Source: Brevibacillus laterosporus (GTDB lineage: Bacteria > Bacillota > Bacilli > Brevibacillales > Brevibacillaceae). Taken from it: DNA of 64,000 nucleotides. Location of the stretch: NCBI GenBank assembly GCA_007833815.1, contig CP033464.1, positions 802,501 to 866,500 of the forward strand, given 5' to 3'. Shown here in pieces: positions 1-64,000 of this stretch. The notes beneath the pieces are model-generated. The model made no database searches. It was given only the letters and a program-made list of their open reading frames with translations, and was not told where the DNA came from. Position 1 is the stretch's first letter; every line of letters begins with the position of its first letter. The position numbers and the translations under genes are program-made.

Positions 1-63
1 AATTAGCTTGAATCAGCTTACGTCGTGGCTATCGTCAGTAGCATTGTTGTCCCTCCCAACTCA

Positions 64-128
64 CAAAAAAGGCACTCCATTGCCTCTGCCTGGTATGCTA
101 GCAGTAAACAAAAAAGTGCCTTCTTTTT
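64..128 (-). terminator. Terminator after the pseudouridine synthase gene
   Basis: Read on the minus strand, the stem AGGCA / TGCCT (about 70-85) is followed by a run of T. A second, wider pairing (AGTGCC at 115-120 with GGCACT at 71-76) is also possible. It lies just past the stop codon of the gene at 148-837. The rest of 1-147 shows no gene that I can support. Confidence 0.55.
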
Positions 129-147
129 CTACATCAATTGGGTTACT

Positions 148-837
148 TTACGTTAAGTTTTGCAGTAATTGATTTAATTCCTTCGTACTTATCTCACGCC
201 ACTCACCCTTTTTTATCCCCTCCAAATGAATGTTCATAATACGAATACGTTGCAAACGCTGAACACTGTAGCCAAACGCCTGACACATTCGGCGAATTTG
301 TCGATTCAATCCTTGGGTTAAAATGATCCGAAATGATCGTTCGTTAATACGCTTCACTTGGCAAGGTTTAGTCATGGTACCAAGAATATGTACCCCACTA
401 GCCATTCCTTTTAGAAAAGCATCCGTAATCGGTTTGTCGACCGTCACAATATACTCTTTATCATGGTTGTTCTCCGCTCGCAAGATCCTGTTCACTATAT
501 CCCCGTCATTGGTTAACAGGATCAGTCCCTCGGAGTCTTTATCTAATCGGCCAATGGGGAAAATTCGCTCTGGATGATTGACGAAATCAATAATATTTCC
601 TTTTATATGCCGCTCTGTTGTGCAAGTAATGCCGACAGGTTTATGCAAAGCAATATAGACAGACGCCTTCTTCGTCCCTAGAGCTTTCCCGTCGATGTTC
701 ACGTCATCTCCACGATCCGCTTGGCTCCCTAGCTCTGCCACCACTCCATTAATCGTGACTCGCCCGGCTTCAATCAGCTTGTCTGCTTCTCGGCGAGAAC
801 AGTAGCCCGTTTCACTGATAAACTTATTAATTCTCAT
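148..837 (-). CDS. rluF: 23S rRNA pseudouridine synthase, RluF/RsuA type
   Basis: A 229-aa cytoplasmic enzyme that should isomerise one uridine to pseudouridine in ribosomal RNA. Residues 1-50 form the S4 RNA-binding domain (start [19 protein letters not shown]). The catalytic domain carries [18 protein letters not shown] at 96-113, with D99 as the expected catalytic aspartate, and the family C-terminal motif [10 protein letters not shown]. Length is normal for the short RsuA/RluB/RluE/RluF group. The N-terminus resembles RluF (U2604 of 23S rRNA) more than RsuA, but the exact target is inferred. It is a single gene with its own terminator downstream and a gap of about 85 bp to the upstream gene. 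Confidence 0.87.
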
Positions 838-923
838 GTATCGTATCCTTCTTCCATAGCAGATATTTCAGCCTAGGAATCTCTGGCTCAAAATGATCTA
901 AGGCATCATTAATTATACATGAT

Positions 924-1694
924 TTATGATCTATCTGGCTCTGTCGTTTTTTCTTTGGATAAAAACCATCCACCTACGGCAATCCCAATTAGCACCACGT
1001 AGAACGTAATTTTCCAAGCTGTCATGGTTGCGAAGCTCTCCGGTAAAAAAGCAACATTCGGATGCGAGAACGTATATACCAGCAATTTAATACCAACCCA
1101 TCCTACAATTAAAAAAGCGGCTATTTCCAATCCAGGTCGCTGTTTTAATAACGCAACAAAATAATTGGCAGCAAATCTCATGATGATCAGCCCCATAAAT
1201 CCTCCTGTAAAGATAACTAGGAATTGCCCTCCATCCATACCTCCAATTTTAGGCAGGTTGGTAGTAGGCAATGAAACAGCAAGCGCCAAAGCAGCCAAAA
1301 TAGAGTCTACTGCAAAGGCAAGATCGGCCAGCTCTACTTTTGCTACAGTACCCCAAAAACTGCCGACTCCCTTTTTTTTATCCGTCTGCCCTTTATCTTT
1401 GGGCTTACAATATTTTTTACGAAAAATGTGATTGATAGAGATAAACAAGAGATAGACAGCACCCAACGCTTGCACTTGCCACACATCAACCAAGAAGGAA
1501 ATGATAAACAACGAGACAAAGCGAAAGACAAATGCCCCTGTTAGTCCATAAAACAAAGCTTTTTTACGCTGTTCCTCAGGTAAATCCTTTACCATAATTG
1601 CTAAAACGAGTGCATTATCTGCGGCTAGAATTCCTTCCAGAGCAATTAGAATCAACAGCACCCATCCATACTCCATTAGTAGCGATACATCCAT
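924..1694 (-). CDS. TerC family integral membrane protein, YkoY-like (manganese-related)
   Basis: A 256-aa polytopic membrane protein with about seven hydrophobic segments. The TerC family signature acidic residues are present in membrane segments: EGILAADNALV (D26) and ELADLAFAVDS (D124, D130). A charged loop (about 93-110, rich in K/D/G) separates the two halves. TerC proteins of the YkoY/YceF/MeeF group are linked to manganese export or metalation of secreted proteins. That role fits very well here because the gene is preceded by a yybP-ykoY riboswitch, which senses Mn2+. It is read as a monocistronic unit. Confidence 0.9.
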   Translation of the reverse strand: MDVSLLMEYGWVLLILIALEGILAADNALVLAIMVKDLPEEQRKKALFYGLTGAFVFRFVSLFIISFLVDVWQVQALGAVYLLFISINHIFRKKYCKPKDKGQTDKKKGVGSFWGTVAKVELADLAFAVDSILAALALAVSLPTTNLPKIGGMDGGQFLVIFTGGFMGLIIMRFAANYFVALLKQRPGLEIAAFLIVGWVGIKLLVYTFSHPNVAFLPESFATMTAWKITFYVVLIGIAVGGWFLSKEKTTEPDRS

Positions 1695-1720
1695 CTAGTT
1701 AACCTCCCTTATTTTTATCT

Positions 1721-1793
1721 AAAAAAGACCTTTACTAAGCTGGACCAACGTCTTCCATAAAAAATAGGCGTTGGCTCAACTTAGTAAAGGTCT
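1721..1793 (-). terminator. Expression-platform terminator of the Mn2+ riboswitch
   Basis: On the minus strand the 3' edge of the aptamer (AAGACCTTTACTAAG, about 1779-1793) can pair with CTTAGTAAAGGTCTT (1725-1739), enclosing an inner GCCAACG / CGTTGG stem and ending in a T run next to the terC ribosome binding site. This long hairpin shares its 5' arm with the aptamer, as expected for a transcriptional switch in which ligand binding prevents termination. Confidence 0.8.
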
Positions 1794-1880
1794 TGCTAAC
1801 AACCTGTATGGTTGCCAATAAAGCCGGAGAAGAACTTTTCCCGTATTGACGACTTTATTGCAAGAGCTACTCCCCTTTAG
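1785..1880 (-). promoter_or_regulatory. yybP-ykoY manganese riboswitch aptamer
   Basis: Read on the minus strand from about 1880: CTAAAGGGGAGTAGC, then a variable arm, then GGCAACC with a pairing GGTTG, and finally GCAAGACC. This is the conserved layout of the yybP-ykoY class (GGGGAGUAG box, three-way junction, closing strand GACCUUUACU). The class binds Mn2+ and typically controls TerC-type and P-type ATPase metal genes. Its position, directly upstream of a TerC gene and overlapping a terminator, supports the call independently. Confidence 0.88.
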
Positions 1881-2029
1881 AATGTAAGCAAGCGGATAAT
1901 GGATTTTTCTACATAAAATTTACGTAATACTATTTACGTGGTTGACCAAGGAAAGTTTCATAGCCTGTTGATATTATGTGCTAAGATGATTCAGCTCAAT
2001 CAAAATAGGTTTGAACCCACCCATAGAGA

Positions 2030-2076
2030 AAAAAGGAACCATATCTGTACGCAAAAGTGTACAGTATGATTCCTTC
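2030..2076 (-). terminator. Terminator of the Bcr/CflA transporter gene
   Basis: Minus-strand hairpin AAGGAATCATA...CTGTAC closing on GTACAG...TATGGTTCC, followed by TTTTTT. It sits about 25 bp beyond the stop codon of the gene at 2102-3328. Between here and the riboswitch (1881-2029) I see no gene. Confidence 0.75.
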
Positions 2077-2101
2077 TTGCTTTTCAATGATTCCATTTGT
2101 G

Positions 2102-3328
2102 TTAGTTCGCTTGTTTGCCTCGATGCACCATGAAATAATAGCACAAAAGTGCACCCACATCTGCTGCTGCTATTACTACACCCATTGGTACAGCCGTTCC
2201 ATCTCCACCTATACCTACTAGTGGAGCAAGAAGCGCACCGAAGATTAAAGACAAAACACCTAACAAAGCTGAGGCACTTCCTGCTGCTTTCCCTTGACTT
2301 TGCATCGCTAGAGAAAACCCTGCTGTACTGACAATCCCTACACAAGATACGATTACAAATAAAGGAAGCAAGATAGCAAATAATCCGCCACCCAGCAAGG
2401 TAACAATCAGTAAACTAACGCCACCGATTGTTGCTAAAATTAAACCACTGATCATCAGCTTACTCTCACTTATTTTACCAGCTAATCTCCCGGTAACTTG
2501 ACTAGCAAGTATGATTCCCACACCATTGATAGCAAAAAACACACTAAACATTTGTGCTGATACACCGAACATATTTTGCAAAACAAACGGAGAGCCGGAT
2601 ATATAAGCAAACATGGCAGCTATTACTAGCCCTTGTGATAGAGCGTAGCCCATGAACATTTTATCTGCTAATAGGCCTTTAAATGTAATCAAAGTACTTT
2701 TTAGTCCGCCCTTGGATCGGCGCTCGACAGGTAATGACTCAGGTAATCCAAACAGAACAACCAGTAGCATGATAATACCTATAGCTCCTAATACTACAAA
2801 TACGCCTTCCCACGGGGTAAAGCGTAAGAGCTGACTTCCAAAAATCGGAGCAGCAATAGGAGCAACTCCATTAACTAGCATTAAAAGAGCAAAAAATTTA
2901 GTTAATTCTGGTCCTACATAAATATCCCTTACCATCGCGCGTGAAATAACGATTCCAGCTGAACCAGCCGCGCCTTGAATAAAACGGAGAGCCACTAAAG
3001 CCCATATAGAAGTAGAAAATACACACAGCAGAGAAGCGATTGCATAAATCACTAGCCCTATCATTAGCGGTTTACGACGTCCCTGAATGTCACTTAATGG
3101 TCCTGCAAACAACTGACCTAACGACAAACCTAACAGACAAGCAGTCAAACTAAGCTGCACAGATGAAGCAGTCGTTTGAAAATCCTTAGTCATTGCAGGC
3201 AAAGCAGGCAGATACATATCGAGCGATAGCGGTCCAAATGCAGACAAAGCACCTAACACAACCGCTAACCATAAGCGATTTGATTTTGCAGCAGCTACTG
3301 GAGCTGCTTGCTGTAAAGAAGAATTCAT
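2102..3328 (-). CDS. Bcr/CflA family MFS multidrug exporter
   Basis: A 408-aa, 12-segment major facilitator of the DHA1 Bcr/CflA subfamily, a proton-driven drug exporter. The N-terminus SALSAFGPLSLDMYLPALP-like segment (about 27-44) and the loop 2-3 motif GPLSDIQGRRKP (76-87) are diagnostic for Bcr/CflA; RFIQGAAGSAG is the following conserved helix. Substrate cannot be read from sequence (family examples: bicyclomycin, chloramphenicol, sulfonamides). The gene has its own strong promoter with overlapping palindromes upstream, suggesting a local repressor, though no repressor gene is adjacent. Start chosen at the ATG following a GAAAGGAAAG ribosome binding site. Confidence 0.88.
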   Translation of the reverse strand: MNSSLQQAAPVAAAKSNRLWLAVVLGALSAFGPLSLDMYLPALPAMTKDFQTTASSVQLSLTACLLGLSLGQLFAGPLSDIQGRRKPLMIGLVIYAIASLLCVFSTSIWALVALRFIQGAAGSAGIVISRAMVRDIYVGPELTKFFALLMLVNGVAPIAAPIFGSQLLRFTPWEGVFVVLGAIGIIMLLVVLFGLPESLPVERRSKGGLKSTLITFKGLLADKMFMGYALSQGLVIAAMFAYISGSPFVLQNMFGVSAQMFSVFFAINGVGIILASQVTGRLAGKISESKLMISGLILATIGGVSLLIVTLLGGGLFAILLPLFVIVSCVGIVSTAGFSLAMQSQGKAAGSASALLGVLSLIFGALLAPLVGIGGDGTAVPMGVVIAAADVGALLCYYFMVHRGKQAN

Positions 3329-3366
3329 AAGATGTTACTTTCCTTTCTTAAAACGAGTAGGTAAGA

Positions 3367-3410
3367 TTACAATTGTAACGATTATAGTTACACCCCAAAA
3401 CATCTGTCAA
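3367..3410 (-). promoter_or_regulatory. Promoter with overlapping palindromic operators for the Bcr/CflA gene
   Basis: On the minus strand TTGACA (3410-3405) and TATAAT (3386-3381) are both perfect consensus boxes, 18 bp apart. GTAAC and GTTAC (3375-3379 and 3387-3391) form an inverted repeat centred on the -10 box, and the self-complementary TTACAATTGTAA (3367-3378) follows directly. This layout is typical for a site where a MarR/TetR-type repressor blocks RNA polymerase. The -35 box lies only 5 bp from the stop codon of the gene at 3415-4692. Confidence 0.7.
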
Positions 3411-3414
3411 GCTT

Positions 3415-4692
3415 TTAACTGGAAAGTCCCGGATTAGATTCTGTCTCCTTTTCCAGAGGGAACTGCTCACCCGAAGCCTGTAACAAAAGACGTAAAGAAC
3501 ACATAATTCCCACAGCACTCAGCATCAACAATCCAATAAGGACAATATGTCCGAATACCGCTCCTGTTTTATCAGTAATAACGGTAAATACTCCGATTAA
3601 AATCAGACGCATAAGCATTCCAACTGAGCTGAAAAAACTCATGACTCGACCCATTAGCTCTTTAGGAATGAGCTTCATATAGAGTGATTGTCTAATTAAT
3701 CGGGTGGAGGCATTGGCCCAGCCAACGATAATATACATGGCAACATAGATCCATCCTACGGAGAAGATGATCATCCCCGCTAAACCAAGAGAAAATATCA
3801 GAATGTTGCCAATCATAGAGGTGTACTCACCCAGTCTTTTCATCACATGATAGATATAAATACCTGCTACTATGGCTCCAATGGCATAAGCCACTTCCCC
3901 TAACGAATAAATAAGAACATCTTCCTTTAATGTCTGTGCTACAAAGACAGGTCCAAGAAAGTTAGTTGCCATCACTGCTACAAACGGCATCATCACGGCA
4001 ATCCCGAACAAGAAAAAGCCACGCTTTTCTCGAACAAAGTCCCAGCTTTGCATAAATTGTTCCACCCAGGAGTTATTTATATTCTGCTTTACTTCCTTCT
4101 CCAACGTAAAGGTATAAGAAATACTGTGCACCATCAAAAAGGCAAATAGATAGGTTAATGCATTAAAAAATAGCACATATTGCAAACCTATGTGACTCAG
4201 AAGAAATCCTGCTACACCACCCGCCAACACGGCAGACGTCTGACTCTCAATTTCAAGTAAACTATTGATATCGTTATAGTTCTTGGATTCAAACTGCTCC
4301 TGTACCAAAGCTGTTAGAGCAGGATAATGTACTTGAAAAATAAGCGTGGTCACCATGTAAATAACGATAAGAGAACTGTTCGCGTATTCGCCGAAATAGC
4401 CCCAAATTGCTAGTAAAAATAATACCAAAAAGCCTAATAAATTTTCCGCAAGCAATATTTTTTTACGTGAGAACCGATCAATTAAAGTACCCAGATACGG
4501 CCCTAACATGAGCATGATTAAGCCCGAAAAAAACATAGTAGAGCCTAGTAAGGTAGCGGTTCCAGTTGTCTGTACCATATACCAAGCAATCCCGATCATG
4601 GTCATGCCTTGCCCAAAGCCAGAGAATAAGTTTCCGAAGAACAGCATACGGAAATTCCGATTCGCAAACACCTCGCCCATCGCAACACCCAC
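3415..4692 (-). CDS. MFS exporter of the DHA3 (MefA-like) type
   Basis: A 425-aa major facilitator with about 12 membrane segments. The loop GPYLGTLIDRFSRKK (64-78) and the first-helix pattern NRNFRMLFFGNLFSGFG are typical of the DHA3 drug-efflux subfamily (MefA / MFS_3), which exports macrolides and similar compounds by proton antiport. The true substrate is unknown. The start used is a GTG at 4692 with AAAAGGT just upstream; an ATG four codons later (4680) is the alternative. The gene runs in the same direction as the next transporter, but that one has its own promoter, so they are probably separate units. Confidence 0.82.
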   Translation of the reverse strand: MGVAMGEVFANRNFRMLFFGNLFSGFGQGMTMIGIAWYMVQTTGTATLLGSTMFFSGLIMLMLGPYLGTLIDRFSRKKILLAENLLGFLVLFLLAIWGYFGEYANSSLIVIYMVTTLIFQVHYPALTALVQEQFESKNYNDINSLLEIESQTSAVLAGGVAGFLLSHIGLQYVLFFNALTYLFAFLMVHSISYTFTLEKEVKQNINNSWVEQFMQSWDFVREKRGFFLFGIAVMMPFVAVMATNFLGPVFVAQTLKEDVLIYSLGEVAYAIGAIVAGIYIYHVMKRLGEYTSMIGNILIFSLGLAGMIIFSVGWIYVAMYIIVGWANASTRLIRQSLYMKLIPKELMGRVMSFFSSVGMLMRLILIGVFTVITDKTGAVFGHIVLIGLLMLSAVGIMCSLRLLLQASGEQFPLEKETESNPGLSS

Positions 4693-4793
4693 CCATACCT
4701 TTTAGTACTTCCTATCCTACTTTATATTGTATACTTTGTAAATAATTATGTTTATTATATTATGAACTTTTGTTTCCCACCCGTCCAGCATAT

Positions 4794-4829
4794 AAAAGGC
4801 TGTTCAGCAATAATACTGAACAGCCTTTT
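4794..4829. terminator. Bidirectional terminator between helicase and MFS genes
   Basis: Perfect 14-bp inverted repeat (AAAAGGCTGTTCAG at 4794-4807 and its complement at 4816-4829) with an 8-nt loop; the arms give T runs in both directions. It sits 11 bp past the helicase stop codon. Confidence 0.85.
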
Positions 4830-4839
4830 ACTTCCTATG

Positions 4840-6363
4840 TTATCTGGTTCTCGTTCTTTTTTGAGCCGATGAGGATCTGCTCGTACCAGACGGTCGGTTT
4901 GGTTTTGCTCCTGATTTCGTTGTAGGCTTCGTTCCCGGTCTTGCTCCCGGTTTAACTCCCGACTTTGTTTCTTGACGTGAACCAGGTCTTGATCCGGGTT
5001 TTGTTGTAGGTTTTGCCCCTTGCTTTACTCCAGATTTTTGTCCCGGTCTCGTTTGCCCAGTTTTTGCGTTGCCTGATCTTGTTGCTGATCTCGGTTCCGA
5101 TCTAGATCCAGCTCTTGATCCTGTTGACTTCTGGCGATTGCCGTCACGCCCTTTTGACTGGCGCCCATTATGTGATCGTCCAGTCTGTCTTTCCTTGTTG
5201 TATCCCACTTCTTCCTCATGATCAATCTCATGAGAATGAGAACCACTATATGTCTCTTTTTTCAACGACTGCCCAATACCCTTTTCGATCATATCTAAGA
5301 ACATACGGTCTTTAGGAGAAACGAACGTGATCGCTACCCCTGTGCCACCAGCTCGACCTGTTCTACCGATACGGTGTATATAGCTCTCTACATCATGAGG
5401 AATGTCATAGTTAAACACATGCGTGACCCCTTCAACATCTAAGCCCCGTGCTGCGACATCCGTTGCCACCAAAAATTGCAGGCTGGCTTCCCGAAAACGC
5501 TTCATTACTTGTTCGCGTTTGGACTGTGATAAATCGCCATGAAGCTCGTCTGTTGCATATCCGAATCCTCGCAAGGCTTCGTTTAAAGTAGTAGCTCTCC
5601 GTTTCGTCCGACAGAAGATAACAGCCAAGAAAGGTCGGCATTCATCAATGACCTCACGCAAGGCGGCTTGTTTAGCCCGATCGGTCGTCTCAATTACTCG
5701 TTGCTCGATGTTGGTTACCGTGACCTTTTCACTCTTTACCTGAATAGTGACAGGCTGGCGCATGAAGCCTTTTGCTAGACTTTGGATTTGTTTTGGCATG
5801 GTCGCCGAGAATAGTAGCGTCTGTCTCGTCGGTGACGTTGCCCGGATAATTTCCTCTACTTCAGGTAAGAAGCCAAGGTGCAACATCTGATCAGCTTCAT
5901 CAAGAACGAGCTGAGATACTTGGGAAAGCTGAATTGTGCCTCGTCGCATATGATCAAGCAATCGACCTGGAGTGGCAATAACGATTTGTCTACTACCTTT
6001 TAGCTTCTTCAGTTGTCGCTCAACATCTTGACCGCCATAGATCGCTAGCACCTGTACGCCAGGTTGTGTGAAAATGAGCTTGTTCACCTCGGCAGTAATT
6101 TGTAGCGCTAATTCCCGTGTCGGCGTAACAATTAAGGCTTGTACATCTGGGTTTTCCGGGTCAACCATCTGCAAAATAGGCAGAATAAATGCCAACGTTT
6201 TACCCGTACCTGTTTGTGCTTGTGCGATGACATCTACACCCGTCAAAACCACAGGAATTCCTTTCTCCTGAATAGTTGTGGGTGTGTGTAATCCGTTCTG
6301 TTGTAGTGCTTTTTCTAATGAAGCCTGAATTCCTAATGTATGAAACTTTGGCAAAACCGCCAC
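4840..6363 (-). CDS. DEAD-box ATP-dependent RNA helicase with basic repetitive tail
   Basis: A 507-aa helicase of the CshA/RhlE type that unwinds RNA using ATP. Visible motifs: Q-motif region 1-33, Walker A AQTGTGKT (49-56), PTREL, TPGR, DEAD (155-158), SAT (186-188), and in the second RecA lobe the ARGLD and [10 protein letters not shown] motifs. Residues from about 375 to the end form a low-complexity tail rich in K, R, S, T, G and P. The last 60 residues contain a visible near-duplication of the pattern KSGVK.GA.P followed by GTKPTTK-like units. Such tails bind RNA non-specifically and anchor the helicase to ribosomes or degradosomes. Which B. subtilis paralogue it matches is not decided here. 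Confidence 0.9.
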
Positions 6364-6394
6364 CTCTTCCTGTTACCAATAACAAAACTTTTGC

Positions 6395-7009
6395 CTATCT
6401 TTTTTTGCACACAGCAATTCCAATAAAATAGCGAACCCCGTCACGTGGTTTTTCAAACGTTAATCCACGCTGATAATAAATCTCCACTTCGGAAAAGCGA
6501 ACAAATAACTGTTCAAATTCCTCAGGAGTAAGCTGGTGAACATGAAAGGGTTCACTGGTTGGCATTCCTCTTCCTCTCCCAAACGGACTAGAAAGAACCA
6601 ACGTACCTCCAGGCTTTAGCATATTATATATATTTTCCATAAACATCTGATCATCTGCCACATGTTCAATTGTCTCAAAGCTCAGAATCGTATCAAACAG
6701 ACCCAATTTTTCTGGAAGTGCCTGATCGCATGCATCATGTTGTAAGTATGTAACCTTTTGATGATTGTACTCACGATTTGCATAAGACAAGGTCTCCTTA
6801 TCCGAATCTACACCGATCATCTCCGTTACTTCCCGCTTTCGCTCCTTCACAACCATGTGACACCCATAACCGGTACCACAGGCAATATCCAGTACTCTAC
6901 CATGACAATACGGAGTAGAAAAATAATACCTTGCCAAATGCTCCAACAGCATTCCATTCATCGGCTTGAGTAATTTTGGAATAATACGTTCTCCTGTCCA
7001 TTCTAGCAA
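6395..7009 (-). CDS. Class I SAM-dependent methyltransferase
   Basis: Rossmann-fold methyltransferase with the motif I signature VLDIACGTGYG, the acidic end of strand 2 (IGVDSD), FDTILSFETIEHV (motif IV) and the LKPGGTLVLSSP strand. Substrate unknown. An open frame extends upstream to 7069, but a near-perfect -10 box TATAAT (7054-7049) lies inside that extension and a terminator sits right before it. I therefore prefer a TTG start at 7009, preceded by AGAAGGTGAT and starting MLEWTGERIIP, giving about 204 aa; the ERIIP motif near the N-terminus is common in this family. No ATG is available near either position, so the start remains uncertain. Confidence 0.78.
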   Translation of the reverse strand: MLEWTGERIIPKLLKPMNGMLLEHLARYYFSTPYCHGRVLDIACGTGYGCHMVVKERKREVTEMIGVDSDKETLSYANREYNHQKVTYLQHDACDQALPEKLGLFDTILSFETIEHVADDQMFMENIYNMLKPGGTLVLSSPFGRGRGMPTSEPFHVHQLTPEEFEQLFVRFSEVEIYYQRGLTFEKPRDGVRYFIGIAVCKKR

Positions 7010-7048
7010 AACACGATCACCTTCTATATCCGATTCTTGTATCTTCTT

Positions 7049-7112
7049 ATTATACAGATGCCATGACAATAAAAAAAACTGTCGCCCGGATTATTATCAT
7101 CGCGAACGACAG
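7049..7112 (-). promoter_or_regulatory. Terminator then promoter between GNAT remnant and methyltransferase
   Basis: On the minus strand CTGTCG / CGACAG (about 7111-7080) closes a hairpin followed by eight T (7078-7071), a terminator for whatever is read from above 7112. A consensus TATAAT at 7054-7049 follows; the -35 region is only T-rich. It would start a transcript near 7042. Confidence 0.45.
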
Positions 7113-7159
7113 GTATGATTGTTAATGAAAAGATATCTAATAAAATGGTTTATTTAAGT

Positions 7160-7423
7160 TCACTGATAAACCATGCAATACTGCTCTAGCTTACTTTCAG
7201 GCAAGGGAATTACTTCAATTGTGGTGAATTGGTAACGCTCATATAAAGCAATATTACCAGGATTTTGTGTTTCCAATGTACATACGATGCTTCGCTGATA
7301 AGTTCCACCCCATATGAATAGTTTGTAAGCTGTCAAATTTTTCATTAGCTTATCCTTCAATGGTACAGCTTGAGCTAAAATGTCGTCAAATGGACGTAAG
7401 GAGAGTACGCTAAGGCGTTGTTT
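7160..7423 (-). pseudogene. GNAT acetyltransferase remnant (C-terminal part)
   Basis: The open part reads about 88 codons and contains CTLETQNPGNIALYERYQFTTIE, the well-known C-terminal block of GNAT N-acetyltransferases (acetyl-CoA-binding A-motif end and the final strand). The same frame continues upstream past the only ATG (7360) with family-like residues (LRPFDDILAQAVP) until an in-frame TAG at 7426-7424. The N-terminal half of a GNAT fold is absent. I read it as a decayed gene; a translated 66-aa product is possible but would not be a full acetyltransferase. Confidence 0.65.
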
Positions 7424-7629
7424 CTATTCTTCCGGGAAAGCATAAAAGGAAATGTTACAAAAATTTTTTCAATTTGATTTTTGGAAGTGAATCAACGAAA
7501 TGCCCCATTTCCCAAAAGTAACCAAAAAATCATTTGTACTTTTTTTCACATAACAAAATTGACAAAAATGACATGAAATTGATAAAATTCGTGGCGAATT
7601 TGTGATATTTTTAACATCTAATGTGTAAT

Positions 7630-7715
7630 AGCGCCATCTCTACCACAATCAGGTGCTTGCCATTTAGATAAGAAAGCATAAAATGAAGATGGGCAGTAAG
7701 CGCTTTTACTTTTTC
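7630..7715 (+). other. Possible structured RNA element with T-rich end
   Basis: AGCGC (7630-7634) and CATCT (7635-7639) can pair with GCGCT (7700-7704) and AGATG (7687-7691), enclosing inner pairs TGCTT/AAGCA and CATTT/AAATG. The outer stem is followed by TTTTACTTTTT. This could be an attenuator or simply a terminator-like fold about 500 bp before qoxA. It matches no riboswitch class that I know. Confidence 0.3.
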
Positions 7716-7966
7716 GAGGTAGATGGGAACATATCAAAATTATTTTTGTATGCTCATACAGGGGTTATCTAACATATGCCAACATTGTTAGAAGCTCCAA
7801 GTTAGGTATTTTGCTCAAATGTATTCACGAAAAAACCGTATTGAATTAACTTAAAAATGATTCTATACTGTTATTTTTAACATTTGCGCAATATTCCAAT
7901 ATAGTTTATTGCATGAGGCTTTCTTGTTTTCAATCACCACTGATTTCACACCCTAGGAGGTCAACC

Positions 7967-8074
7967 ATGATTCATTTCATACCGAAAAAACCACAACTTA
8001 TTCTACATGGAGTATCCCTCACTTGTAGTAATCCTCCCTTACGTTTAAGGCGTTCAGCTCAACATTCCGTATAA
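7967..8074 (+). CDS. Small ORF of 35 codons in the qox leader
   Basis: The ATG at 7967 is preceded by the perfect AGGAGG (7955-7960) at 6 nt spacing. The predicted peptide starts MIHFIPKKPQLILHGVSL, is basic (several K, R and H), has one cysteine and no membrane segment. It ends 150 bp before qoxA. No family is recognised. The ribosome binding site is the only strong evidence; it could encode a leader peptide or a microprotein, or be non-coding. Confidence 0.4.
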   Translation: MIHFIPKKPQLILHGVSLTCSNPPLRLRRSAQHSV

Positions 8075-8225
8075 ATGAAGTCTATCGATACTACTAGAAA
8101 ACATATTTTTACGAGTTTTCATAGTGAAAGTAATCACATAGAACATTGGTAAACGACTTTTACCTAGGGCAGAAATCCTCCCGTCTTCCTTCGACTAATA
8201 CACATCTCAGAGAAAGGGGTCACTT

Positions 8226-9188
8226 ATGAGACACAAAGGGTCGTTACTTTTCATGTTTTTTTGTCTTACTCTTTTATTATCCGGTTGTGAGCCATTAATG
8301 GTACTTGATCCAAAAGGACCTGTTGCCAAAATTCAATCGGACACCATTATTTTTTCCATGTGGGTTATGGCTGCTGTTTTGCTTGTTGTTTATGTTTTGT
8401 TTGTTTACATGTTAGTTAAATATCGCGCTACCAAAGCCAACGAGGGCTATGAGCCTCCTCACGAAGAAGGTAGTAAACTACTGGAAATTACCTGGACAGC
8501 TATCCCGATCATCATTGTAGTGATTCTGTCGGTTATTACTGTAAAAACATTGGATCAAGTGGAAACAAAGCCAGCAGGGTATGATGATCAAAATCCAATC
8601 GTCATTTACGCATCCTCTTCTAACTGGAAATGGCATTTTAGTTATCCAGAGGAAAACATTGAGACGGTTAACTACCTCAATATCCCTACAAACCGTCCAA
8701 TTGAATTCCGCCTGTATTCATACGGACCAATCACAAGCTTCTGGATTCCACAGCTTGGTGGTCAAAAATACGCAATGTCCGACATGGTTACCAAATTACA
8801 CTTTGCAGCTGACCATCCGGGTTCTTTTATGGGGAAAAACTCTAACTTCTCCGGTAAAGGCTTTGCACATATGGAGTTTGAAGTACTAGCTATGTCTCCG
8901 GCTGATTACTCCAAATGGGTAGATGAAGTAAAGCAAACGGCTCCTGCATTGACAGAGCCTGAGTTTGATAGCTTGCTTGATATGGAACATGTAGGAAGAA
9001 AGACGTATGCTTCCACACACTTAACATTTAGACCAGCGCCCGAGGGTGCCCATGGTGGACATAATCATGGAGGCGGAACTACAACTGAATCGGAACCAGA
9101 CTCTTCTTCTGAGCATTCCGGGCATTCTGATTCTTCTTCCGAGCACTCCGAGCATTCCGAAATGAATCACGACCAGCATAAGAAATAA
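8226..9188 (+). CDS. qoxA: Quinol oxidase aa3 subunit II (QoxA), His-rich tail
   Basis: A 320-aa lipoprotein subunit of the terminal quinol:O2 oxidoreductase in the cytoplasmic membrane. The signal sequence ends in the lipobox LLSGC (Cys21), followed by two membrane helices (about 42-70 and 90-115) and an extracytoplasmic cupredoxin domain (about 125-260). The CuA cysteine pair of cytochrome c oxidases is absent, which points to quinol as the donor. Odd feature: from about 275 the chain becomes a hydrophilic tail with many histidines, including near-repeats of SSSEHSGHSD, which is not part of the core fold. First gene of qoxABCD; ribosome binding site GAAAGGGG. Confidence 0.93.
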   Translation: MRHKGSLLFMFFCLTLLLSGCEPLMVLDPKGPVAKIQSDTIIFSMWVMAAVLLVVYVLFVYMLVKYRATKANEGYEPPHEEGSKLLEITWTAIPIIIVVILSVITVKTLDQVETKPAGYDDQNPIVIYASSSNWKWHFSYPEENIETVNYLNIPTNRPIEFRLYSYGPITSFWIPQLGGQKYAMSDMVTKLHFAADHPGSFMGKNSNFSGKGFAHMEFEVLAMSPADYSKWVDEVKQTAPALTEPEFDSLLDMEHVGRKTYASTHLTFRPAPEGAHGGHNHGGGTTTESEPDSSSEHSGHSDSSSEHSEHSEMNHDQHKK

Positions 9189-9219
9189 CTAGCTCAGAAA
9201 GGAGTCAAATCGGTATGAA

Positions 9220-11157
9220 ATGGACGAATTCTTCGTTACGGGTGAACCGATGATCTATGGCGCCATGGCAAGTATTGTTCTTGCTACGTTCGCTATCCTC
9301 GGTGGTTTAACCTACTTTAAAAAATGGGGCTACTTGTGGAGAGAATGGCTCACTACAGTTGACCATAAAAAAATCGGTGTTATGTACATCATTTCTGCTC
9401 TAATCATGCTATTCCGTGGTGGCGTAGATGCCGTCATGATGCGTGTTCAGCTGTCTGCACCTGATATGGAATTTCTAGATTCACAACATTATAATGAGGT
9501 TTTTACAACACATGGAGTTATCATGATTCTATTTATGGCGATGCCGTTTATCATCGGACTCATGAACGTTGTTATTCCTCTACAAATCGGTGCTAGAGAC
9601 GTAGCATTCCCACGTCTTAACGCGGTTAGCTTCTGGCTGTTTTTTGCAGGTGCGATGCTATTTAACATCTCCTTTGTTATTGGGGGATCGCCTGACGCTG
9701 GTTGGACTGCTTACTTCCCACTAGCAAGTAAAGAATTCAGTCCTACAGTAGGTAACAACTACTACTCTATTGCCTTACAAATCGCAGGTATTGGTACACT
9801 GATGACCGGTGTTAACTTTACTGCTACCATTTTAAAAATGCGTGCTCCTCGCATGAAAATGATGGACATGCCTATGTTTACTTGGTCTGTTCTAATCACT
9901 TGCGTTATCATCATGTTTGCTTTCCCTGTTTTAACAGTAGCGTTGGCACTAATGATGTTTGATCGTCTATTTGATAGTCAGTTCTTTACAATGGCTAATG
10001 GCGGTATGGATATGCTATGGGCCAACCTGTTCTGGATTTGGGGTCATCCTGAGGTATATATCGTTGTACTACCTGCGTTCGGTATTTATAGTGATATCAT
10101 CTCTACCTTCTCAAGAAAGAACTTGTATGGTTACACGTCCATGATTATCAGTATGGTAGCCATTTCCCTACTCTCTTTCGTCGTATGGGCTCACCATTTC
10201 TATACAATGGGTCACGGTAGCGCAGTGAATGGGTTCTTCTCCATCACAACCATGGCCATAGCAGTCCCCACAGGGGTAAAAATGTTTAACTGGCTCTTTA
10301 CACTGCGTAAGGGACGAATTCAATTTACAACACCGATGCTCTATTCACTAGCCTTTATCCCGATCTTTACTATTGGTGGGGTAACAGGTGTCATGCTTGC
10401 TATGGCTAGTGCCGATTACCAATACCACAACACAATGTTCTTAGTAGCTCACTTCCACTATGTGTTGATTCCGGGTACGGTATTTGCGGTTATTGCTGGT
10501 ATGTACTACTGGTTCCCGAAAGTCTTTGGTTTTAAACTGAATGAACGTTTAGGTAAAATCAGTTTCTGGGTCATTGCTATTTCCTTTAACGTGACATTCT
10601 TACCTCTATTCTTCCTAGGTTTGAATGGAATGACACGACGTATGTACACATATTCAGCAGGAACTGGATTTGGTCCACTAAATATGATCGCTACCATCGG
10701 GTCTATTGGACTAACCATTGGCTTTGTCTTATTGGTGTACAACATCTATTGGAGCTGCCGTTACAGTCCTCGCGAATTAAACGGAGATCCTTGGGGTGGT
10801 CGTACGCTGGAATGGAGCACGCACAGTCCTGTACCTGAGTACAACTTTGCTGTGATGCCTAATCACACAGGTCGTGACTCTTTCTGGTTTGCGAAACAGA
10901 ATAATCTACCGATGTTTACGGATAAAATTGAAGAGATTCATATGCCAAATAACAGCGGCCAACCGTTTATTCTTGGTGTAATCTTCTTCTTCTTAGGATT
11001 CTTCCTTGTATTTAGCTGGTGGACTCCTGCGATTATCACCGGAATTCTCGTGATAATCATGCTAGCTGTTCGCTCGTTTGAACGAGATCATGGCAGACAC
11101 ATTCCCGTTAAGGAAATCATCGAGACTGAAGAGAGATTGCGGGGTGATCGTGTATGA
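9220..11157 (+). CDS. qoxB: Quinol oxidase aa3 subunit I (QoxB)
   Basis: A 645-aa haem-copper oxidase catalytic subunit with about 14-15 membrane segments. It oxidises quinol, reduces O2 to water and pumps protons. Ligand motifs visible: THGVIMI (low-spin haem His), WGHPEVYIVVLP (CuB His with the cross-linked Tyr), HHFYT (two CuB His) and HFHYVL (haem His pair). The start is odd. The ATG at 9215 has the right spacing (10 nt) to AAAGGAG and begins MKW, as homologues begin with KWDEFFVTG, but it runs into another frame; DEFFVTG is only reached from the ATG at 9220. One missing G at 9222-9223 explains this. The C-terminus overlaps qoxC by 4 nt. Confidence 0.93.
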   Translation: MDEFFVTGEPMIYGAMASIVLATFAILGGLTYFKKWGYLWREWLTTVDHKKIGVMYIISALIMLFRGGVDAVMMRVQLSAPDMEFLDSQHYNEVFTTHGVIMILFMAMPFIIGLMNVVIPLQIGARDVAFPRLNAVSFWLFFAGAMLFNISFVIGGSPDAGWTAYFPLASKEFSPTVGNNYYSIALQIAGIGTLMTGVNFTATILKMRAPRMKMMDMPMFTWSVLITCVIIMFAFPVLTVALALMMFDRLFDSQFFTMANGGMDMLWANLFWIWGHPEVYIVVLPAFGIYSDIISTFSRKNLYGYTSMIISMVAISLLSFVVWAHHFYTMGHGSAVNGFFSITTMAIAVPTGVKMFNWLFTLRKGRIQFTTPMLYSLAFIPIFTIGGVTGVMLAMASADYQYHNTMFLVAHFHYVLIPGTVFAVIAGMYYWFPKVFGFKLNERLGKISFWVIAISFNVTFLPLFFLGLNGMTRRMYTYSAGTGFGPLNMIATIGSIGLTIGFVLLVYNIYWSCRYSPRELNGDPWGGRTLEWSTHSPVPEYNFAVMPNHTGRDSFWFAKQNNLPMFTDKIEEIHMPNNSGQPFILGVIFFFLGFFLVFSWWTPAIITGILVIIMLAVRSFERDHGRHIPVKEIIETEERLRGDRV

Positions 11158-11750
11158 AAATAGATAATTCCCTTCCGCTTGAATACAGTACGGAAGAAAA
11201 CCGATTAAAGATTTTTGGATTCTGGTTGTTCTTAGGCGCCGAGATCGTATTGTTCTCTACACTATTTGCCGTATATCTTACCTTATGGCAGCGTACTGGA
11301 CACGGCCCTACTGCCTCCCATATTTTTGAACTGAGTGGCGTTATGATCGAGACGGTTCTCCTGTTAACCAGTAGTTTCGTTTGCGGATTAGCTATTCACA
11401 GCATGCGTCTTGGTTTGAAAAAGCCTACATTAGTCTTTTTGGCTATTACCCTTTTATTAGGATTAGGCTTCCTAGGCGTTGAGATTTACGAGTTTTTCAC
11501 TTACGTTCATGAAGGTGCTACTTTGCAAACCAGTGCTTTCCTATCTAGCTTGTTTGTTCTGTTAGGCACTCACGGTGCGCACGTTAGCTTTGGTCTTTTG
11601 TGGGGAATTGGGATCATCATGCAGATTAAGCGTGAAGGTCTAAATGGGACTACAGCAAACAAGTCATTCATCTTCTCCCTATACTGGCACTTCCTTGACG
11701 TTGTCTGGATCTTTATTTTCAGCTTTGTCTACTTGAAAGGATTGATGTAA
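11154..11750 (+). CDS. qoxC: Quinol oxidase aa3 subunit III (QoxC)
   Basis: A 198-aa membrane protein with five hydrophobic segments, the normal size for QoxC/CyoC. Family features: FGFWLFLGAEIVLFSTLFAVYL near the N-terminus (position about 21-42), the conserved glutamate-containing helix FLGVEIYEF, and the final HFLDVVWIFIF block. It stabilises subunit I and may guide oxygen entry. It starts at an ATGA overlap with qoxB, so translation is probably coupled. Confidence 0.93.
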   Translation: MKIDNSLPLEYSTEENRLKIFGFWLFLGAEIVLFSTLFAVYLTLWQRTGHGPTASHIFELSGVMIETVLLLTSSFVCGLAIHSMRLGLKKPTLVFLAITLLLGLGFLGVEIYEFFTYVHEGATLQTSAFLSSLFVLLGTHGAHVSFGLLWGIGIIMQIKREGLNGTTANKSFIFSLYWHFLDVVWIFIFSFVYLKGLM

Positions 11751-11751
11751 C

Positions 11752-12036
11752 ATGAAACAGCTATTCCCGATTCGTCACGTCATGGGATATATCTTTTCCC
11801 TCGTCCTTTCACTGGTTGCCCTATCCGTCGTCTTTTGGAACATGTCACCAGTAGTAGGAATGGTCATTTTGTCGGTCTGTGCGATTATTCAAGCGTCCTT
11901 GCAGTTGTTCGTCTTCATGCATATTAATGAAGAAAATTCAACAGCAAACTCGCTATATATCAATGTTGGGTACGCCCTATTTGTAGGCTTGGTCACCATT
12001 TTCGGTACCTTGTTTACAATGATTTGGGGATATTAA
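11752..12036 (+). CDS. qoxD: Quinol oxidase aa3 subunit IV (QoxD)
   Basis: A 94-aa membrane protein with three hydrophobic segments, as expected for subunit IV of quinol oxidases. It contains the QASLQLFVFMHI segment typical of CyoD/QoxD. It starts one base after the qoxC stop codon and closes the operon. Subunit IV assists CuB assembly in related enzymes; that role is inferred. Confidence 0.9.
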   Translation: MKQLFPIRHVMGYIFSLVLSLVALSVVFWNMSPVVGMVILSVCAIIQASLQLFVFMHINEENSTANSLYINVGYALFVGLVTIFGTLFTMIWGY

Positions 12037-12401
12037 TTCCTATCCTTCCTTGAAAACGAATAGTTGCTAGTTTACGTAGTCAGTGTGCAGAAATAACCGA
12101 TTATTTACACGCATGTATGTACCAGTAGATATGGTTAAAGAATCCTTGACTTCTACGAAATAAATAGAGCTAAACCATTTTACAAATGCCTCTCTATAGA
12201 AACAGCACCCTGTAGACACTAATAATCTACGGGGTGTTGTTTTGCTTTTATTGATCTATTTATCCCCACAGGATAGGTTTACCTATGATAACTTATCTAC
12301 ATTTCCTTAAAATAAGGTTGTTCCTTTATATTTTTTTTGTATAATGAAGACTGTTATTTAGCCTCAAGTAATACGATATGTTAGCGAAAAGGATGAACAT
12401 A
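12037..12401 (+). terminator. Intergenic region with qox operon terminator
   Basis: The terminator is the imperfect hairpin CAGCACCCTGTAGA (12203-12216) with TCTACGGGGTGTTG (12226-12239), followed by TTTTGCTTTTA. It lies about 165 bp after qoxD. The stretch 12040-12200 shows nothing I can name. A manA promoter should lie in 12300-12370; TTTTTTTTGTATAATG near 12330-12345 supplies a good -10 box (TATAAT). Confidence 0.7.
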
Positions 12402-13352
12402 ATGAATATACAGCCACTATTTTTACAACCTGTTTTTCAAGAACGCATTTGGGGTGGAACAGCCTTGCGTGATCGCTTTCCATACGATATTCCTTCTGAT
12501 AAAACCGGTGAATGCTGGGCAATTTCTGCCCATCCAAACGGTATGTGCGTCGTTCTAAACGGAGCTCATAAAGGTAAAACGCTAGCAGACCTCTGGGAAA
12601 ACAATCGAGAATTGTTCGGTCATCATCAAAGTGAAAAATTCCCACTGTTGACCAAAATTTTAGATGCCAATGATGATCTATCTGTACAGGTACACCCTAA
12701 CGATGAATATGCTCACGAACATGAAAACGGTGAGTATGGAAAAACAGAATGCTGGTATATCATCGATTGTGACGAAGATGCTGAGTTAGTATTTGGTCAT
12801 AATGCGCAAACAAAAGAAGAAGTAGAAGAGATGATCATGGGGGGAAGATGGTCTGCGTTTTTACGCAAAGTGAAAATCAAGCCAGGTGACTTCTTCTATG
12901 TCCCAAGCGGAACGATCCATGCCCTTTGTGAAGGAACGCTTGTGCTAGAAACACAACAAAGCTCCGACACCACTTATCGTGTGTACGACTACGATCGTGT
13001 GGATGATCACGGGAAAAAGCGCGATTTACATCTAAAAAAAGCAATCGATGTAACAACAGCTCCTCATGTTGATACAAATCCAACGATTACTGTACAAAAA
13101 AACGATGCTGCTACCATCACGACCTACGTTCAAAATGAATTTTTCTCTGTATATAAATGGGAAATCAATGGCACAGCCTCCTTTGAACAAGGTCAATCTT
13201 TCTTATTGGCAAGTGTGCTAGACGGAGCAGGTACTCTTGAAAAAGACGGCCAAGCTTTTGCATTGAAGAAGGGCGATCACTTTATCCTTCCAGCCGAATT
13301 TGGAACCTATACGCTATCTGGATCCTTAGAAGTAATGATTTCTCATCCATAA
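12402..13352 (+). CDS. manA: Mannose-6-phosphate isomerase, class I
   Basis: A zinc-dependent cytoplasmic isomerase interconverting mannose-6-phosphate and fructose-6-phosphate. The N-terminal pattern PLFLQPVFQERIWGGTAL is the standard start of Bacillus-type ManA/Pmi. Zinc ligands are visible in DLSVQVHPNDEYAHEHE (Gln and His), GKTECWYI (Glu) and GTIHALCEGTLVLETQQ (His); the active-site SSDTTYRVYDYDR block follows. I chose the ATG at 12402 because AAAAGGA lies 8 nt upstream and homologues start near MNIQPLFL; the frame is open back to 12378. About 316 aa, normal length. It precedes a cluster that seems to take up sugar phosphates, which would supply its substrate. Confidence 0.9.
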   Translation: MNIQPLFLQPVFQERIWGGTALRDRFPYDIPSDKTGECWAISAHPNGMCVVLNGAHKGKTLADLWENNRELFGHHQSEKFPLLTKILDANDDLSVQVHPNDEYAHEHENGEYGKTECWYIIDCDEDAELVFGHNAQTKEEVEEMIMGGRWSAFLRKVKIKPGDFFYVPSGTIHALCEGTLVLETQQSSDTTYRVYDYDRVDDHGKKRDLHLKKAIDVTTAPHVDTNPTITVQKNDAATITTYVQNEFFSVYKWEINGTASFEQGQSFLLASVLDGAGTLEKDGQAFALKKGDHFILPAEFGTYTLSGSLEVMISHP

Positions 13353-13368
13353 ATAAAATTCAATTGAG

Positions 13369-13405
13369 CAAAAAGTAGCCTGTGAAATCAATAGGCTACT
13401 TTTTG
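13369..13405. terminator. Terminator after manA
   Basis: Perfect 13-bp inverted repeat, CAAAAAGTAGCCT at 13369-13381 and its complement at 13393-13405, with T runs in both directions. Confidence 0.85.
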
Positions 13406-13468
13406 ACTCTTATTGAAACAATACTACTAGTGAATTCTTGCTTACCTTTCACTGGAGAGGAGATTGGT

Positions 13469-14140
13469 ATGAAAGTATTAGTTGTGGACGATGAAAATAG
13501 TTTACTAAACCTGATACGCCTAACATTAGAGATAGAGGGATACCAGGTATTAGTGGCAACTAATGGAGTAGAGGCATTAGAGCAATGGAACCAACAACCG
13601 GACATGATCATCCTAGATGTCATGCTACCTGACATAGATGGCTATCAATTATTGCGTGAATTTCGTGAGAAGGATAGCGACATCCCCATCATCATGTTAA
13701 CAGCCAAAGGGCAAATTAATGATAAGTTATTAGGCTTACAGCTAGGCGCAGATGATTATATCACCAAGCCCTTTCATAGTACGGAGCTTTTACTTCGAAT
13801 CAAAATAATTGAGCGTCGTATGGAAAAAATGAAAGAGAAGCCAGACCCGGATAATGTTAAAATTGATCGCTTTATGATCCATCCTAACGAACGAAAAGTG
13901 TTTCTTGATGGAAATGAAATCACCTTAACGTATCGGGAATATGATTTATTATTTTTGTTGCTTAAAAACAGACAACGTGTGTTTACACGTGATGATCTCC
14001 TGATGAAAGTTTGGAAGTTCGAATATCCAGACAATACACGGGCTGTTGATATCATGATCCAACGCTTGCGCAAAAAACTAGGTACGTACGGTGACAAAAT
14101 CAAAACCGTATATGGTGTAGGCTATAAAATTGATTGCTAG
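13469..14140 (+). CDS. OmpR-type response regulator of the sugar-phosphate cluster
   Basis: A 223-aa DNA-binding response regulator. The receiver domain has the acidic pair VVDDEN (7-9), the phospho-acceptor D50 in IILDVMLPDIDG, T in MLTAKG and the lysine in YITKPFH. A winged-helix Trans_reg_C domain follows (about 130-220: TYREYDLLFLLLKN, RAVDIMIQRLRKKLG, VYGVGYKI). The frame is open from 13382, but the ATG at 13469 has GAGAGGAGATT just upstream and starts exactly at the receiver domain, so I use it. It is followed within 10 bp by its kinase gene. It probably activates the downstream transporter genes when the sugar phosphate is sensed. Confidence 0.9.
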   Translation: MKVLVVDDENSLLNLIRLTLEIEGYQVLVATNGVEALEQWNQQPDMIILDVMLPDIDGYQLLREFREKDSDIPIIMLTAKGQINDKLLGLQLGADDYITKPFHSTELLLRIKIIERRMEKMKEKPDPDNVKIDRFMIHPNERKVFLDGNEITLTYREYDLLFLLLKNRQRVFTRDDLLMKVWKFEYPDNTRAVDIMIQRLRKKLGTYGDKIKTVYGVGYKIDC

Positions 14141-14148
14141 GTGAGGGT

Positions 14149-15569
14149 ATGACACTAAAAAAAAGCTTAAATGTAACAATCTTAGCCATATTAATTCCTG
14201 TCATGCTTCTGTTGTACGTCGTCTTGATCGTTACTTTACAGAAAAATGTTTTTACGAATGCGGTCACCTCTTTACAAAAACTAAGCGTGGAAGCACAAAT
14301 CTATAGCATTAACTATGTGGAACGAGAAAAATCGGATGCCGCTGTTACTTTGCAAAATGGTGCCCCCTAATCGCTTCCTATCTGTCTAAACGCTTAGGTA
14401 CGCGCACTCAAATCATCGGCATAAATAGTGAAGTATTAGCTGATACCGAGCGAACCGCTTTCCCCAACTTAAATCTCGATATCGTACAAGCATTGGATGG
14501 CAAAAAAGCATACATCATTGAAAAAACTTCATCAGTACCCGTCTTGCTATTTTCTAGTCCTATTTATGTGCATGGAAAAGTGACAGGTGTTGTTCGCTTT
14601 ATTCATAAGCTTGAACAAGAGGCGTTATTAATTAGCAACTTCAATAAGACGTTTATAATCTCATGTATTCTTATGTTTGTCGCTGTGGCGCTCTTTGCTC
14701 ATCGGTTCGCAGTCTCTCTTAGTAAACCTATTGAGAAATTACGCGATATGGCCCAACAGCTAGCAAATGGACAATACCAATGTAAGATCGAGCTACAGGA
14801 TTATGAAGAGATTAAACAGCTTGCTCAATCCTTTAATGTGATGGCTCATGCGATTGAGCTACATATAACACAGCTTCAAGAGGAAAAAGTGAAACAAAAG
14901 GATTTTTTGGATCGTGTCACTCATGAATTGAAGACACCGCTCACTGCTATTATGGGTTACGCCAATTTAATCCCCCGATTAAAAAATAAACAAGACGTGA
15001 AAGATTGTCTGAGACACATATCTGTAGAAAGCGAACGATTACTCTCATTAGTAGAAGAATTGCTCAAAACTTCTAAGTATGGTAACAGTCAGTTTAGCGT
15101 CTCACCCACTATATGTGATATTCAACCGATTCTAAAAGAAGCTATTTTTATCGTCCAGCCACGGTTGAATAAATACAAAATCACTATTCATAGTCACGTA
15201 GAATCAGTAAAAATAGTGGCTGATCAAGATAAAACAAAGCAAATTTTTTTAAACCTGTTAGATAACGCGATTAAATATAGTGACGCTTCTTTCATTGATT
15301 TTGATTTAGAGATAACCGAACACAGCGTAACCCTTGTCATTGAGGATGATGGAATTGGAATCAGTGAGGAATTGCTTGATCAAATGAAACACACTCAACC
15401 AGGCGAAGCACTTCTGTCTAGTTTCGGCAATGGATTCGGCTTGTTAATATGCCGAGAGCTCATGAAAAAACAGGGTGGTAGCATGGACATTTCTTCAGAT
15501 GAAATGATCGGTACGACAGTGAAATTAATTTTCCCGACTCCAGCTGGATTGGAGCATATGACTAACTGA
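14149..15569 (+). pseudogene. Sensor histidine kinase, broken by a -1 frameshift in a C tract
   Basis: Two partial frames together make a normal kinase of about 473 aa: an N-terminal membrane helix and start of the sensor domain (frame ending at TAA 14368-14370), and from 14367 onward, in another frame, the rest of the sensor domain, a second membrane helix, HAMP, HisKA (FLDRVTHELKTPLTAIMGY), and HATPase motifs (LLDNAIKYS, EDDGIGIS, GNGFGLLICRELM). The break is at CCCCC, 14363-14367. One more C would restore a continuous frame. Everything after the break is intact and well conserved, so decay is very recent, or this is a phase-variable tract or a base-calling error. The ATG start follows GGTGAGG. 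Confidence 0.82.
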
Positions 15570-15654
15570 AACCGCTTAAATAATACATTTACGAAACAAT
15601 TGGGTTGTAATTCAGAAATAATCGTTGGTTATCTTATGAGGAGAGCAAGAAAAC

Positions 15655-16440
15655 ATGAAAAAATTATTAGGACCAGTCTTTCTTTTCATCACAATCCTTT
15701 TTCTTTTATCTTCTCTAGGCTACTCATTGCAAGAAAGTCTATATCGTAAGGTAGTCGTGATAGAGGATAAAAATGAAGTGTTGAAAAAAGTAAGCGATTC
15801 CCTTCCGGTGGAAGCTATCATTCACCACGAAAAATGGGGTGTTGTGAACATTACTGATGAGGTTTTGCTATACTCAATCATTTCTTACATTGATCTCATT
15901 AAAAAAGAAAATGATCCGCTTGTTGTTTCAGAAGATAAGAGAAGGACCATGTTCTCTGGCACGATTCGTTACTTAAATGGGGTTGAGCATTCCTTCTATT
16001 TGGAAAACGCTTTTACCTTCGATGAGCTAACGTATGGTCAGCAACATGATACACCGATTCTATCTGCTTTTCGGACACACTTGCTTCGCTTGTTTTATTC
16101 ATCGAATCACTTTGCTGATTTTATACAAGAAGCCAAAGACGTTTTTATTAAAAAAACGGTTGCCGATCCCGGTAAACGCATTCATGAAAAGGTTTTCTTA
16201 ACTGAAAAACTAAGACAGGCGTACGAGATTAAAGATACATCCGAAATTCAGCAACTCACCTTCCAGAAACAACAGCCGCTCGGTATCATCACCGTCTATA
16301 AGAATGGCAAACAGAAAAGGAATGATCGCAACGATATCTTAAATTTTATCGTTTATGATACTTACTTTATTGTCCAGTATTTAGGTGATGATAATGGAAA
16401 TTCCATTTATATGACAGGGCGTTTAGCAGAACTCTTATAA
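15655..16440 (+). CDS. Membrane-anchored protein of unknown function in sugar-phosphate cluster
   Basis: A 261-aa protein with a single N-terminal hydrophobic segment (about 5-25, anchor or signal peptide) and a mostly hydrophilic extracytoplasmic body of mixed alpha/beta character. No catalytic motif is visible. It may belong to DUF3919, which I recall from comparable Bacillus gene neighbourhoods, but I cannot verify that. Its position between the kinase and the solute-binding lipoprotein suggests an accessory sensor protein or a partner of the kinase. Start is supported by GAGGAGAGC 9 nt upstream of ATG. Confidence 0.7.
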   Translation: MKKLLGPVFLFITILFLLSSLGYSLQESLYRKVVVIEDKNEVLKKVSDSLPVEAIIHHEKWGVVNITDEVLLYSIISYIDLIKKENDPLVVSEDKRRTMFSGTIRYLNGVEHSFYLENAFTFDELTYGQQHDTPILSAFRTHLLRLFYSSNHFADFIQEAKDVFIKKTVADPGKRIHEKVFLTEKLRQAYEIKDTSEIQQLTFQKQQPLGIITVYKNGKQKRNDRNDILNFIVYDTYFIVQYLGDDNGNSIYMTGRLAELL

Positions 16441-16459
16441 AGAAAGTAAAGGCTGATCT

Positions 16460-17512
16460 ATGATGATGAAACGTTTATTCTTTTTCTTGCTGTTAAGTAT
16501 ATGTTCATTATTGCTTGTTAGTTGTTCCAAAGAAGCGAATCCTATAACCTACGATAATCATGGAATTCCTCGTTTAAAAGGTCATCACCTTGTTGCCTAT
16601 GTTGCTTCTCGTGAAGAAGTAGGAAATGCTTTGCTTTCATCCTTTTGCCAAGAAACCGGTTGTACGTATGAATACATGCGACTATCTACAGAAGACATTC
16701 TGCGTCGGGTTTCACAGGAGAAAAATAACCCACAAGCTGATTTAGTTATCGGCGGTACGGTTGACGCTCATATCACAATGAAAAATGAGAAGTTGTCAGC
16801 GCCTGTTACAAGCAAGAATGGCTCCTTTATCCCCTCGGAAACTAAGGATGAGGATGGATACTGGTACGGTTATGAGATCGAGCAGTTATCTATAGCTATT
16901 AACAATGATCGCTGGCACAAAGAGATTGAGCCGTTAGGACTTCCATTCCCTACAAAATGGGAAGATTTGTTGCATCCTGCTTATAGGAACCAAATCGTGA
17001 TGTCTAACCCCAATTACTCCGGCACGGCCTACACGTTTATTTTATCCTTGTTTGAAACATTAGGTGAAAAGCAAGCAATCGACTATGTCACACGTCTTCA
17101 TGCAAATATTGCTGCTCTAACTGTAAACGGCTACATGCCTGCACAGTTGGTTAGTTCCGGCGAGTATTTAATTGGAATTAACTTTCTAGGAGACCAGCGA
17201 AAGCTACGTGAAGCTGGCTTCCCTCTGATCAGTATTGTTCCTGATGATACGGGATTGGCAGTCAATGCTCTCTCTAAGATTAAGCATGCACCAAACGGAC
17301 TTGTTGCTGATTTATTTATCGATTATTCGTTATCCAAACAGGCAGCAAAAGTATTAGAGCGTGTCTCATACGGAATTCCTACCGTGCAACAAGATAAGAT
17401 GGATAGGTTAAATATGGATGTTATCCAGATTCATGAGTCTATGAAATGGCATGATACCATCATCAAACTTTGGAACAAATTACGAGATACAAAACAACCT
17501 CAAGGAGAATGA
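16460..17512 (+). CDS. Extracellular solute-binding lipoprotein (HptA/PgtC-like)
   Basis: A 350-aa lipoprotein: signal sequence with lipobox LLVSC (Cys22), then a periplasmic-type two-lobed binding fold similar to the Fe3+/spermidine SBP superfamily (ADLVIGGTVDAH, PTKWEDLLHPAYRNQIVMSNP, GTAYTFILSL are typical blocks). No ABC permease or ATPase gene is nearby. In S. aureus HptA and in PgtC of Salmonella, such binding proteins instead present a hexose phosphate or phosphoglycerate to a sensor kinase. The surrounding two-component genes and UhpT-type antiporter strongly suggest that role here. It ends 3 bp before the antiporter gene. Confidence 0.8.
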   Translation: MMMKRLFFFLLLSICSLLLVSCSKEANPITYDNHGIPRLKGHHLVAYVASREEVGNALLSSFCQETGCTYEYMRLSTEDILRRVSQEKNNPQADLVIGGTVDAHITMKNEKLSAPVTSKNGSFIPSETKDEDGYWYGYEIEQLSIAINNDRWHKEIEPLGLPFPTKWEDLLHPAYRNQIVMSNPNYSGTAYTFILSLFETLGEKQAIDYVTRLHANIAALTVNGYMPAQLVSSGEYLIGINFLGDQRKLREAGFPLISIVPDDTGLAVNALSKIKHAPNGLVADLFIDYSLSKQAAKVLERVSYGIPTVQQDKMDRLNMDVIQIHESMKWHDTIIKLWNKLRDTKQPQGE

Positions 17513-17515
17513 TTC

Positions 17516-18850
17516 ATGTTTGGATGGTTAAAGCAAGCTCCAGTTGCACCACGTCTACCTGAACATATGATCGCTAAGGTGTACAATATCTTCCGTATCC
17601 GTACATTGATCGGGATTTTCATCGGTTATGCTGGTTATTATTTAGTTCGTAGTAACTTCGCGCTATCTACAACGTACTTGAAAAGTGAATTTGGTTTTAG
17701 TACAACTGAAATCGGTCTATTAAGCTCTGTTATGGCCATTACCTATGGAGTAAGTAAGTTCTTTATGGGTAACTTGGCGGACAAAGCCCATACACAACGC
17801 TTTATTGCATTTGGTTTATTGCTATCTGCATTGGCTAATATTTGTTTTGGTTTCTCCTCTAGCTTTGGTCTATTTATCGTTCTATTGTTCATGAATGGTA
17901 TGTTCCAAGGTATGGGAGCTCCACCTTGCAGTATCGTAATGGCAAAATGGTTCTCCAAGAAAGAACGTGGAACCAAAATGGGTATTTGGAATTGCTCTCA
18001 TAACATCGGTGGCGGCATCATCGCGCCAATCGTTGGTGTGGGTCTAGGTATTTTCGGTACACAATTCTGGCAAGCAGGGGTATTCCTCTTCCCAGCTGCT
18101 CTAGCTATTCTAATTGCAATTTTCGTATGGTTCTGTGGTAAAGATACACCTCAATCTTGTGGTCTTCCTCCAATTGATGAGTATCGTAACGACTATGATG
18201 ATGTGAAAGAAGACACAACTGGCACTGATCTATCTCCTAAAGAGATTTTGATGAAATACGTTGTGAAAAACAAATTTATTTGGTTCCTATGTATTGCTAA
18301 CGCATTTGTTTACTTGATTCGTTTCGGTGTATTGAACTGGGTTCCTCTATATCTAACTGATGTAAAAGGCTTTACACAAGCACAGTCTCATATGGCCTAT
18401 GCTGCATTTGAGTGGGCTGCTATTCCAAGCTCTCTACTTGTTGGTTGGTTGAGTGACCGTTTGTTTAAAGGTAATCGTATGCCACTATGTATCATTAGTA
18501 TGGTAGGGGTTGTTCTCGCTACATTGGTTTACTGGCAGTCTTCCAACGTATTGGCAATCAGTCTTGCTGTATCTGTTATCGGTTGTTTGATCTACGTGCC
18601 ACAGTTCCTAATCGGACTATCTGCTATTGATTTTGTGCCGAAGTTCGCTGTAGGTACAGCTGTAGGTATGACTGGATTGTTTGGTTATGTAGGCGGTAGC
18701 TTCGTAGCTAATGCAGTAATCGGTATTTTAGTTGATGCTTCTGGTTGGGATGGCGGATTCATGCTATTGCTAGCTGGTGGTGTTTTAGCTAGTGCTTTCT
18801 TGATCATCATTCAAATGGGTCAAAAGAAACAAAAGGAAAAACTAGCGTAA
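17516..18850 (+). CDS. Organophosphate:phosphate antiporter (UhpT/GlpT/PgtP family)
   Basis: A 444-aa, 12-helix MFS transporter of the organophosphate:Pi antiporter family. Diagnostic segments: FIGYAGYYLVRSNFALS (about 36-52, with the conserved substrate-binding arginine), GNLADKAHTQRFI, MNGMFQGMGAPPCSIVMAKWF, and SHNIGGGIIAPIVG. It imports a sugar phosphate, glycerol-3-phosphate or phosphoglycerate in exchange for phosphate. The presence of an HptA-like sensor next to it and manA upstream favours hexose phosphates. It is the last gene of the cluster, with a terminator 20 bp downstream. Confidence 0.9.
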   Translation: MFGWLKQAPVAPRLPEHMIAKVYNIFRIRTLIGIFIGYAGYYLVRSNFALSTTYLKSEFGFSTTEIGLLSSVMAITYGVSKFFMGNLADKAHTQRFIAFGLLLSALANICFGFSSSFGLFIVLLFMNGMFQGMGAPPCSIVMAKWFSKKERGTKMGIWNCSHNIGGGIIAPIVGVGLGIFGTQFWQAGVFLFPAALAILIAIFVWFCGKDTPQSCGLPPIDEYRNDYDDVKEDTTGTDLSPKEILMKYVVKNKFIWFLCIANAFVYLIRFGVLNWVPLYLTDVKGFTQAQSHMAYAAFEWAAIPSSLLVGWLSDRLFKGNRMPLCIISMVGVVLATLVYWQSSNVLAISLAVSVIGCLIYVPQFLIGLSAIDFVPKFAVGTAVGMTGLFGYVGGSFVANAVIGILVDASGWDGGFMLLLAGGVLASAFLIIIQMGQKKQKEKLA

Positions 18851-18873
18851 CATTAGCTTAACAATTAAAGGTT

Positions 18874-18912
18874 GAGGGACGTCTCTTATTATTGAGACAT
18901 CCCTCATTTTTT
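18874..18912 (+). terminator. Terminator of the sugar-phosphate cluster
   Basis: GAGGGACGTCTC (18874-18885) pairs with GAGACATCCCTC (18894-18905) around an 8-nt loop, followed by a T run. Overlaps the 3' end of glnL on the other strand. Confidence 0.85.
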
Positions 18913-19836
18913 TGCCTCCATAAAAAATACAGATAAAAACTTCCTTACATTGATGCGACATTTCGTATTCTTTTCCCCTGACTCCAATTCCTTCATTCGT
19001 AACCTCACCTCTTTGAAATCAAATAACCGAGGTGCAAAATGTTCAAAGGTAGGATTGGCGTAGTCGGTTAATCCTAACGAGGATAAATGAGTAAATGCCT
19101 GCAAAACCATACGGCGAATGCGTTGCTCCATGGCCCGTACTTCTTTTAAGAGTACCTGCTCCTCCATCTTACTGGGCATTCTCCGCAACACCTGCGTGTA
19201 AAGCTCTTTTAGTTGTAGGTCCCGTAGCAAATGACCCCCGCGCTCTTCCGCGGCTAACCATTGCATGATAGAAAAAAGATCACGTGCTCCTGCCTCACCC
19301 GCAATACCTAATTGTAGTAAAAGTTGACGTGCATTTTGTTCCAGATGGTTCTGTTCGTATGATCCAGGACCAGTGGCATTTGTACCCTGGTATCCATGAT
19401 TCGTATTATCTTGCCCCTTAATATCTAATATCTGGAGCGATTTACGAATGGATTGCAAAGACGCTTCCAATGAAAGATGGTCAGCTACCCTTTTTAATAC
19501 AGAGAGCACTTCCAGCTTATTAATCGGCTTTTGAATAAAGGTATCTATTCCTTGTAAGTACGCTTCTCCGATCATTTCTTTGTTTTCTACTTGGGACACC
19601 ATTATAAATCTTCCACTGAAGCCTTCTCCTTGCAGTTTTTTAATCGTCTGTATGCCATCCATACCTGGCATTAATAAATCGATCAAAACGACATCTACAC
19701 CGTATAACTGGTCAATGGAGACATGTATACCATCGTTAGCTTGTCCAATGATTTCACCTAACTTACTTTCATGAATGAGTCTCTCCAACATCCTACGCAC
19801 AACAGCGTCATCTTCAATTAGGAAAAACCGAAGCAC
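18904..19836 (-). CDS. glnL: Response regulator GlnL (YcbB type)
   Basis: A 310-aa regulator: receiver domain (1-125) with acidic pair EDD (8-10), D53 in VVLIDLLMPGMDG, and the lysine in FIQKPINKLE; then a linker and a C-terminal YcbB-type DNA-binding region (about 165-305). The layout REC + YcbB domain is specific for GlnL, the B. subtilis regulator of glutamine utilisation. It overlaps the 3' end of glnK by 19 nt, so the two are translationally linked. In B. subtilis GlnL binds tandem TTTTGT repeats; a similar tandem lies before glnQ at the head of this gene set. Confidence 0.88.
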   Translation of the reverse strand: MLRFFLIEDDAVVRRMLERLIHESKLGEIIGQANDGIHVSIDQLYGVDVVLIDLLMPGMDGIQTIKKLQGEGFSGRFIMVSQVENKEMIGEAYLQGIDTFIQKPINKLEVLSVLKRVADHLSLEASLQSIRKSLQILDIKGQDNTNHGYQGTNATGPGSYEQNHLEQNARQLLLQLGIAGEAGARDLFSIMQWLAAEERGGHLLRDLQLKELYTQVLRRMPSKMEEQVLLKEVRAMEQRIRRMVLQAFTHLSSLGLTDYANPTFEHFAPRLFDFKEVRLRMKELESGEKNTKCRINVRKFLSVFFMEAKK

Positions 19837-21104
19837 ATGACCCCCTCCTTTCTTAATATTTGATCGGTTGGTATTCGTACTTCAAAATGTGTGAGTGGTT
19901 CTGATTCTTGTATGATTGTAAGCATACCATCCAAGCTATGAATAATTCCTTTTGCATGCGTAAGCCCAATGCCTGTAGATGGCTTGCCTTCCCTGTCATA
20001 CTTTGTGGTATAACCTAATTCAAATATCCATCCCTTATCTTCCTGTAAAATACCTGATCCATTATCGATAACATGAAAGATGATATCTCTCTTTTCAAAT
20101 TCCACCAAAAGCTCAATTTTTCCTGAAATAGGAATTGCTTCTACTGCATTGGCTACGAGATTATTTAACACAGAGAGCAATTCATAAATTTGACTGGTAG
20201 ACAGAATAATATTGCATTTCTCGGTAAACAGAATCTGTTTTCCCAGCATTTCTGCATACTTCTGATTTGCACGTATGACCAATCCACATAATTCGGATAT
20301 GGACAGGCGAGTAGATAATTCCTTTTGGTTAATAATTTTCAACAGTCCAGCCAACATCCGTTGAGAATCCTTTTTCACTTCATGTACATGCTCTGCAATG
20401 TGTAGAGCCCTTGATGATTCAGTATTTTCTGACGACAAAAGGTGCCGATATAATTGATAGCTCTCTCTAGTGATATCCTCCAATTGCGTCATGGATTTAC
20501 GTAGGTAGAAGGTTTCCTCATACAAACCTGTGTTAATCATCCGCAATCTTTCCAATTCCTGCTGACGAACTTCTCCTACCGCACGTACTTGGCGAATAGA
20601 AAAGCTGTTATATAGACCCACGGCAAAGAAACTACGCAATGCTCCAAAGAACAAGAGCATCATAATACTTTCCCATGTAATAGCTGGAGCTACACCGCTT
20701 ATCTCTCGTGCCAATAACTCTACTAGGTTCGAAGCACAGTCTACAGTAGCTCCTATCAATCCTAACAGTAAAGGAGATTCTACATAGCGGCGTGCCCTCG
20801 TTAATTGAAAAAGCAAAGTAAAGCTAAAATAGTAAAAAGCGGAAGGTACATGAGTGAACAAGCTTTCTTGCCAAACAGCCCCATATGCTACAACGTCCAA
20901 ACCTACCCGGAACCACATGGTAAAAGCCCCAGTCAAAAATCCAATCAACAATACCGGAACGGACTGGAACCACAATAAACCAAAAAAGAAAGCGGCAATT
21001 CCTAAAGAAAAACGAAACGGTCCCCCAAATGGATTCACCTTCATCTCACCAAAAAAGGCGGTTGCTAGCATAATAATCAGCAATAACAGCAGGCGTTCGC
21101 GCAT
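19818..21104 (-). CDS. glnK: Glutamine-sensing histidine kinase GlnK (YcbA type)
   Basis: A 428-aa membrane kinase with a long hydrophobic N-terminal part (about six segments within 1-180), then a short coiled region, a degenerate phospho-acceptor helix (IAEHVHEVKKDSQRM, where the histidine probably acts), and a HATPase domain with N-box NNLVANAVEAI, DNGSGIL and GIGLTHAKGI. This architecture matches GlnK/YcbA, not the nitrogen PII protein of the same name. The substrate sensed is presumably glutamine. It directly follows the transporter genes in the same direction, unlike in B. subtilis, where glnKL sits with glsA-glnT. Confidence 0.87.
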   Translation of the reverse strand: MRERLLLLLIIMLATAFFGEMKVNPFGGPFRFSLGIAAFFFGLLWFQSVPVLLIGFLTGAFTMWFRVGLDVVAYGAVWQESLFTHVPSAFYYFSFTLLFQLTRARRYVESPLLLGLIGATVDCASNLVELLAREISGVAPAITWESIMMLLFFGALRSFFAVGLYNSFSIRQVRAVGEVRQQELERLRMINTGLYEETFYLRKSMTQLEDITRESYQLYRHLLSSENTESSRALHIAEHVHEVKKDSQRMLAGLLKIINQKELSTRLSISELCGLVIRANQKYAEMLGKQILFTEKCNIILSTSQIYELLSVLNNLVANAVEAIPISGKIELLVEFEKRDIIFHVIDNGSGILQEDKGWIFELGYTTKYDREGKPSTGIGLTHAKGIIHSLDGMLTIIQESEPLTHFEVRIPTDQILRKEGVMCFGFS

Positions 21105-21184
21105 AAAACCTCCTTTTCCCGGAAAAAAGAAAAATCCCCTTCCCCTATTTTACTAGGAAAAAGAGATCTGCAAAACCATTTCCT

Positions 21185-21835
21185 TTATATATGTTTATTT
21201 TCTAGACGTTTGGAGACACGCGACAAGCTATAATTCACTACAAAATACATGATAGCTACCAGCAAAAATGTCGGTATAACATAGTTAACGTTTCTACCGT
21301 TAATAATTTGAGCATGGTTCATTAATTCTGGTAGTGCGATGACAACAGCAAGCGATGTATCCTTTATTAACGAGATAAATTGGCTAACAATAGGCGGGAC
21401 CATACGGCGCAAAGCTTGTGGAAGAACAACGTGCCAGAGCGTTTGTACATAGGTTAAGCCAGAAGAACGTGCTGCTTCTATCTGTCCCTTATCAACCGAG
21501 TTCAAACCACTACGAACAATCTCAGATAGCATGGCTGCCTCAAAAATCACCAGTGCCAAAATAGCTGCGGCTACTTTATCTAGCCTTATGCCCACTTCCG
21601 GTAAGGCAAAATACGTGAAAAAGATAATTAAGAGAAGAGGCAGATTGCGAACCAGCTCCACCACAGTAGCAAGTGCCTGCGAAACAACAGGAATCCGAGC
21701 ATAGCGCAAAGTCCCTATCATGATCGCAATGGCAAAGCTTAACACGATGGAGATAAACGCTACTTTAAGGGTAACACCAAACCCTTCTACTAAAAAAACA
21801 AGATACTGAGGAGAGTATGCCCCGATAAAATCCAT
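21185..21835 (-). CDS. glnP: Glutamine ABC transporter permease GlnP
   Basis: A 216-aa HisM/GlnP-type permease with about five membrane helices. The EAA loop is clear: EAARSSGLTYVQTLWHVVLPQALRRMVPP. It pairs with the neighbouring permease to form the channel of a polar amino acid importer. Located 14 bp after the other permease gene, with the same gene order as B. subtilis glnQHMP. Confidence 0.9.
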   Translation of the reverse strand: MDFIGAYSPQYLVFLVEGFGVTLKVAFISIVLSFAIAIMIGTLRYARIPVVSQALATVVELVRNLPLLLIIFFTYFALPEVGIRLDKVAAAILALVIFEAAMLSEIVRSGLNSVDKGQIEAARSSGLTYVQTLWHVVLPQALRRMVPPIVSQFISLIKDTSLAVVIALPELMNHAQIINGRNVNYVIPTFLLVAIMYFVVNYSLSRVSKRLENKHI

Positions 21836-21849
21836 ATGTGCCCTCCCCT

Positions 21850-22503
21850 TTATCTATTGCTCGCCAAGCGTCGCTCCAGATATCCTACGAGGAAGCTTAA
21901 CGGCAGAGTTATCATGAGATAAAAAATACCAACAAAAATATAGACATCAAATGTTACGAAAGTCTCAGCCGATATCAGGTCACCGAAATACATCAAATCT
22001 AGACCAGCAATAACCCCAAGTATGGAGGAGTTCTTCACCAGATTAATAAACTGGTTACCCATCGGTGGAATGACAACTTTAAAAGCCTGCGGCAAGATAA
22101 TGTAACGCATCGTTTGTACGTAGGTAAGACCAGACGAACGAGCTGCCTCACTTTGCCCTTTGGGTACGGCCATGATCCCCGCGCGTATCGTCTCCGCAAT
22201 GAACGCAGCGGTATAGACTGTAAGCCCCATCGTACCGGCAAGAAAGGGGTTTAACACAATTCCCAATGCTGGTAGTCCCACAAAGAACAAAAAGACAACC
22301 AGAATGAGTGGGATATTTCGGATAAATTCCACATATGCTACTCCCAACCAATTTAACGGGCGCAGAGGTGCAATACAGAAGACTGCAATAAGCGTTCCTA
22401 AAAGCAAGCTTCCCACTAATGCCAACAAACTCGCTTTAATCGTGTTTCCAAAGCCTTCTATAAATAGATCTGAGTGTTCTACAAGAATAGAAAAGTCGAG
22501 CAT
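21850..22503 (-). CDS. glnM: Glutamine ABC transporter permease GlnM
   Basis: A HisM-type permease of 217 aa from the chosen start, with five membrane helices and the EAA loop SEAARSSGLTYVQTMRYIILPQAFK. The frame is open from an ATG at 22533, but no ribosome binding site precedes that ATG, whereas AGGGGG precedes the ATG at 22503 by 12 nt and the first membrane helix follows soon after. I therefore prefer 22503 (start MLDFSILVEH). Partner of GlnP in a glutamine importer. Confidence 0.88.
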   Translation of the reverse strand: MLDFSILVEHSDLFIEGFGNTIKASLLALVGSLLLGTLIAVFCIAPLRPLNWLGVAYVEFIRNIPLILVVFLFFVGLPALGIVLNPFLAGTMGLTVYTAAFIAETIRAGIMAVPKGQSEAARSSGLTYVQTMRYIILPQAFKVVIPPMGNQFINLVKNSSILGVIAGLDLMYFGDLISAETFVTFDVYIFVGIFYLMITLPLSFLVGYLERRLASNR

Positions 22504-22596
22504 CTCTGATGTAATCCCCCTTTTTATCTTCATGACATAAAGGAATGAGCGGTAGGGAGAACGCCCATCCCATTCAAGTCTTCAAGTCAAACCCAC

Positions 22597-23445
22597 TTAG
22601 TTCTGTGGTTTTTCACCAATCCATTTTTCGTAAATCTTGTCATACTCACCATTTTGTTTCATTTCTTTCAAGAGATCGTTAACCAATGTTACGAATTCTG
22701 TATCACCTTTTGGCAAAGCAATCCCATATGGCTCTTCCGTAAACGTTTCCTCTACTACGCGGAAGTTTGGATCTTGTTTAGCCATGCCGTACAACAAAGC
22801 GTTATCTGTGGTTAATGCATCACCTTGACCTGCTTTTAATGCGGTAAAGGCTTCTGCATAGTTTTCGAATTCAAGAACTTCTGCTTCTGGAGCATTTTCC
22901 CGTACATTTTTAGCTGAAGTAGAGCCTTTTGCAGTAACTACTTTTTTACCCTTCGTGAAGTCTTCAAGACCTTTAATGGTGCTATCTTTTTTTACTAGGA
23001 AGGATTGACCAGCCATAAAATATACGTCAGAGAAATCTACTTCTTTCTTGCGCTCATCAGTAATGGTCATTGTTGCAATAATGGAGTCAATTTCTCCATT
23101 TTTCAGCATCGGAATGCGTGTTTTGGAAGTTACTTCTTTCAACTCAATTTTATTTTCATCGCCAAGGATTTTCTTAGCGATTGCTTTTGCAATATCAATA
23201 TCAAAGCCTTCAACATTCCCCGATGCCGGGTCTTTTAAACCGAATAAATTCAAGTCATACTTAACACCAACCACGTACTTGCCTCGTTCTTTAATCTTAG
23301 CTACTGTTCCTGTTGTTGCAGTTTTCCCGCCCGAACTAGCGCCATCTTGTGGTTTACTAGATCCACAAGCTGTTAATGCAGTTGCACTCAACATTAGTGC
23401 CAAGCCTACTCCCAATACCTTTTTCCACGCTTTATTTGCTTTCAT
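22597..23445 (-). CDS. glnH: Glutamine-binding lipoprotein GlnH
   Basis: A 282-aa extracellular solute-binding lipoprotein of family 3. Signal sequence with lipobox LTAC (Cys27); then the conserved blocks GKYVVGVKYDLNLFG, GFDIDIAKAIAKKILG (family 3 signature), MTITDERKKEVDFS, and GIALPKGDTEF. It delivers glutamine (or glutamate/aspartate) to GlnMP. The order glnQ-glnH-glnM-glnP on the minus strand supports glutamine as the ligand. Confidence 0.9.
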   Translation of the reverse strand: MKANKAWKKVLGVGLALMLSATALTACGSSKPQDGASSGGKTATTGTVAKIKERGKYVVGVKYDLNLFGLKDPASGNVEGFDIDIAKAIAKKILGDENKIELKEVTSKTRIPMLKNGEIDSIIATMTITDERKKEVDFSDVYFMAGQSFLVKKDSTIKGLEDFTKGKKVVTAKGSTSAKNVRENAPEAEVLEFENYAEAFTALKAGQGDALTTDNALLYGMAKQDPNFRVVEETFTEEPYGIALPKGDTEFVTLVNDLLKEMKQNGEYDKIYEKWIGEKPQN

Positions 23446-23487
23446 TTGATTACCCCTTTTCCTGTTTTTCTTTTTATATAGAACAGA

Positions 23488-24216
23488 TTAGTGATTTAAG
23501 ATACGACTCAAGAATAGCTGAGCTCGCTCTTCACACGGATTGGCAAAGAACTGATCAGGATGTGCCTCCTCTAATATCTGGCCTTGATCCATAAAGACAA
23601 TTCGGTCAGCTACTTCACGCGCAAAGCCCATTTCATGGGTTACAACAACCATCGTCATTCCTTCTTTGGCGAGCTTCTTCATAACATCAAGAACTTCCCC
23701 AATCGTTTCCGGGTCAAGTGCAGATGTAGGCTCATCGAACAGCATAATTTTGGGTTTCATCGCTAACCCTCTGGCGATGGCGACCCGTTGTTGCTGACCT
23801 CCAGATAATTGGGACGGTAGTTTATCCGCTTTATCCGGTATTCCTACTTTCTCTAAATAGGACATGGCTGTCTCTTTTGCTTCTTTTTCAGAGATACCCA
23901 ACACTTTAATGGGAGCTAATGTGATGTTTTGCAATACAGTCTTGTGTGGATACAAATTAAAATGCTGAAACACCATGCCGATATCTCGACGGAGCTGATT
24001 AATGTCCGTCTTTTTGTCGTTTACCTTTATGTTGTCTACAATCAGTTCACCATTTGAAATCGTTTCAAGGCGATTCATACAACGAACTAATGTGCTTTTA
24101 CCAGACCCAGAAGGCCCGATCACCACGACAACCTCTCCCTGGTTGATGTGCAGGTTAATGTCTTTTAGAACATGGAAATTTCCGTAATGTTTGTTCACTT
24201 GATGAAAACTAATCAA
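23488..24216 (-). CDS. glnQ: Glutamine ABC transporter ATP-binding protein GlnQ
   Basis: A 242-aa ABC ATPase of the polar amino acid type: Walker [10 protein letters not shown] (34-42), Q-loop [15 protein letters not shown], signature [16 protein letters not shown], Walker [15 protein letters not shown], and switch His in VVTHEMGF. First gene of the glnQHMP-glnKL unit, with a likely regulatory region 65-115 bp upstream of its start. Confidence 0.93.
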
Positions 24217-24481
24217 CCAGAATCCCCCTTATATGATATATGTTTTATATTTCGTATCGTAAGGTAGAACCTACCCGATTCTACAAGAAAATACAAAGAA
24301 TTTTCTTTTTGTTTGAATTTTTAAACAAAAGGAAAGATAACGCTCACTCTTTTATTCGATTCCTACATTATATTTTTCAACATGTTTTGACAATCAGACG
24401 TAACAAAGTTTCCTACTAGAACGTCTAAAGCTAATAGAGCATTTTTTAAAAAAAATCTATTGATTCTGGAGGATTGTGAGA
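24217..24481 (-). promoter_or_regulatory. glnQ upstream region with candidate GlnL sites
   Basis: On the minus strand CTTTGT (24298-24293), four bases, then TCTTGT (24288-24283) resembles the tandem TTTTGT-N4-TTTTGT recognised by B. subtilis GlnL, with two mismatches. Slightly further up, TTTTGTTT (24307-24314) and AAACAAAA (24323-24330) form an 8-bp inverted repeat with an 8-bp spacer, again built on TTTTGT. A third inverted repeat GTAGAA / TTCTAC lies at about 24264-24283. The other half of the region should hold the promoter of the divergent gene at 24482; TTGACA occurs at 24387-24392 but no good -10 follows. Confidence 0.5.
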
Positions 24482-26149
24482 ATGAAGCTTCGCCAATTAT
24501 TCGCCCTGCTTCTTTTGTTCATACTATGCGTCCCAATGATGGGCCAGTCGGTGCAAGCTCAGGCTTCCCAGGGAATCAGCATCTACCTGGATGGACAAAG
24601 AATAAATAGTGATGTGTCGCCGTATATCATTCCAAAAGTAAATGTCACCATGGTACCGCTTCGTGTCATCAGTGAAAGCCTAGGTGCCGAAGCAAATTGG
24701 GATCAGTCCAACCAAACAGCGACCATTCGTAACCCGCAAACCAAGATAAGCATGACCGTCAAACAAAATTATGCGACGGTTAACGGCACCAAGGTTAACT
24801 TAGATTCTTCAGTAGAAAACAAAGAAGGCCGTGTTATCGTTCCTTTGCGTTTTGTTAGTCAGCAACTAGGTCTCCAAGTATTTTGGGATCAACCCACACA
24901 AACTATTACGCTACAATCAGGAAACCAAACTAGTCCTAATCAGGTACCACCAGATATTGTAGGTCCGGGCAATGACTTCAGTCCAGAAAATACGAACCCT
25001 GGGAATACATACCCTGGCAACACGACTTTTCCTGGAACCTCGAATGATACTGACCGTTCCTTACGTGGCGTCTGGGTATCCACCGTTTATAATTTGGATT
25101 GGCCATCCAGCACCTCTTATGGCAATATGGTCAAACAGCAACAGGAATACATACAATTACTAGATTCCATACAAGGAATGGGATTAAACGCTGTATTTGT
25201 ACAGGTTCGTCCTGCTGCGGATGCCATTTATCCATCCGCCTTAGTCCCATGGTCTAAATACCTGACTGGAAAACAGGGAAAAGATCCGGGCTATGATCCA
25301 CTTGCTTTTATGATTGAAGAGACACACAAACGTGGTATGGAGTTTCATGCTTGGTTTAACCCTTTTAGAGCTAACACTGATGCCAAAACTGATCAGTTAG
25401 CTGCTAATCACGTAGCAAAGGTCCATCCAGAATGGACGATTAACGCGAACAACAAGCTTTACATTAATCCAGGTATACCGGAAGCACGTCAGCAAATCAT
25501 TACGGAGATTATGGAAGTGGTGAACCGCTACCAAATCGATGGTGTTCACTTGGATGATTACTTCTATCCGTCCGACGGAGTATTCCCTGATGATGCTACT
25601 TTCAAGGCTTACAACTATAACTCTTTTGCTACAAAAGCAGAGTGGCGTCGCGACAATATTAATCAATTTGTTCGTCAATTAGGTGAATCCATACATAGCT
25701 CTAAACCACAGGTACAGTATGGAATAAGCCCATTTGGCGTATGGCGCAATAAATCCATGGACAGTACAGGATCGGATACAAAAGCTGGTGTAACCGCTTA
25801 TGACAGCATGAATGCAGACGTACGTACATGGATTAAACAAGGCTGGGTTGATTATGTCATGCCACAAATCTACTGGAGTTTCTCTTTCTCTGCTGCCCAG
25901 TACGACAAGCTGGTTACCTGGTGGGCAAATGAAGTGAATGGAACGAATGTAAAACTATATGTTGGGCATTCCCCTTACAAGCTGGGAACAAAAGAAGTAG
26001 GTTGGCAGTCGGCTCAGGAGATTATCAATCAATTGCAGTACAATACTCAGTTCCCTCAGGTAAAGGGGGACGTATTCTTTAGCGCCAAAGACCTTCGGAA
26101 GAATCCGCTTGGAATCGCCGATGCGCTAAGAGGTTATTATGGTAAATAA
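24482..26149 (+). CDS. Secreted GHL10-type glycoside hydrolase with copper-amine-oxidase-like N domain
   Basis: About 555 aa. A signal peptide (1-26) is followed by a copper amine oxidase N-like domain (about 30-140; VTMVPLRVISESLGAEANWDQ and VIVPLRFVSQQLGLQVFWDQ are its two repeats), a P/N/G/T-rich linker with NPGNTYPGNT-like units, and a GHL10 (DUF187) TIM-barrel (about 175-545: LRGVWVSTVYNLDWPS, GMEFHAWFNPFR, DGVHLDDYFYP). GHL10 enzymes are thought to trim peptidoglycan-linked or other cell-wall sugars. The ATG at 24482 is chosen because GGAGG lies 9 nt upstream; a GTG at 24476 is too close to it. Wall-associated function is inferred. Confidence 0.87.
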   Translation: MKLRQLFALLLLFILCVPMMGQSVQAQASQGISIYLDGQRINSDVSPYIIPKVNVTMVPLRVISESLGAEANWDQSNQTATIRNPQTKISMTVKQNYATVNGTKVNLDSSVENKEGRVIVPLRFVSQQLGLQVFWDQPTQTITLQSGNQTSPNQVPPDIVGPGNDFSPENTNPGNTYPGNTTFPGTSNDTDRSLRGVWVSTVYNLDWPSSTSYGNMVKQQQEYIQLLDSIQGMGLNAVFVQVRPAADAIYPSALVPWSKYLTGKQGKDPGYDPLAFMIEETHKRGMEFHAWFNPFRANTDAKTDQLAANHVAKVHPEWTINANNKLYINPGIPEARQQIITEIMEVVNRYQIDGVHLDDYFYPSDGVFPDDATFKAYNYNSFATKAEWRRDNINQFVRQLGESIHSSKPQVQYGISPFGVWRNKSMDSTGSDTKAGVTAYDSMNADVRTWIKQGWVDYVMPQIYWSFSFSAAQYDKLVTWWANEVNGTNVKLYVGHSPYKLGTKEVGWQSAQEIINQLQYNTQFPQVKGDVFFSAKDLRKNPLGIADALRGYYGK

Positions 26150-26168
26150 GAAATTAAAGTAGGAACAA

Positions 26169-26219
26169 ACAGCAAAAACCTCCTTGTCCGCTACAAAGGG
26201 CACAAGGAGGTTTTGCTGT
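26169..26219. terminator. Terminator after the GHL10 gene
   Basis: Long hairpin of about 17 bp (ACAGCAAAAACCTCCTTGT and complement, 26169-26187 and 26202-26219). It can work on both strands. The rest of 26220-26501 holds a short repeat (26273-26304) and no gene. Confidence 0.8.
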
Positions 26220-26272
26220 TAGGGTAGTATGTTTAGAGTGTTAGACGGAAATATGAAAAAACTGCTCCTTTC

Positions 26273-26304
26273 AAGGGGTACCGCCACATCGCCATCAAGC
26301 TAAG
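26273..26304 (+). repeat. Short dispersed repeat, copy 1
   Basis: Begins AAGGGGTACCGCCA and continues with ACATCGCCATCAAGCTAAG (26286-26304). The first part is shared with the repeat at 28858-28897, the second with 56578-56596 (one mismatch). May be the end of a lost mobile element. Confidence 0.5.
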
Positions 26305-26501
26305 CATACTAAAAGGTAAATGGTGGTGCGTTCTTTGTTGTGTCCAAGATATTGACTCAAATCCACTTCTTTCTATTAAATTTCTAGTTTATTAAATACC
26401 TTCTACAGGTCTTTCTTTCAATCGGACCTTATCTACAGCTACTTCTATATAGCATTTAAAATACTTATAATACAGAGGGTAATCCCACCTCATAGGTTTT
26501 A

Positions 26502-27863
26502 TTACATTTGTTTTTCTTGTGTCAGTTGAACTCCTTTTTGATAGTACAATTTCATTACCTCTTTAGGAACCATACTACCACCTGTTCCCCAGACAATATG
26601 TGTACCCTTACTCATTTTTTGTATCAAATTATTCTTCTGTAGATATTGAATTCTTGCTTTACATAATTGACTAGGTCCTAATATACCAGCTAGCGCAGAT
26701 GGTTCAAGATAAATTCCTTCTGTATCAGCTAATCCCTTTAATAACTTATAAAGTTGATTATCGCTAACTGTATAAGATCCACTTAAAAAAGGTTCTATGA
26801 TTTTCCCCACGAACCCAGATGCTCTTCCAACTGCCAGTCCATCTGCATCTGTTACATTATCAATGCCGAAATCTTGTACAGATATACCATCATGCAGTCC
26901 AGTCATTAAACCTAGTAGCATACACGGAGAATGGGTAGGTTCTGCGAAAAAAACGTGCGCATTATCTTGGTATAATAATTTCAAACCAAATGCTACTCCT
27001 CCTGGACCTCCGCCTACCCCACATGGCAGATAAACAAATAAAGGGTGATTTTCGTCCACTTTTATTTGAAGGTTATCTAATTGTTTTTGTAAACGGGAGG
27101 CTGCTACTGCATATCCTAAAAATAAGTGTCTTGAATTTTCATCGTCAATAAAATAACACATAGGATTCTCAGCTGCTTGCTTTCTACCTTCTTCTACAGC
27201 CTTACTATAATCAGCTGTGTATTCAATAACTGTAACACCTTTACTTCGGAGTAAATCTTTTTTCCATTGTTTTGCATCTGCTGACATATGAACTGTTACA
27301 TTAAATCCTAATTTTGCACTCATGATACCAGTGCTTAATCCTAGATTTCCTGTTGAACCCATTGCAATAGAATAGTTTGAAAAGAAATTACGAAACTTAT
27401 TACTCTCAAGAATTGAATAATCATCTTGTACAGTTAATAAGTTATGTTCAAGCGCCAAATCTTCAGCGTGTTTAAGAACTTCATAAACTCCTCCCCTTGC
27501 TTTAATAGACCCTGATATAGGAAGATGACTATCACACTTTAGTAATAATTGACCTAAGATTTCCTGTTCATACTCCTGTTCTAAATGTTGTTGCATAGAA
27601 GGAATTCTCACTAATGGAGATTCAATAATACCGTTCATCCCTTTTGTTTCGGGGAAAACTTTTGCAATATATGGAGCAAATCTCTTTAATCTATCTTCAG
27701 CATCTTTAACATCATCTTTAGTTAAAACGGTGTTTTTAATTCCTACTTCAAAATCTTTCTTATTTGGATTAATCCAAAATATTTCCTCGGTTGAAATTAG
27801 TTTTTTTATTAATGGGTATTTTTCTTTCAAACTTACTTTAGTTTTTGTTGAAATGTCGCTCAT
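26502..27863 (-). CDS. dsdA: D-serine dehydratase (ammonia-lyase)
   Basis: A 453-aa PLP enzyme converting D-serine to pyruvate and ammonia. Fold-type II motifs: [19 protein letters not shown] with the PLP lysine K121, [13 protein letters not shown] (phosphate and serine contact), and the glycine loop [17 protein letters not shown]. Length is normal for DsdA. The ribosome binding site AGGAGG is 8 nt from the ATG. It is divergent from an XRE-cupin regulator gene, with 160 AT-rich bp between them, so D-serine-responsive control by that regulator is likely. The segment is more AT-rich than the flanking qox/gln genes. Confidence 0.92.
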
Positions 27864-28025
27864 TTATAAAGCCTCCTTATTGTTCATATAATAAATATAA
27901 CTGTTTTAAAATTAAGGTATATTTATTATAATTAAGTATAGATTAACATGAAATTAATCAAAATCAAATTTAATTTAATTTAGTTTAATTACATTTAACA
28001 AAGAAATTCTAAGGAGAATACGTAT

Positions 28026-28580
28026 ATGAACGAAATAAGCGTTGCTCGAAAAATCACTGAATTCAGGAAGAGAAAAGGATTAACTAGTAAAGAATTAGCA
28101 AAATTAGCTGATATAACACCTTCAATGCTAAGCCAAATTGAAAAAGGCATAGCGAATCCATCTCTCCAGACTCTTAAACTAATTTCTGTAGCATTAAACA
28201 TTCCTTTGTTTAATTTTTTCTTAGAAGATACAAATACTGAAGAATTGGTTGTAAGAGCTAATCAAAGAAAGAAAATCTCTTTCCCAGAAAGTGGGGATGT
28301 ATCGTATGAATTATTATCCCCTAGTTTAAATGGTGCTCTAGAGTTGGCCCTTATGAATTTATTACCTCAAACCGCATCTTCCAAAGAGCCGATAGAACAT
28401 AAAGGTGAAGAAGTAGCGTTCGTTATAGAAGGAGTTGTTAATCTTTATTTAAACAACGAAATGTTGACCCTTAATAAAGGAGATAGTGTAAAAATCCCAT
28501 CGTATGGCAAACATAAATGGGAAAATGTATCTTCTGAAAACGTCATTGTTATATTTGGAGTAACTCCTCCTTCTTTTTAA
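28026..28580 (+). CDS. XRE-family regulator with C-terminal cupin domain
   Basis: A 184-aa regulator: helix-turn-helix at about 5-60 (ARKITEFRKRKGLTSKELAKLADITPSMLSQIEKG) and a cupin small-molecule sensing barrel (about 105-182: HKGEEVAFVIEGVVNLYLN, LNKGDSVKIPS, HKWENVSSENVIVIFGVTPP). Such HTH-cupin proteins usually control an adjacent catabolic operon; here that is the divergent dsdA. Start ATG follows AAGGAGAATACGTAT. The ligand is not known. Confidence 0.87.
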   Translation: MNEISVARKITEFRKRKGLTSKELAKLADITPSMLSQIEKGIANPSLQTLKLISVALNIPLFNFFLEDTNTEELVVRANQRKKISFPESGDVSYELLSPSLNGALELALMNLLPQTASSKEPIEHKGEEVAFVIEGVVNLYLNNEMLTLNKGDSVKIPSYGKHKWENVSSENVIVIFGVTPPSF

Positions 28581-28789
28581 TTTCTAATTTTTTTGTAGTT
28601 AATTGTAATCAAATGCAAACTAGTTGTTGCTTCATATATTGAATATACAGATAAAGAATCCTGAATCTGTTATATATAGAAAGACTAATTATTTAAGGTA
28701 GTATACCTGTTGAATACAAGCTAAGAATCTTGTGAGTTAAATACAATTTCATAAGCAGCCAAGTAAAATGAACCCTATTAATGGGATAT

Positions 28790-28852
28790 AAATAAACCCC
28801 CCCTACTTAATTCGCATATTAAATACAAATTTAGTAGGGGGGGTTGTTTATT
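28790..28852. terminator. Terminator with poly-C/poly-G stem
   Basis: AAATAAACCCCCCCTA (28790-28805) pairs with TAGGGGGGGTT-TTTATTT (28834-28852) around an AT-rich loop. T-rich flanks on both strands. Confidence 0.75.
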
Positions 28853-28857
28853 TAAAG

Positions 28858-28897
28858 AGGGGTACCGCCAGCAAAACGCGGATTTACAACGGTAAGG
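28858..28897 (+). repeat. Dispersed inverted repeat, left copy
   Basis: Starts GAGGGGTACCGCCAG; 28864-28890 (27 bp) is identical to the complement of 33505-33531, and six more bases (GTAAGG) match after one mismatch. The two copies point at each other and bracket 4.6 kb containing the van-like and bla-like genes. Confidence 0.8.
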
Positions 28898-28903
28898 GGA
28901 TCT

Positions 28904-28963
28904 GGATAGCAATAAAGCCGATTTTCACCACGCTAAGGTGTGTAATCGGCTTTATTGCTATCC
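28904..28963. repeat. Perfect 20-bp hairpin
   Basis: 28904-28923 is the exact complement of 28944-28963; within the 20-nt loop CACC and GGTG can pair again. The arms include AATAAAGCCGATT. It is not followed by a T run, so it is not an ordinary terminator. It lies 7 bp from the dispersed repeat. Confidence 0.75.
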
Positions 28964-29004
28964 TTGGTTGGCATAGTGACAGGCTTCATTTATAAAGTAG
29001 GCTA

Positions 29005-29865
29005 CTATTCATGAACCGTCACAATCACTCCGTCCACATTGTTCCCTGAGATTTCATGATGCTGATTCACTGGGACATTAACTGTCGTACTCTTTGAAAT
29101 TTTATAATAAGAAACCGTATATTTTTTCCCCTCAACATTAGTTAAAATCTCCTTTTTCTCTTTCAAGAAATCTAAGTATTCTTCTAAAGTAAATTTATTT
29201 TTCTGCATAATGGCACTATGAGGTAAACCGACATAGCGTATATGCCACGGTTCATATTGAATTCCTGTAATGTTCGCTTTGTTCTTCGGATAGCGTAAAA
29301 CAAAACCATACTTCCATACCTCTTCTTCAATCCATTTTCCCTCAGGAGCTTTCTCCATTTTCATTTGAGTAGACCCTACATCGAGTGATAAACCTAAATT
29401 ATGTTCGCTATATCCTGCTGGCAATGCATAATCAGAGCCCATTTTTTGATATAGCTCCCTTTGCTCTTCAAAATCTCGATAACCACTGCTAATTAAAAAA
29501 TGATGAACACCTTCTTTTTCCGCCGCATCTACGACCTTCAAAAATTTTTTTACAATATCTATTGATAAGCGAAGGTTTCTATCAAGCACTACATAACCTC
29601 TTACTAATTCCTTATTTTGGAATACATTTATAATATCGGATTTTATACTATCTGGTTGAATGGGATAATCTTTATTGACTAATAATAAATCGCCTTTATA
29701 AATTTGCTCTTTTGTAATCTCTTTTTTTTCTGTACGTGTAGAAGCTACCTTATCATCCTTTTTCACAATTTTAACATCTACACCATTTTGAAATAATGGT
29801 GCTATATTAATACCAACACATACTGTGCACAATATAAAAAGCGAAAAAAATACCCACTTTTTCAT
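29005..29865 (-). CDS. vanY: VanY-like D-Ala-D-Ala carboxypeptidase
   Basis: A 286-aa zinc D,D-carboxypeptidase (peptidase family M15B) anchored or secreted through an N-terminal hydrophobic segment (3-23). Zinc and catalytic motifs are present: SEHNLGLSLDVG (H155, D162), and EPWHIRYVG with Glu and H208; SSGYRDFEEQ is the preceding conserved block. Such enzymes remove the terminal D-alanine from peptidoglycan precursors, which reduces vancomycin binding. The C-terminal about 45 residues form an extra beta-rich extension. It lies downstream of a vanR-like regulator and vanS remnant, the usual order of vanY-type loci in Bacillales. Confidence 0.87.
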   Translation of the reverse strand: MKKWVFFSLFILCTVCVGINIAPLFQNGVDVKIVKKDDKVASTRTEKKEITKEQIYKGDLLLVNKDYPIQPDSIKSDIINVFQNKELVRGYVVLDRNLRLSIDIVKKFLKVVDAAEKEGVHHFLISSGYRDFEEQRELYQKMGSDYALPAGYSEHNLGLSLDVGSTQMKMEKAPEGKWIEEEVWKYGFVLRYPKNKANITGIQYEPWHIRYVGLPHSAIMQKNKFTLEEYLDFLKEKKEILTNVEGKKYTVSYYKISKSTTVNVPVNQHHEISGNNVDGVIVTVHE

Positions 29866-29947
29866 TTCTAGTTCCTCCTTAACCTTACTTACGTATAGGA
29901 TAGAGAAAACTATTTAAATAAAAAGTGGGGTAAACTTAAAATTTTTA

Positions 29948-30134
29948 TTAAATTCGATTCAGCACCATCGCTGGTAATCTTACTTCAAATATTGTTCGTA
30001 TTAAATTACTTTCGGCAGAAATCGTTCCGTTATGTTGCTCTACAATATTTTTCGTAATAAATAAACCAAGATCTGTACTATCTTGCTGACCGAAATTGAG
30101 CTAAAGGATCCTCATAACGAACCATTTTAGCCAT
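29948..30134 (-). pseudogene. VanS-like histidine kinase reduced to its two ends
   Basis: Translation from an ATG overlapping the response-regulator stop codon (30134) gives MAKMVRYEDPLAQF, then the frame breaks. In another frame, QQDSTDLGLFITKNIVEQHNGTISAES reads on to a stop at 29948; that is the G2 box and last strand of a histidine kinase. About 300 internal codons (membrane, HAMP, HisKA, most of the ATPase) are missing. This is an internal deletion, not a point frameshift. The response regulator upstream is intact and is therefore an orphan unless another kinase serves it. Confidence 0.8.
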
Positions 30135-30825
30135 TGAATGTATAACCAACCCCCCAAACGGTTTTGATCAATTTATTCTTCCTCTTATCTTCTCCAAGTT
30201 TTTTCCGTAAGGTACGAATATGTACCATAACTGTATTTCCGCCTTCGTAATACTCTTCGGCCCACACTTGTTGAAAGATATTTTCCACACTATATACTTT
30301 CTTCGGATGACTCGCTAATAAATATAAAATATCAAACTCTTTTGGCGTTAACTCAATATGTTCATCGTAAAGACTAACTGTCCGTTGCTCAGGATAAATG
30401 ACTACTCCACCAATTTCCAAAACGAATTTATTTTCATCCGATTTCGGTTGATTTAACAGTAAAAATCGTCGTAACTGAGCATTTACACGAGCAACTAATT
30501 CAATCGGAGTGAAAGGCTTGGTCATATAATCATCTGCACCTATTACAAGTCCTGTCACCTTATCGAAATCAGATGTTTTCGCACTCAGGAAAATGATAGG
30601 CATATGATATTGCCCACGAATTTGACGCGTTACTTCATAACCGTCCATTTTAGGCATCATAATATCTAAAATCACCAAATCAATTGGTTGAGATTGAATA
30701 ACACGAATAGCTTCTTGCCCATCAGCTACTTTAACGACATGGTAGCCTTCTTTTTCTAAATGTATCGCAATTAAATCAGCAATTTCTGCCTCATCGTCAG
30801 CTACCAAAATCGAAATTTGCTTCAT
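30127..30825 (-). CDS. VanR-like OmpR-type response regulator (orphaned)
   Basis: A 232-aa regulator: receiver with DDE (10-12), D54 in LVILDIMMPKMDG, LSAKTSDFDK, and the lysine in YMTKPFTPIE; then a winged-helix domain (about 130-230; LTPKEFDILYLLAS, NTVMVHIRTLRKKLGEDKRKN, VWGVGYTFNG). It resembles VanR-type regulators that sit with vanY and vanS. Its cognate kinase is deleted (29948-30134). Phosphorylation by other kinases or constitutive activity is possible. Confidence 0.87.
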   Translation of the reverse strand: MKQISILVADDEAEIADLIAIHLEKEGYHVVKVADGQEAIRVIQSQPIDLVILDIMMPKMDGYEVTRQIRGQYHMPIIFLSAKTSDFDKVTGLVIGADDYMTKPFTPIELVARVNAQLRRFLLLNQPKSDENKFVLEIGGVVIYPEQRTVSLYDEHIELTPKEFDILYLLASHPKKVYSVENIFQQVWAEEYYEGGNTVMVHIRTLRKKLGEDKRKNKLIKTVWGVGYTFNG

Positions 30826-31284
30826 TTTTTACACCCCTATATCATTTCATTGCCATTCGACTGGCACTCTAAAAAATTTTTTTCATTATATATTTTCACA
30901 CGCTCGATTTTAAACTAGTCTGCTCTGTTTGTACAATAAAGAGGTACGGCAACGATTCAACAACCATTATTCTGTCTCTAGTTGCAACTTGTCTTTTACT
31001 CTTAACCCCCATTTTTTGAGATACATTAATGGATTATCACGAGATCGGATAGTAGGTTTTACGTAAATAAACATTCAAATAAGAGGATTTAAAAAAAGAG
31101 TTATTATGGGCTCTCCCTTTTTAACCCTCTTCTATTTAAGACGGCCCATCCAATGAAATCAGGAGTTGTACTATGTAGACAAGCGTCCGATTTCCTAATT
31201 TCGGGCGCTTGTTGCTGTTAAACAAAAATGCACCCCTTGAATCGGATTTCCAAGGGGTGCACTTCATTTTAAATGGAGAGTTTT
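30826..31284. other. Intergenic region with two hairpins
   Basis: No gene seen. CAAGCGTCCGA (31180-31190) pairs with TCGGGCGCTTG (31201-31211). TGCACCCCTTG (31229-31239) pairs with CAAGGGGTGCA (31251-31261); read on the minus strand the latter is followed by TTTTTGTTT and is the terminator of the bla-like operon. AAGAGGTACGGCA near 30942 weakly resembles the head of the dispersed repeats. Confidence 0.6.
31222..31266 (-). terminator. Terminator of the blaI-M56 operon
   Basis: 11-bp perfect stem (31229-31239 with 31251-31261), loop of 11 nt, then a T-rich run on the minus strand. It lies 19 bp past the stop codon at 31285. Confidence 0.8.
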
Positions 31285-32822
31285 TTACAGGTTATCTTCT
31301 TTTTTATCGGGAATAATCTCTCCCGTTTTCGCATCTATTCCAAAAGTGATAGAGTCTTTGGAATCTTTTTCACTAAACGTAATGTTATATCTGCTAAAAT
31401 TGCTTACAAAGTTGTCTATAACATTGGCACTTGTAATCTCATAGGATTTTGTTTCTGGATGCAAGGCATGGATTTTATCTACCCCGGATTTTGCATTCTC
31501 GTATGAAAGAACTTCAGAAGCCGTCAATGATTGTATGGTATAGCTAACTTCCCCTGTTTTCGAATCTACTGCAAAGTGAAAAAATTCCTCTGAACCTTTT
31601 TCAAGTCTAATCACATACTTATCATGCGGATGCTCGCCTGATACCACATCTTCATAAGCACTAATCTCATAGGATTTTGTTTCTGGAAACTGAGCACTCT
31701 ATCGAGTGCTGCTTTCACATCCTTGTCCGCAAGGGCCTCGGAAGATGTGATTTTTTTGTAAGTTCCTGCATACAATTTCTCGATTTTTTGAAAAGGGGCT
31801 TTGGCATTTACTAATGAAGCGCCAGATATAACAATGGCAGCAACCAATCCTAGGGTTGACAAACGATACGATCCTTTGTGGAAGTTTTTAATCATGAGAA
31901 TTCTTCTTTTTAGTTGGTTTTTACTCCCTACTAAATTTGCCAAACTAGGAAGATGCTGATTTCTTGAATAATGCTCCAGTAAACGGATGATCGTATGACC
32001 GTACTCGATTTTTTGTTCGGAATCAATGTATGTGAGCGCACGTGCATCGCATGCAATTTCCTGATCCTCTCGCATGCGGTAATACGCATACCACAGAAGT
32101 GGATTGAACCAATGCAAGAGGAGCAAAGCATTCATCAGCAAATTGATCCCCACATCATTTCGTTTAATGTGAGCTAATTCATGATAGAAAATAAACTGTA
32201 GCTGCTTATCTCCAAGCGTTTGTAAGAGCGTATCAGACAGGAGAATGCGGGGGCGCATAAATCCAAAAACCGTAGGGCTTGAAATTCCATTTGATACGAC
32301 TAAAGGAATGGAGCGTTTGACTGACATCTTCTTTTTACAGCGTTCAAAGAGCTGAATCACTCGTGGATCGGTAATGATGGATTGTTTTTTGATATGCAAA
32401 TATACTCGTCTATTTACAACAATGGCTACCATACCAAAGCAAAAGACACCCACTATCCAAATAAATAACCCCAGCGTATAGAGGGAAAGGCTAGCTGATT
32501 CCACTTTTTTTCCTTCATGGTGCATAGATGAGCTAGGGACAACTGACTCCTCTGAGGGAAGCGAAGATATTATGTGGAACGTTGGTGATGTTTCGTGACT
32601 ATAGGGTAGCATGTTATAGATGCTGAACGAACTCTCAGGTGCCCATAAGAGGAGCAACCGCAGAATAACCAGCATCCATAACAGATAATGCCATCTTGGG
32701 GACAGTCTGTTTCCAAGCACAGCCTTAATCAATAAGATGAGACCTACCATCACGCTAGCCATCATAGAAGTCTGTAACACCCAACTAAAGAAGGGTAAAA
32801 GATAGATATTGACGAATTCCAC
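31285..32822 (-). pseudogene. M56 (BlaR1-type) membrane peptidase with PepSY-like repeats, frameshifted
   Basis: The 5' frame (403 aa, GTG start after AAGGAAAG) encodes a BlaR1/M56 metallopeptidase: three to four membrane helices, zinc motif HELAH (214-218), and FNPLLWYAYYRMREDQEIACDARAL. It ends after about 20 out-of-frame residues. The remaining 120 codons in another frame carry two PepSY-like repeats, each with a PETKSYEI block. One extra base near 31692 joins both into a protein of about 512 aa (..DRVL.QFPETKSYEISAYEDVV..). Either a fresh frameshift or a sequence error. The peptidase half alone should still fold. It would cleave the BlaI-type repressor encoded upstream when activated. Confidence 0.8.
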
Positions 32823-32854
32823 GCTTATCTTTCCTTTCTTCGTTCCGTCCTTAG

Positions 32855-33238
32855 CTAGGATTCTTTCTTATTATCAAGGATGTTTTTTAGTTCACTGATC
32901 TCCTCTTTGGACAATTTCTCGTCTTTCAAGAAGTTCACAAGCAATGGTTGTAATGCCCCGCCATAAAGGCGTTGAAGGAAAGACTTGGTTTCTACTTGCA
33001 AATAGTCATCCTGAGAAACCACGGGATAGTAGAAATAGCCCCTGCCTTTATCTTGGTGATAGGATATCGCGTTTTTCTGAACCAATCGATTGATTAGCGT
33101 TCGTATTGTTTTTGGCATCCAATCCTTGTGTCCCTCAAGAGCTTTGATAATATCGTTAGCTGTTTGAGGTGATTTTTTTGACCACAGGATTTTCATTACT
33201 TCCCATTCTGAATCAGAAATTTTCGGACGTTCTGTCAT
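32855..33238 (-). CDS. BlaI/MecI/CopY family repressor
   Basis: A 127-aa winged-helix repressor (ISDSEWEVMKILWSKKSPQTANDIIKAL, WMPKTIRTLINRLVQKNAI, GRGYFYYPVV are the family blocks) with a C-terminal dimerisation and cleavage region (about 75-125). It is transcribed with the M56 peptidase gene 32 bp downstream, the standard blaI-blaR1 arrangement. No beta-lactamase or transpeptidase gene is adjacent, so the controlled targets may be these genes themselves or others. Confidence 0.9.
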   Translation of the reverse strand: MTERPKISDSEWEVMKILWSKKSPQTANDIIKALEGHKDWMPKTIRTLINRLVQKNAISYHQDKGRGYFYYPVVSQDDYLQVETKSFLQRLYGGALQPLLVNFLKDEKLSKEEISELKNILDNKKES

Positions 33239-33263
33239 ACACTCTCACCCTCTTTTTTATAAT

Positions 33264-33314
33264 TACAAATGTAATCATTTTGTTTATACTATACCCGTAA
33301 TCTACAGGTGTCAA
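33264..33314 (-). promoter_or_regulatory. Promoter and BlaI-type operator
   Basis: On the minus strand TTGACA (33314-33309) is followed, 17 bp on, by TAGTAT. Just downstream lies TACAAATGTA (33264-33273), which fits the BlaI/MecI half-site pair TACA-N2-TGTA, extended to a 14-bp palindrome ATTACAAATGTAAT. A second partial site (CTACAGGTGT) overlaps the -35 box. This arrangement predicts autorepression. Confidence 0.7.
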
Positions 33315-33445
33315 CCAAACTCGTTAAGAAAAAATGATGATAAAAATTGAGTCCCGATAAACGCAAAATGATTTGGTTGCATTGCGGTGATGGATCTCTA
33401 ACCGATCCATCAGATTGCCAAATAAGTTTAGCTAAGATGATATAA

Positions 33446-33476
33446 AAAACCCCCGCCTTTACCAGCAGGGGTTTAA
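33446..33476. terminator. Terminator-like hairpin
   Basis: AAACCCCCGC with GCAGGGGTTT around CTTTACCA, flanked by A and T runs. The region 33315-33625 holds no gene; it also contains the right copy of the dispersed repeat. Confidence 0.6.
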
Positions 33477-33497
33477 AAAAATGTAGGAAAGGGGATT

Positions 33498-33538
33498 CCT
33501 TACTGTTGTAAATCCGCGTTTTGCTGGCGGTGCCTCTT
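33498..33538 (-). repeat. Dispersed inverted repeat, right copy
   Basis: 33505-33531 is the exact complement of 28864-28890; the match extends to CCTTAC at 33498-33503 with one mismatch between. GAGGCACCGCC replaces GAGGGGTACCGCC at the outer edge. Confidence 0.8.
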
Positions 33539-33625
33539 CAAGAGAGAAGCAGTCATTGTGTAAGGAAACATTAGATAAGGTAATTACGAAGAGAAGCGCC
33601 ATTTTTAACGATAATGGGTCAATCC

Positions 33626-35638
33626 TTACACTTTAAAACGCTCTACTTCTTCCTGCATTTGCTTTGTCATGGTAGCAAGTAAACTTGCCGTTGCGTGGAC
33701 CTCCTGAGCTGATGCAGATGCTTGCTCAGAAGTTGCAGCGATTTCTTCCGAGGAAGCAGCTACTTCCTCTGAGATGCTGGAGCTTGTTTCCACCTTTTCT
33801 AAAATATCTTCTTTTTGCTTTTGCATTTGCTGGGCGGAGAGACTAATTTGCTCCAGCTTTGGATTGATAGTTTCAATTTCCTGAATAATTTCCCGGAAGG
33901 AGCTCATCGCTAAATCCATTTCCGTTTTTTGTCCAGACATAGCTTGACTCATAGATTTTGCATTTTCTAGCATCTGATCGGAATCAGAAGAGACAGAGGT
34001 AATCATATCTGCGATCATTTGGGCAGATTGACGAGATTGTTCTGCTAATTTGCGTACCTCATCTGCCACCACCGCGAAACCTCTTCCTGACTCACCGGCA
34101 CGTGCAGCTTCTATGGCAGCATTCAAAGCCAATAAATTGGTTTGTTCTGCAATCTCATTAATAGCGGACGTGATATGATGAACACCATTTAAATTTTCGT
34201 TTGCTGCAACGATTCTACCAATGAACTCTTGGAACACTTGATTTACTTGATCCACCGATGTAATGAGCTGATTCATATTTTGGTTACTGTCGCTTGCTCT
34301 TGCATGAATGTTTTTCCCGTTATGATCGACATCCTCGATGGATAATACCATGTCATCCAAACTTTCACCATACGAAGTAAGAATTTCACTAATTTCGATT
34401 AGTTCTTCAGTCTGAGAAGAAACTCCAGAGGCTACCTCTTGAATAGAAGTAGAAACGGTTTCAGTAGCGGTACTCATCTCTTGAGATATGTTACGTAAAT
34501 TATGGGAAGAACGATCAATTTCATTGGATTGCTTTTGAATAACGCTAATTAAATTGCTAAAGGAATGTTTCATGTCTTGTAACATGTGTGACATATCCCC
34601 AATTTCATCACGACGATTTAATAGATTCGGATCAACGGCTGTATATAACTCTCCTTTAGCCATGAACGAAAAGATATTTTTAAAGCTTTGAATAGAACGC
34701 GAAAGAGAGTAAGAATAGTAGTAAACAGCAATGCCTCCAAGTAATAGGAAGACAGAAGAAATCGCCAGTAAATAGTTTCGCATTAGAACGGTTCCATTCA
34801 ATAAGTCATCCTGTTCAATATAAATCCCAAGTCCGCCTCCAGTAAGTGGAATAGGGGCATAACCTACATATTTATTCACACCGTTATATTCATACGACCC
34901 CGTACCATTGACCCCACTGATCATCTTTTCTTCCAACTCAGCTAATCCTTGTAAGGCTGGATTGGTTTCGACTGATTTTTGTACATTATCTTGGGCAAAG
35001 ACTAAATCCATATTTTCATGGGCTACTACTGTTCCTTGATTATTAAGAACGTAGGCTCGTCCCGTTTGGCTAAAAGTAAGATCAGAAATTAATTCCAATA
35101 ATTTATTAACTTTATACTCCATGTACAACACGCTATTTATTTTCTCTCCCAAGTAAATAGGGGTCGCGAAAATAATGATTAATGAATTATCGTCCATGGA
35201 AACAATCACATCTGACGTATTGGAATGACCAACACGCGCTTTATTAAAATATTCTCGCTGTGAGATATTAGTATTAGATTGAGGCCCCAAGACAATATTT
35301 CCTGAGAGATCAGCAATTCCCCATGTACTTCCTCCCCGTTTTTTTATAAGCTTGTCAACACTAGCTTGGGCTTCTGCTGGGTTTGCTTGATAGTTTTCAA
35401 TCTCTTTCCGAGATGCTACCCCCTCGATGAACGTAACCTCATTTATTAGCTTATCCTCATAGTAATTGGCGGTTTGTTGAGCGAGAGGAGAAAGCATCAA
35501 TTCAGCTGTATGTTCTATTTGTTTTTGAGCTGTAAAATAAGCTAGCAACGTAAGACCAATACATGTGGTAATGAGCAACCCCCCAATAATGAAAAGCAGT
35601 TGCGCTTTAATCGATTTAAACTGAAACCTAAAATTCAA
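33626..35638 (-). CDS. Methyl-accepting chemotaxis protein, dCache type
   Basis: A 670-aa chemoreceptor: membrane helix (about 12-32), extracytoplasmic double Cache sensor (about 35-285; [21 protein letters not shown] is characteristic), second membrane helix (about 287-310), HAMP (about 311-365) and a cytoplasmic signalling domain with the conserved tip [20 protein letters not shown] followed by [16 protein letters not shown]. dCache receptors often bind amino acids or organic acids; the ligand here is unknown. It is a single gene, so it must signal through CheA/CheW encoded elsewhere. Confidence 0.92.
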
Positions 35639-35818
35639 AGTAATCCCTCCACTTTCTCTGATATCCTTGTTGTCGAATTTCTCCTACTATACTTTAATCG
35701 TACAAATGAGTAACAAAATCCATAGACAAACTGTTACAGTTTTTATTTTAAATTTTATAAATATTAACACAAACAAAATCTTTGTCTGATCTAGCATAAA
35801 GACCCCTTCTCTTCTTGA

Positions 35819-35965
35819 GCAGAAAACCTGAATAATATCTATCAAGTAATGAGTGAGATCAAGCGAGTTCTTCGTCCAGGTGGTACAGCTATTATTTTTG
35901 AAACCATGGGAACGGGATATAAAACCCCTCATCCCCCAGCCTTTTTATGGACGTTACAGCTTTAG
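35819..35965 (+). pseudogene. Methyltransferase remnant
   Basis: The frame reads NLNNIYQVMSEIKRVLRPGG, then TAIIFETMGTGYKTP, up to TAG at 35963-35965. That is the post-motif-IV helix and strand 5 of a class I SAM-dependent methyltransferase; nothing before or after belongs to the fold. The ATG at 35849 has no ribosome binding site. A stop codon (TGA 35816-35818) precedes it in frame. Confidence 0.65.
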
Positions 35966-35973
35966 AAAAAAGC

Positions 35974-36010
35974 AAACCATTCTTCGTATTCAACCGAGGA
36001 ATGGTTTTTT
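35974..36010 (+). terminator. Terminator
   Basis: AAACCATTC (35974-35982) pairs with GAATGGTTT (35999-36007), followed by T residues. It ends whatever is transcribed through the methyltransferase remnant. The preceding region 35639-35818 shows no gene. Confidence 0.7.
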
Positions 36011-36063
36011 ATATGTTATACTCATACTATTAACAATTAGGAAATATAAGGGAAGTGGTTATT

Positions 36064-36522
36064 TTGGATATTGGAAGAAACTCACTCTGTCCATGTGGAA
36101 GCGGTAAAAAATATAAGAAATGTTGTCTACATAAAGATGAGCAACGCGATTTTCTACATTCAACGTCAAAGGAAACCAATCAATTACTGCATAAATACAT
36201 TGACCTAGAATTGAAATGGGAAAGCGATGATTATATATCTACAGCTCACAATATTGTGAAGAGTATGCATACAGAATACGAGGCTGAGACTGTTGCTGCA
36301 GCAGTCAACCTATGGAATAAGTATTCTAACGCTACTCAACCAGTAATTAGAAAAGCTGGGATAATGGAAGCTTCGATTGAATACTCGATTGCGATGATCA
36401 TGGAACTCCCTATCACACAGGCAACATTAGCAACTAAATATAATGTTTCTGCGGGAACGATTTCCAAGCGAGTACAGGAAATTCTTGATAACGATTGGTT
36501 TTTAGATCAAGAACGTCCATAA
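36064..36522 (+). CDS. SEC-C zinc-motif protein with HTH-like C-terminus
   Basis: About 152 aa. The N-terminus is a SEC-C metal-binding motif, [20 protein letters not shown], which coordinates zinc through three cysteines and is found in SecA and many small stand-alone proteins. The C-terminal part [25 protein letters not shown] looks like a helix-turn-helix. Function unknown. The frame is open from a GTG at 36055, but AAGGGA sits only 1-2 nt before it, whereas the TTG at 36064 is 10 nt away and starts precisely at MDIGRNS, the usual SEC-C start. Terminator directly downstream. Confidence 0.78.
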
Positions 36523-36529
36523 ATTCAAC

Positions 36530-36585
36530 AAAACCTAGCACAAAAGCAGGTACTTTTCCTGTACCTTTACTTTGTGCTAGGTTTT
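36530..36585. terminator. Bidirectional terminator
   Basis: 15-bp perfect stem (AAAACCTAGCACAAA at 36530-36544, complement 36571-36585) with a second stem inside the loop (GGTAC/GTACC). Serves both the SEC-C gene and the convergent desaturase gene. Confidence 0.85.
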
Positions 36586-36621
36586 CATGTAATGATTTTT
36601 GATTGATTATACCCTTACAGA

Positions 36622-37662
36622 TTAACTAGTTTTCTTCTTTAATTCTCTGACGCTATTCTTCATTATCCTTTGATGAACATCTTTGAAACCCACAAACTTC
36701 TTACTTTCCTCATTCCAAAGACGGAATCGTAGCGACCGCAGACTTGATAACAATGTAATGCTATTCACTTCCTGTAAAAAAGCATTATGACTATGAGCTG
36801 AAGCCAAGTGATAGTTAGGCACACGCGGACTCAAATGGTGAATATGATGAAAACCAATATTGCCTGTAATCCAATGCAGGACTTTTGGCAGCTTATAAAA
36901 GGAACTTCCCTGTAAGGCCGCTTTTACATAATCCCAATTCTCTTCTTGTTCGAAATACGTATCCTCAAACTGATGCTGTACATAAAACAACCAAATACCA
37001 GCCGCACCTGAAATAAGGAAGATCGGTCCTTGAATCAACAGAAACGCCTGCCAACCGAGGGCCCAGCAAAGCACACCTGATAAGGCAATGATGCCCAGAT
37101 TGGTGATATACGTATTAATACGTTCCTTTTTCCCTACGCCTTTGCGGTTAAATCGATAATCAATCAGAAACACGTAGATAGGGCCAAGACCAAACATGAT
37201 GAATGGATTTCGATACAATCGATAGAACAATCGCTTACTAGGAGACAATGCTACATACTCATCTACCGTAAGTGTCCATACATCCCCCGTGCCTCGTTTA
37301 TTCAAATTACTGCTTGTTGCGTGATGAATAGAATGGGATTTCTTCCATTGCTCATAGGGGCAACACGTTAAAATCCCCGTGATTAAACCAACAACCTCAT
37401 TTGCTTTTCTGTTTTTAAAGAAAGAGTAGTGGCAGCAATCATGAAAAATAATAAATATCCGAATTAAAAACCCACCGGCAGGGACAATCAATACTAGGCT
37501 CAACCAGTAGGAAACGGATAGACATAGATAAGCGCCGTACCAAAGCATGCAAAATGGTATCAACGTATTAATAAGCTGTCGTACACTATACTTGATGTGG
37601 GATTTTTCATACGGGGCAATTTGATTTCTCCAGTTGACTTGTTCCTCTTGATTCTTGCTAAT
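36622..37662 (-). CDS. des: Membrane fatty acid desaturase, apparently with an ATT start
   Basis: An acyl-lipid desaturase of the B. subtilis Des type, introducing a cis double bond into membrane phospholipid acyl chains. The three iron-binding histidine boxes are present: HDCCHYSFF, HSIHHATSS and HHIHHLSPRVP; four membrane helices. The frame is homologous well upstream of the first usual start codon (TTG 37563): residues SKNQEEQVNWRNQIAPYEKS and VRQLINTLIPF fit the family N-terminus. The only position with a good ribosome binding site (AGAGG, 9 nt) is an ATT at 37662, giving 346 aa, close to Des (352). Either ATT is used, as in infC, or an ATG was lost. Confidence 0.8.
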   Translation of the reverse strand: MSKNQEEQVNWRNQIAPYEKSHIKYSVRQLINTLIPFCMLWYGAYLCLSVSYWLSLVLIVPAGGFLIRIFIIFHDCCHYSFFKNRKANEVVGLITGILTCCPYEQWKKSHSIHHATSSNLNKRGTGDVWTLTVDEYVALSPSKRLFYRLYRNPFIMFGLGPIYVFLIDYRFNRKGVGKKERINTYITNLGIIALSGVLCWALGWQAFLLIQGPIFLISGAAGIWLFYVQHQFEDTYFEQEENWDYVKAALQGSSFYKLPKVLHWITGNIGFHHIHHLSPRVPNYHLASAHSHNAFLQEVNSITLLSSLRSLRFRLWNEESKKFVGFKDVHQRIMKNSVRELKKKTS

Positions 37663-38182
37663 AGTAATCTTCCTCTCTCAGAATCTTTAATCTTACAGTA
37701 ACGCATGGATTCCGAATCAAAGGGGAGGGATGATTCATGCCCATCTATAGTACACTTTAACATTTGAAAGGTTTCGATAATTTTTCAACCCCTCTTTGCA
37801 AGCGACATATAACGTTACGTCCAACCCGTAACTAATACGAATTGTGTCTTTTCTGCTTACCTGCCTTTTATCTGTACTTATTCATTATATTCGAAAATTG
37901 TTCTCAACTGTCTAGTAATTTTTTGTTGAAATCCACTATTTTTCAGAAAACTATTCTGTACTATAATTTCGGTACCAAATTAACCCAATTCATTACCAAA
38001 AAGTACCTAAAACCTATGCGTGACGAACAAACTTGATGAGTGTTTTTTCATCGCCTCTGGAAAAGGATTTGAGCTTCCCATTAAAAAAAAGGAGCCCAGT
38101 CCAAATGACCAGTCTCCTTTTTAGCATGTAGGTCTATGGAGCTTTATCTTAAACTACGACCAATGTCTTTTGTGCTAAATGT
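37663..38182. other. Intergenic region upstream of des
   Basis: No gene seen. A TACTAT box near 37744-37749 on the minus strand could be the des -10; this would leave a leader of about 80 nt. A terminator-like hairpin AAAAAGGAG (38086-38094) / CTCCTTTTT (38114-38122) lies near the end of the next operon. Confidence 0.45.
38086..38122. terminator. Terminator of the tubulin-like/GTPase operon
   Basis: 9-bp stem AAAAAGGAG / CTCCTTTTT with a 19-nt loop; on the minus strand the arm is followed by a T run. It lies about 60 bp past the stop codon at 38183. Confidence 0.7.
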
Positions 38183-40681
38183 CTATTTCGCTGGAACAGA
38201 CGGTTTAATCGGCTTAACATTTGGCTGTAGTAGCATGTAAATAGGTGTATTTTCAACCGAATCAGCTTGTCCTTTTTCCACAAATATCGGTGTGGTATCC
38301 TGCTCCTCACCAGTAACAGGCATCGTTTCTGTGGCAGGAAGCGTCGCTGGAATAGGAACCTGACTTTTGGAATAAAGCATTACACCTCCGACTGTTCCTA
38401 CGGTAAGCATTGCTAGCAAACCGACCACAGCCAAGCCTTTGTTCTGACGAAAGAACCTCGTCAAAGCATTAGACGACTCATTTTCTACCTCATGTAAAAT
38501 TTCTCTAAACTCAGGGTTGCGAATTGCGTACCAACGTTTTCGCCACTCTTTATCCCGTACCCTTTTAGCATTATCATGTAAAAGATACTGTTTCAATACT
38601 AGACGATAGGAAGGAACAAGTTTTCTGCCCACCAAGAACATCCTTTGTTTCAATAACCACTGAATAAACAGATAGGTAGTCTCGTCTCCCCCCTGTTGCT
38701 GCACATAAGTAAGCATGCCATCAAAATCAAAGGCCGTTTGTGAATTCTGGAAATCACCACGATAAAAAACAAGCGCTACCTTTGGGAAACTACCTTCGTC
38801 TAATGGACTGCCCAACATCTTTCGAATCAGTTTCTGCTGGATTTTGATGTCATCCTCGTTCCAATTCCGATAAAACTCTTCGGGCAAAGGAGTCCCTGGT
38901 TCTTTTGCTAGAGAGAAGATGTTCATGAGCAGCTCTAGCTTATATTCGCTCTGTGAATCTAGCTCTGAGAAAAAGCTTTGCGGTTTATGTTCAAACAAAG
39001 AGACAATCTTCCTAACATCCTCCTTGGACAGCGTGTCCAAAGAAATATGTTTTAGTAAGCATTTGTCTATCTCTTCTAAAATCCTATTTGTGTAGTTGTG
39101 ACCTACACGCCACTTACCCAAAATTTGATGAATTGACAGTGCTGCTTCTACTTTTTGTTTTTCTTCTCTAAATAAGCTCAGTAGTTTTTGCTCTGTACCG
39201 GTTATGAAAAAGTGGTTTTGCAAAGCTTGAGAAGCATGTACAGCCCAGAAATTAATTTCCTGCCCTACATCATCTAGCTTGTAGCAAACAGCTAAGCGTT
39301 CAGCCACATATTCCTCGAATAGAGGCTTCACGACCTTTTCGTAGCTAAAAATAGTACTCATCATAAACGTAAACAAATTATGATTACTTGAAAGCTGCTT
39401 GTATACATTTGCAACGTAATCTTTTTGTTGAGAATGTTTTCCCTTGAGCAAAATATCCATCAGGTACATAATGATCTCTTTACGTGAGCCTTGATTCACC
39501 ACAACGCTGTAAGCCTCGCTGATCAATGTAATAAGCTCGACGGTCGGGAGCTCCTTAGACGCAACAGCAGCCTTCTCAGCGCCAAATACAAGCCCAAACA
39601 ACCCATACAGTCTCTTTTTATTACTCAAGTGATCATTACGTAAATAATCTAAGAGTACCTGCCAAATCGCCGTTTTATTACGTTCATAAAAGTTCATCTT
39701 ACCTGTTTCTATCATAAACAGAGTGCATAATTCGTAATACGTGGTAGTGCTCAAGCCCTTGGCACGATCGTCACCCGAAAGTATTTCGTCTGCAAACTCG
39801 TAAAACGACGTGAGTACACTAGTCTCATTTAAATTATTCCACGCAAAGGTAAGATACTCGTGGTCACCTTGAATATCAACATGAAGAATGGATTTGTTTG
39901 CAAAATCAAACAGAAAATCTTTATTCATATGTCCGTTTCCAGACCTTATGCTGCCCTTTTCAACAAAAATAACATGGAGATACTTTTTACTCTCTGGTTC
40001 ATTTGTATAGGTAAGAAAACCAAATTGTCTACGCATCTCATAAGGCAAGCAACCATATAGAATCTCTAACAATTGAGTGGCAGCTCTAGAGGTGTCACTG
40101 ATATCAACATCTAAACTAATAAATACTTTTTTCTTTGCTGATAGAGAACTCATCGTTGCATATAACAGTTGTTTAAACGATTGCTCGTCAATCCCTAACC
40201 GAGCTAATATCTGCTTCTTATCTCCAGATAGGTTATTGTGATATGGCAAATCCTCTAATTCAGGAAGCTCTTTCCCATCTGTTTCTTGGTGATGACTAGT
40301 AAATGAATCTATGCCAAAAACCTTTGCTGGTGTTTTGCAAAATTCATCTCTTTGTACGCTCGGGATCACATAGTTGTGGGTAAAAAACGTATTTCGTTGC
40401 CCGGTAAAGTCTGCCCCTACATAAACGCTTTTTCCGATAACCATTTCGCCAGATTCCGCGCGAAAACAGAAAAGGGCTTCTGGATACTTATCTACCTGTG
40501 TTTCTCCTTTTTCCTGTAGCTCTTTAGGAGTATCGTAGACACAAAATGGGTGAAGCGTCTTCTTGATAAATGAATTGTCCAGAGCAGCAGATTTAGAGAC
40601 GGTGTCGTATCCTTCGTTTGAGCGGAAAATGCCTTGTCGCCCTCGCGTATAGTATTGCTGTTGAATATGCTGCCGTCCCAC
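38183..40681 (-). CDS. GAP1-like (GTPase-associated) protein with C-terminal membrane anchor
   Basis: An 832-aa protein. The N-terminal part (about 1-130; QQYYTRGRQGIFRSNEGYDTV, FTGQRNTFFTHNYVI) resembles the GAP1-N2 domain of GTPase-associated protein 1, as I recall it from comparative studies of NTP-dependent conflict systems. A long alpha-helical middle follows. One membrane helix (about 747-768, AVVGLLAMLTVGTVGGVMLY) leaves a T/P/E-rich tail of about 60 residues outside. Start is a GTG sharing one base with the stop codon of the GTPase gene, so the two are coupled, which fits a GTPase/partner pair. Last gene of the operon. No enzymatic motif seen. Confidence 0.72.
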   Translation of the reverse strand: MGRQHIQQQYYTRGRQGIFRSNEGYDTVSKSAALDNSFIKKTLHPFCVYDTPKELQEKGETQVDKYPEALFCFRAESGEMVIGKSVYVGADFTGQRNTFFTHNYVIPSVQRDEFCKTPAKVFGIDSFTSHHQETDGKELPELEDLPYHNNLSGDKKQILARLGIDEQSFKQLLYATMSSLSAKKKVFISLDVDISDTSRAATQLLEILYGCLPYEMRRQFGFLTYTNEPESKKYLHVIFVEKGSIRSGNGHMNKDFLFDFANKSILHVDIQGDHEYLTFAWNNLNETSVLTSFYEFADEILSGDDRAKGLSTTTYYELCTLFMIETGKMNFYERNKTAIWQVLLDYLRNDHLSNKKRLYGLFGLVFGAEKAAVASKELPTVELITLISEAYSVVVNQGSRKEIIMYLMDILLKGKHSQQKDYVANVYKQLSSNHNLFTFMMSTIFSYEKVVKPLFEEYVAERLAVCYKLDDVGQEINFWAVHASQALQNHFFITGTEQKLLSLFREEKQKVEAALSIHQILGKWRVGHNYTNRILEEIDKCLLKHISLDTLSKEDVRKIVSLFEHKPQSFFSELDSQSEYKLELLMNIFSLAKEPGTPLPEEFYRNWNEDDIKIQQKLIRKMLGSPLDEGSFPKVALVFYRGDFQNSQTAFDFDGMLTYVQQQGGDETTYLFIQWLLKQRMFLVGRKLVPSYRLVLKQYLLHDNAKRVRDKEWRKRWYAIRNPEFREILHEVENESSNALTRFFRQNKGLAVVGLLAMLTVGTVGGVMLYSKSQVPIPATLPATETMPVTGEEQDTTPIFVEKGQADSVENTPIYMLLQPNVKPIKPSVPAK

Positions 40682-41946
40682 TATTGCTCCCTCCCATCAA
40701 TATAATCTAATTGATGTAATAGCCAAACAAATGGTTCATCTACACGAACAGGCGTCACCACGCCAGTCACTTTTTGGTTGACCGGGTTACTTCCCAGCGC
40801 AGATACAGCAAAATAAGCTGTATTGGTAAAATAAACTTCGAGCGCATCCTTAAAAGGCCGATCTACTTTTTCAATGAAACGACGTATTTCTCCATTTATG
40901 TTTTCAAATTCCGTCGTGTTGAGGTGGTCTTCATGGACGTAATTTCTAAACACATTGCTGTTTGATTTGATATATTCACTATCATCTTCTTTTAGCATGT
41001 GGAGCATGTCGCTTTTCGTAAGTACAACAGCTGTCGGAATATTAGTCTTGCTGTGTTCCTCATATCCAATGAAGTTTTCAAACAGAGTAATGAGAACCTC
41101 ACGTGGTTCGTCATATCTAGCTGTAAACTCCCCTGGTTCATCTCCTACATTAAACATAATCTTGTCACGTATCGTCCTGATTTGTAGAGGATCAACAAGG
41201 AATAGGATGCCTGAGGAGTTTTTTACATGGGACGCATATAGTTCCAAGTATTCACGATCCACCATTCCCTCACCAGCAACGTCAAAAAACACAAGAATAA
41301 GCGGGGCCTGTTCACTATCTTTAAAAATAAATTGAAAAATGAATGGTTCCTGCCGCTTTTCCTTTTGAGTAGAATCAAGCAGTTGACCTCTCTCAAACAA
41401 TGGCGCCTCGTAATTTTCTCGGAACTTTCGACTAATCTGTGCGTTTAGTGGCATGCAAGCCGCGTTGAAATGATTGGCAGTCGTATTTTGTAGTGTATGA
41501 ATTAAGGATGTCATATAGACAGACTTACCTACCTGGGAAGCACCAACGATTGAAATAATATTACTTGGCGCCTTTCCAGCTGTGATTGGGAGTTCATTAT
41601 GGCATTTCGGGCAAAGCCTTCGCTTGGTAACCATGCCGTATCGATCTGTCAGCCCTACCAAAACCTGATCGACATAAAGTTGGTTCTCATGCGGTATCGT
41701 AGCTGGATCAATCACCGCTTCCAATTCCTCAATCGAATCCAATCCGAATTTATCTCGATACTGATTTAATATCTCATCCTCTTGCAACGCGTAATTTTCA
41801 TCATCATCACGATGATGTGTGGCTCTAAATACTACCTGTTCAGGAGAATACTTCGCAAAGCAATAAGGACATACAATATCGTAAAAAGGAAGTCGTTCCT
41901 TGGTTGTCTGTTTTTTATCAAACATATTTTTCAAAAATGTAAACAT
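40681..41946 (-). CDS. Zinc-ribbon TRAFAC-type GTPase (double-GTPase 2-like)
   Basis: A 421-aa cytoplasmic GTPase. Cysteines C26, C29, C112 and C115 (CPYC ... CPKC) form a split zinc ribbon. The G domain starts with the P-loop GASQVGKS (135-142); LVFFDVAGEGMV is the G3 region with the aspartate, VVLTKSDML is G4 (TKSD), FAVSALGS is G5. This looks like the DO-GTPase2 family, known mainly from association with GAP1 and vWA proteins. Its gene lies between the 211-aa gene and the GAP1-like gene. GTP hydrolysis is inferred from intact motifs. Confidence 0.82.
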   Translation of the reverse strand: MFTFLKNMFDKKQTTKERLPFYDIVCPYCFAKYSPEQVVFRATHHRDDDENYALQEDEILNQYRDKFGLDSIEELEAVIDPATIPHENQLYVDQVLVGLTDRYGMVTKRRLCPKCHNELPITAGKAPSNIISIVGASQVGKSVYMTSLIHTLQNTTANHFNAACMPLNAQISRKFRENYEAPLFERGQLLDSTQKEKRQEPFIFQFIFKDSEQAPLILVFFDVAGEGMVDREYLELYASHVKNSSGILFLVDPLQIRTIRDKIMFNVGDEPGEFTARYDEPREVLITLFENFIGYEEHSKTNIPTAVVLTKSDMLHMLKEDDSEYIKSNSNVFRNYVHEDHLNTTEFENINGEIRRFIEKVDRPFKDALEVYFTNTAYFAVSALGSNPVNQKVTGVVTPVRVDEPFVWLLHQLDYIDGREQ

Positions 41947-41958
41947 GTTGGTTCCCTC

Positions 41959-42594
41959 CTATTCAGGAATCAGTTCATAGCTCTGCCCATATTTTTTTCC
42001 GTCTGTAAAAAAGAGGCGAATATAATCTTTTTTCTTAATCTCTATTTCAGGCATTACATTATCTCCCGGCTCAAGATCACGGATAAAGGCATACTGAGTG
42101 CCATCATCCTTATTTGCTGGAGGGGAACCTTCCTTTTTCACATAACATAAAACATCTTTTGGAATGAGAATCTCCGAAAAAATGCGAATCTGTAGAGTTT
42201 GATACTGACTAAACCACTTTTTCCCTCTTTTAAAAGAATAGTAGATTTTGGCTTTACCAGAACTGACATGAATGATGTGATTCTCACCATCTGGCATTAA
42301 CAGAACAGGTCTACCATTTTGAAGCTGACACGGGAAAATTCGATACGTATATCTCCCATAACCATCTATATATTCCCGGTATCCCCTATGCGCCTTGTAC
42401 TCTTCACGAGTAAATAGCTTCATAAGCTTCTCATCGATTTGGTCAGGATCAAAAGGGGTATCAAATCGAGATTTGTATACATAGACGCAAGGAACCGATT
42501 CTGCCCAGTGCCAATTTATAACGCATTCGTTACCCTGCATGTGGGAGGTGACATCCCTAATCAATGTGTTGGATACTTCTTCCGTTTTACTCAT
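41959..42594 (-). CDS. Unrecognised 211-aa protein of the tubulin-like operon
   Basis: No family recognised. The sequence alternates short beta-like strands (VLLMPDGENHIIHVSSGKAKIYYSF, DYIRLFFTDG) with polar turns, has no membrane segment and no signal peptide, and ends with a strand-rich block. It is probably a cytoplasmic beta-sandwich adaptor. It sits between the membrane vWA gene (19 bp gap) and the GTPase gene (12 bp gap), so it is almost certainly a component of the same complex. An internal block HRGYREYIDGYGRYTYRIFP is rich in aromatic residues. Confidence 0.7.
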   Translation of the reverse strand: MSKTEEVSNTLIRDVTSHMQGNECVINWHWAESVPCVYVYKSRFDTPFDPDQIDEKLMKLFTREEYKAHRGYREYIDGYGRYTYRIFPCQLQNGRPVLLMPDGENHIIHVSSGKAKIYYSFKRGKKWFSQYQTLQIRIFSEILIPKDVLCYVKKEGSPPANKDDGTQYAFIRDLEPGDNVMPEIEIKKKDYIRLFFTDGKKYGQSYELIPE

Positions 42595-42613
42595 TACACA
42601 TCATGCTCCTACT

Positions 42614-43900
42614 CTACCTATCAAACTGATTATTGCTTATTTGTTTAGCATCCTTATTTTTTGCTGATAAATATCTGCCACCTGTAAAGCGACTTTTCTC
42701 AGAAGATAGACCTTGGTTAGGCATAGGGAAAAATATCGTAAACAAGGTCATAACAACAGCTAGCAACAAGTCAGCAACTAAGCGAACAACCATGTCTGGA
42801 TACATACCTGATGCAAATCCCTTCTCAAGCACCAATCCAGCGAGAAGACCCGACACAATTCCACCCAATGTGAAACTTTTAGCTATATATTTGTTGTCAA
42901 AGAATAGTCCTAATGCCAATCCTAATAATGCCCCAATCACAAGTAAGCTCACGATACGCAGTACAGCGTACATAAGGCTATCTTCAGTTGAACCTGTTCT
43001 CTCTTTTACAAGTTCACGATCTTGACGACTCATATCATAAATTTGTCCGAACACACCTGTTATCTGATCTGTATGTTGAACATCATAATAATTTCCACTG
43101 GTTTCTTCTGCAATGCGCTTTAATAGCTCGGTTCCATCTGCACTAACCGTACTCATACCGACTGTATGAACAATGATATGAGACTGTTTGAATGGTTGTA
43201 GAGACTTCTCTAGATTCACATCACTGTACCCATCTGACATGAGTACAACCGTATTATTACCGGATTGATTTGTCTCATCTTTTATATGGTTTAAAGCCGT
43301 TTGCAATGCCTCTTCTATATCAGTACCGCCAGAGGGGCCCTCGTGGCTAGTCAGTTTTTGGATAACGTTATCTCTGACCTTTTGATTGCTCAATTGCACT
43401 AAAGGCTGTAGCACGCTTGCTTGATGATTAAAGGTAATCACCGCCACCCTTGTATCGCTATCCATTCTACGAACCACGTCGGCTGCCGCTTTAAAAAGCT
43501 GACCATCCTTATCCGACTCCTGCATACTAGCCGAAATATCTAGCAGCATGACAATATTGTTGGTACCGGACGCTCTTTGAAAATTCGCCCCGTAAACAAA
43601 TTGTAAAAGCATAGCGACTACACCTAACATGATGAATGTACTTGGTACGAGCATCTTCCATGAGAAACCGACGTAGCGCTGTCTCCAGCCTTGACCATTT
43701 AATTGCGGTGAAATTAATTCAGCTATTAAACACATAAGTCCCACAAATAAAGCGTACTGTCCAAAATAAAGTCCCATGACTACCCACTGTGGAAGTTCAT
43801 TAGATAGTAGGTTTAAGATCATCTCGCCCACTACAAAGCCGATTACTCCACCAATCAAGCTACAGAAAACCATGAGTAGACTTATTTTTTTTTGACTCAT
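42614..43900 (-). CDS. Polytopic membrane protein with central vWA domain
   Basis: A 428-aa protein: three membrane helices (about 7-30, 38-62, 85-105), a von Willebrand A domain (about 115-300) and three further helices (about 315-405). The MIDAS metal site is complete: DISAS (121-125), the Thr in SGGTDIEEAL, and the Asp in VLMSDGYSD. vWA domains mediate metal-dependent protein contacts. The sides of the membrane are uncertain: with three preceding helices the domain could lie on either face. Its start overlaps the 782-aa gene by 4 nt (ATGA). The C-terminal tail is basic and polar. Confidence 0.83.
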   Translation of the reverse strand: MSQKKISLLMVFCSLIGGVIGFVVGEMILNLLSNELPQWVVMGLYFGQYALFVGLMCLIAELISPQLNGQGWRQRYVGFSWKMLVPSTFIMLGVVAMLLQFVYGANFQRASGTNNIVMLLDISASMQESDKDGQLFKAAADVVRRMDSDTRVAVITFNHQASVLQPLVQLSNQKVRDNVIQKLTSHEGPSGGTDIEEALQTALNHIKDETNQSGNNTVVLMSDGYSDVNLEKSLQPFKQSHIIVHTVGMSTVSADGTELLKRIAEETSGNYYDVQHTDQITGVFGQIYDMSRQDRELVKERTGSTEDSLMYAVLRIVSLLVIGALLGLALGLFFDNKYIAKSFTLGGIVSGLLAGLVLEKGFASGMYPDMVVRLVADLLLAVVMTLFTIFFPMPNQGLSSEKSRFTGGRYLSAKNKDAKQISNNQFDR

Positions 43901-46245
43901 GACGATTGCCCCTCTCCTTGCCGGTGAAATAAAAAGCCACTTTCCACATAGGATTCATAATATTTCCTATTGTTACGGTAATACATGAGATCTTCAATAC
44001 CGAACCCGCCCATGAGTTTGACTTTCTCAATCCCGCTTTTATTCTTTTCATGAATGCAACCCTGCTTGTAATCTTTACTCCCTTGCTCTGTGCGAAATAC
44101 ATATTGAACAAAATCATTGGTGAAATCGGCAAAAAAGTATTTTTCCTCATATCTATACTTTTGCATAAACTGAAACACTTCTATATGGACAGATGACCGA
44201 TTTTCCAATTCTAAGGCCAAATCTCTATATAGCTGCTCTCTCGTCAAAACGGCCCTGTTGTCATAGGCAACCGTCACATTCGCTCTTGCAAGAAGCTCTT
44301 CTTCAAAGGAAAGAGAAAACGGCGCACTGGTCAGAATCTCTGTTCGACACATGTCACATAGCCGCTGGATCATCTCAGTAACTCCTTTTTCTAATAGAAA
44401 GGAGATGCTCCCCATGTATTTATCTTCAAAGTAAAAACCGGAACCTCTTTTAGCTTCTACTATATCAATCGATTCCTGTACCACAGCTCCATAGTATTCT
44501 TCTATGTTTTTATCTAAATAGTCAACGGCCTCTCGTATGCTCCGTCGTGACATCTCACTTACTTGTACTTTTATTTCTTCTAGCTGCATGACCTGTTTCT
44601 CTATTTTCTGATGAATCTCTTCCAATTGCTTTTCATAGTATTTAAGAAGCTCTACTTCCATTTCCAATCCCAAAATCTCATACTTCTTCTCATAAATCAT
44701 CGGGAAAAGATAGCGCACAAAACTCCTCACACGCTCTTTATCTCGGGTAAATAGACCACCCGTTTTTATCTCTTGTCGATCAACCCTCTGACGATAGAGT
44801 TCCTCTAGCTGGTCTTTGCTGTACTCTAGCTGTCGAACTGTTTCTCTTATTCTGGAACGGAGTACGCCAACAAGGCTCTTCTCCGCGTCATTTCCCGAAG
44901 TTAATTGATAGGCAGCATATAATCCGTATTTTGGATTTTCAATGATTCTCTCTCTAATAAGCTGAGAGAACTTATCTTTTCCCTGAAAGGAATTTCGTTT
45001 GGAACGAGCATCAAGTAAAAAATTTGTTGCAAAAAAGGTCTGACTGCTATCTTCGAACAGTGCTACCTCTGCCTCCTTAAGAGTCATACTCGTAAGTTCT
45101 TTGTAGCTAACGCCCGAAGTCATCAGACCTGTCATTTCTTCCAGCTTACTTTCATCAGGCAAAACAGACTTCACTTTTCGTAGAATATACGAATCTGTGA
45201 TTTCAAGCCTCTCTAGTGCCTCTGTTACATCATAATTCCCTTTTCCCTTCAAACGCTCTAGAAAATGATCATATACTTTTGCAAGTACCGTTAGTGCAAT
45301 AGCGTGAGTGGGTCGTTTCACTTTAGAAAGTCCAGCGGAAGCATATGTAGGTCTTCCAGTAGCTCCAGTGATATTATGCATAAATTGTGTTCGATTATAG
45401 TTCTCGTTACCCTCATATATTTCTGGTTCAACCCGTTTGTTGTTGAGCAGGACTATGTCACTAATCAATTCATAATTATCTTCCCTACCGTTATCAATAA
45501 ACATTCCCTGCTCATTTTTATCGCTTAGGATATAAACAAGCGAATAGAGCGGAGAATGCTTGTGCTCCACACCTAATGTAACACGATCCTCTGTCATTTG
45601 AAGATCCGCACAGAATTGGTAATCAATCTGCTGGTATTCGTTTACCTCGTCAAGGAAGCTAACTCCTATCGACGTAGAAAATCCAAATTCATGACCATTG
45701 TTCTTTTCCTGGATTAGAACATACAAATCCAACGAAACATTTTTAAACAATTCAGCAAGATAGCTTTTTACAAGCAACGTAAATTCTGGTACAAGCACAT
45801 TAGCTATATCATCAGCTCTTGTGACAACCGCAATATTGATTTGTTGATGATAAGTGAACAGCTTGCCCATATCGGCTACGCGATCACTTATCATCTTCAT
45901 CATTTTATTTAATTCAATCAGTAAGGACTCGTCTTGATAAAACATTTCATGTAAAGAAGCCCGCATCGCTTTTTTATCCGCAGACGGTTGAGGCAATCGG
46001 CAGCTATACACATTGGGGCGATCTAAGGTTTCTTCCGCATAAGCGTGAACATAGAGTACCCCTTCGCTATTTTGCCACTTCTGTTCATTACTCGCATAAA
46101 TCGCTTGGAGTGCGTCTAAGCTCTTATCACCTAAAAAGAGAAAAAGCACAGGGTTCTGAATGCTACGCTGTCCGTTCTCACTATCCAGTTGTTTTTCTAA
46201 ATCAGAGACATAGTGAGTTGCGAACTGCTCTATCAAATCCCTCAT
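43897..46245 (-). CDS. Unrecognised 782-aa protein, possible degenerate tubulin-like partner
   Basis: Soluble, no signal peptide. The N-terminal part has strand-helix units reminiscent of a Rossmann or tubulin fold (NPVLFLFLGDKSLDALQAIY; INIAVVTRADDIANVLVPEF, VSLDLYVLIQEK) but neither a GGTGSG nor a P-loop motif. Residues about 470-600 are strongly charged and predicted coiled coil (RETVRQLEYSKDQLEELYRQ, KQLEEIHQKIEKQVMQLEEIK). I suggest, as inference only, that it is a nucleotide-free relative or polymer partner of the large tubulin-like protein encoded 20 bp upstream. It overlaps the membrane vWA gene. Confidence 0.7.
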   Translation of the reverse strand: MRDLIEQFATHYVSDLEKQLDSENGQRSIQNPVLFLFLGDKSLDALQAIYASNEQKWQNSEGVLYVHAYAEETLDRPNVYSCRLPQPSADKKAMRASLHEMFYQDESLLIELNKMMKMISDRVADMGKLFTYHQQINIAVVTRADDIANVLVPEFTLLVKSYLAELFKNVSLDLYVLIQEKNNGHEFGFSTSIGVSFLDEVNEYQQIDYQFCADLQMTEDRVTLGVEHKHSPLYSLVYILSDKNEQGMFIDNGREDNYELISDIVLLNNKRVEPEIYEGNENYNRTQFMHNITGATGRPTYASAGLSKVKRPTHAIALTVLAKVYDHFLERLKGKGNYDVTEALERLEITDSYILRKVKSVLPDESKLEEMTGLMTSGVSYKELTSMTLKEAEVALFEDSSQTFFATNFLLDARSKRNSFQGKDKFSQLIRERIIENPKYGLYAAYQLTSGNDAEKSLVGVLRSRIRETVRQLEYSKDQLEELYRQRVDRQEIKTGGLFTRDKERVRSFVRYLFPMIYEKKYEILGLEMEVELLKYYEKQLEEIHQKIEKQVMQLEEIKVQVSEMSRRSIREAVDYLDKNIEEYYGAVVQESIDIVEAKRGSGFYFEDKYMGSISFLLEKGVTEMIQRLCDMCRTEILTSAPFSLSFEEELLARANVTVAYDNRAVLTREQLYRDLALELENRSSVHIEVFQFMQKYRYEEKYFFADFTNDFVQYVFRTEQGSKDYKQGCIHEKNKSGIEKVKLMGGFGIEDLMYYRNNRKYYESYVESGFLFHRQGEGQSS

Positions 46246-46265
46246 GCTTTTCCCCTCCTAATTCA

Positions 46266-49200
46266 TTATTGTAATGTTTTGCGCATATCGTTCACTTTAG
46301 ACCACACTTTTTTATAAAAGCGATACATGTCTTCTCCATTTACAAAGTCATCCCGATCGTATTCAAGCTCATTCTTCGCTTCCTGAAAAGCGGTAGTGAT
46401 TTCATCTAGCTTTGTCATCAATTCCTGGGTATCAAGCGCAGATGTCATCTGATCGCTACGTTTGCTCGCTTTACGTTGAAGAGTAGTCATTTGTTTACCA
46501 TCCAGGTTTCGGTATTGATTATAGATGGCGTACTCAACATGCTTGTTCACCTTCAATAGATTGACGAATGGTTCCCAAGCCTCTTCTTCTTCGTCTTTGT
46601 CATACACATATAGCGCACCTTTTTTGCAAATGGTACTCGTGTATAAAGCTTCAATGAAACGGTTTATCAGCTCTTCCTCACCTTGAATGGACTGGATGAT
46701 CTGTTCTAGCTCAAGCATTTTGCTCTCAATGTCTTCATACTTCCGCACTTCTTGTTGCAACAAACGAATAAGTTCTGGAGAGCGAATTAAGTTTTCTTTT
46801 GCCATCTCTTCGTTAATGCTACCAAACAGATCCTTTGTATAATCCTGCTCCAATCCTTGCTCCATGAAGCCCTTCAGTTCAGTCAGACATCTCTTGATCT
46901 CTCCTGGGCTACCTTTAGATGGATCCTTGTCTAGCTGGTATTTGGACAAAAAGGAAGTAATTTCAAATGGCTTCGTAATGATGCAATCGTAACGGTTACT
47001 AGTTTTATTTTCGCTGTCTTTTTCGATAATGCATCCGTAACGAACGGCTCTGTCAAATAGGCTGCGAACTCTCGCATTGTACTCTTTTACACGATCATTG
47101 AGATACGTTTCTCCCCATGATTTCTCTGGAATAGGGGAAGGCAGGTACGCCCAGTTATTTTTTTCTGATTGTACGAGATGACGACCGATCCCCTCTTTTT
47201 CTAGAATGGTTCGCTCATAGCTTTCCTCGTACACTTTTAGCGGTGTATAAGCAAACAGAGGAACACCATTTTTCGTATTCAACCAGAAAATACGGTTTTT
47301 AACTCCACTCTCCTTAACAGTAAAGCGAGAGCCACTAATAGACGTGTTTTGATAGTTCTTGATTCCTTTTAAAATAGACGGAGCTTGCAATGGTACGGAA
47401 ACAAAACCCCACGAAGGGAAATCCATATTACCTAGATTATTACTAAGATGAAAGACTGGAATGGCTTCTTCATCCAATTTACTAGCAATTTTCCGTTCTA
47501 CGATACGATCTAGGGTTTCGTCTTGCCCGTATTTAATTAGCAAAAACTCTTCCATAGACTTTGTAATTAACTCGCTGAACTTATCAGATAAAAAGTCAGA
47601 AATGGAACTGACAATGTCTACTTCTGTTTCCTTGATCCAATTATCAGAGCGCTTCAACAATTCAGCAGTGAAATCACGAATCAAATCATCTGTATCCTTC
47701 TGATCAAGGGTTTCGCCTATAACCTTCGCAATATCAGGGACACCAACAATATTCCAGTAATAGGTTTTATTACCAGTTCTATCCATCTCTTCCCCGCCGT
47801 TAATCAGGATGTCACCATTCTTTTCAAAAATTTGTTTGAGTGTATTTAAAATCTCCGTAAACACACTGTAAATCCGATTATTTTCCTCATTTAATCGACG
47901 ATAAAGCTCCTCGTAAAACTCGATCATTTGCTCTAGCTTTTCATGATCGGCAAGTAGCTGATATTCGTTGATTTTTGCTTCTAAATAGCTATTTTTCTTT
48001 CTTTCTTTTGAAATGAACGCACTACGAGCATCACCTAGCTTCTCATTAGCTGTTTCACGTGCTCCCTCAATCTCTCTTGGGAAACCCTCTATATTCAATT
48101 TCAAGCTTTCAATATAAGACAGGATCATTTTAAGCAAGGAAAACCCCTTATCCGAATGGATCAAACGCGATGCGAAAAATGGCCCTTGTTGTGCGTGCAA
48201 AAATACCCTTGTAATCATTTCGCCAAATGTAGTGGTCAGCTCTCCAGGTAGCTGCTTCTTACACTTGATGTATTCCTCTCTCGCTTTAGCGAGATAGCCC
48301 TGCTCCAGCTCATGATCGATACTAACAAGTTGTTGGGTGATCACATTGCTATAGCTAAGACGTTCACTATTTTCGTAACCTGGAATAGGTTCAGGAACGC
48401 GCTCTTCAAACTTTTTGGAGATTGAATCGATATCGATGCTTAATTTGCGAGCAAATTTTTCTGCATCCTCCTGTGTAGGAGCAACGGTGAACATATTCTC
48501 CATTTTTTTAAACAAACGATACGCCAAATAAGTAGTCATCTCTTCAATCGGTAATACCGCAGAAGAAGCTCCAATTACGTTGTATTGATAGTTGGCCGCA
48601 TAAGCTTTTGGCATCTGATTAATGTTGGTGCGAATGTTACTAATATAATCGTGAATCGCAAACTCTTCGCCCGACCGTTTTTCTTCACTAGCCATGAAGT
48701 TGGTGATATTCTCTGCCGTAACATTCATGCAGTAATCATAGGCATTTTCTAATGATTTGCCTTCCAGATTGGTTGCAGAAATAAGATGGCACAGATTGAA
48801 GGGAGGCATCGGAGAGGACACGTTTAATACGTTGCCATATTGTTGTTTGAAGCGCTCCATACGTTCATCTGCATTCATCCAATAATCTAGCTCTTTTAAC
48901 GCTGCATACCCGTTTTTCATAATGTAATCGCGTGTATGCGAGCTGAGACTTTTATTAGCCAAGTTAACGTCTGGCGTAAATAGATAGCCAAGCGAATTAA
49001 CTTTATCTACTCCCGCACTGCCGAATTCTCTTTCCAAAATACCACGAACAATATAGGCAATATCCATGAAGCAACCACTACCGGTTCCACCCGAAATACC
49101 CGTTAAAATAAATACGATCAGCTTCTTGTTAGTGCCTTCCGTAAGCATTTTAATCTTTTTCTCGATGGTTTGAACAACCTGAGTAATCTTTGTGAATAGA

Positions 49201-49655
49201 AGTAAACGACCTGCCTGTCTCACCCCTGATGCTCCACTAATTCCATCTGTAATCGTCAGCTCAGGTGACAGCCAATCCGTAATATACGGTTCCAAAATGC
49301 TTCTGTTCTGCAATACTCCACCGATCTCCGGATTGGAAAGCAATACAAACTCAGAGATTGGATCAAGTCCAATACCCTTATAACGCTTGTTACGGTCATG
49401 CTCATTGGTTTCAAAGGCTACAAATTCAATATTATCCGGTTTTTCTTTCCGCTTTTTCGATAGAGCATCTACTGGTAATTTAAAGCGTCTGTTTACCTGA
49501 TATTTTAAACGGAGCAAAGCATCAATCCCTGTTCCACCTAAACCTATAACAAGCATAGGGTTATCGATGGTATCTACCCGAATCTTATCACTAACGATTC
49601 CCCCGCCTAATGATACATCCAACTGTTGAATATGTTCTCTTACTACTGCTTTCAT
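46266..49655 (-). CDS. Large tubulin/FtsZ-like GTPase (Tubulin_2 type)
   Basis: An 1129-aa protein. The N-terminal GTPase domain has the T1 loop VIGLGGTGIDALLRLK (36-51) and the tubulin signature GISGGTGSGCFMD (186-198). It thus belongs to the tubulin-like family (Tubulin_2, FtsZ-like group) found in scattered bacteria and archaea next to vWA proteins and a distinct GTPase, a system proposed to remodel membranes. It is three times longer than FtsZ; residues about 400-1129 are a unique, mostly helical extension with coiled-coil stretches (RETANEKLGDARSAFISKER, YEDIESKMLELEQIIQSIQG). No membrane segment; cytoplasmic. Core gene of the operon, 15 bp after the secreted vWA gene. Confidence 0.85.
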   Translation of the reverse strand: MKAVVREHIQQLDVSLGGGIVSDKIRVDTIDNPMLVIGLGGTGIDALLRLKYQVNRRFKLPVDALSKKRKEKPDNIEFVAFETNEHDRNKRYKGIGLDPISEFVLLSNPEIGGVLQNRSILEPYITDWLSPELTITDGISGASGVRQAGRLLLFTKITQVVQTIEKKIKMLTEGTNKKLIVFILTGISGGTGSGCFMDIAYIVRGILEREFGSAGVDKVNSLGYLFTPDVNLANKSLSSHTRDYIMKNGYAALKELDYWMNADERMERFKQQYGNVLNVSSPMPPFNLCHLISATNLEGKSLENAYDYCMNVTAENITNFMASEEKRSGEEFAIHDYISNIRTNINQMPKAYAANYQYNVIGASSAVLPIEEMTTYLAYRLFKKMENMFTVAPTQEDAEKFARKLSIDIDSISKKFEERVPEPIPGYENSERLSYSNVITQQLVSIDHELEQGYLAKAREEYIKCKKQLPGELTTTFGEMITRVFLHAQQGPFFASRLIHSDKGFSLLKMILSYIESLKLNIEGFPREIEGARETANEKLGDARSAFISKERKKNSYLEAKINEYQLLADHEKLEQMIEFYEELYRRLNEENNRIYSVFTEILNTLKQIFEKNGDILINGGEEMDRTGNKTYYWNIVGVPDIAKVIGETLDQKDTDDLIRDFTAELLKRSDNWIKETEVDIVSSISDFLSDKFSELITKSMEEFLLIKYGQDETLDRIVERKIASKLDEEAIPVFHLSNNLGNMDFPSWGFVSVPLQAPSILKGIKNYQNTSISGSRFTVKESGVKNRIFWLNTKNGVPLFAYTPLKVYEESYERTILEKEGIGRHLVQSEKNNWAYLPSPIPEKSWGETYLNDRVKEYNARVRSLFDRAVRYGCIIEKDSENKTSNRYDCIITKPFEITSFLSKYQLDKDPSKGSPGEIKRCLTELKGFMEQGLEQDYTKDLFGSINEEMAKENLIRSPELIRLLQQEVRKYEDIESKMLELEQIIQSIQGEEELINRFIEALYTSTICKKGALYVYDKDEEEEAWEPFVNLLKVNKHVEYAIYNQYRNLDGKQMTTLQRKASKRSDQMTSALDTQELMTKLDEITTAFQEAKNELEYDRDDFVNGEDMYRFYKKVWSKVNDMRKTLQ

Positions 49656-49670
49656 ATAATCGATCCTCTC

Positions 49671-51452
49671 CTAGACGATATAGTCTATAAAGACTGATTT
49701 GTTTACACCTGAAAGGGATACTTTGATCCGATCGTTCTTTTTTAATTCCCTTCCTTTACTTGCATCTAGCACTCTTCCAGCCTTTTCAATCTGACATTCA
49801 GATTTGTTCAAAATGATCAGCGTGTCATTTTTACCTGGTACAAAAATGATCTTGTCAGTCTCCTGAAACTCTGGGGCCAGCTGCAACAGTTGATGCAATT
49901 TGACCTTTCCTTTAAAAGTATTCAGTTTTTTATACTGCGGGCTTGATTTCTCGCCTGTATCCTCATTGTAAATTTCGATAGCCATCTGTCCCATAAATCC
50001 TTTGTTAGCCTTCTTCCAAATGGACAGTACGTAAAAAATGACAGCTAGAACTAAAATAAGACCAAGAGTCCCTGCAATTACTATTAACCACGGAAAAGGC
50101 TTTTCTTCCCCTGTCGGAGCTGTTGTCGGCTGTTGAGTACCCGTTGCCCCTGTATTTGTTGCATCAACAGTAACAGGCTGTGTTTCTCGATAGAAACTGC
50201 TATCCTCCGCTTTTACCTTAATCTCGTATTGATGGGAGGATGGGACAGCGAAGTTCCCAGTGAATCCGCTACCCGTATTGGTTAGTACGATTTCGCTTGT
50301 TTTTTTGTCTGTTAGGTCGTTAACAAGTAGTTTTGCTTTCATGCTTTTATAAAGATCGGTGCTGGTCATTTTTTGCCCGTTACTGACCAGTTCTGCTTTG
50401 ATTTGGATATCATCGCCGACTTTAAATGTTTTATTTGGTATCGGCTCCATCGAGAGCTGCAAATCATAATTAAAGATCATATTAATATCGATCTTGTCCT
50501 TAGCTACCCCTTTTACCTGCAATTTCCAATCCCCTTGTTGGGGCTTCAGCATTTTAATCATAGAATACGCACTAGATTTGGAAAAATGCACCTGATTAGA
50601 CGGGATCGTTACGGTTTTTCCAGATGGATCAAACAGCTTTACCTGAACCGAATTCGTTGACATAATGGATATATTTGCTTCCAGCACATTGGTATTAGGG
50701 ATCGAGATCGTTACATCCTGAAAAGCTCCATTAGCAGTAAGATTTTTGACAGGAACAACCTTTAGCTTCAAATGATTAGCAAAGATCTCACTTAAAATTT
50801 GTGGTAGCTTGTCAGCTGTACTTGTTTCAAAAAATTTACCATTCGTCTCTGTCGCAATCTGTTGCAGAGTCGTTCTGTTCAACTGCCCGTCTGCATTCAA
50901 TCCAATAGTGTATATCGGGTATCCTTTACTTTTTGCCACTTTCACAGCATCCTGCAATTTTTGATCAGACATCTGTTGCGTACGGTTGGAATCTTTATTT
51001 AAAAAATTATTTCCATCTGCTAGCAACACGACTATGGGTGAATGCGCAGGGTCATGTCCTGCATCAAGAATTTTGACTGCTTCTTCGACCCCCACGGAGA
51101 TATCTGTATAAGGACCTTTTTGTAAACTATCAATAAAAGATTTGATCTGTTGCTTGTCCTGATCTGTTTTAACTTCAATCAGTGCTTTTTCTCGCTCAAT
51201 TTTATCCGTGTAAGCGATGACCCCGATCTTATTCCCCTGTACAGAAGTCATATCTACAAACATTTTCATCGCTTCATTGCTTACTTTATTTTTATCACTT
51301 TGAGTCATGGAATTGCTGACGTCCACCACCAACACAGCGTCCATTTTGTCTCCACCAGTTTGTGCAAACCCAAACGTGGCACCTGTGGTTAGAGAAGCCA
51401 ACAGAAGTCCCACGCACAATATACACTGAAGCACTCTCTTACATTGAAGCAT
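49671..51452 (-). CDS. Secreted vWA protein with membrane anchor and cytoplasmic tail
   Basis: A 593-aa protein: signal peptide (1-30), extracytoplasmic vWA domain (about 36-225) with MIDAS DVSNS (44-48), the Thr in GPYTDISVG and the Asp in LLADGNN; two or three beta-sandwich modules (about 230-430); a T/Q/P-rich stalk (NTGATGTQQPTTAPTGEEKP), one membrane helix (about 452-478), and a cytoplasmic beta-rich domain of about 110 residues that looks FHA-like in size and strand pattern but lacks a recognised signature. First gene of the operon. It links the cell surface to the cytoplasmic tubulin-like/GTPase proteins, like a receptor. Confidence 0.84.
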   Translation of the reverse strand: MLQCKRVLQCILCVGLLLASLTTGATFGFAQTGGDKMDAVLVVDVSNSMTQSDKNKVSNEAMKMFVDMTSVQGNKIGVIAYTDKIEREKALIEVKTDQDKQQIKSFIDSLQKGPYTDISVGVEEAVKILDAGHDPAHSPIVVLLADGNNFLNKDSNRTQQMSDQKLQDAVKVAKSKGYPIYTIGLNADGQLNRTTLQQIATETNGKFFETSTADKLPQILSEIFANHLKLKVVPVKNLTANGAFQDVTISIPNTNVLEANISIMSTNSVQVKLFDPSGKTVTIPSNQVHFSKSSAYSMIKMLKPQQGDWKLQVKGVAKDKIDINMIFNYDLQLSMEPIPNKTFKVGDDIQIKAELVSNGQKMTSTDLYKSMKAKLLVNDLTDKKTSEIVLTNTGSGFTGNFAVPSSHQYEIKVKAEDSSFYRETQPVTVDATNTGATGTQQPTTAPTGEEKPFPWLIVIAGTLGLILVLAVIFYVLSIWKKANKGFMGQMAIEIYNEDTGEKSSPQYKKLNTFKGKVKLHQLLQLAPEFQETDKIIFVPGKNDTLIILNKSECQIEKAGRVLDASKGRELKKNDRIKVSLSGVNKSVFIDYIV

Positions 51453-51654
51453 GTTAGTGAACCTCCGCTATTTATTTTTTGTGAGAATTACCCATTTTTT
51501 GATCAACTATTGCAAAGAATGTGACTATATGACAAGATTACCACTATATTTTACAATAAAAAAGAGTAAAGGAATGTAAGATCCATATAACGTTATACGG
51601 AAACATGTACTAATATGTTACATATTTCGACATTGAATATTTGGAGAATGATAG
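51453..51654. promoter_or_regulatory. Divergent control region of the tubulin-like system
   Basis: Both operons start here. TATAACGTTATA (51586-51597) is a perfect 12-bp palindrome, and AACAT / ATGTT (51602-51606, 51615-51619) is an inverted repeat with an 8-nt spacer. Both lie 35-70 bp before the microprotein ATG and can be operator sites. AT-rich boxes around them allow several promoter readings; none is compelling. Confidence 0.45.
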
Positions 51655-51804
51655 ATGATAACTTATATCTTTTTCGCTGTTGCTTTGGTACTACTGGGCT
51701 ATCGTTTCACTCAACTGTGGCTATCTAAACGAAAAAGTAAGACAGAAGCGGAGATGGATCAGTATCTTCATGCCCTGTTAAACAATGAAGGTGAACAAAA
51801 ATGA
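51655..51804 (+). CDS. 49-aa membrane microprotein
   Basis: ATG at 51655 with GGAGAA 8 nt upstream; stop codon TGA (51802-51804) overlaps the next ATG by 4 nt. The product starts MITYIFFAVALVLLGYRF, a single membrane helix (about 2-22), then WLSKRKSKTEAEMDQYLHAL, a basic-to-acidic cytoplasmic tail of about 25 residues. Coupled translation with the 313-aa protein and a clean ribosome binding site make it very likely to be real. It is probably a subunit or regulator of the system, for example an anchor for a soluble component. Confidence 0.72.
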   Translation: MITYIFFAVALVLLGYRFTQLWLSKRKSKTEAEMDQYLHALLNNEGEQK

Positions 51805-52742
51805 AGACAAAAATTGGTGTTCAATTTAGAAAGACAGCCAAAACAACATACGCCTTTGAACGTTTGAAATATTGTCCAAAATGCCATTCATATTCTGTCT
51901 TATGGGATACCGAATGTCCATTTTGTGAAAAAACAGTAAAACTCCTACCTATCCGTGCTGTCTCTTCTGCCACTACAAGACGTAACGTTCAAATTCGCTT
52001 TCTTTGGATTGGTCTATTTGTCTGCCTCTCCGCTATCTTTGCCAATACGCCGATGAACCTTGCACTCGCCTGTGGAGGAGGAGTTGTCCTCTTTTCACTC
52101 TTTTGGCTTATGCAGAAGCGCTACGGCTCCTATGAAAAAAACGTTCACTTTCAGCAATTGATCCTAACAGAGCATGAGAATATTAAAAATGCTCTGTATA
52201 GACATCTTGAAGATATTGACTCAGATGTGAAGGCAAAAAGATACAAGGATGCCTATGAAAAAATCCGGGAAGTTGGCTACTTTATCGACTCCGATTTGGT
52301 AAAAATTCTCAAAGTTAAATATCTCAATCGTTTTGTTCTGCGCAAGGACATGGAGCTGGAGTTAGACACATTGATCCCTTCTGATTACAATCAGAATTTT
52401 ATTGAATATCTTCATGAGGTACTTAAAGTCCAACCTTGGCTAGTAAAACAAACAGTGCTAGATTATGTAATTCAACATAAGACATATATTCTTCAAAGTA
52501 ATAATGGCGTGCAAATACTTGGTCAAGTAGCCGGTGCCTCCCTTCGAGTGAGAGCTCATGTAGATCAGTATCAGGATTTTATCATTGAGTTCATAGCGTA
52601 TTTGCCTAAGGAACGTTTGGTTCGTTTAGCTAAAATGGTAAGCGCTCATCGAGACAGTCATTGGGAAAAATTATATGAAGCTACCAAGAAACAAGTGGAT
52701 CAACATTATTCGTTCGATCCAGAATTGAAAGGATTGCTATGA
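51801..52742 (+). CDS. Zinc-ribbon protein with membrane helices
   Basis: A 313-aa protein. The N-terminus has a zinc ribbon (CPKC at about 25-28 and CPFC at about 39-42), two membrane helices (about 65-85 and 88-106), and a cytoplasmic helical domain (about 110-313) without a known motif. The zinc ribbon resembles that of the GTPase in the opposite operon in spacing of its C-x-x-C pairs only. Starts in the stop codon of the microprotein and ends by overlapping the next gene by 4 nt, so all three are made together. Confidence 0.75.
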   Translation: MKTKIGVQFRKTAKTTYAFERLKYCPKCHSYSVLWDTECPFCEKTVKLLPIRAVSSATTRRNVQIRFLWIGLFVCLSAIFANTPMNLALACGGGVVLFSLFWLMQKRYGSYEKNVHFQQLILTEHENIKNALYRHLEDIDSDVKAKRYKDAYEKIREVGYFIDSDLVKILKVKYLNRFVLRKDMELELDTLIPSDYNQNFIEYLHEVLKVQPWLVKQTVLDYVIQHKTYILQSNNGVQILGQVAGASLRVRAHVDQYQDFIIEFIAYLPKERLVRLAKMVSAHRDSHWEKLYEATKKQVDQHYSFDPELKGLL

Positions 52743-54565
52743 AGGAATTTATTAGCAAGCTGGTCCCTGTCTATCAACGGTCAATTTGGATACGTAATAT
52801 CCTACTAGTCTTGTTCCTACTAGCTTTAGTAGCAGTAGGTGTAAAAATTAGATATAGCCTGAAAAAAATCGATTTATATGAACAAGCAAAAGCGTATTAC
52901 ACAGAAAAAAACTTACTAGCGGCGGAAGAGAGTTTTGCTAAGGCAGAAGCCATTACTACCATTGCTTACGGCGATGAAGTATGGAGCACGTCATTGTCAG
53001 CACTAACCTCAATCCGCCAAAAACTAGAATCCATCTCCCAGCAGGTTCATTTTGCTATGCGTGATAATGATGTAGAGGAGATGCTCGATTTATATACGAG
53101 CTATCACACGTTTAAGCAGCAATCCCTGCAAGAAGAGCAGGTATTAGCAAATTTTTTCACGCAGATTTCTGAAGGTCATACAATTGAAGCTACTTTAAAA
53201 ACATACTTCCTTTCTATCAAGGAAGCATATACCAAGTCTGTGCAAGCAAACCTTACAAAAAAAAAATATAGTGATGAAGGTTTTATTCATTCCCTTGTCG
53301 CTATTCCCGATGAATTTTTTGGTGGGAATAAACAGAAAAAGCAGGAGCTCATTACCTTATTTCGTTCCTATGATCAGAAGAAATTTAAAGACATAACAAA
53401 CAGAAGCACCTTTGAACAAGTAATTGAAGCAGCGGCCAAAAGTCTACGTGCCTACAAGCAAGTGGATATACAAGGCGATTGGTTAATCGCTCTACTCGAA
53501 AGGTACGCAAGCTCTGAGATCAAGCGGACCATCCGAAAAGATGACCTAGACACATTTATTACGCAGGCAAAGGCCTATCGTCAGATTAATGACGTGCTAA
53601 CTACTAGCTCTGAAACTATTGGCATCATTGACCGCCACCTCGCCTCTCAGATAAAACAAGCAGAACGATACACACAAGGAAATCAGTATAATAAGGCACG
53701 AGACCTGTATCAAAAGCTGAGCGCTCTTCAGGATACATCCCAGCTCGTGGCAGAATTAGAAGAGCACTGGACGAAACATGATCCAACTCGCTTACTGAAA
53801 GAGAAATATCCAGATAAATCGTTTGATTTGGTCGTGACTGGCGAAAAACGATGGGGCTCCAGGATTTATGTCGCAGGATTTTCAGAGGCAGATCGACATC
53901 TTCATTTGGCAGCAAAAATGCCGGATGATTATACTCCCCTCTTTTTAGAAGAATCATTTGAATCGGACATAAAACCAAAAAGCCTGAGCATTTCGGATAT
54001 ATTAACCGACAAAGAGGCTCCCATCATTATTGTAGAAGCAGAAGGTAAGGAACGCCGCTCTACTTATTATGGATTTGTTCCTGATCTATCAAAAAAAATA
54101 TGGGTGAAGAGGTTTGAAGTTGCGGCAGATGGATTTTCAGTGGAAGGTCCAGGTTCTGTGGTTCTTGAGAATGCAGAGGGTAGGGGAGAATATGAAATTG
54201 CTACTTTTAAGCTAGAAGATAAAGGCCTTGAATATGAAGAGAAAAAAGTAGACTATCTAACAGCAAATCCCGAAGTTGATCCTGAAGCAGAATTGGAAAC
54301 AAAACCATGGTCGGAAGCGGAGTCTGGATCAGAAAAACCATCCTCTTTACATAATGATGCAACATCAAATCCAAAAACAGACGTAGGAGCAGGTGGGTCT
54401 ACTACAGAATCCATCAATGTTTACGCTGGTCCTGGAGAAGAGTACGGTATTATTGGTCAAGTCAAAAAGAGCAATTCGATCGAGGGTGTGGCTGATCAAA
54501 ACGGTTGGTATCAAATCTCATTTAACGGTAATTCTGGCTGGATACGTCTTGATCAATTACCGTAA
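52739..54565 (+). CDS. Membrane-anchored helical protein with C-terminal SH3b domain
   Basis: A 608-aa protein. One N-terminal membrane helix (about 18-36), then a helical region with TPR-like units (EQAKAYYTEKNLLAAEESFAKAEA; QAERYTQGNQYNKARDLYQKL) up to about 350, a beta-rich region (about 355-490), an acidic P/E/S linker, and a bacterial SH3 domain (about 555-608; INVYAGPGEEYGIIGQV, NGWYQISFNGNSGWI). SH3b domains usually bind cell wall, so the bulk of the protein should be outside. It could be the wall-facing part of the system. Confidence 0.78.
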   Translation: MKEFISKLVPVYQRSIWIRNILLVLFLLALVAVGVKIRYSLKKIDLYEQAKAYYTEKNLLAAEESFAKAEAITTIAYGDEVWSTSLSALTSIRQKLESISQQVHFAMRDNDVEEMLDLYTSYHTFKQQSLQEEQVLANFFTQISEGHTIEATLKTYFLSIKEAYTKSVQANLTKKKYSDEGFIHSLVAIPDEFFGGNKQKKQELITLFRSYDQKKFKDITNRSTFEQVIEAAAKSLRAYKQVDIQGDWLIALLERYASSEIKRTIRKDDLDTFITQAKAYRQINDVLTTSSETIGIIDRHLASQIKQAERYTQGNQYNKARDLYQKLSALQDTSQLVAELEEHWTKHDPTRLLKEKYPDKSFDLVVTGEKRWGSRIYVAGFSEADRHLHLAAKMPDDYTPLFLEESFESDIKPKSLSISDILTDKEAPIIIVEAEGKERRSTYYGFVPDLSKKIWVKRFEVAADGFSVEGPGSVVLENAEGRGEYEIATFKLEDKGLEYEEKKVDYLTANPEVDPEAELETKPWSEAESGSEKPSSLHNDATSNPKTDVGAGGSTTESINVYAGPGEEYGIIGQVKKSNSIEGVADQNGWYQISFNGNSGWIRLDQLP

Positions 54566-54600
54566 AGGAATCCTGTAAAAAATGAGTCCTACAAATTAAA

Positions 54601-54633
54601 CAAGTTGGCGGAATCATGATTTCCGCCAACTTG
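54601..54633. terminator. Hairpin between the SH3b gene and the second chemoreceptor
   Basis: 13-bp perfect inverted repeat (CAAGTTGGCGGAA and complement) with a 7-nt loop. Only a weak T run follows on the minus strand; convergent genes on both sides make a bidirectional terminator likely. Confidence 0.7.
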
Positions 54634-54647
54634 TACAAGAAAAAGAG

Positions 54648-56369
54648 CTATGTGTTATGAATTTTAAACTGAGCTAATAGCTTTTCTAATTCTTTTACTG
54701 TTTCATTCATTTTAATAGAATGATTCGCCATCTCATTCGTTGAAGCCGATTGAATTCGAACAGATTGTACAGTTACATCTGTAGACCCAGATACTTGTGT
54801 TGAAGTAGAAGATATTTCGGATAAAGAAGCGTTTATTTCTTCTGTTCCCGCTGACATTTCTTCTGTTGTTGCAGACACTTCTTGAATCTGATAAGTGATT
54901 TCATTTATTTCTTGAACAATTGCAGAGAACGTTTTTCCTGCTTCATTAGCAGTTACTATTCCTTGTTTTGCTTCTTGTTGACCTTTCTCCATTACATGTA
55001 CCGCGTCTTTTGTATCTCGTTGGATAAAGGTAACCAAATTATTAATATCACTTGCTGACTGTTTTGATTCCTCCGCCAGTTTTCTTACCTCATCTGCAAC
55101 TACAGAGAAGCCTCTTCCATATTCGCCAGCACGTGCTGCTTCAATCGCAGCATTTAACGCTAACAAGTTTGTCTGTTCGGCAATGTCTGTGATTGACAAC
55201 AAGGCTTTATCAATCTGCTGTGTATTTGTAAGCAAGCGACTTATAACAGCCGATGTTTCCTCTACAGCATCATGAATAGTATCCATTTGAGTAATAAATT
55301 GTTCCACTACTTGGCTACCCTCTCTTGCCTGCTCCACTGTAGTTATTGCTAATTCTGCAACAGTAGACGCAGACTCGGCAACTCTCTGTACCCCAGTTGA
55401 CATCTCGTCCATAGCCTTAGCACTTTCTTGTATACTAAACATTTGTCTTTGTACTTGCTGGTTAACTTCATCAATTGTTTCCACAGCATTACTAGAAATA
55501 GTAGAAACGTTTTGTGTTTCATGTAGCATATTGTCTGTTGAAGTCATTACCGTTTGTGTTGTTGCTTGTACTTTCCCCATCAATTCCTGAAGATTCTCTA
55601 ACATACCATTGAATGAAGTAACAATACTTCCCATCTCATCGTTTGAATCGTAAGAGGTGCGAATTGTTAAATCTCCTTGAGCTACTTGTTTCATATCTGT
55701 TTCTAGTAAATCAATAGGATGCCTAATGGATTTACTAATGATATACCCTATAATACTAATAAAGATAACAACTAGTAAGGCAACAAAAGCAAACAAGAGA
55801 ATAGTATAATTGGCTTCCACGTAATTATCTTTTTGGAGCTTATCTGCTCTTTCTTGCAGATTTGTAAGTAATTTATGGAGAGAGGTAATCGCTTCTTGTC
55901 TGGCAGGCTGAAGTTCAGACAAATAGTAGGTATAAGCTTCTGCATTTTTATTTTGACTAGCTAGTAAAATGGATTTGCTTGTAAGATCATGTAGCTGGTC
56001 GAAATTTTTGCTAAAACTATCGTACAATTCTTTTTCTTCCACTGGAAGTTTGGTGCTTTCTATTTTTTTGATTAAATCATCATTCTCTTTTCGTAATTCC
56101 TTAATGATTGCATCAAGTTGATTGTTTCTTTTTTCATCAGTGGTAATCATATATTCCAATACATCCATATGAACCCTGAAGAAATTAGATTCTAAATCTC
56201 CTAACCACTGTATTGGCAGTAAGCAATCTTCATACATTCCTAAAGCTGCTTCATCTCCCTTTTTAAGCCCGTTATAACCTAGTGTGGATAAGGCAACAAA
56301 AGATAATATGGAAGTTAAGATGATAAGTAATAATTTTGTTCTTATTTTTACGTTCTTAAATAACCGCAT
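54648..56369 (-). CDS. Methyl-accepting chemotaxis protein, four-helix-bundle type
   Basis: A 573-aa chemoreceptor: membrane helix (about 10-32), extracytoplasmic four-helix bundle (4HB_MCP_1, about 35-185; [40 protein letters not shown]), second membrane helix (about 188-211), HAMP (about 212-265) and a signalling domain with [20 protein letters not shown] and [16 protein letters not shown] at the tip. It is a different class from the dCache receptor at 33626-35638. Ligand unknown; single gene. Confidence 0.92.
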
Positions 56370-56577
56370 CGAGTCCTCCTTATAGGAAATTTTTCTAATT
56401 TATTATATAACGTGCCGAGATAAAACGATACTTAATTTAAAATATTTGATGAATTTTGTCGAAAGCACTAAAATAATGGCGATATTAATAAAAATTAACA
56501 AATGAAAGAACATGGTCAGTCGTGTTATTAATATGAAATCGAGACAGAATTTATCTGTATCTACTCAAGATAGTACA

Positions 56578-56596
56578 ACATCGCTATCAAGCTAAG
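56578..56596 (+). repeat. Short dispersed repeat, copy 2
   Basis: ACATCGCTATCAAGCTAAG matches 26286-26304 with one mismatch; the upstream AAGATAGTACA is also similar to AAGGGGTACCGCC of the first copy. ACATCTCAATCAAGCTATAG at 59900-59919 may be a third, worn copy. Confidence 0.45.
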
Positions 56597-56731
56597 AAAT
56601 TTGTATCCTTATAATCAAAAAACACTATTCTTTTTTAGAAATATACAGGAAGAATGACGTTTTATAATAGAATTGTATTCTACACAACAATAAATTAACG
56701 TTGATGTTTACAAATGTGCATATACATTTGA

Positions 56732-56759
56732 AGCCTAATAGCTTTTTTGCTACTAGGCC
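56732..56759. terminator. Terminator of the small membrane protein gene
   Basis: GCCTAATAGC pairs with GCTACTAGGC (one mismatch) around TTTTTT. Lies about 25 bp after the stop codon at 56786. Confidence 0.6.
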
Positions 56760-56785
56760 TAAATGATCACATATGTCAATTATGC

Positions 56786-57094
56786 TTACCGTTTACCCTT
56801 GTAACCTTTTATTAGTAAAAAATACCAAAAACCAATCTCAGCTAATGCAGTAATACCAAATATAGGCCAAATTTTCCCTGAGCAAAGCTCTCTATAGAAA
56901 AATTCAAGTTCATTGCCATATCCCCTTGCCAATGAATTCAAAAAGAAAACAACTGGAGCTAGTATGGTAAAAACAAGCGTAATGACAGAAAAAAGGATAT
57001 GCTTTTTCTTAATCATGCAAACAATTGTAAGTATGATAGTTACTAAAATGAATAGGTAGTAAAAAATCCAAAACCAGAGTGGCATTGTCCCCAT
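56786..57094 (-). CDS. Small membrane protein of unknown function
   Basis: 102 aa with three hydrophobic segments (about 5-27, 33-53 and 75-95) and a basic C-terminus (KGYKGKR). No family is recognised. The ribosome binding site is GGAAGGGAG about 8 nt upstream of the ATG. It is in the same direction as the following gene (100 bp away), without obvious functional link. Confidence 0.6.
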   Translation of the reverse strand: MGTMPLWFWIFYYLFILVTIILTIVCMIKKKHILFSVITLVFTILAPVVFFLNSLARGYGNELEFFYRELCSGKIWPIFGITALAEIGFWYFLLIKGYKGKR

Positions 57095-57192
57095 AAAAAT
57101 TTGCTCCCTTCCAGTATCTAAATAGTATGTATTTTAACTATTCTGGTAAATAATCTATGTTACACTCTTGATGGTTTTCTCGATAAGATCGT

Positions 57193-58239
57193 CTAACTGG
57201 TAATCATAAAATCTTGAACCTTGATGTCCTCCTTGGGCAAATTAAATAATTGTTCAATCCTTAATGTGTTTGCATCAATGATACTAAATTTTCCTCCTAT
57301 CTCAGAATCGTTCTTTATTTGTGATAAAACAAAAATTTTGTCTTTAATTAACTGTGATTTCATTAAAGGTATATCAAAACTCAGGTTATTTTTTACAGAA
57401 AAGTGATCATCAAGAACCAACAAACCAAAGTTTCCATTATAATCCGCATATGTTAGGTAGATTGTATCCGTTTGATAAAAAAACATTTTATCGGCTACTG
57501 CTACTTCAGAGGGATATTTATTATACATGATGTTTCCTGAATTTATATTTAGTATAGTTAAACTTTCTTTCGTATTAAGTAATAAAAAATCCTTTACTCT
57601 TAACATCTCGCTTGCTCCATCATTAACTTGGTAGACTTGATCAATGTTCCCCTTATGTCTGTTAATAACATGAACCTCGTTATGCTCTGTTTCCACATTG
57701 TAAATAAGAACAAATATATTCTGGTTATCGTAGATTGCATTATTTATAAACGAGGGTAATGTAATACTGTATTCCTTTTTATAAATTCGATCAGTTACTT
57801 TAAAAACATTATCCGAAATATTTGTGTTAAAACTCTCCACTTCAATATCCTTTTCTTTTATAAAAAAAGTATAGGGAGCATTGAGTTTTTGTTCAGTTAC
57901 TTCGAAATTATTATTAACAATGTAATATTTTGAGACATGTTCAGCTGGTAACATCAGATTATTATCAGAATTTTTCCCCATAATAGGAGTATCACTAATT
58001 TTTAGTGTTACTTTATCGTATGATTTCCCATCATTTGTCGCCACAATATGACTTTTATCCTTAAATGGGTTTGAATATAAAAACAAGTATTGGTAATCGC
58101 TTACTTTGTAATCTGTAGTAATATTTTTGACGTATAGGGCTACACCCACAGAAGCAATAATTAGTAATACTGTACCCCAAAGTAATTTCTTCTTTGTTCC
58201 AATCATGCAAGTCACCTTTTTCCATAAATCAATTTTCAT
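57193..58239 (-). CDS. Membrane-anchored protein of unknown function
   Basis: 348 aa. One N-terminal membrane helix (about 18-36) and an extracytoplasmic body made of repeated short strands (YQYLFLYSNPF, NIFVLIYNVETEHNEVHVI, SLTILNINSGNIMYN, TIYLTYADYNGNFGLLVL), which suggests a beta-propeller-like fold. No catalytic residues recognised. High lysine/asparagine content indicates an AT-rich gene. Two genes upstream is a papain-like amidase gene, also exported; a shared operon is possible (gap about 97 bp) but a strong hairpin lies between. Confidence 0.6.
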   Translation of the reverse strand: MKIDLWKKVTCMIGTKKKLLWGTVLLIIASVGVALYVKNITTDYKVSDYQYLFLYSNPFKDKSHIVATNDGKSYDKVTLKISDTPIMGKNSDNNLMLPAEHVSKYYIVNNNFEVTEQKLNAPYTFFIKEKDIEVESFNTNISDNVFKVTDRIYKKEYSITLPSFINNAIYDNQNIFVLIYNVETEHNEVHVINRHKGNIDQVYQVNDGASEMLRVKDFLLLNTKESLTILNINSGNIMYNKYPSEVAVADKMFFYQTDTIYLTYADYNGNFGLLVLDDHFSVKNNLSFDIPLMKSQLIKDKIFVLSQIKNDSEIGGKFSIIDANTLRIEQLFNLPKEDIKVQDFMITS

Positions 58240-58295
58240 AAAAAGACTGTAAAGAACTGCTTATTCTTAGAAATGATAAAGCCAATACACTTTCG

Positions 58296-58340
58296 TTAAT
58301 GAGGAAAAGAGTGTGCAGGACACACTCTTTTCCTCATTAA
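58296..58340. terminator. 20-bp hairpin overlapping a stop codon
   Basis: 58296-58315 is the exact complement of 58321-58340, with only 5 nt between. The distal arm includes the stop codon (58339-58337) of the amidase gene. There is no separate T tail, but the arm itself contains CTTTTCC. It should be a very stable RNA end or processing barrier. Confidence 0.75.
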
Positions 58341-59056
58341 TATTCTACAGTATTTTTTGAATTTTCAATATCTGCTGGAGTTACAGTAAAACCTCCATCT
58401 GCATCAACATCGAAACCTTGTTCATCCCATGCCTTCCAGACTAATTTAGAACAATAGTAAGAAGATGTAAAATGTTTGGCTACATCCAATTTGTATGGTT
58501 TCCCTTTCTCCCCATATGCAAATTTTTGAGCATTGATATAATCTGTATCATCAGCACCTTTGACGTATAACTTAAGTGCTGAATCAAATCGATTTCCCCA
58601 GTTGTTTTTATAGTTACGTACACCTTCTTCTGGCCAAGCTTCTACAATGTAGTCATTATTTTTTCTCACGATTGCAGCATGTCCATGTCTCCACATAGAA
58701 GTTTTATTATCATATGTAATTAATATATCCCCCACAGTACCCATTCTTCCGCTAGAGGCCAATGCTTGTACCTTCTGTTGTTCTTCTTGAATTTGCTTAT
58801 ACTTTTCCGGTGCATTTTTTTTCAGATCATTCAGGCTCGTTTCTTCTGCTACCATACTATGGAGTTTGCCTTGCAGTGCTTTTGTTCTAGCTACTTCAGT
58901 CTCTTCAATTTTTCTCTCCAACTCAGCTTGAATTTCAGGTGAGGACATGTCCAGATAGCCTTCTTCTAATTCTTGAGAAGCCTGAGTAAGCGTTGGAACT
59001 GCAGAAACAGTTAATGCGGCTATTGCAAGGAACAAAATAATCTTTTTAATTTTCAA
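58337..59056 (-). CDS. Secreted permuted papain-like hydrolase (YiiX/YycO, C92 type)
   Basis: A 239-aa exported protein. Signal peptide 1-27, then a charged helical region (about 30-100), then a permuted NlpC/P60-like catalytic domain: GTVGDILITYD, HGHAAIV with H126, YIVEAWP with E139, and YYCSKLVWKAW with C202. In the permuted subfamily the histidine precedes the cysteine, as seen here. Such enzymes cleave peptide or amide bonds in wall or lipids; the substrate is unknown. The gene is divergent from a TetR regulator with a near-perfect operator between them, so it is probably repressed by that regulator. Confidence 0.83.
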   Translation of the reverse strand: MKIKKIILFLAIAALTVSAVPTLTQASQELEEGYLDMSSPEIQAELERKIEETEVARTKALQGKLHSMVAEETSLNDLKKNAPEKYKQIQEEQQKVQALASSGRMGTVGDILITYDNKTSMWRHGHAAIVRKNNDYIVEAWPEEGVRNYKNNWGNRFDSALKLYVKGADDTDYINAQKFAYGEKGKPYKLDVAKHFTSSYYCSKLVWKAWDEQGFDVDADGGFTVTPADIENSKNTVEY

Positions 59057-59081
59057 AAAAACACTCCTTTTTTTAAAATAT

Positions 59082-59103
59082 AAATACTAACTAGTCAGTA
59101 TTT
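59082..59103. promoter_or_regulatory. TetR-type operator between the amidase and tetR genes
   Basis: A 22-bp near-palindrome, 20 of 22 positions symmetric, centred on ACTAGT: outer arms AAATACT and AGTATTT. ACTAGT flanked by AGT/ACT is the usual shape of AcrR/FadR-type TetR sites. The position, 26 bp before the amidase ATG and 70 bp before the tetR ATG, allows control of both. Confidence 0.75.
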
Positions 59104-59172
59104 ATATTATATTTATAGTATAAGTTATGTTTAAAATCAACCATTTTTTTCTATAGGAGGTAATTATAGTTA

Positions 59173-59772
59173 ATGAATACAGAAAACAAGCATAAATTAA
59201 AAAGCCAAGAATCTTATAAGAAAATTATAGAGGCATCTTTTAAAGTTTTCGCTCAACATGGTTTTGATAAAACTTCAATTGACTTAATAGCAAAAGAGGC
59301 AGGATATACAAAAGGAACATTTTATTTACACTTTACCAGCAAAGAGGAGTTTTTTTTGAGACTAATGGAAACCAGGTTAGAGAAATATAAGCAGCAATAT
59401 GAACCTTTACTAAATTCAAATGATTCAATGGAGAATTTAATTAAACAAGGAATAGATATTTTTTACAAGGTAAGCTCAGAAGACAATTGGATACCTATTT
59501 TTTTCGAATTCTGTGCTAATGCGATTAGAAACGAAAAATTAAAGGAAGGAATGTCTACGTACTATAAAGGATGGGTTAATTTAATTGCTTCCGTTCTGCA
59601 AAAAGGAGTAATGACTAATCAACTACCTAAAGATTTAAATGTTAACGAAATGGCTGCTGTAATTATTGGGTTACTTGATGGACGAAATTTACAAAGAAAT
59701 TTTGTTCATAATAACATCGACCAGAATAAAATGGAGCAAATTATAAAACGAGTAATCGGCCTACCAGCATGA
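59173..59772 (+). CDS. TetR/AcrR family regulator
   Basis: A 199-aa repressor. The N-terminal helix-turn-helix is textbook: YKKIIEASFKVFAQHGFDKTSIDLIAKEAGYTKGTFYLHFTSKEEFF (about 14-60). The C-terminal ligand domain (TetR_C) contains SEDNWIPIFFEFCANAIRNEKLKEG and a typical IIGLLDGRNLQ block. The ribosome binding site AGGAGGT lies 11 nt upstream of the ATG. Ligand unknown. It is divergent from the papain-like hydrolase, which is its likely target. Confidence 0.88.
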   Translation: MNTENKHKLKSQESYKKIIEASFKVFAQHGFDKTSIDLIAKEAGYTKGTFYLHFTSKEEFFLRLMETRLEKYKQQYEPLLNSNDSMENLIKQGIDIFYKVSSEDNWIPIFFEFCANAIRNEKLKEGMSTYYKGWVNLIASVLQKGVMTNQLPKDLNVNEMAAVIIGLLDGRNLQRNFVHNNIDQNKMEQIIKRVIGLPA

Positions 59773-59927
59773 AAAGACCTAAATTATTTTCATTCCAAGA
59801 AACATTAAATTAAGTTGCTGATAATTACCTTCCACCTACGCTACTCACACTTTTTTGAGTAGGAGACTTTTTCAAATGAAAGATAAGAGCTGTTCCATTA
59901 CATCTCAATCAAGCTATAGGGAGTGCA

Positions 59928-59974
59928 AAAAATAGCCGGTTTTCCATCATACTAATGGCGAACCGGCTATTTTT
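59928..59974. terminator. Terminator after the tetR gene
   Basis: 14-bp perfect stem (AAAAATAGCCGGTT at 59928-59941, complement 59961-59974). Bidirectional by sequence. The remaining part of 59773-60170 shows no gene. Confidence 0.8.
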
Positions 59975-60170
59975 ATATAATTCAAAATCACCTGGTTCCT
60001 CATAATATCCGCCTCCACGGTAATGATTTATCCACCCGCCCAAAATCGGCATGCTTTTTTTAGACCGTGTCCTATACAAAGAACACACCAGCACCAGCTT
60101 TGTTATAGTTAAAACCACAGTAAGTTACTTGGTAATCAGTTTATTCTCTTTCGATTTGAGCCATTCTCTC

Positions 60171-60320
60171 TGCCGACTTCTCGATGAAATGCATCGGGTC
60201 GGCGGTTCCGCTGTCGGCATAAAAACAAAGCGCTTTTTACAAGAAGTGCCTCCAGAGGAGATCGAAAAAAGTAATTTGTACAAAATCCCACTTTTTGATA
60301 TTCCGCTGGAAACGCCTGCA
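60171..60320 (+). pseudogene. PucR-family regulator remnant (N-terminal domain piece)
   Basis: The frame reads RVGGSAVGIKTKRFLQEVPP, then EEIEKSNLYKIPLFDIPLE. That matches the N-terminal domain of PucR-type purine-catabolism regulators (GIKTxRFL...IP.E.IE.....PLFE.PLE). No start codon with a ribosome binding site and no rest of the protein. It stops at TAA 60336-60338 after losing homology around 60312, where the SDR remnant begins in a different frame. Confidence 0.55.
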
Positions 60321-60465
60321 AGCATACGATGCGTATAATGATATGTTTCTGCTTGAGCGAGTTGGTCAAGCCGATGAAGTAGCTCATTCGGTTATCTATT
60401 TAATGACCAATTCTTACACAACAGGTAGCACGCTTTTCCCAGATGGGGGCTACATTTTACGTTAA
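60307..60465 (+). pseudogene. Short-chain dehydrogenase remnant (C-terminal end)
   Basis: The frame to TAA 60463-60465 encodes ERVGQADEVAHSVIYLMTNS, then YTTGSTLFPDGGYILR. It is the classic C-terminal block of SDR oxidoreductases (RxGxPEEVA ... GxxLxVDGG). About 50 codons remain; the Rossmann and catalytic parts are missing. It is fused to the PucR remnant, which shows that a deletion joined two former genes. Confidence 0.75.
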
Positions 60466-60558
60466 ACATTAGTGAAATTCGTTGAAAAGAGCGCTGAACG
60501 AGGCAGATAATTTCCTTTCTCTCTTATACAATGATCCAATACAAAAGGATCGTACAAA

Positions 60559-60590
60559 AAAATGGACAGGGAATTTTTCCTGTCCATTTT
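60559..60590. terminator. Terminator of the anti-sigma gene
   Basis: 12-bp perfect stem AAAATGGACAGG / CCTGTCCATTTT with an 8-nt loop. It lies 65 bp beyond the stop codon at 60655. Confidence 0.8.
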
Positions 60591-60654
60591 CTTACTATAC
60601 GTATTTCATTATTATTTTTCTTGCTACAATTATTTTCCTCGCAACAATCATTTC

Positions 60655-62154
60655 TCATTTGTCTTCTGTTGGCATAGGCAATGGTACTCTCCAATTCAGG
60701 TCATAACGCTTTTCAGCCAACTCTGAAGTAAGGCTGAGCTTTTGCGGGAATTCTTTCATTTCATAACTCTGCAATTTCATTCGGATATGATTTCTGCCTT
60801 GCTCATCCTTTCCTATCATTTTAAAATTTCCACCTGTATCCTCATATATTTTGCCCTTCTCATCTTTTATCGTCCAACCAAAGCGATTAATAATTTTATC
60901 TGTATCATCATCCACTATAATCGTATCTCCTATATTAATATATGATACACCCTTTACATAAACATCTAGTGTAATAGTAGCATGCTTCTCATCCTTTGGA
61001 GATGCTTCATTTAAAGGTTCGTCAAAGGTTACTGACTTAATCTCAATTGTTTTGCCATCCTTATCTACTCTTGCAGGTTTATCAGCAAGCTGCTTCGGCT
61101 CAAATGATATGTCCAGCTTATATGGTTCTGTTTTTACTAAGGAATCCAATACTAGTGTATATTGATGATCAGGAGACAGAGGAGCAAATCCGTACTTCCG
61201 TATAGAATGACCATATTGATCTATTGTCTTGCTTGGAGTAGCAATCTCCCTAGTTAGATCCTTTACTTCCTCTCCCTTTTCATTTTCAACATGATAATTC
61301 AATTTATAATCATCATAGCGAACATAAGGGGCAGCTGAAGCTATTTTTCCTTTCACTTGTTTGCTTTCCTGGACTAATCTTTTCTTTGCCTCTTCCGTCC
61401 ATTTTGTTTCATATTCGACACGCGCAGCAGTCGGTGAATACATAATACTGTTTAGATTGATTTGCAGTCCCTGTGGCGTGGTATACGTCTCATTCATTGG
61501 TAGCACCTTTGAAGCCGTAATTGATTTTTCTAAATCAAAAGGAATCTTTAAGGACCAATTCCCCTTAACAGAGTCGATCTGATCTCCCTCGAACTGTAAT
61601 AAAAGCTTCTGTTCTTTTGTTTCCCCTGGGTTTTTTAGAGTGAGATATCCATATTTCTCATCGTTACGATCCATCCCATACATTCTGGTTTCTTTAATTA
61701 CATTCCCTTTCAAATCTGTTACCTCTACTTTACTTATATCAAGCTTATCCGGATGAATAAAGTTATTCTGCTGATCCTTGATCGAATATACGGCCACAAT
61801 TCTCATTGGGTCAGCCAATATCTCCTTTATTTCAACAGTATAGCCCTGATCCGTAACAGAGGCATTTACCTTCTGTGAAAAGCCCTCCTGTGCTGCATAT
61901 TGCAGTTCTTTATCAGAACTGCCTTCAAATAACGATTTAACATAGGCAGCAAAGGTAGGTGATACATATGAACCCACCGATACCGTTAAAAGCAGAGCGC
62001 AGCTTATTGAGACTGGAAATACCAAAGTACCTAGTAGACGCGACCTTTTTCTTTTATAGGCTACCGCTTGGTCAGGCATCACAAAAGTAGGCTGATCTAA
62101 TTCCCCAGCTACTTTTTTTAGAGCTTGTGCAATCTGTTGGTCAAGATTAGTCAT
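60655..62154 (-). CDS. DUF4179-type membrane anti-sigma factor
   Basis: 499 aa. A short cytoplasmic N-terminal part (1-38, expected to bind the sigma factor), one membrane helix (about 39-62), and a large extracytoplasmic region: DUF4179-like domain (about 65-230; VEIKEILADPMRIVAVYSI) and a second beta-rich domain (DUF5643-like, about 235-490). The start overlaps the sigma gene by 8 nt, the usual sigma/anti-sigma pairing. It would hold the sigma factor inactive until an outside signal is received. The signal is unknown; wall-active agents are typical. Confidence 0.83.
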   Translation of the reverse strand: MTNLDQQIAQALKKVAGELDQPTFVMPDQAVAYKRKRSRLLGTLVFPVSISCALLLTVSVGSYVSPTFAAYVKSLFEGSSDKELQYAAQEGFSQKVNASVTDQGYTVEIKEILADPMRIVAVYSIKDQQNNFIHPDKLDISKVEVTDLKGNVIKETRMYGMDRNDEKYGYLTLKNPGETKEQKLLLQFEGDQIDSVKGNWSLKIPFDLEKSITASKVLPMNETYTTPQGLQINLNSIMYSPTAARVEYETKWTEEAKKRLVQESKQVKGKIASAAPYVRYDDYKLNYHVENEKGEEVKDLTREIATPSKTIDQYGHSIRKYGFAPLSPDHQYTLVLDSLVKTEPYKLDISFEPKQLADKPARVDKDGKTIEIKSVTFDEPLNEASPKDEKHATITLDVYVKGVSYINIGDTIIVDDDTDKIINRFGWTIKDEKGKIYEDTGGNFKMIGKDEQGRNHIRMKLQSYEMKEFPQKLSLTSELAEKRYDLNWRVPLPMPTEDK

Positions 62155-62746
62155 GCATGATCACTCCCATCTCGGTAATTACCTGTGTTTCTTTTTCTAC
62201 TTGTATTTTTTCAGCGATTAACCTTCTTGCCTTATGTAGCCTTGACTTTACCGTTCCCTCAAACACACCAAGGATTTTTGCGATTTCAGCTATACTAAAC
62301 TCTTCGTAATAGTAAAGAACAATTGCAGAACGATGCTTCGGCTTCATCGTCTGGATCGCTCGCCAAATCTGTTGCTCTGTCTCCTTTTGGAGAATATTCT
62401 CCAACGGACTTTGGCCAGGATCAATGTAGTCTGCGTATTCTTCCGTTTTTTTCTTTCTACGCACCATATTAAGCGCCCGATGCGTCACAATTTTCATAAA
62501 CCACGCTCGAAATGATGTCCCTTTTCGTTCATCATACCGATAAAGTGATTGATATGCCTCCCACAGTGCTTCTTGAACGGCATCCTGAGCTAGATGGTAA
62601 TCGTGGACGATCAAAAAAGCGACTCGAAATGCCGTAGTTAAGTGAGGTTGAACAAGCATTTCAAAACTAACTGACCCTCCTTCTCTAGCTTCTGGAAAAT
62701 GCTGATTTTCCTTCACGTAAAAAACCCTCCTCGTTTTCCCTGTCAC
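62147..62746 (-). CDS. ECF-type RNA polymerase sigma factor
   Basis: 199 aa. Sigma region 2 (about 30-100: VAFLIVHDYHLAQDAVQEALWEAYQS, FRAWFMKIVTHRALNMVRRKKK) and region 4 (about 130-190: KPKHRSAIVLYYYEEFSIAEIAKILGVFEGTVKSRLHKARRLI) are complete; region 3 is absent, so this is an extracytoplasmic-function sigma factor. Its partner is the DUF4179 anti-sigma gene downstream. The divergent serine hydrolase gene could be a target, but this is inferred from location only. Confidence 0.9.
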   Translation of the reverse strand: MTGKTRRVFYVKENQHFPEAREGGSVSFEMLVQPHLTTAFRVAFLIVHDYHLAQDAVQEALWEAYQSLYRYDERKGTSFRAWFMKIVTHRALNMVRRKKKTEEYADYIDPGQSPLENILQKETEQQIWRAIQTMKPKHRSAIVLYYYEEFSIAEIAKILGVFEGTVKSRLHKARRLIAEKIQVEKETQVITEMGVIMHD

Positions 62747-63003
62747 TCCTTATTCACCATCTCTCATGTTTTGGTTCAAAAAAAGAGGAAAATATCTTTT
62801 TACATGTGTACAGTCCAACTATGTTTATATTTTACTACCTATGGATTACACCCACCTTTAGTTTGACAGCTGTCTACTTCCTAAGACTGATTCTTATTTA
62901 AATATTAAATATTATAATGATTAAACATTATAGATATCCCACATCTAGTTCTACATACACAACACATTTTTAAAAATAGTAAAAAAATGAGGGATAGGAA
63001 ATC
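62747..63003. promoter_or_regulatory. Divergent intergenic region, sigma gene / serine hydrolase
   Basis: About 257 bp, AT-rich. It must hold the promoters of both genes. I could not find a convincing pair of boxes; AAACATTATAGAT near 62920-62935 offers a -10-like TATAG-type element for the plus-strand gene. Confidence 0.35.
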
Positions 63004-64000
63004 ATGAAGAAAATGACTCGAAGCACGAATCTCGCCGTTCTACTATTATCTACGCTCGTTTTCACAACTTCCACACCACCTATTAGCGTATCTGCATTGG
63101 AATCATCCGCACCAGCTACTTCTAGCTTACATGGTCCACAAGACTCTAAAGAAGTAGAAGCATTTGCTGATCAAATACTTGCAGATAAAATGAAGAAGTT
63201 CAATGTTAATGGCTCTAATTTTGTTGTCGTCAAGGACGGAAAAGTAGTAGTAAACAAAGGCTACGGATATGCAGACAAGGAAAAGAAAACCCCTGTTGAT
63301 AAAAACACTGTCTTTCAAATCGCTTCTGTTTCAAAAACGTTTACAGCACTAGCCGCGATGCAGCTCGTAGAACAAGGAAAAATGAATCTCGATCATGACA
63401 TACAAGAGTATCTTGGCGGATTAAAGGTACCGAATCAAACAGGAAAACCACTAACCTTGAATCATCTGCTCACTTATACAAGTGGTGTTGATCTTCCTGA
63501 TATAACAACATACGTATCGCCTGAATTTATTGATAAAGACATTCCAATGAAAGAGTTTTTGGTTGACCATATGCCAACTGTGGTAAGGACACCTGGAGAA
63601 GCTTATACCTATGACAACTTTGGATATTTATTGGCAGGATATGCTGTAGAAAATGTGAGTGGTATACCCTTTGCACAATATATGGATAAGAAGATATTTA
63701 AGCCGTTAGGTATGAACTCAACTAGTGCTCGGTTTACACCTGAGCTTCTCGCAAGAATGGCCACCCACTATAAACCTACCGGTGAGGCACATGAGACAAA
63801 TGGACATGCCCCAACCGATGGACCCCAAGGTAGCATTATATCTACAGGAGATGACATGTCCAAGTATATGATTATGCAGCTACAAAAGGGGAACTTTGAA
63901 AACAAAGAAATAATTAGTAAAAAAGGCATGGATCAAATGCACACTTACCAAGTCTTTGCCGAAAAATCAATTCCAATGACAACTGTTGGGGGATTTGAAG
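63004..64000 (+). CDS. Secreted serine hydrolase, beta-lactamase/PBP class C type (5' part)
   Basis: The gene runs off the window; 332 codons are visible. A signal peptide (1-31) is followed by the class C beta-lactamase-like fold: VFQIASVSKTFTALAAMQLV with the SxxK motif (S108, K111), HLLTYTSGV, PGEAYTYDNFGYLLAGYAVE with the YxN motif (Y203-N205), and the start of a region that should later contain HxG. Such enzymes are D,D-peptidases, esterases or D-aminopeptidases more often than true beta-lactamases. ATG follows GAGGGATAGGAAATC. Partial only because of the window end. Confidence 0.87.
   Translation, partial: MKKMTRSTNLAVLLLSTLVFTTSTPPISVSALESSAPATSSLHGPQDSKEVEAFADQILADKMKKFNVNGSNFVVVKDGKVVVNKGYGYADKEKKTPVDKNTVFQIASVSKTFTALAAMQLVEQGKMNLDHDIQEYLGGLKVPNQTGKPLTLNHLLTYTSGVDLPDITTYVSPEFIDKDIPMKEFLVDHMPTVVRTPGEAYTYDNFGYLLAGYAVENVSGIPFAQYMDKKIFKPLGMNSTSARFTPELLARMATHYKPTGEAHETNGHAPTDGPQGSIISTGDDMSKYMIMQLQKGNFENKEIISKKGMDQMHTYQVFAEKSIPMTTVGGFE

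Follow-up and report, generated by a model that had tools for sequence, protein, structure and literature searches.

A conserved ten-gene tubulin, vWA and GTPase locus in Brevibacillus laterosporus as a candidate membrane-linked cytoskeletal system

Genes and features of the locus

We analyzed a 64,000-nt stretch of the Brevibacillus laterosporus genome (hereafter the window; class Bacilli, family Brevibacillaceae; GenBank CP033464.1, positions 802,501 to 866,500), in which positions 38183-54565 contain ten ORFs: a minus-strand group of seven and a plus-strand group of three. The minus-strand junctions are overlaps of 1 nt and 4 nt or gaps of 12-20 nt, while plus-strand neighbours share 4-nt overlaps throughout, which agrees with the two divergent operons of the original prediction. 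The order and orientation of all ten genes were the same in 20/20 family loci fetched from the 29 other positive genomes, and this recurrence indicates that the arrangement is not due to chance. Purifying selection on all ten genes was evident in three close comparisons, with dN/dS values of 0.02-0.21 across the nine long genes. The divergent intergenic region (51453..51654) contains two blocks conserved among 17 aligned Brevibacillus-type sequences. A terminator-like perfect 14-bp palindrome (54600..54634) lies between the last plus-strand gene and a convergent MCP gene; it has the longest stem in a palindrome scan of the region that returned 13 sites against 11.7 expected by chance.

The largest gene of the minus-strand operon (46266..49655) encodes a 1129-aa GTPase of the Tubulin_2 / FtsZl1 type. 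Its Pfam match to Tubulin_2 (E 2.8e-78; 264 bits against a cut-off of 27) bears out the earlier assignment of this protein to the tubulin family. Both GTP loops are retained: the T1-type loop GLGGTG (49527..49544, minus strand; GxGGTG in 31/31 copies) and the T4 loop GGTGSG (49074..49091, minus strand; 31/31 copies). The T6-H7 region cannot be confidently identified in the FtsZl1 family, according to the accessible text of Makarova and Koonin (2010; PMC2875224). Helices are predicted at residues 550-619 and 960-1005, in a poor model with a mean pLDDT of 52.

Next to it on the minus strand, the 782-aa partner (43897..46245) has a probable tubulin-type N-terminal domain that lacks GTP loops, followed by long helices. 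F-x-G-D replaces the T1 loop (46126..46137, minus strand; 30/31 copies) and TRADD replaces the GGTGSG T4 loop (45808..45822, minus strand). The window copy matched nothing over the Pfam cut-off; the protein is probably related to the tubulins, with both loops lost.

The distal end of the minus-strand operon encodes a GTPase and a membrane-anchored protein, in genes that overlap by 1 nt. The DO-GTPase (40681..41946; Pfam E 1.9e-9 for DO-GTPase1 and 4.2e-8 for DO-GTPase2) carries two N-terminal CxxC pairs, forming a putative zinc ribbon, in 31/31 copies. Its Walker A motif is GASQVGKS in 30 of the 31 copies and GATSVGKS in the remaining one, and DVAGE, read in the window copy, is taken as a Walker B motif with its glutamate. 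The GAP1 protein (38183..40681) combines GAP1-N2 (E 1.9e-49) and GAP1-M (E 2.4e-29) domains with a C-terminal hydrophobic segment at residues 750-768, beyond which the outer tail is short and highly variable. Upstream of the GTPase gene, also on the minus strand, a 211-aa protein without a recognised domain (41959..42594) is encoded at all 31 loci compared; it had no Pfam match at E<=1, and a search of 18 copies for fn3 was negative.

Two minus-strand genes encode vWA proteins, with Pfam VWA matches at E 3.7e-22 and 3e-17, and both retain the MIDAS motif. In the membrane vWA protein (42614..43900), three hydrophobic segments precede the vWA domain (residues 115-284) and three more follow it. 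The outer vWA protein (49671..51452) has a signal segment, a vWA domain with a DVSNS MIDAS motif and a beta region; another hydrophobic segment (residues 457-475) follows, with about 115 aa of conserved tail on the opposite side of the membrane. It had been described as secreted; the membrane segment and tail argue against free secretion. Mean identity is higher in the tail (70%) than in the outer beta region (61%). GBD_Hemicentin exceeded the cut-off in the beta region of one of seven outer vWA proteins. YtkA had no Pfam match at E<=1 in the seven complete outer vWA proteins, nor had fn3 in the nine long proteins of the window. Outside the 782-aa protein, the motifs scored across copies were constant in all 31, apart from the single Walker A variant.

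The plus-strand operon begins with a 49-aa membrane microprotein (51655..51804), which was found at 31/31 loci compared, with a weak match in one genome (G342; E about 2e-3). It is followed by a zinc-ribbon membrane protein (51801..52742) with two CxxC motifs, a hydrophobic hairpin and a conserved C-terminal domain; neither window protein had a match over the Pfam cut-off. The third gene (52739..54565) encodes a single-pass protein with a helical/beta ectodomain and a C-terminal SH3b domain (SH3_3, E 2.8e-10), and is frameshifted in one of the 20 family loci.

Conservation and inheritance of the gene set

Among 399 genomes drawn from the class, the full-length tubulin, GAP1-N2 and the plus-strand zinc-ribbon protein were found in an identical set of 62 genomes, and the system was absent from the other 337. 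Within the family, it was present in 30/40 genomes and absent from ten. Its absence from most class genomes and from a quarter of family genomes indicates that the system is not general housekeeping machinery. Nine of the genes occurred in 10/10 loci outside the family, with one copy split, and these nine genes (ten with the SH3b gene) travel as one set.

The original prediction assigned the plus-strand operon to the same system, and its co-occurrence with the minus-strand set upholds this assignment. The reading in which the plus-strand genes are unrelated neighbours has in its favour their position on the opposite strand and the behaviour of the SH3b gene, which is missing from 3/10 loci outside the family, undetected in three of 80 zinc-ribbon loci (the best 80 of 131 confirmed relatives) and lies some 2.4 kb out of place in two loci (L167 and L169). 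By this distribution, the SH3b gene is less essential. Against the neighbour reading, which we regard as very improbable, the two operons share the same presence set, a fixed distance and congruent trees. The zinc-ribbon gene lies 3.2-5.5 kb from the tubulin gene in 62/62 positive class genomes and adjoins it in 79 of the best 80 loci from those 131 relatives, and the trees of the two operons have 21 supported splits in common and no conflict. In a clostridial MAG contig (L179), moreover, the microprotein, the zinc-ribbon protein, a relative of the SH3b protein and an outer vWA protein are encoded consecutively on one strand; this single-pass relative matches the SH3b-protein profile at E 5e-90 without a Pfam SH3 match.

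Judged from sequence identity, the tubulin has diverged at much the same pace as FtsZ, though several of its partners diverge far faster. Over 17 genomes, tubulin identity was 67-95% and FtsZ identity 74-96% (rank correlation 0.93), with individual tubulin values ranging from 4 points above FtsZ to 11 below. GAP1, the zinc-ribbon protein, the microprotein and the SH3b protein drift fast, with 20-31% identity to the window copies in the Paenibacillus-side genomes compared. The cassette tubulin had no match in phage records, and the three plasmid records that matched covered at most 32% of it. PADLOC, the compared loci and the phage and plasmid records gave no sign of a hypervariable effector or of a mobile or defence-island context for the cassette, though its outer parts vary fast and a distant Thermaceae branch does lie beside brxL.

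Relationship to described systems

Six of the seven minus-strand genes form a core of a known kind, corresponding to the firmicute GAP1-N2 tubulin systems that Kaur et al. (2020; PMC7159879) described and to FtsZl1 (Makarova and Koonin, 2010), as far as the available sections of these papers extend. The original prediction had presented these as two separate themes of unsettled function; for these six genes, the core had already been described by Kaur et al. (2020). The firmicute tubulin theme in those sections shares with our locus a DO-GTPase with GAP1-N2 in a membrane setting, a GAP1 protein with a C-terminal extension, two tubulin-type proteins with coiled coil (here the second is only probable and the coiled coil tentative) and two vWA proteins, one of them multi-pass with an outer vWA domain (a topology that rests on hydropathy here). 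Features of a near-membrane role, and wall-binding domains in some cases, are also reported there for GAP1-N2 systems. The differences are that SH3 is fused to the GTPase in their systems and occurs in a separate SH3b protein here; that YtkA is fused to one of their vWA proteins, whereas our locus had no YtkA or FNIII Pfam match, the FNIII-repeat protein being stated by them for GAP1-N2 systems generally; and that their GAP1-N2-linked GTPases usually have two zinc ribbons, against one here. Nothing is said in the same sections about a zinc-ribbon hairpin protein, a microprotein or a 211-aa protein, nor about GTP loops missing from the second tubulin.

The prediction of FtsZl1-type tubulins dates from 2010 (Makarova and Koonin, 2010), and we found no settled function for them in the literature searched. 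The accessible text describes a tubulin domain at the N-terminus and vWA and GTPase neighbours, as here, together with a coiled coil and a helical C-terminal part, to which the helices of our poor model may correspond; its alignment legend includes Brevibacillus brevis. It gives OmpA-type wall binders for some genomes, in contrast to SH3b here, and contains no discussion of a GTP-dead partner. In Synechocystis, Sll0445-0447 likewise include a Tubulin_2 protein, for which a mutant phenotype is known, but the partners described in the portion available are FtsA-like and DivIC-like rather than vWA, DO-GTPase and GAP1 proteins (PMC9880817). A control search for Tubulin_2 over 14 well-known genomes matched three, none of them Bacillus subtilis, and this may explain why the system went unstudied.

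What appears to be new, from the sequence comparisons, is that the plus-strand genes belong to the system, that it has a probable GTP-dead tubulin partner and that its tubulin keeps an FtsZ-like tempo. A nine-to-ten-gene unit is thereby delimited in culturable Brevibacillus and Paenibacillus, with added membrane adaptors that were present alongside it wherever the genome surveys looked for them, and two separable readings can be offered, an envelope scaffold or defence.

Possible functions of the system

We favour, at a probability of roughly 0.5, a chromosomal, vertically inherited and envelope-spanning cytoskeletal system in which a sensor of envelope state controls a membrane-linked tubulin scaffold. 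Both vWA proteins and the SH3b protein would point towards the wall, sensing or binding something on that side, and the signal could pass the membrane via the tail of the outer vWA protein, the zinc-ribbon hairpin protein and the microprotein. The DO-GTPase and its membrane-anchored partner GAP1 would form a switch that controls whether the active tubulin assembles locally, and the GTP-dead tubulin could serve as its hetero-partner, as a cap or as a nucleator. The likely task would be to sense the state of the envelope or surface and build a membrane-linked scaffold at that place, in envelope stress or remodelling; a role in cell division is not proposed because the genome carries its own ordinary FtsZ. 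The literature yielded no experiments on a system of this type. The transenvelope machine of the original prediction survives in its two-sided, membrane-linked layout, which is compatible with the hydropathy scan that supplies the topology; its outer vWA protein proved to be membrane-spanning and its SH3b protein dispensable in some relatives. A bolder version, which we consider doubtful, is a Gram-positive counterpart of the focal adhesion: a two-subunit tubulin with obligate hetero-assembly, one subunit active and the other GTP-dead through lineage-wide loop loss, would be linked through the membrane to integrin-like vWA domains and a wall-binding arm, and binding outside would set a GTPase switch for building or dissolving the inner scaffold.

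The main rival is a conflict (anti-phage) system in which GAP1 and the DO-GTPase detect an invader and the tubulin assembles as effector or cell killer, a possible reading to which we give distinctly less weight than to the envelope scaffold. Kaur et al. (2020), in the sections available, class firmicute GAP1-N2 tubulin systems as conflict systems tied to a multicellular habit, and the patchy presence of the locus is in keeping with such a role, as is the fast drift of several parts in or outside the membrane, which a conflict role would also predict. In 3/3 plasmids of Thermaceae that carry a distant Tubulin_2 gene, brxL is flanked by a vWA-tubulin pair together with a hypothetical gene. The adjacency of vWA and Tubulin_2 genes is common to both loci, but the annotation of the 17-kb stretches read shows no GAP1, DO-GTPase or plus-strand gene, and profile comparison gave no support for the hypothetical protein as a 782-aa partner. 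A RecQ helicase and/or a 3'-5' exonuclease is also found near the Thermaceae brxL cluster. Weighing against defence, the ten genes include no recognised effector enzyme, PADLOC returned nothing below E 0.01 for the cassette, and phage and plasmid records offered only the partial plasmid matches given above. The fixed gene set and order, the purifying selection and a tubulin tempo near that of FtsZ also speak against it.

It is unlikely, in our judgement, that the system instead serves as a platform for positioning or powering a surface structure (motility, adhesion or secretion). The convergent MCP gene adjoins the locus in the window, but a close relative of it (85-87%) occurs at the locus in only 3/20 family genomes (G003, G004 and G005); the cassette contains no recognised pilus or flagellar gene, and the Synechocystis neighbours are another set. 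Two further family genomes have distant MCP-like matches, at 21-27%.

Co-occurrence and joint inheritance of the two operons

The original prediction of a ten-gene cassette in two divergent operons (window 38183–54565) is confirmed, and the plus-strand genes co-occur with the minus-strand set. Full-length Tubulin_2 (six weak partial matches being left out), GAP1-N2 and the plus-strand zinc-ribbon protein were each found in 62 of the 399 genomes of a class draw, in exactly the same genomes, and Tubulin_2 and the zinc-ribbon protein in an identical 30 of the 40 genomes of a family (Brevibacillaceae) survey. These counts follow relatedness and are therefore not independent events. The zinc-ribbon gene lies 3.2–5.5 kb from the tubulin gene in all 62 genomes of the class draw; GAP1 lies on the other side of the tubulin, 8.2–11.8 kb off, in 61, and on a different contig in the remaining one.

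All ten genes occur in the same order in every one of the 20 family loci fetched, which represent 20 of the 29 other positive genomes of the family. One SH3b copy, in a genome of the same genus as the window, is broken by an apparent frameshift (G003, L039:6300–8200). Outside the family (10 loci fetched of 35 positives), nine genes are present in every locus, with one membrane-vWA ORF split and one microprotein match weak, and the SH3b gene in seven. A scan of named genomes with a zinc-ribbon alignment confirmed 131 relatives; among the best 80 of these, the tubulin adjoins the zinc-ribbon gene in 79, and the microprotein and the SH3b protein are each found at 77 (two SH3b genes displaced by ~2.4 kb). 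The one locus of these 80 at which no adjoining tubulin was found is a 7.8-kb clostridial MAG contig. Before it ends, it carries four consecutive genes on one strand, for the microprotein, the zinc-ribbon protein, an SH3b-protein relative that is single-pass and has no Pfam SH3 match, and an outer vWA protein. This arrangement differs, but still ties both arms together.

Trees of the seven minus-strand and three plus-strand proteins, built for 28 taxa carrying all ten, have 23 and 22 supported splits, respectively, with 21 common to both and no conflicts. Nothing in the counts, loci or trees contradicts joint inheritance of both operons, and the cassette is almost certainly one co-inherited system.

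The divergent intergenic region (window 51453–51654) contains two blocks strongly conserved among 17 Brevibacillus-type sequences, in which no known operator was recognised. Members of a sub-group share their flanks, which mostly change from one sub-group to another. Relatives of a window gene at 24476–26149 (+), whose GHL10 glycosyl-hydrolase-like product also contains a copper amine oxidase N-type domain, directly follow the SH3b gene in three survey genomes (G020, G021 and G022). A low-GC stretch (~0.30–0.33; window 56000–60000) adjoins the cassette and includes a C92-type peptidase gene (58337–59056).

Topology and regional conservation

In a hydropathy scan, the membrane vWA protein shows six hydrophobic segments, the outer vWA protein two, and GAP1 one close to its C-terminus; the zinc-ribbon protein shows a hairpin, and the microprotein and the SH3b protein a single segment apiece. 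For the tubulin, its 782-aa partner, the 211-aa protein and the GTPase, the copies in the window gave no segment. The MIDAS motif DxSxS is retained in 31 of 31 copies of each vWA protein. Mean pairwise identity is 88–92% in the tubulin domain, 82% in the GTPase, and 72% and 70% in the vWA domain and tail of the outer vWA protein, whereas it falls to 17% in the GAP1 outer tail and 12% in the SH3b linker; the inner core is therefore rigid, while several other parts drift.

Evolutionary tempo, genomic context and function

A set of FtsZl1, vWA protein and GTPase was proposed to act in membrane remodelling (Makarova and Koonin, 2010; PMC2875224), and the firmicute GAP1-N2 tubulin type, which as described covers six of the seven minus-strand genes here, was read as a conflict system (Kaur et al., 2020; PMC7159879). 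A 2023 FtsZ/tubulin survey set Tubulin_2 proteins apart as divergent (PMC9871819), and a PSP study noted, in some pspFABC operons, a DO-GTPase with a predicted role in membrane stress (PMC11237479, 2024). Among open-licence papers, preprints aside, we found no experiments on a cassette-type system, though such work may exist elsewhere; the one related mutant study found concerns Synechocystis sll0445 (PMC9880817).

We place the probability that the cassette is an envelope-sensing tubulin scaffold at about one half. Among three close relatives, dN/dS is 0.02–0.21 in the nine long cassette genes and 0.14–0.34 in the 49-codon microprotein gene, compared with 0.02–0.26 in eight neighbour genes. 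Across 17 genomes, identity to the window genome's copy is 74–96% for FtsZ and 67–95% for the tubulin, which runs from 4 points above to 11 below FtsZ (rank correlation 0.93). The tubulin had no match in phage records and only three in plasmid records, all from Thermaceae and at ≤32% coverage. On balance, the tempo data suit an inherited cellular function better than an arms race. Anti-phage defence, a rather unlikely alternative, is nevertheless kept alive by the presence of the cassette in only 62 of 399 genomes, by its fast-drifting parts (GAP1, zinc-ribbon protein, microprotein and SH3b protein, with identities down to 20–31% in Paenibacillus-side genomes) and by the brxL context of the Thermaceae relatives. 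All three Thermaceae plasmids (L201–L203) carry the row vWA, distant Tubulin_2, ~680-aa hypothetical protein and brxL, which in L201 is preceded by an IS element. Genes for a RecQ helicase, a 3'-5' exonuclease or both lie close to the row, which is possibly a defence-linked relative of the cassette. That the cassette is a platform for a surface structure seems improbable.

Near the cassette, an ECF-type sigma factor gene overlaps a DUF4179/DUF5643 gene (window 60655–62746), and this pair has a dN/dS of ~0.2–0.26, above most neighbours. Elsewhere in the window's genome, a small contig of 60,496 bp carries, at locus L002 (G000:C2:12541–12840), a TubZ gene (TubZ-like_C, 8e-53; Tubulin, 5.6e-17) that is probably a plasmid partition gene.
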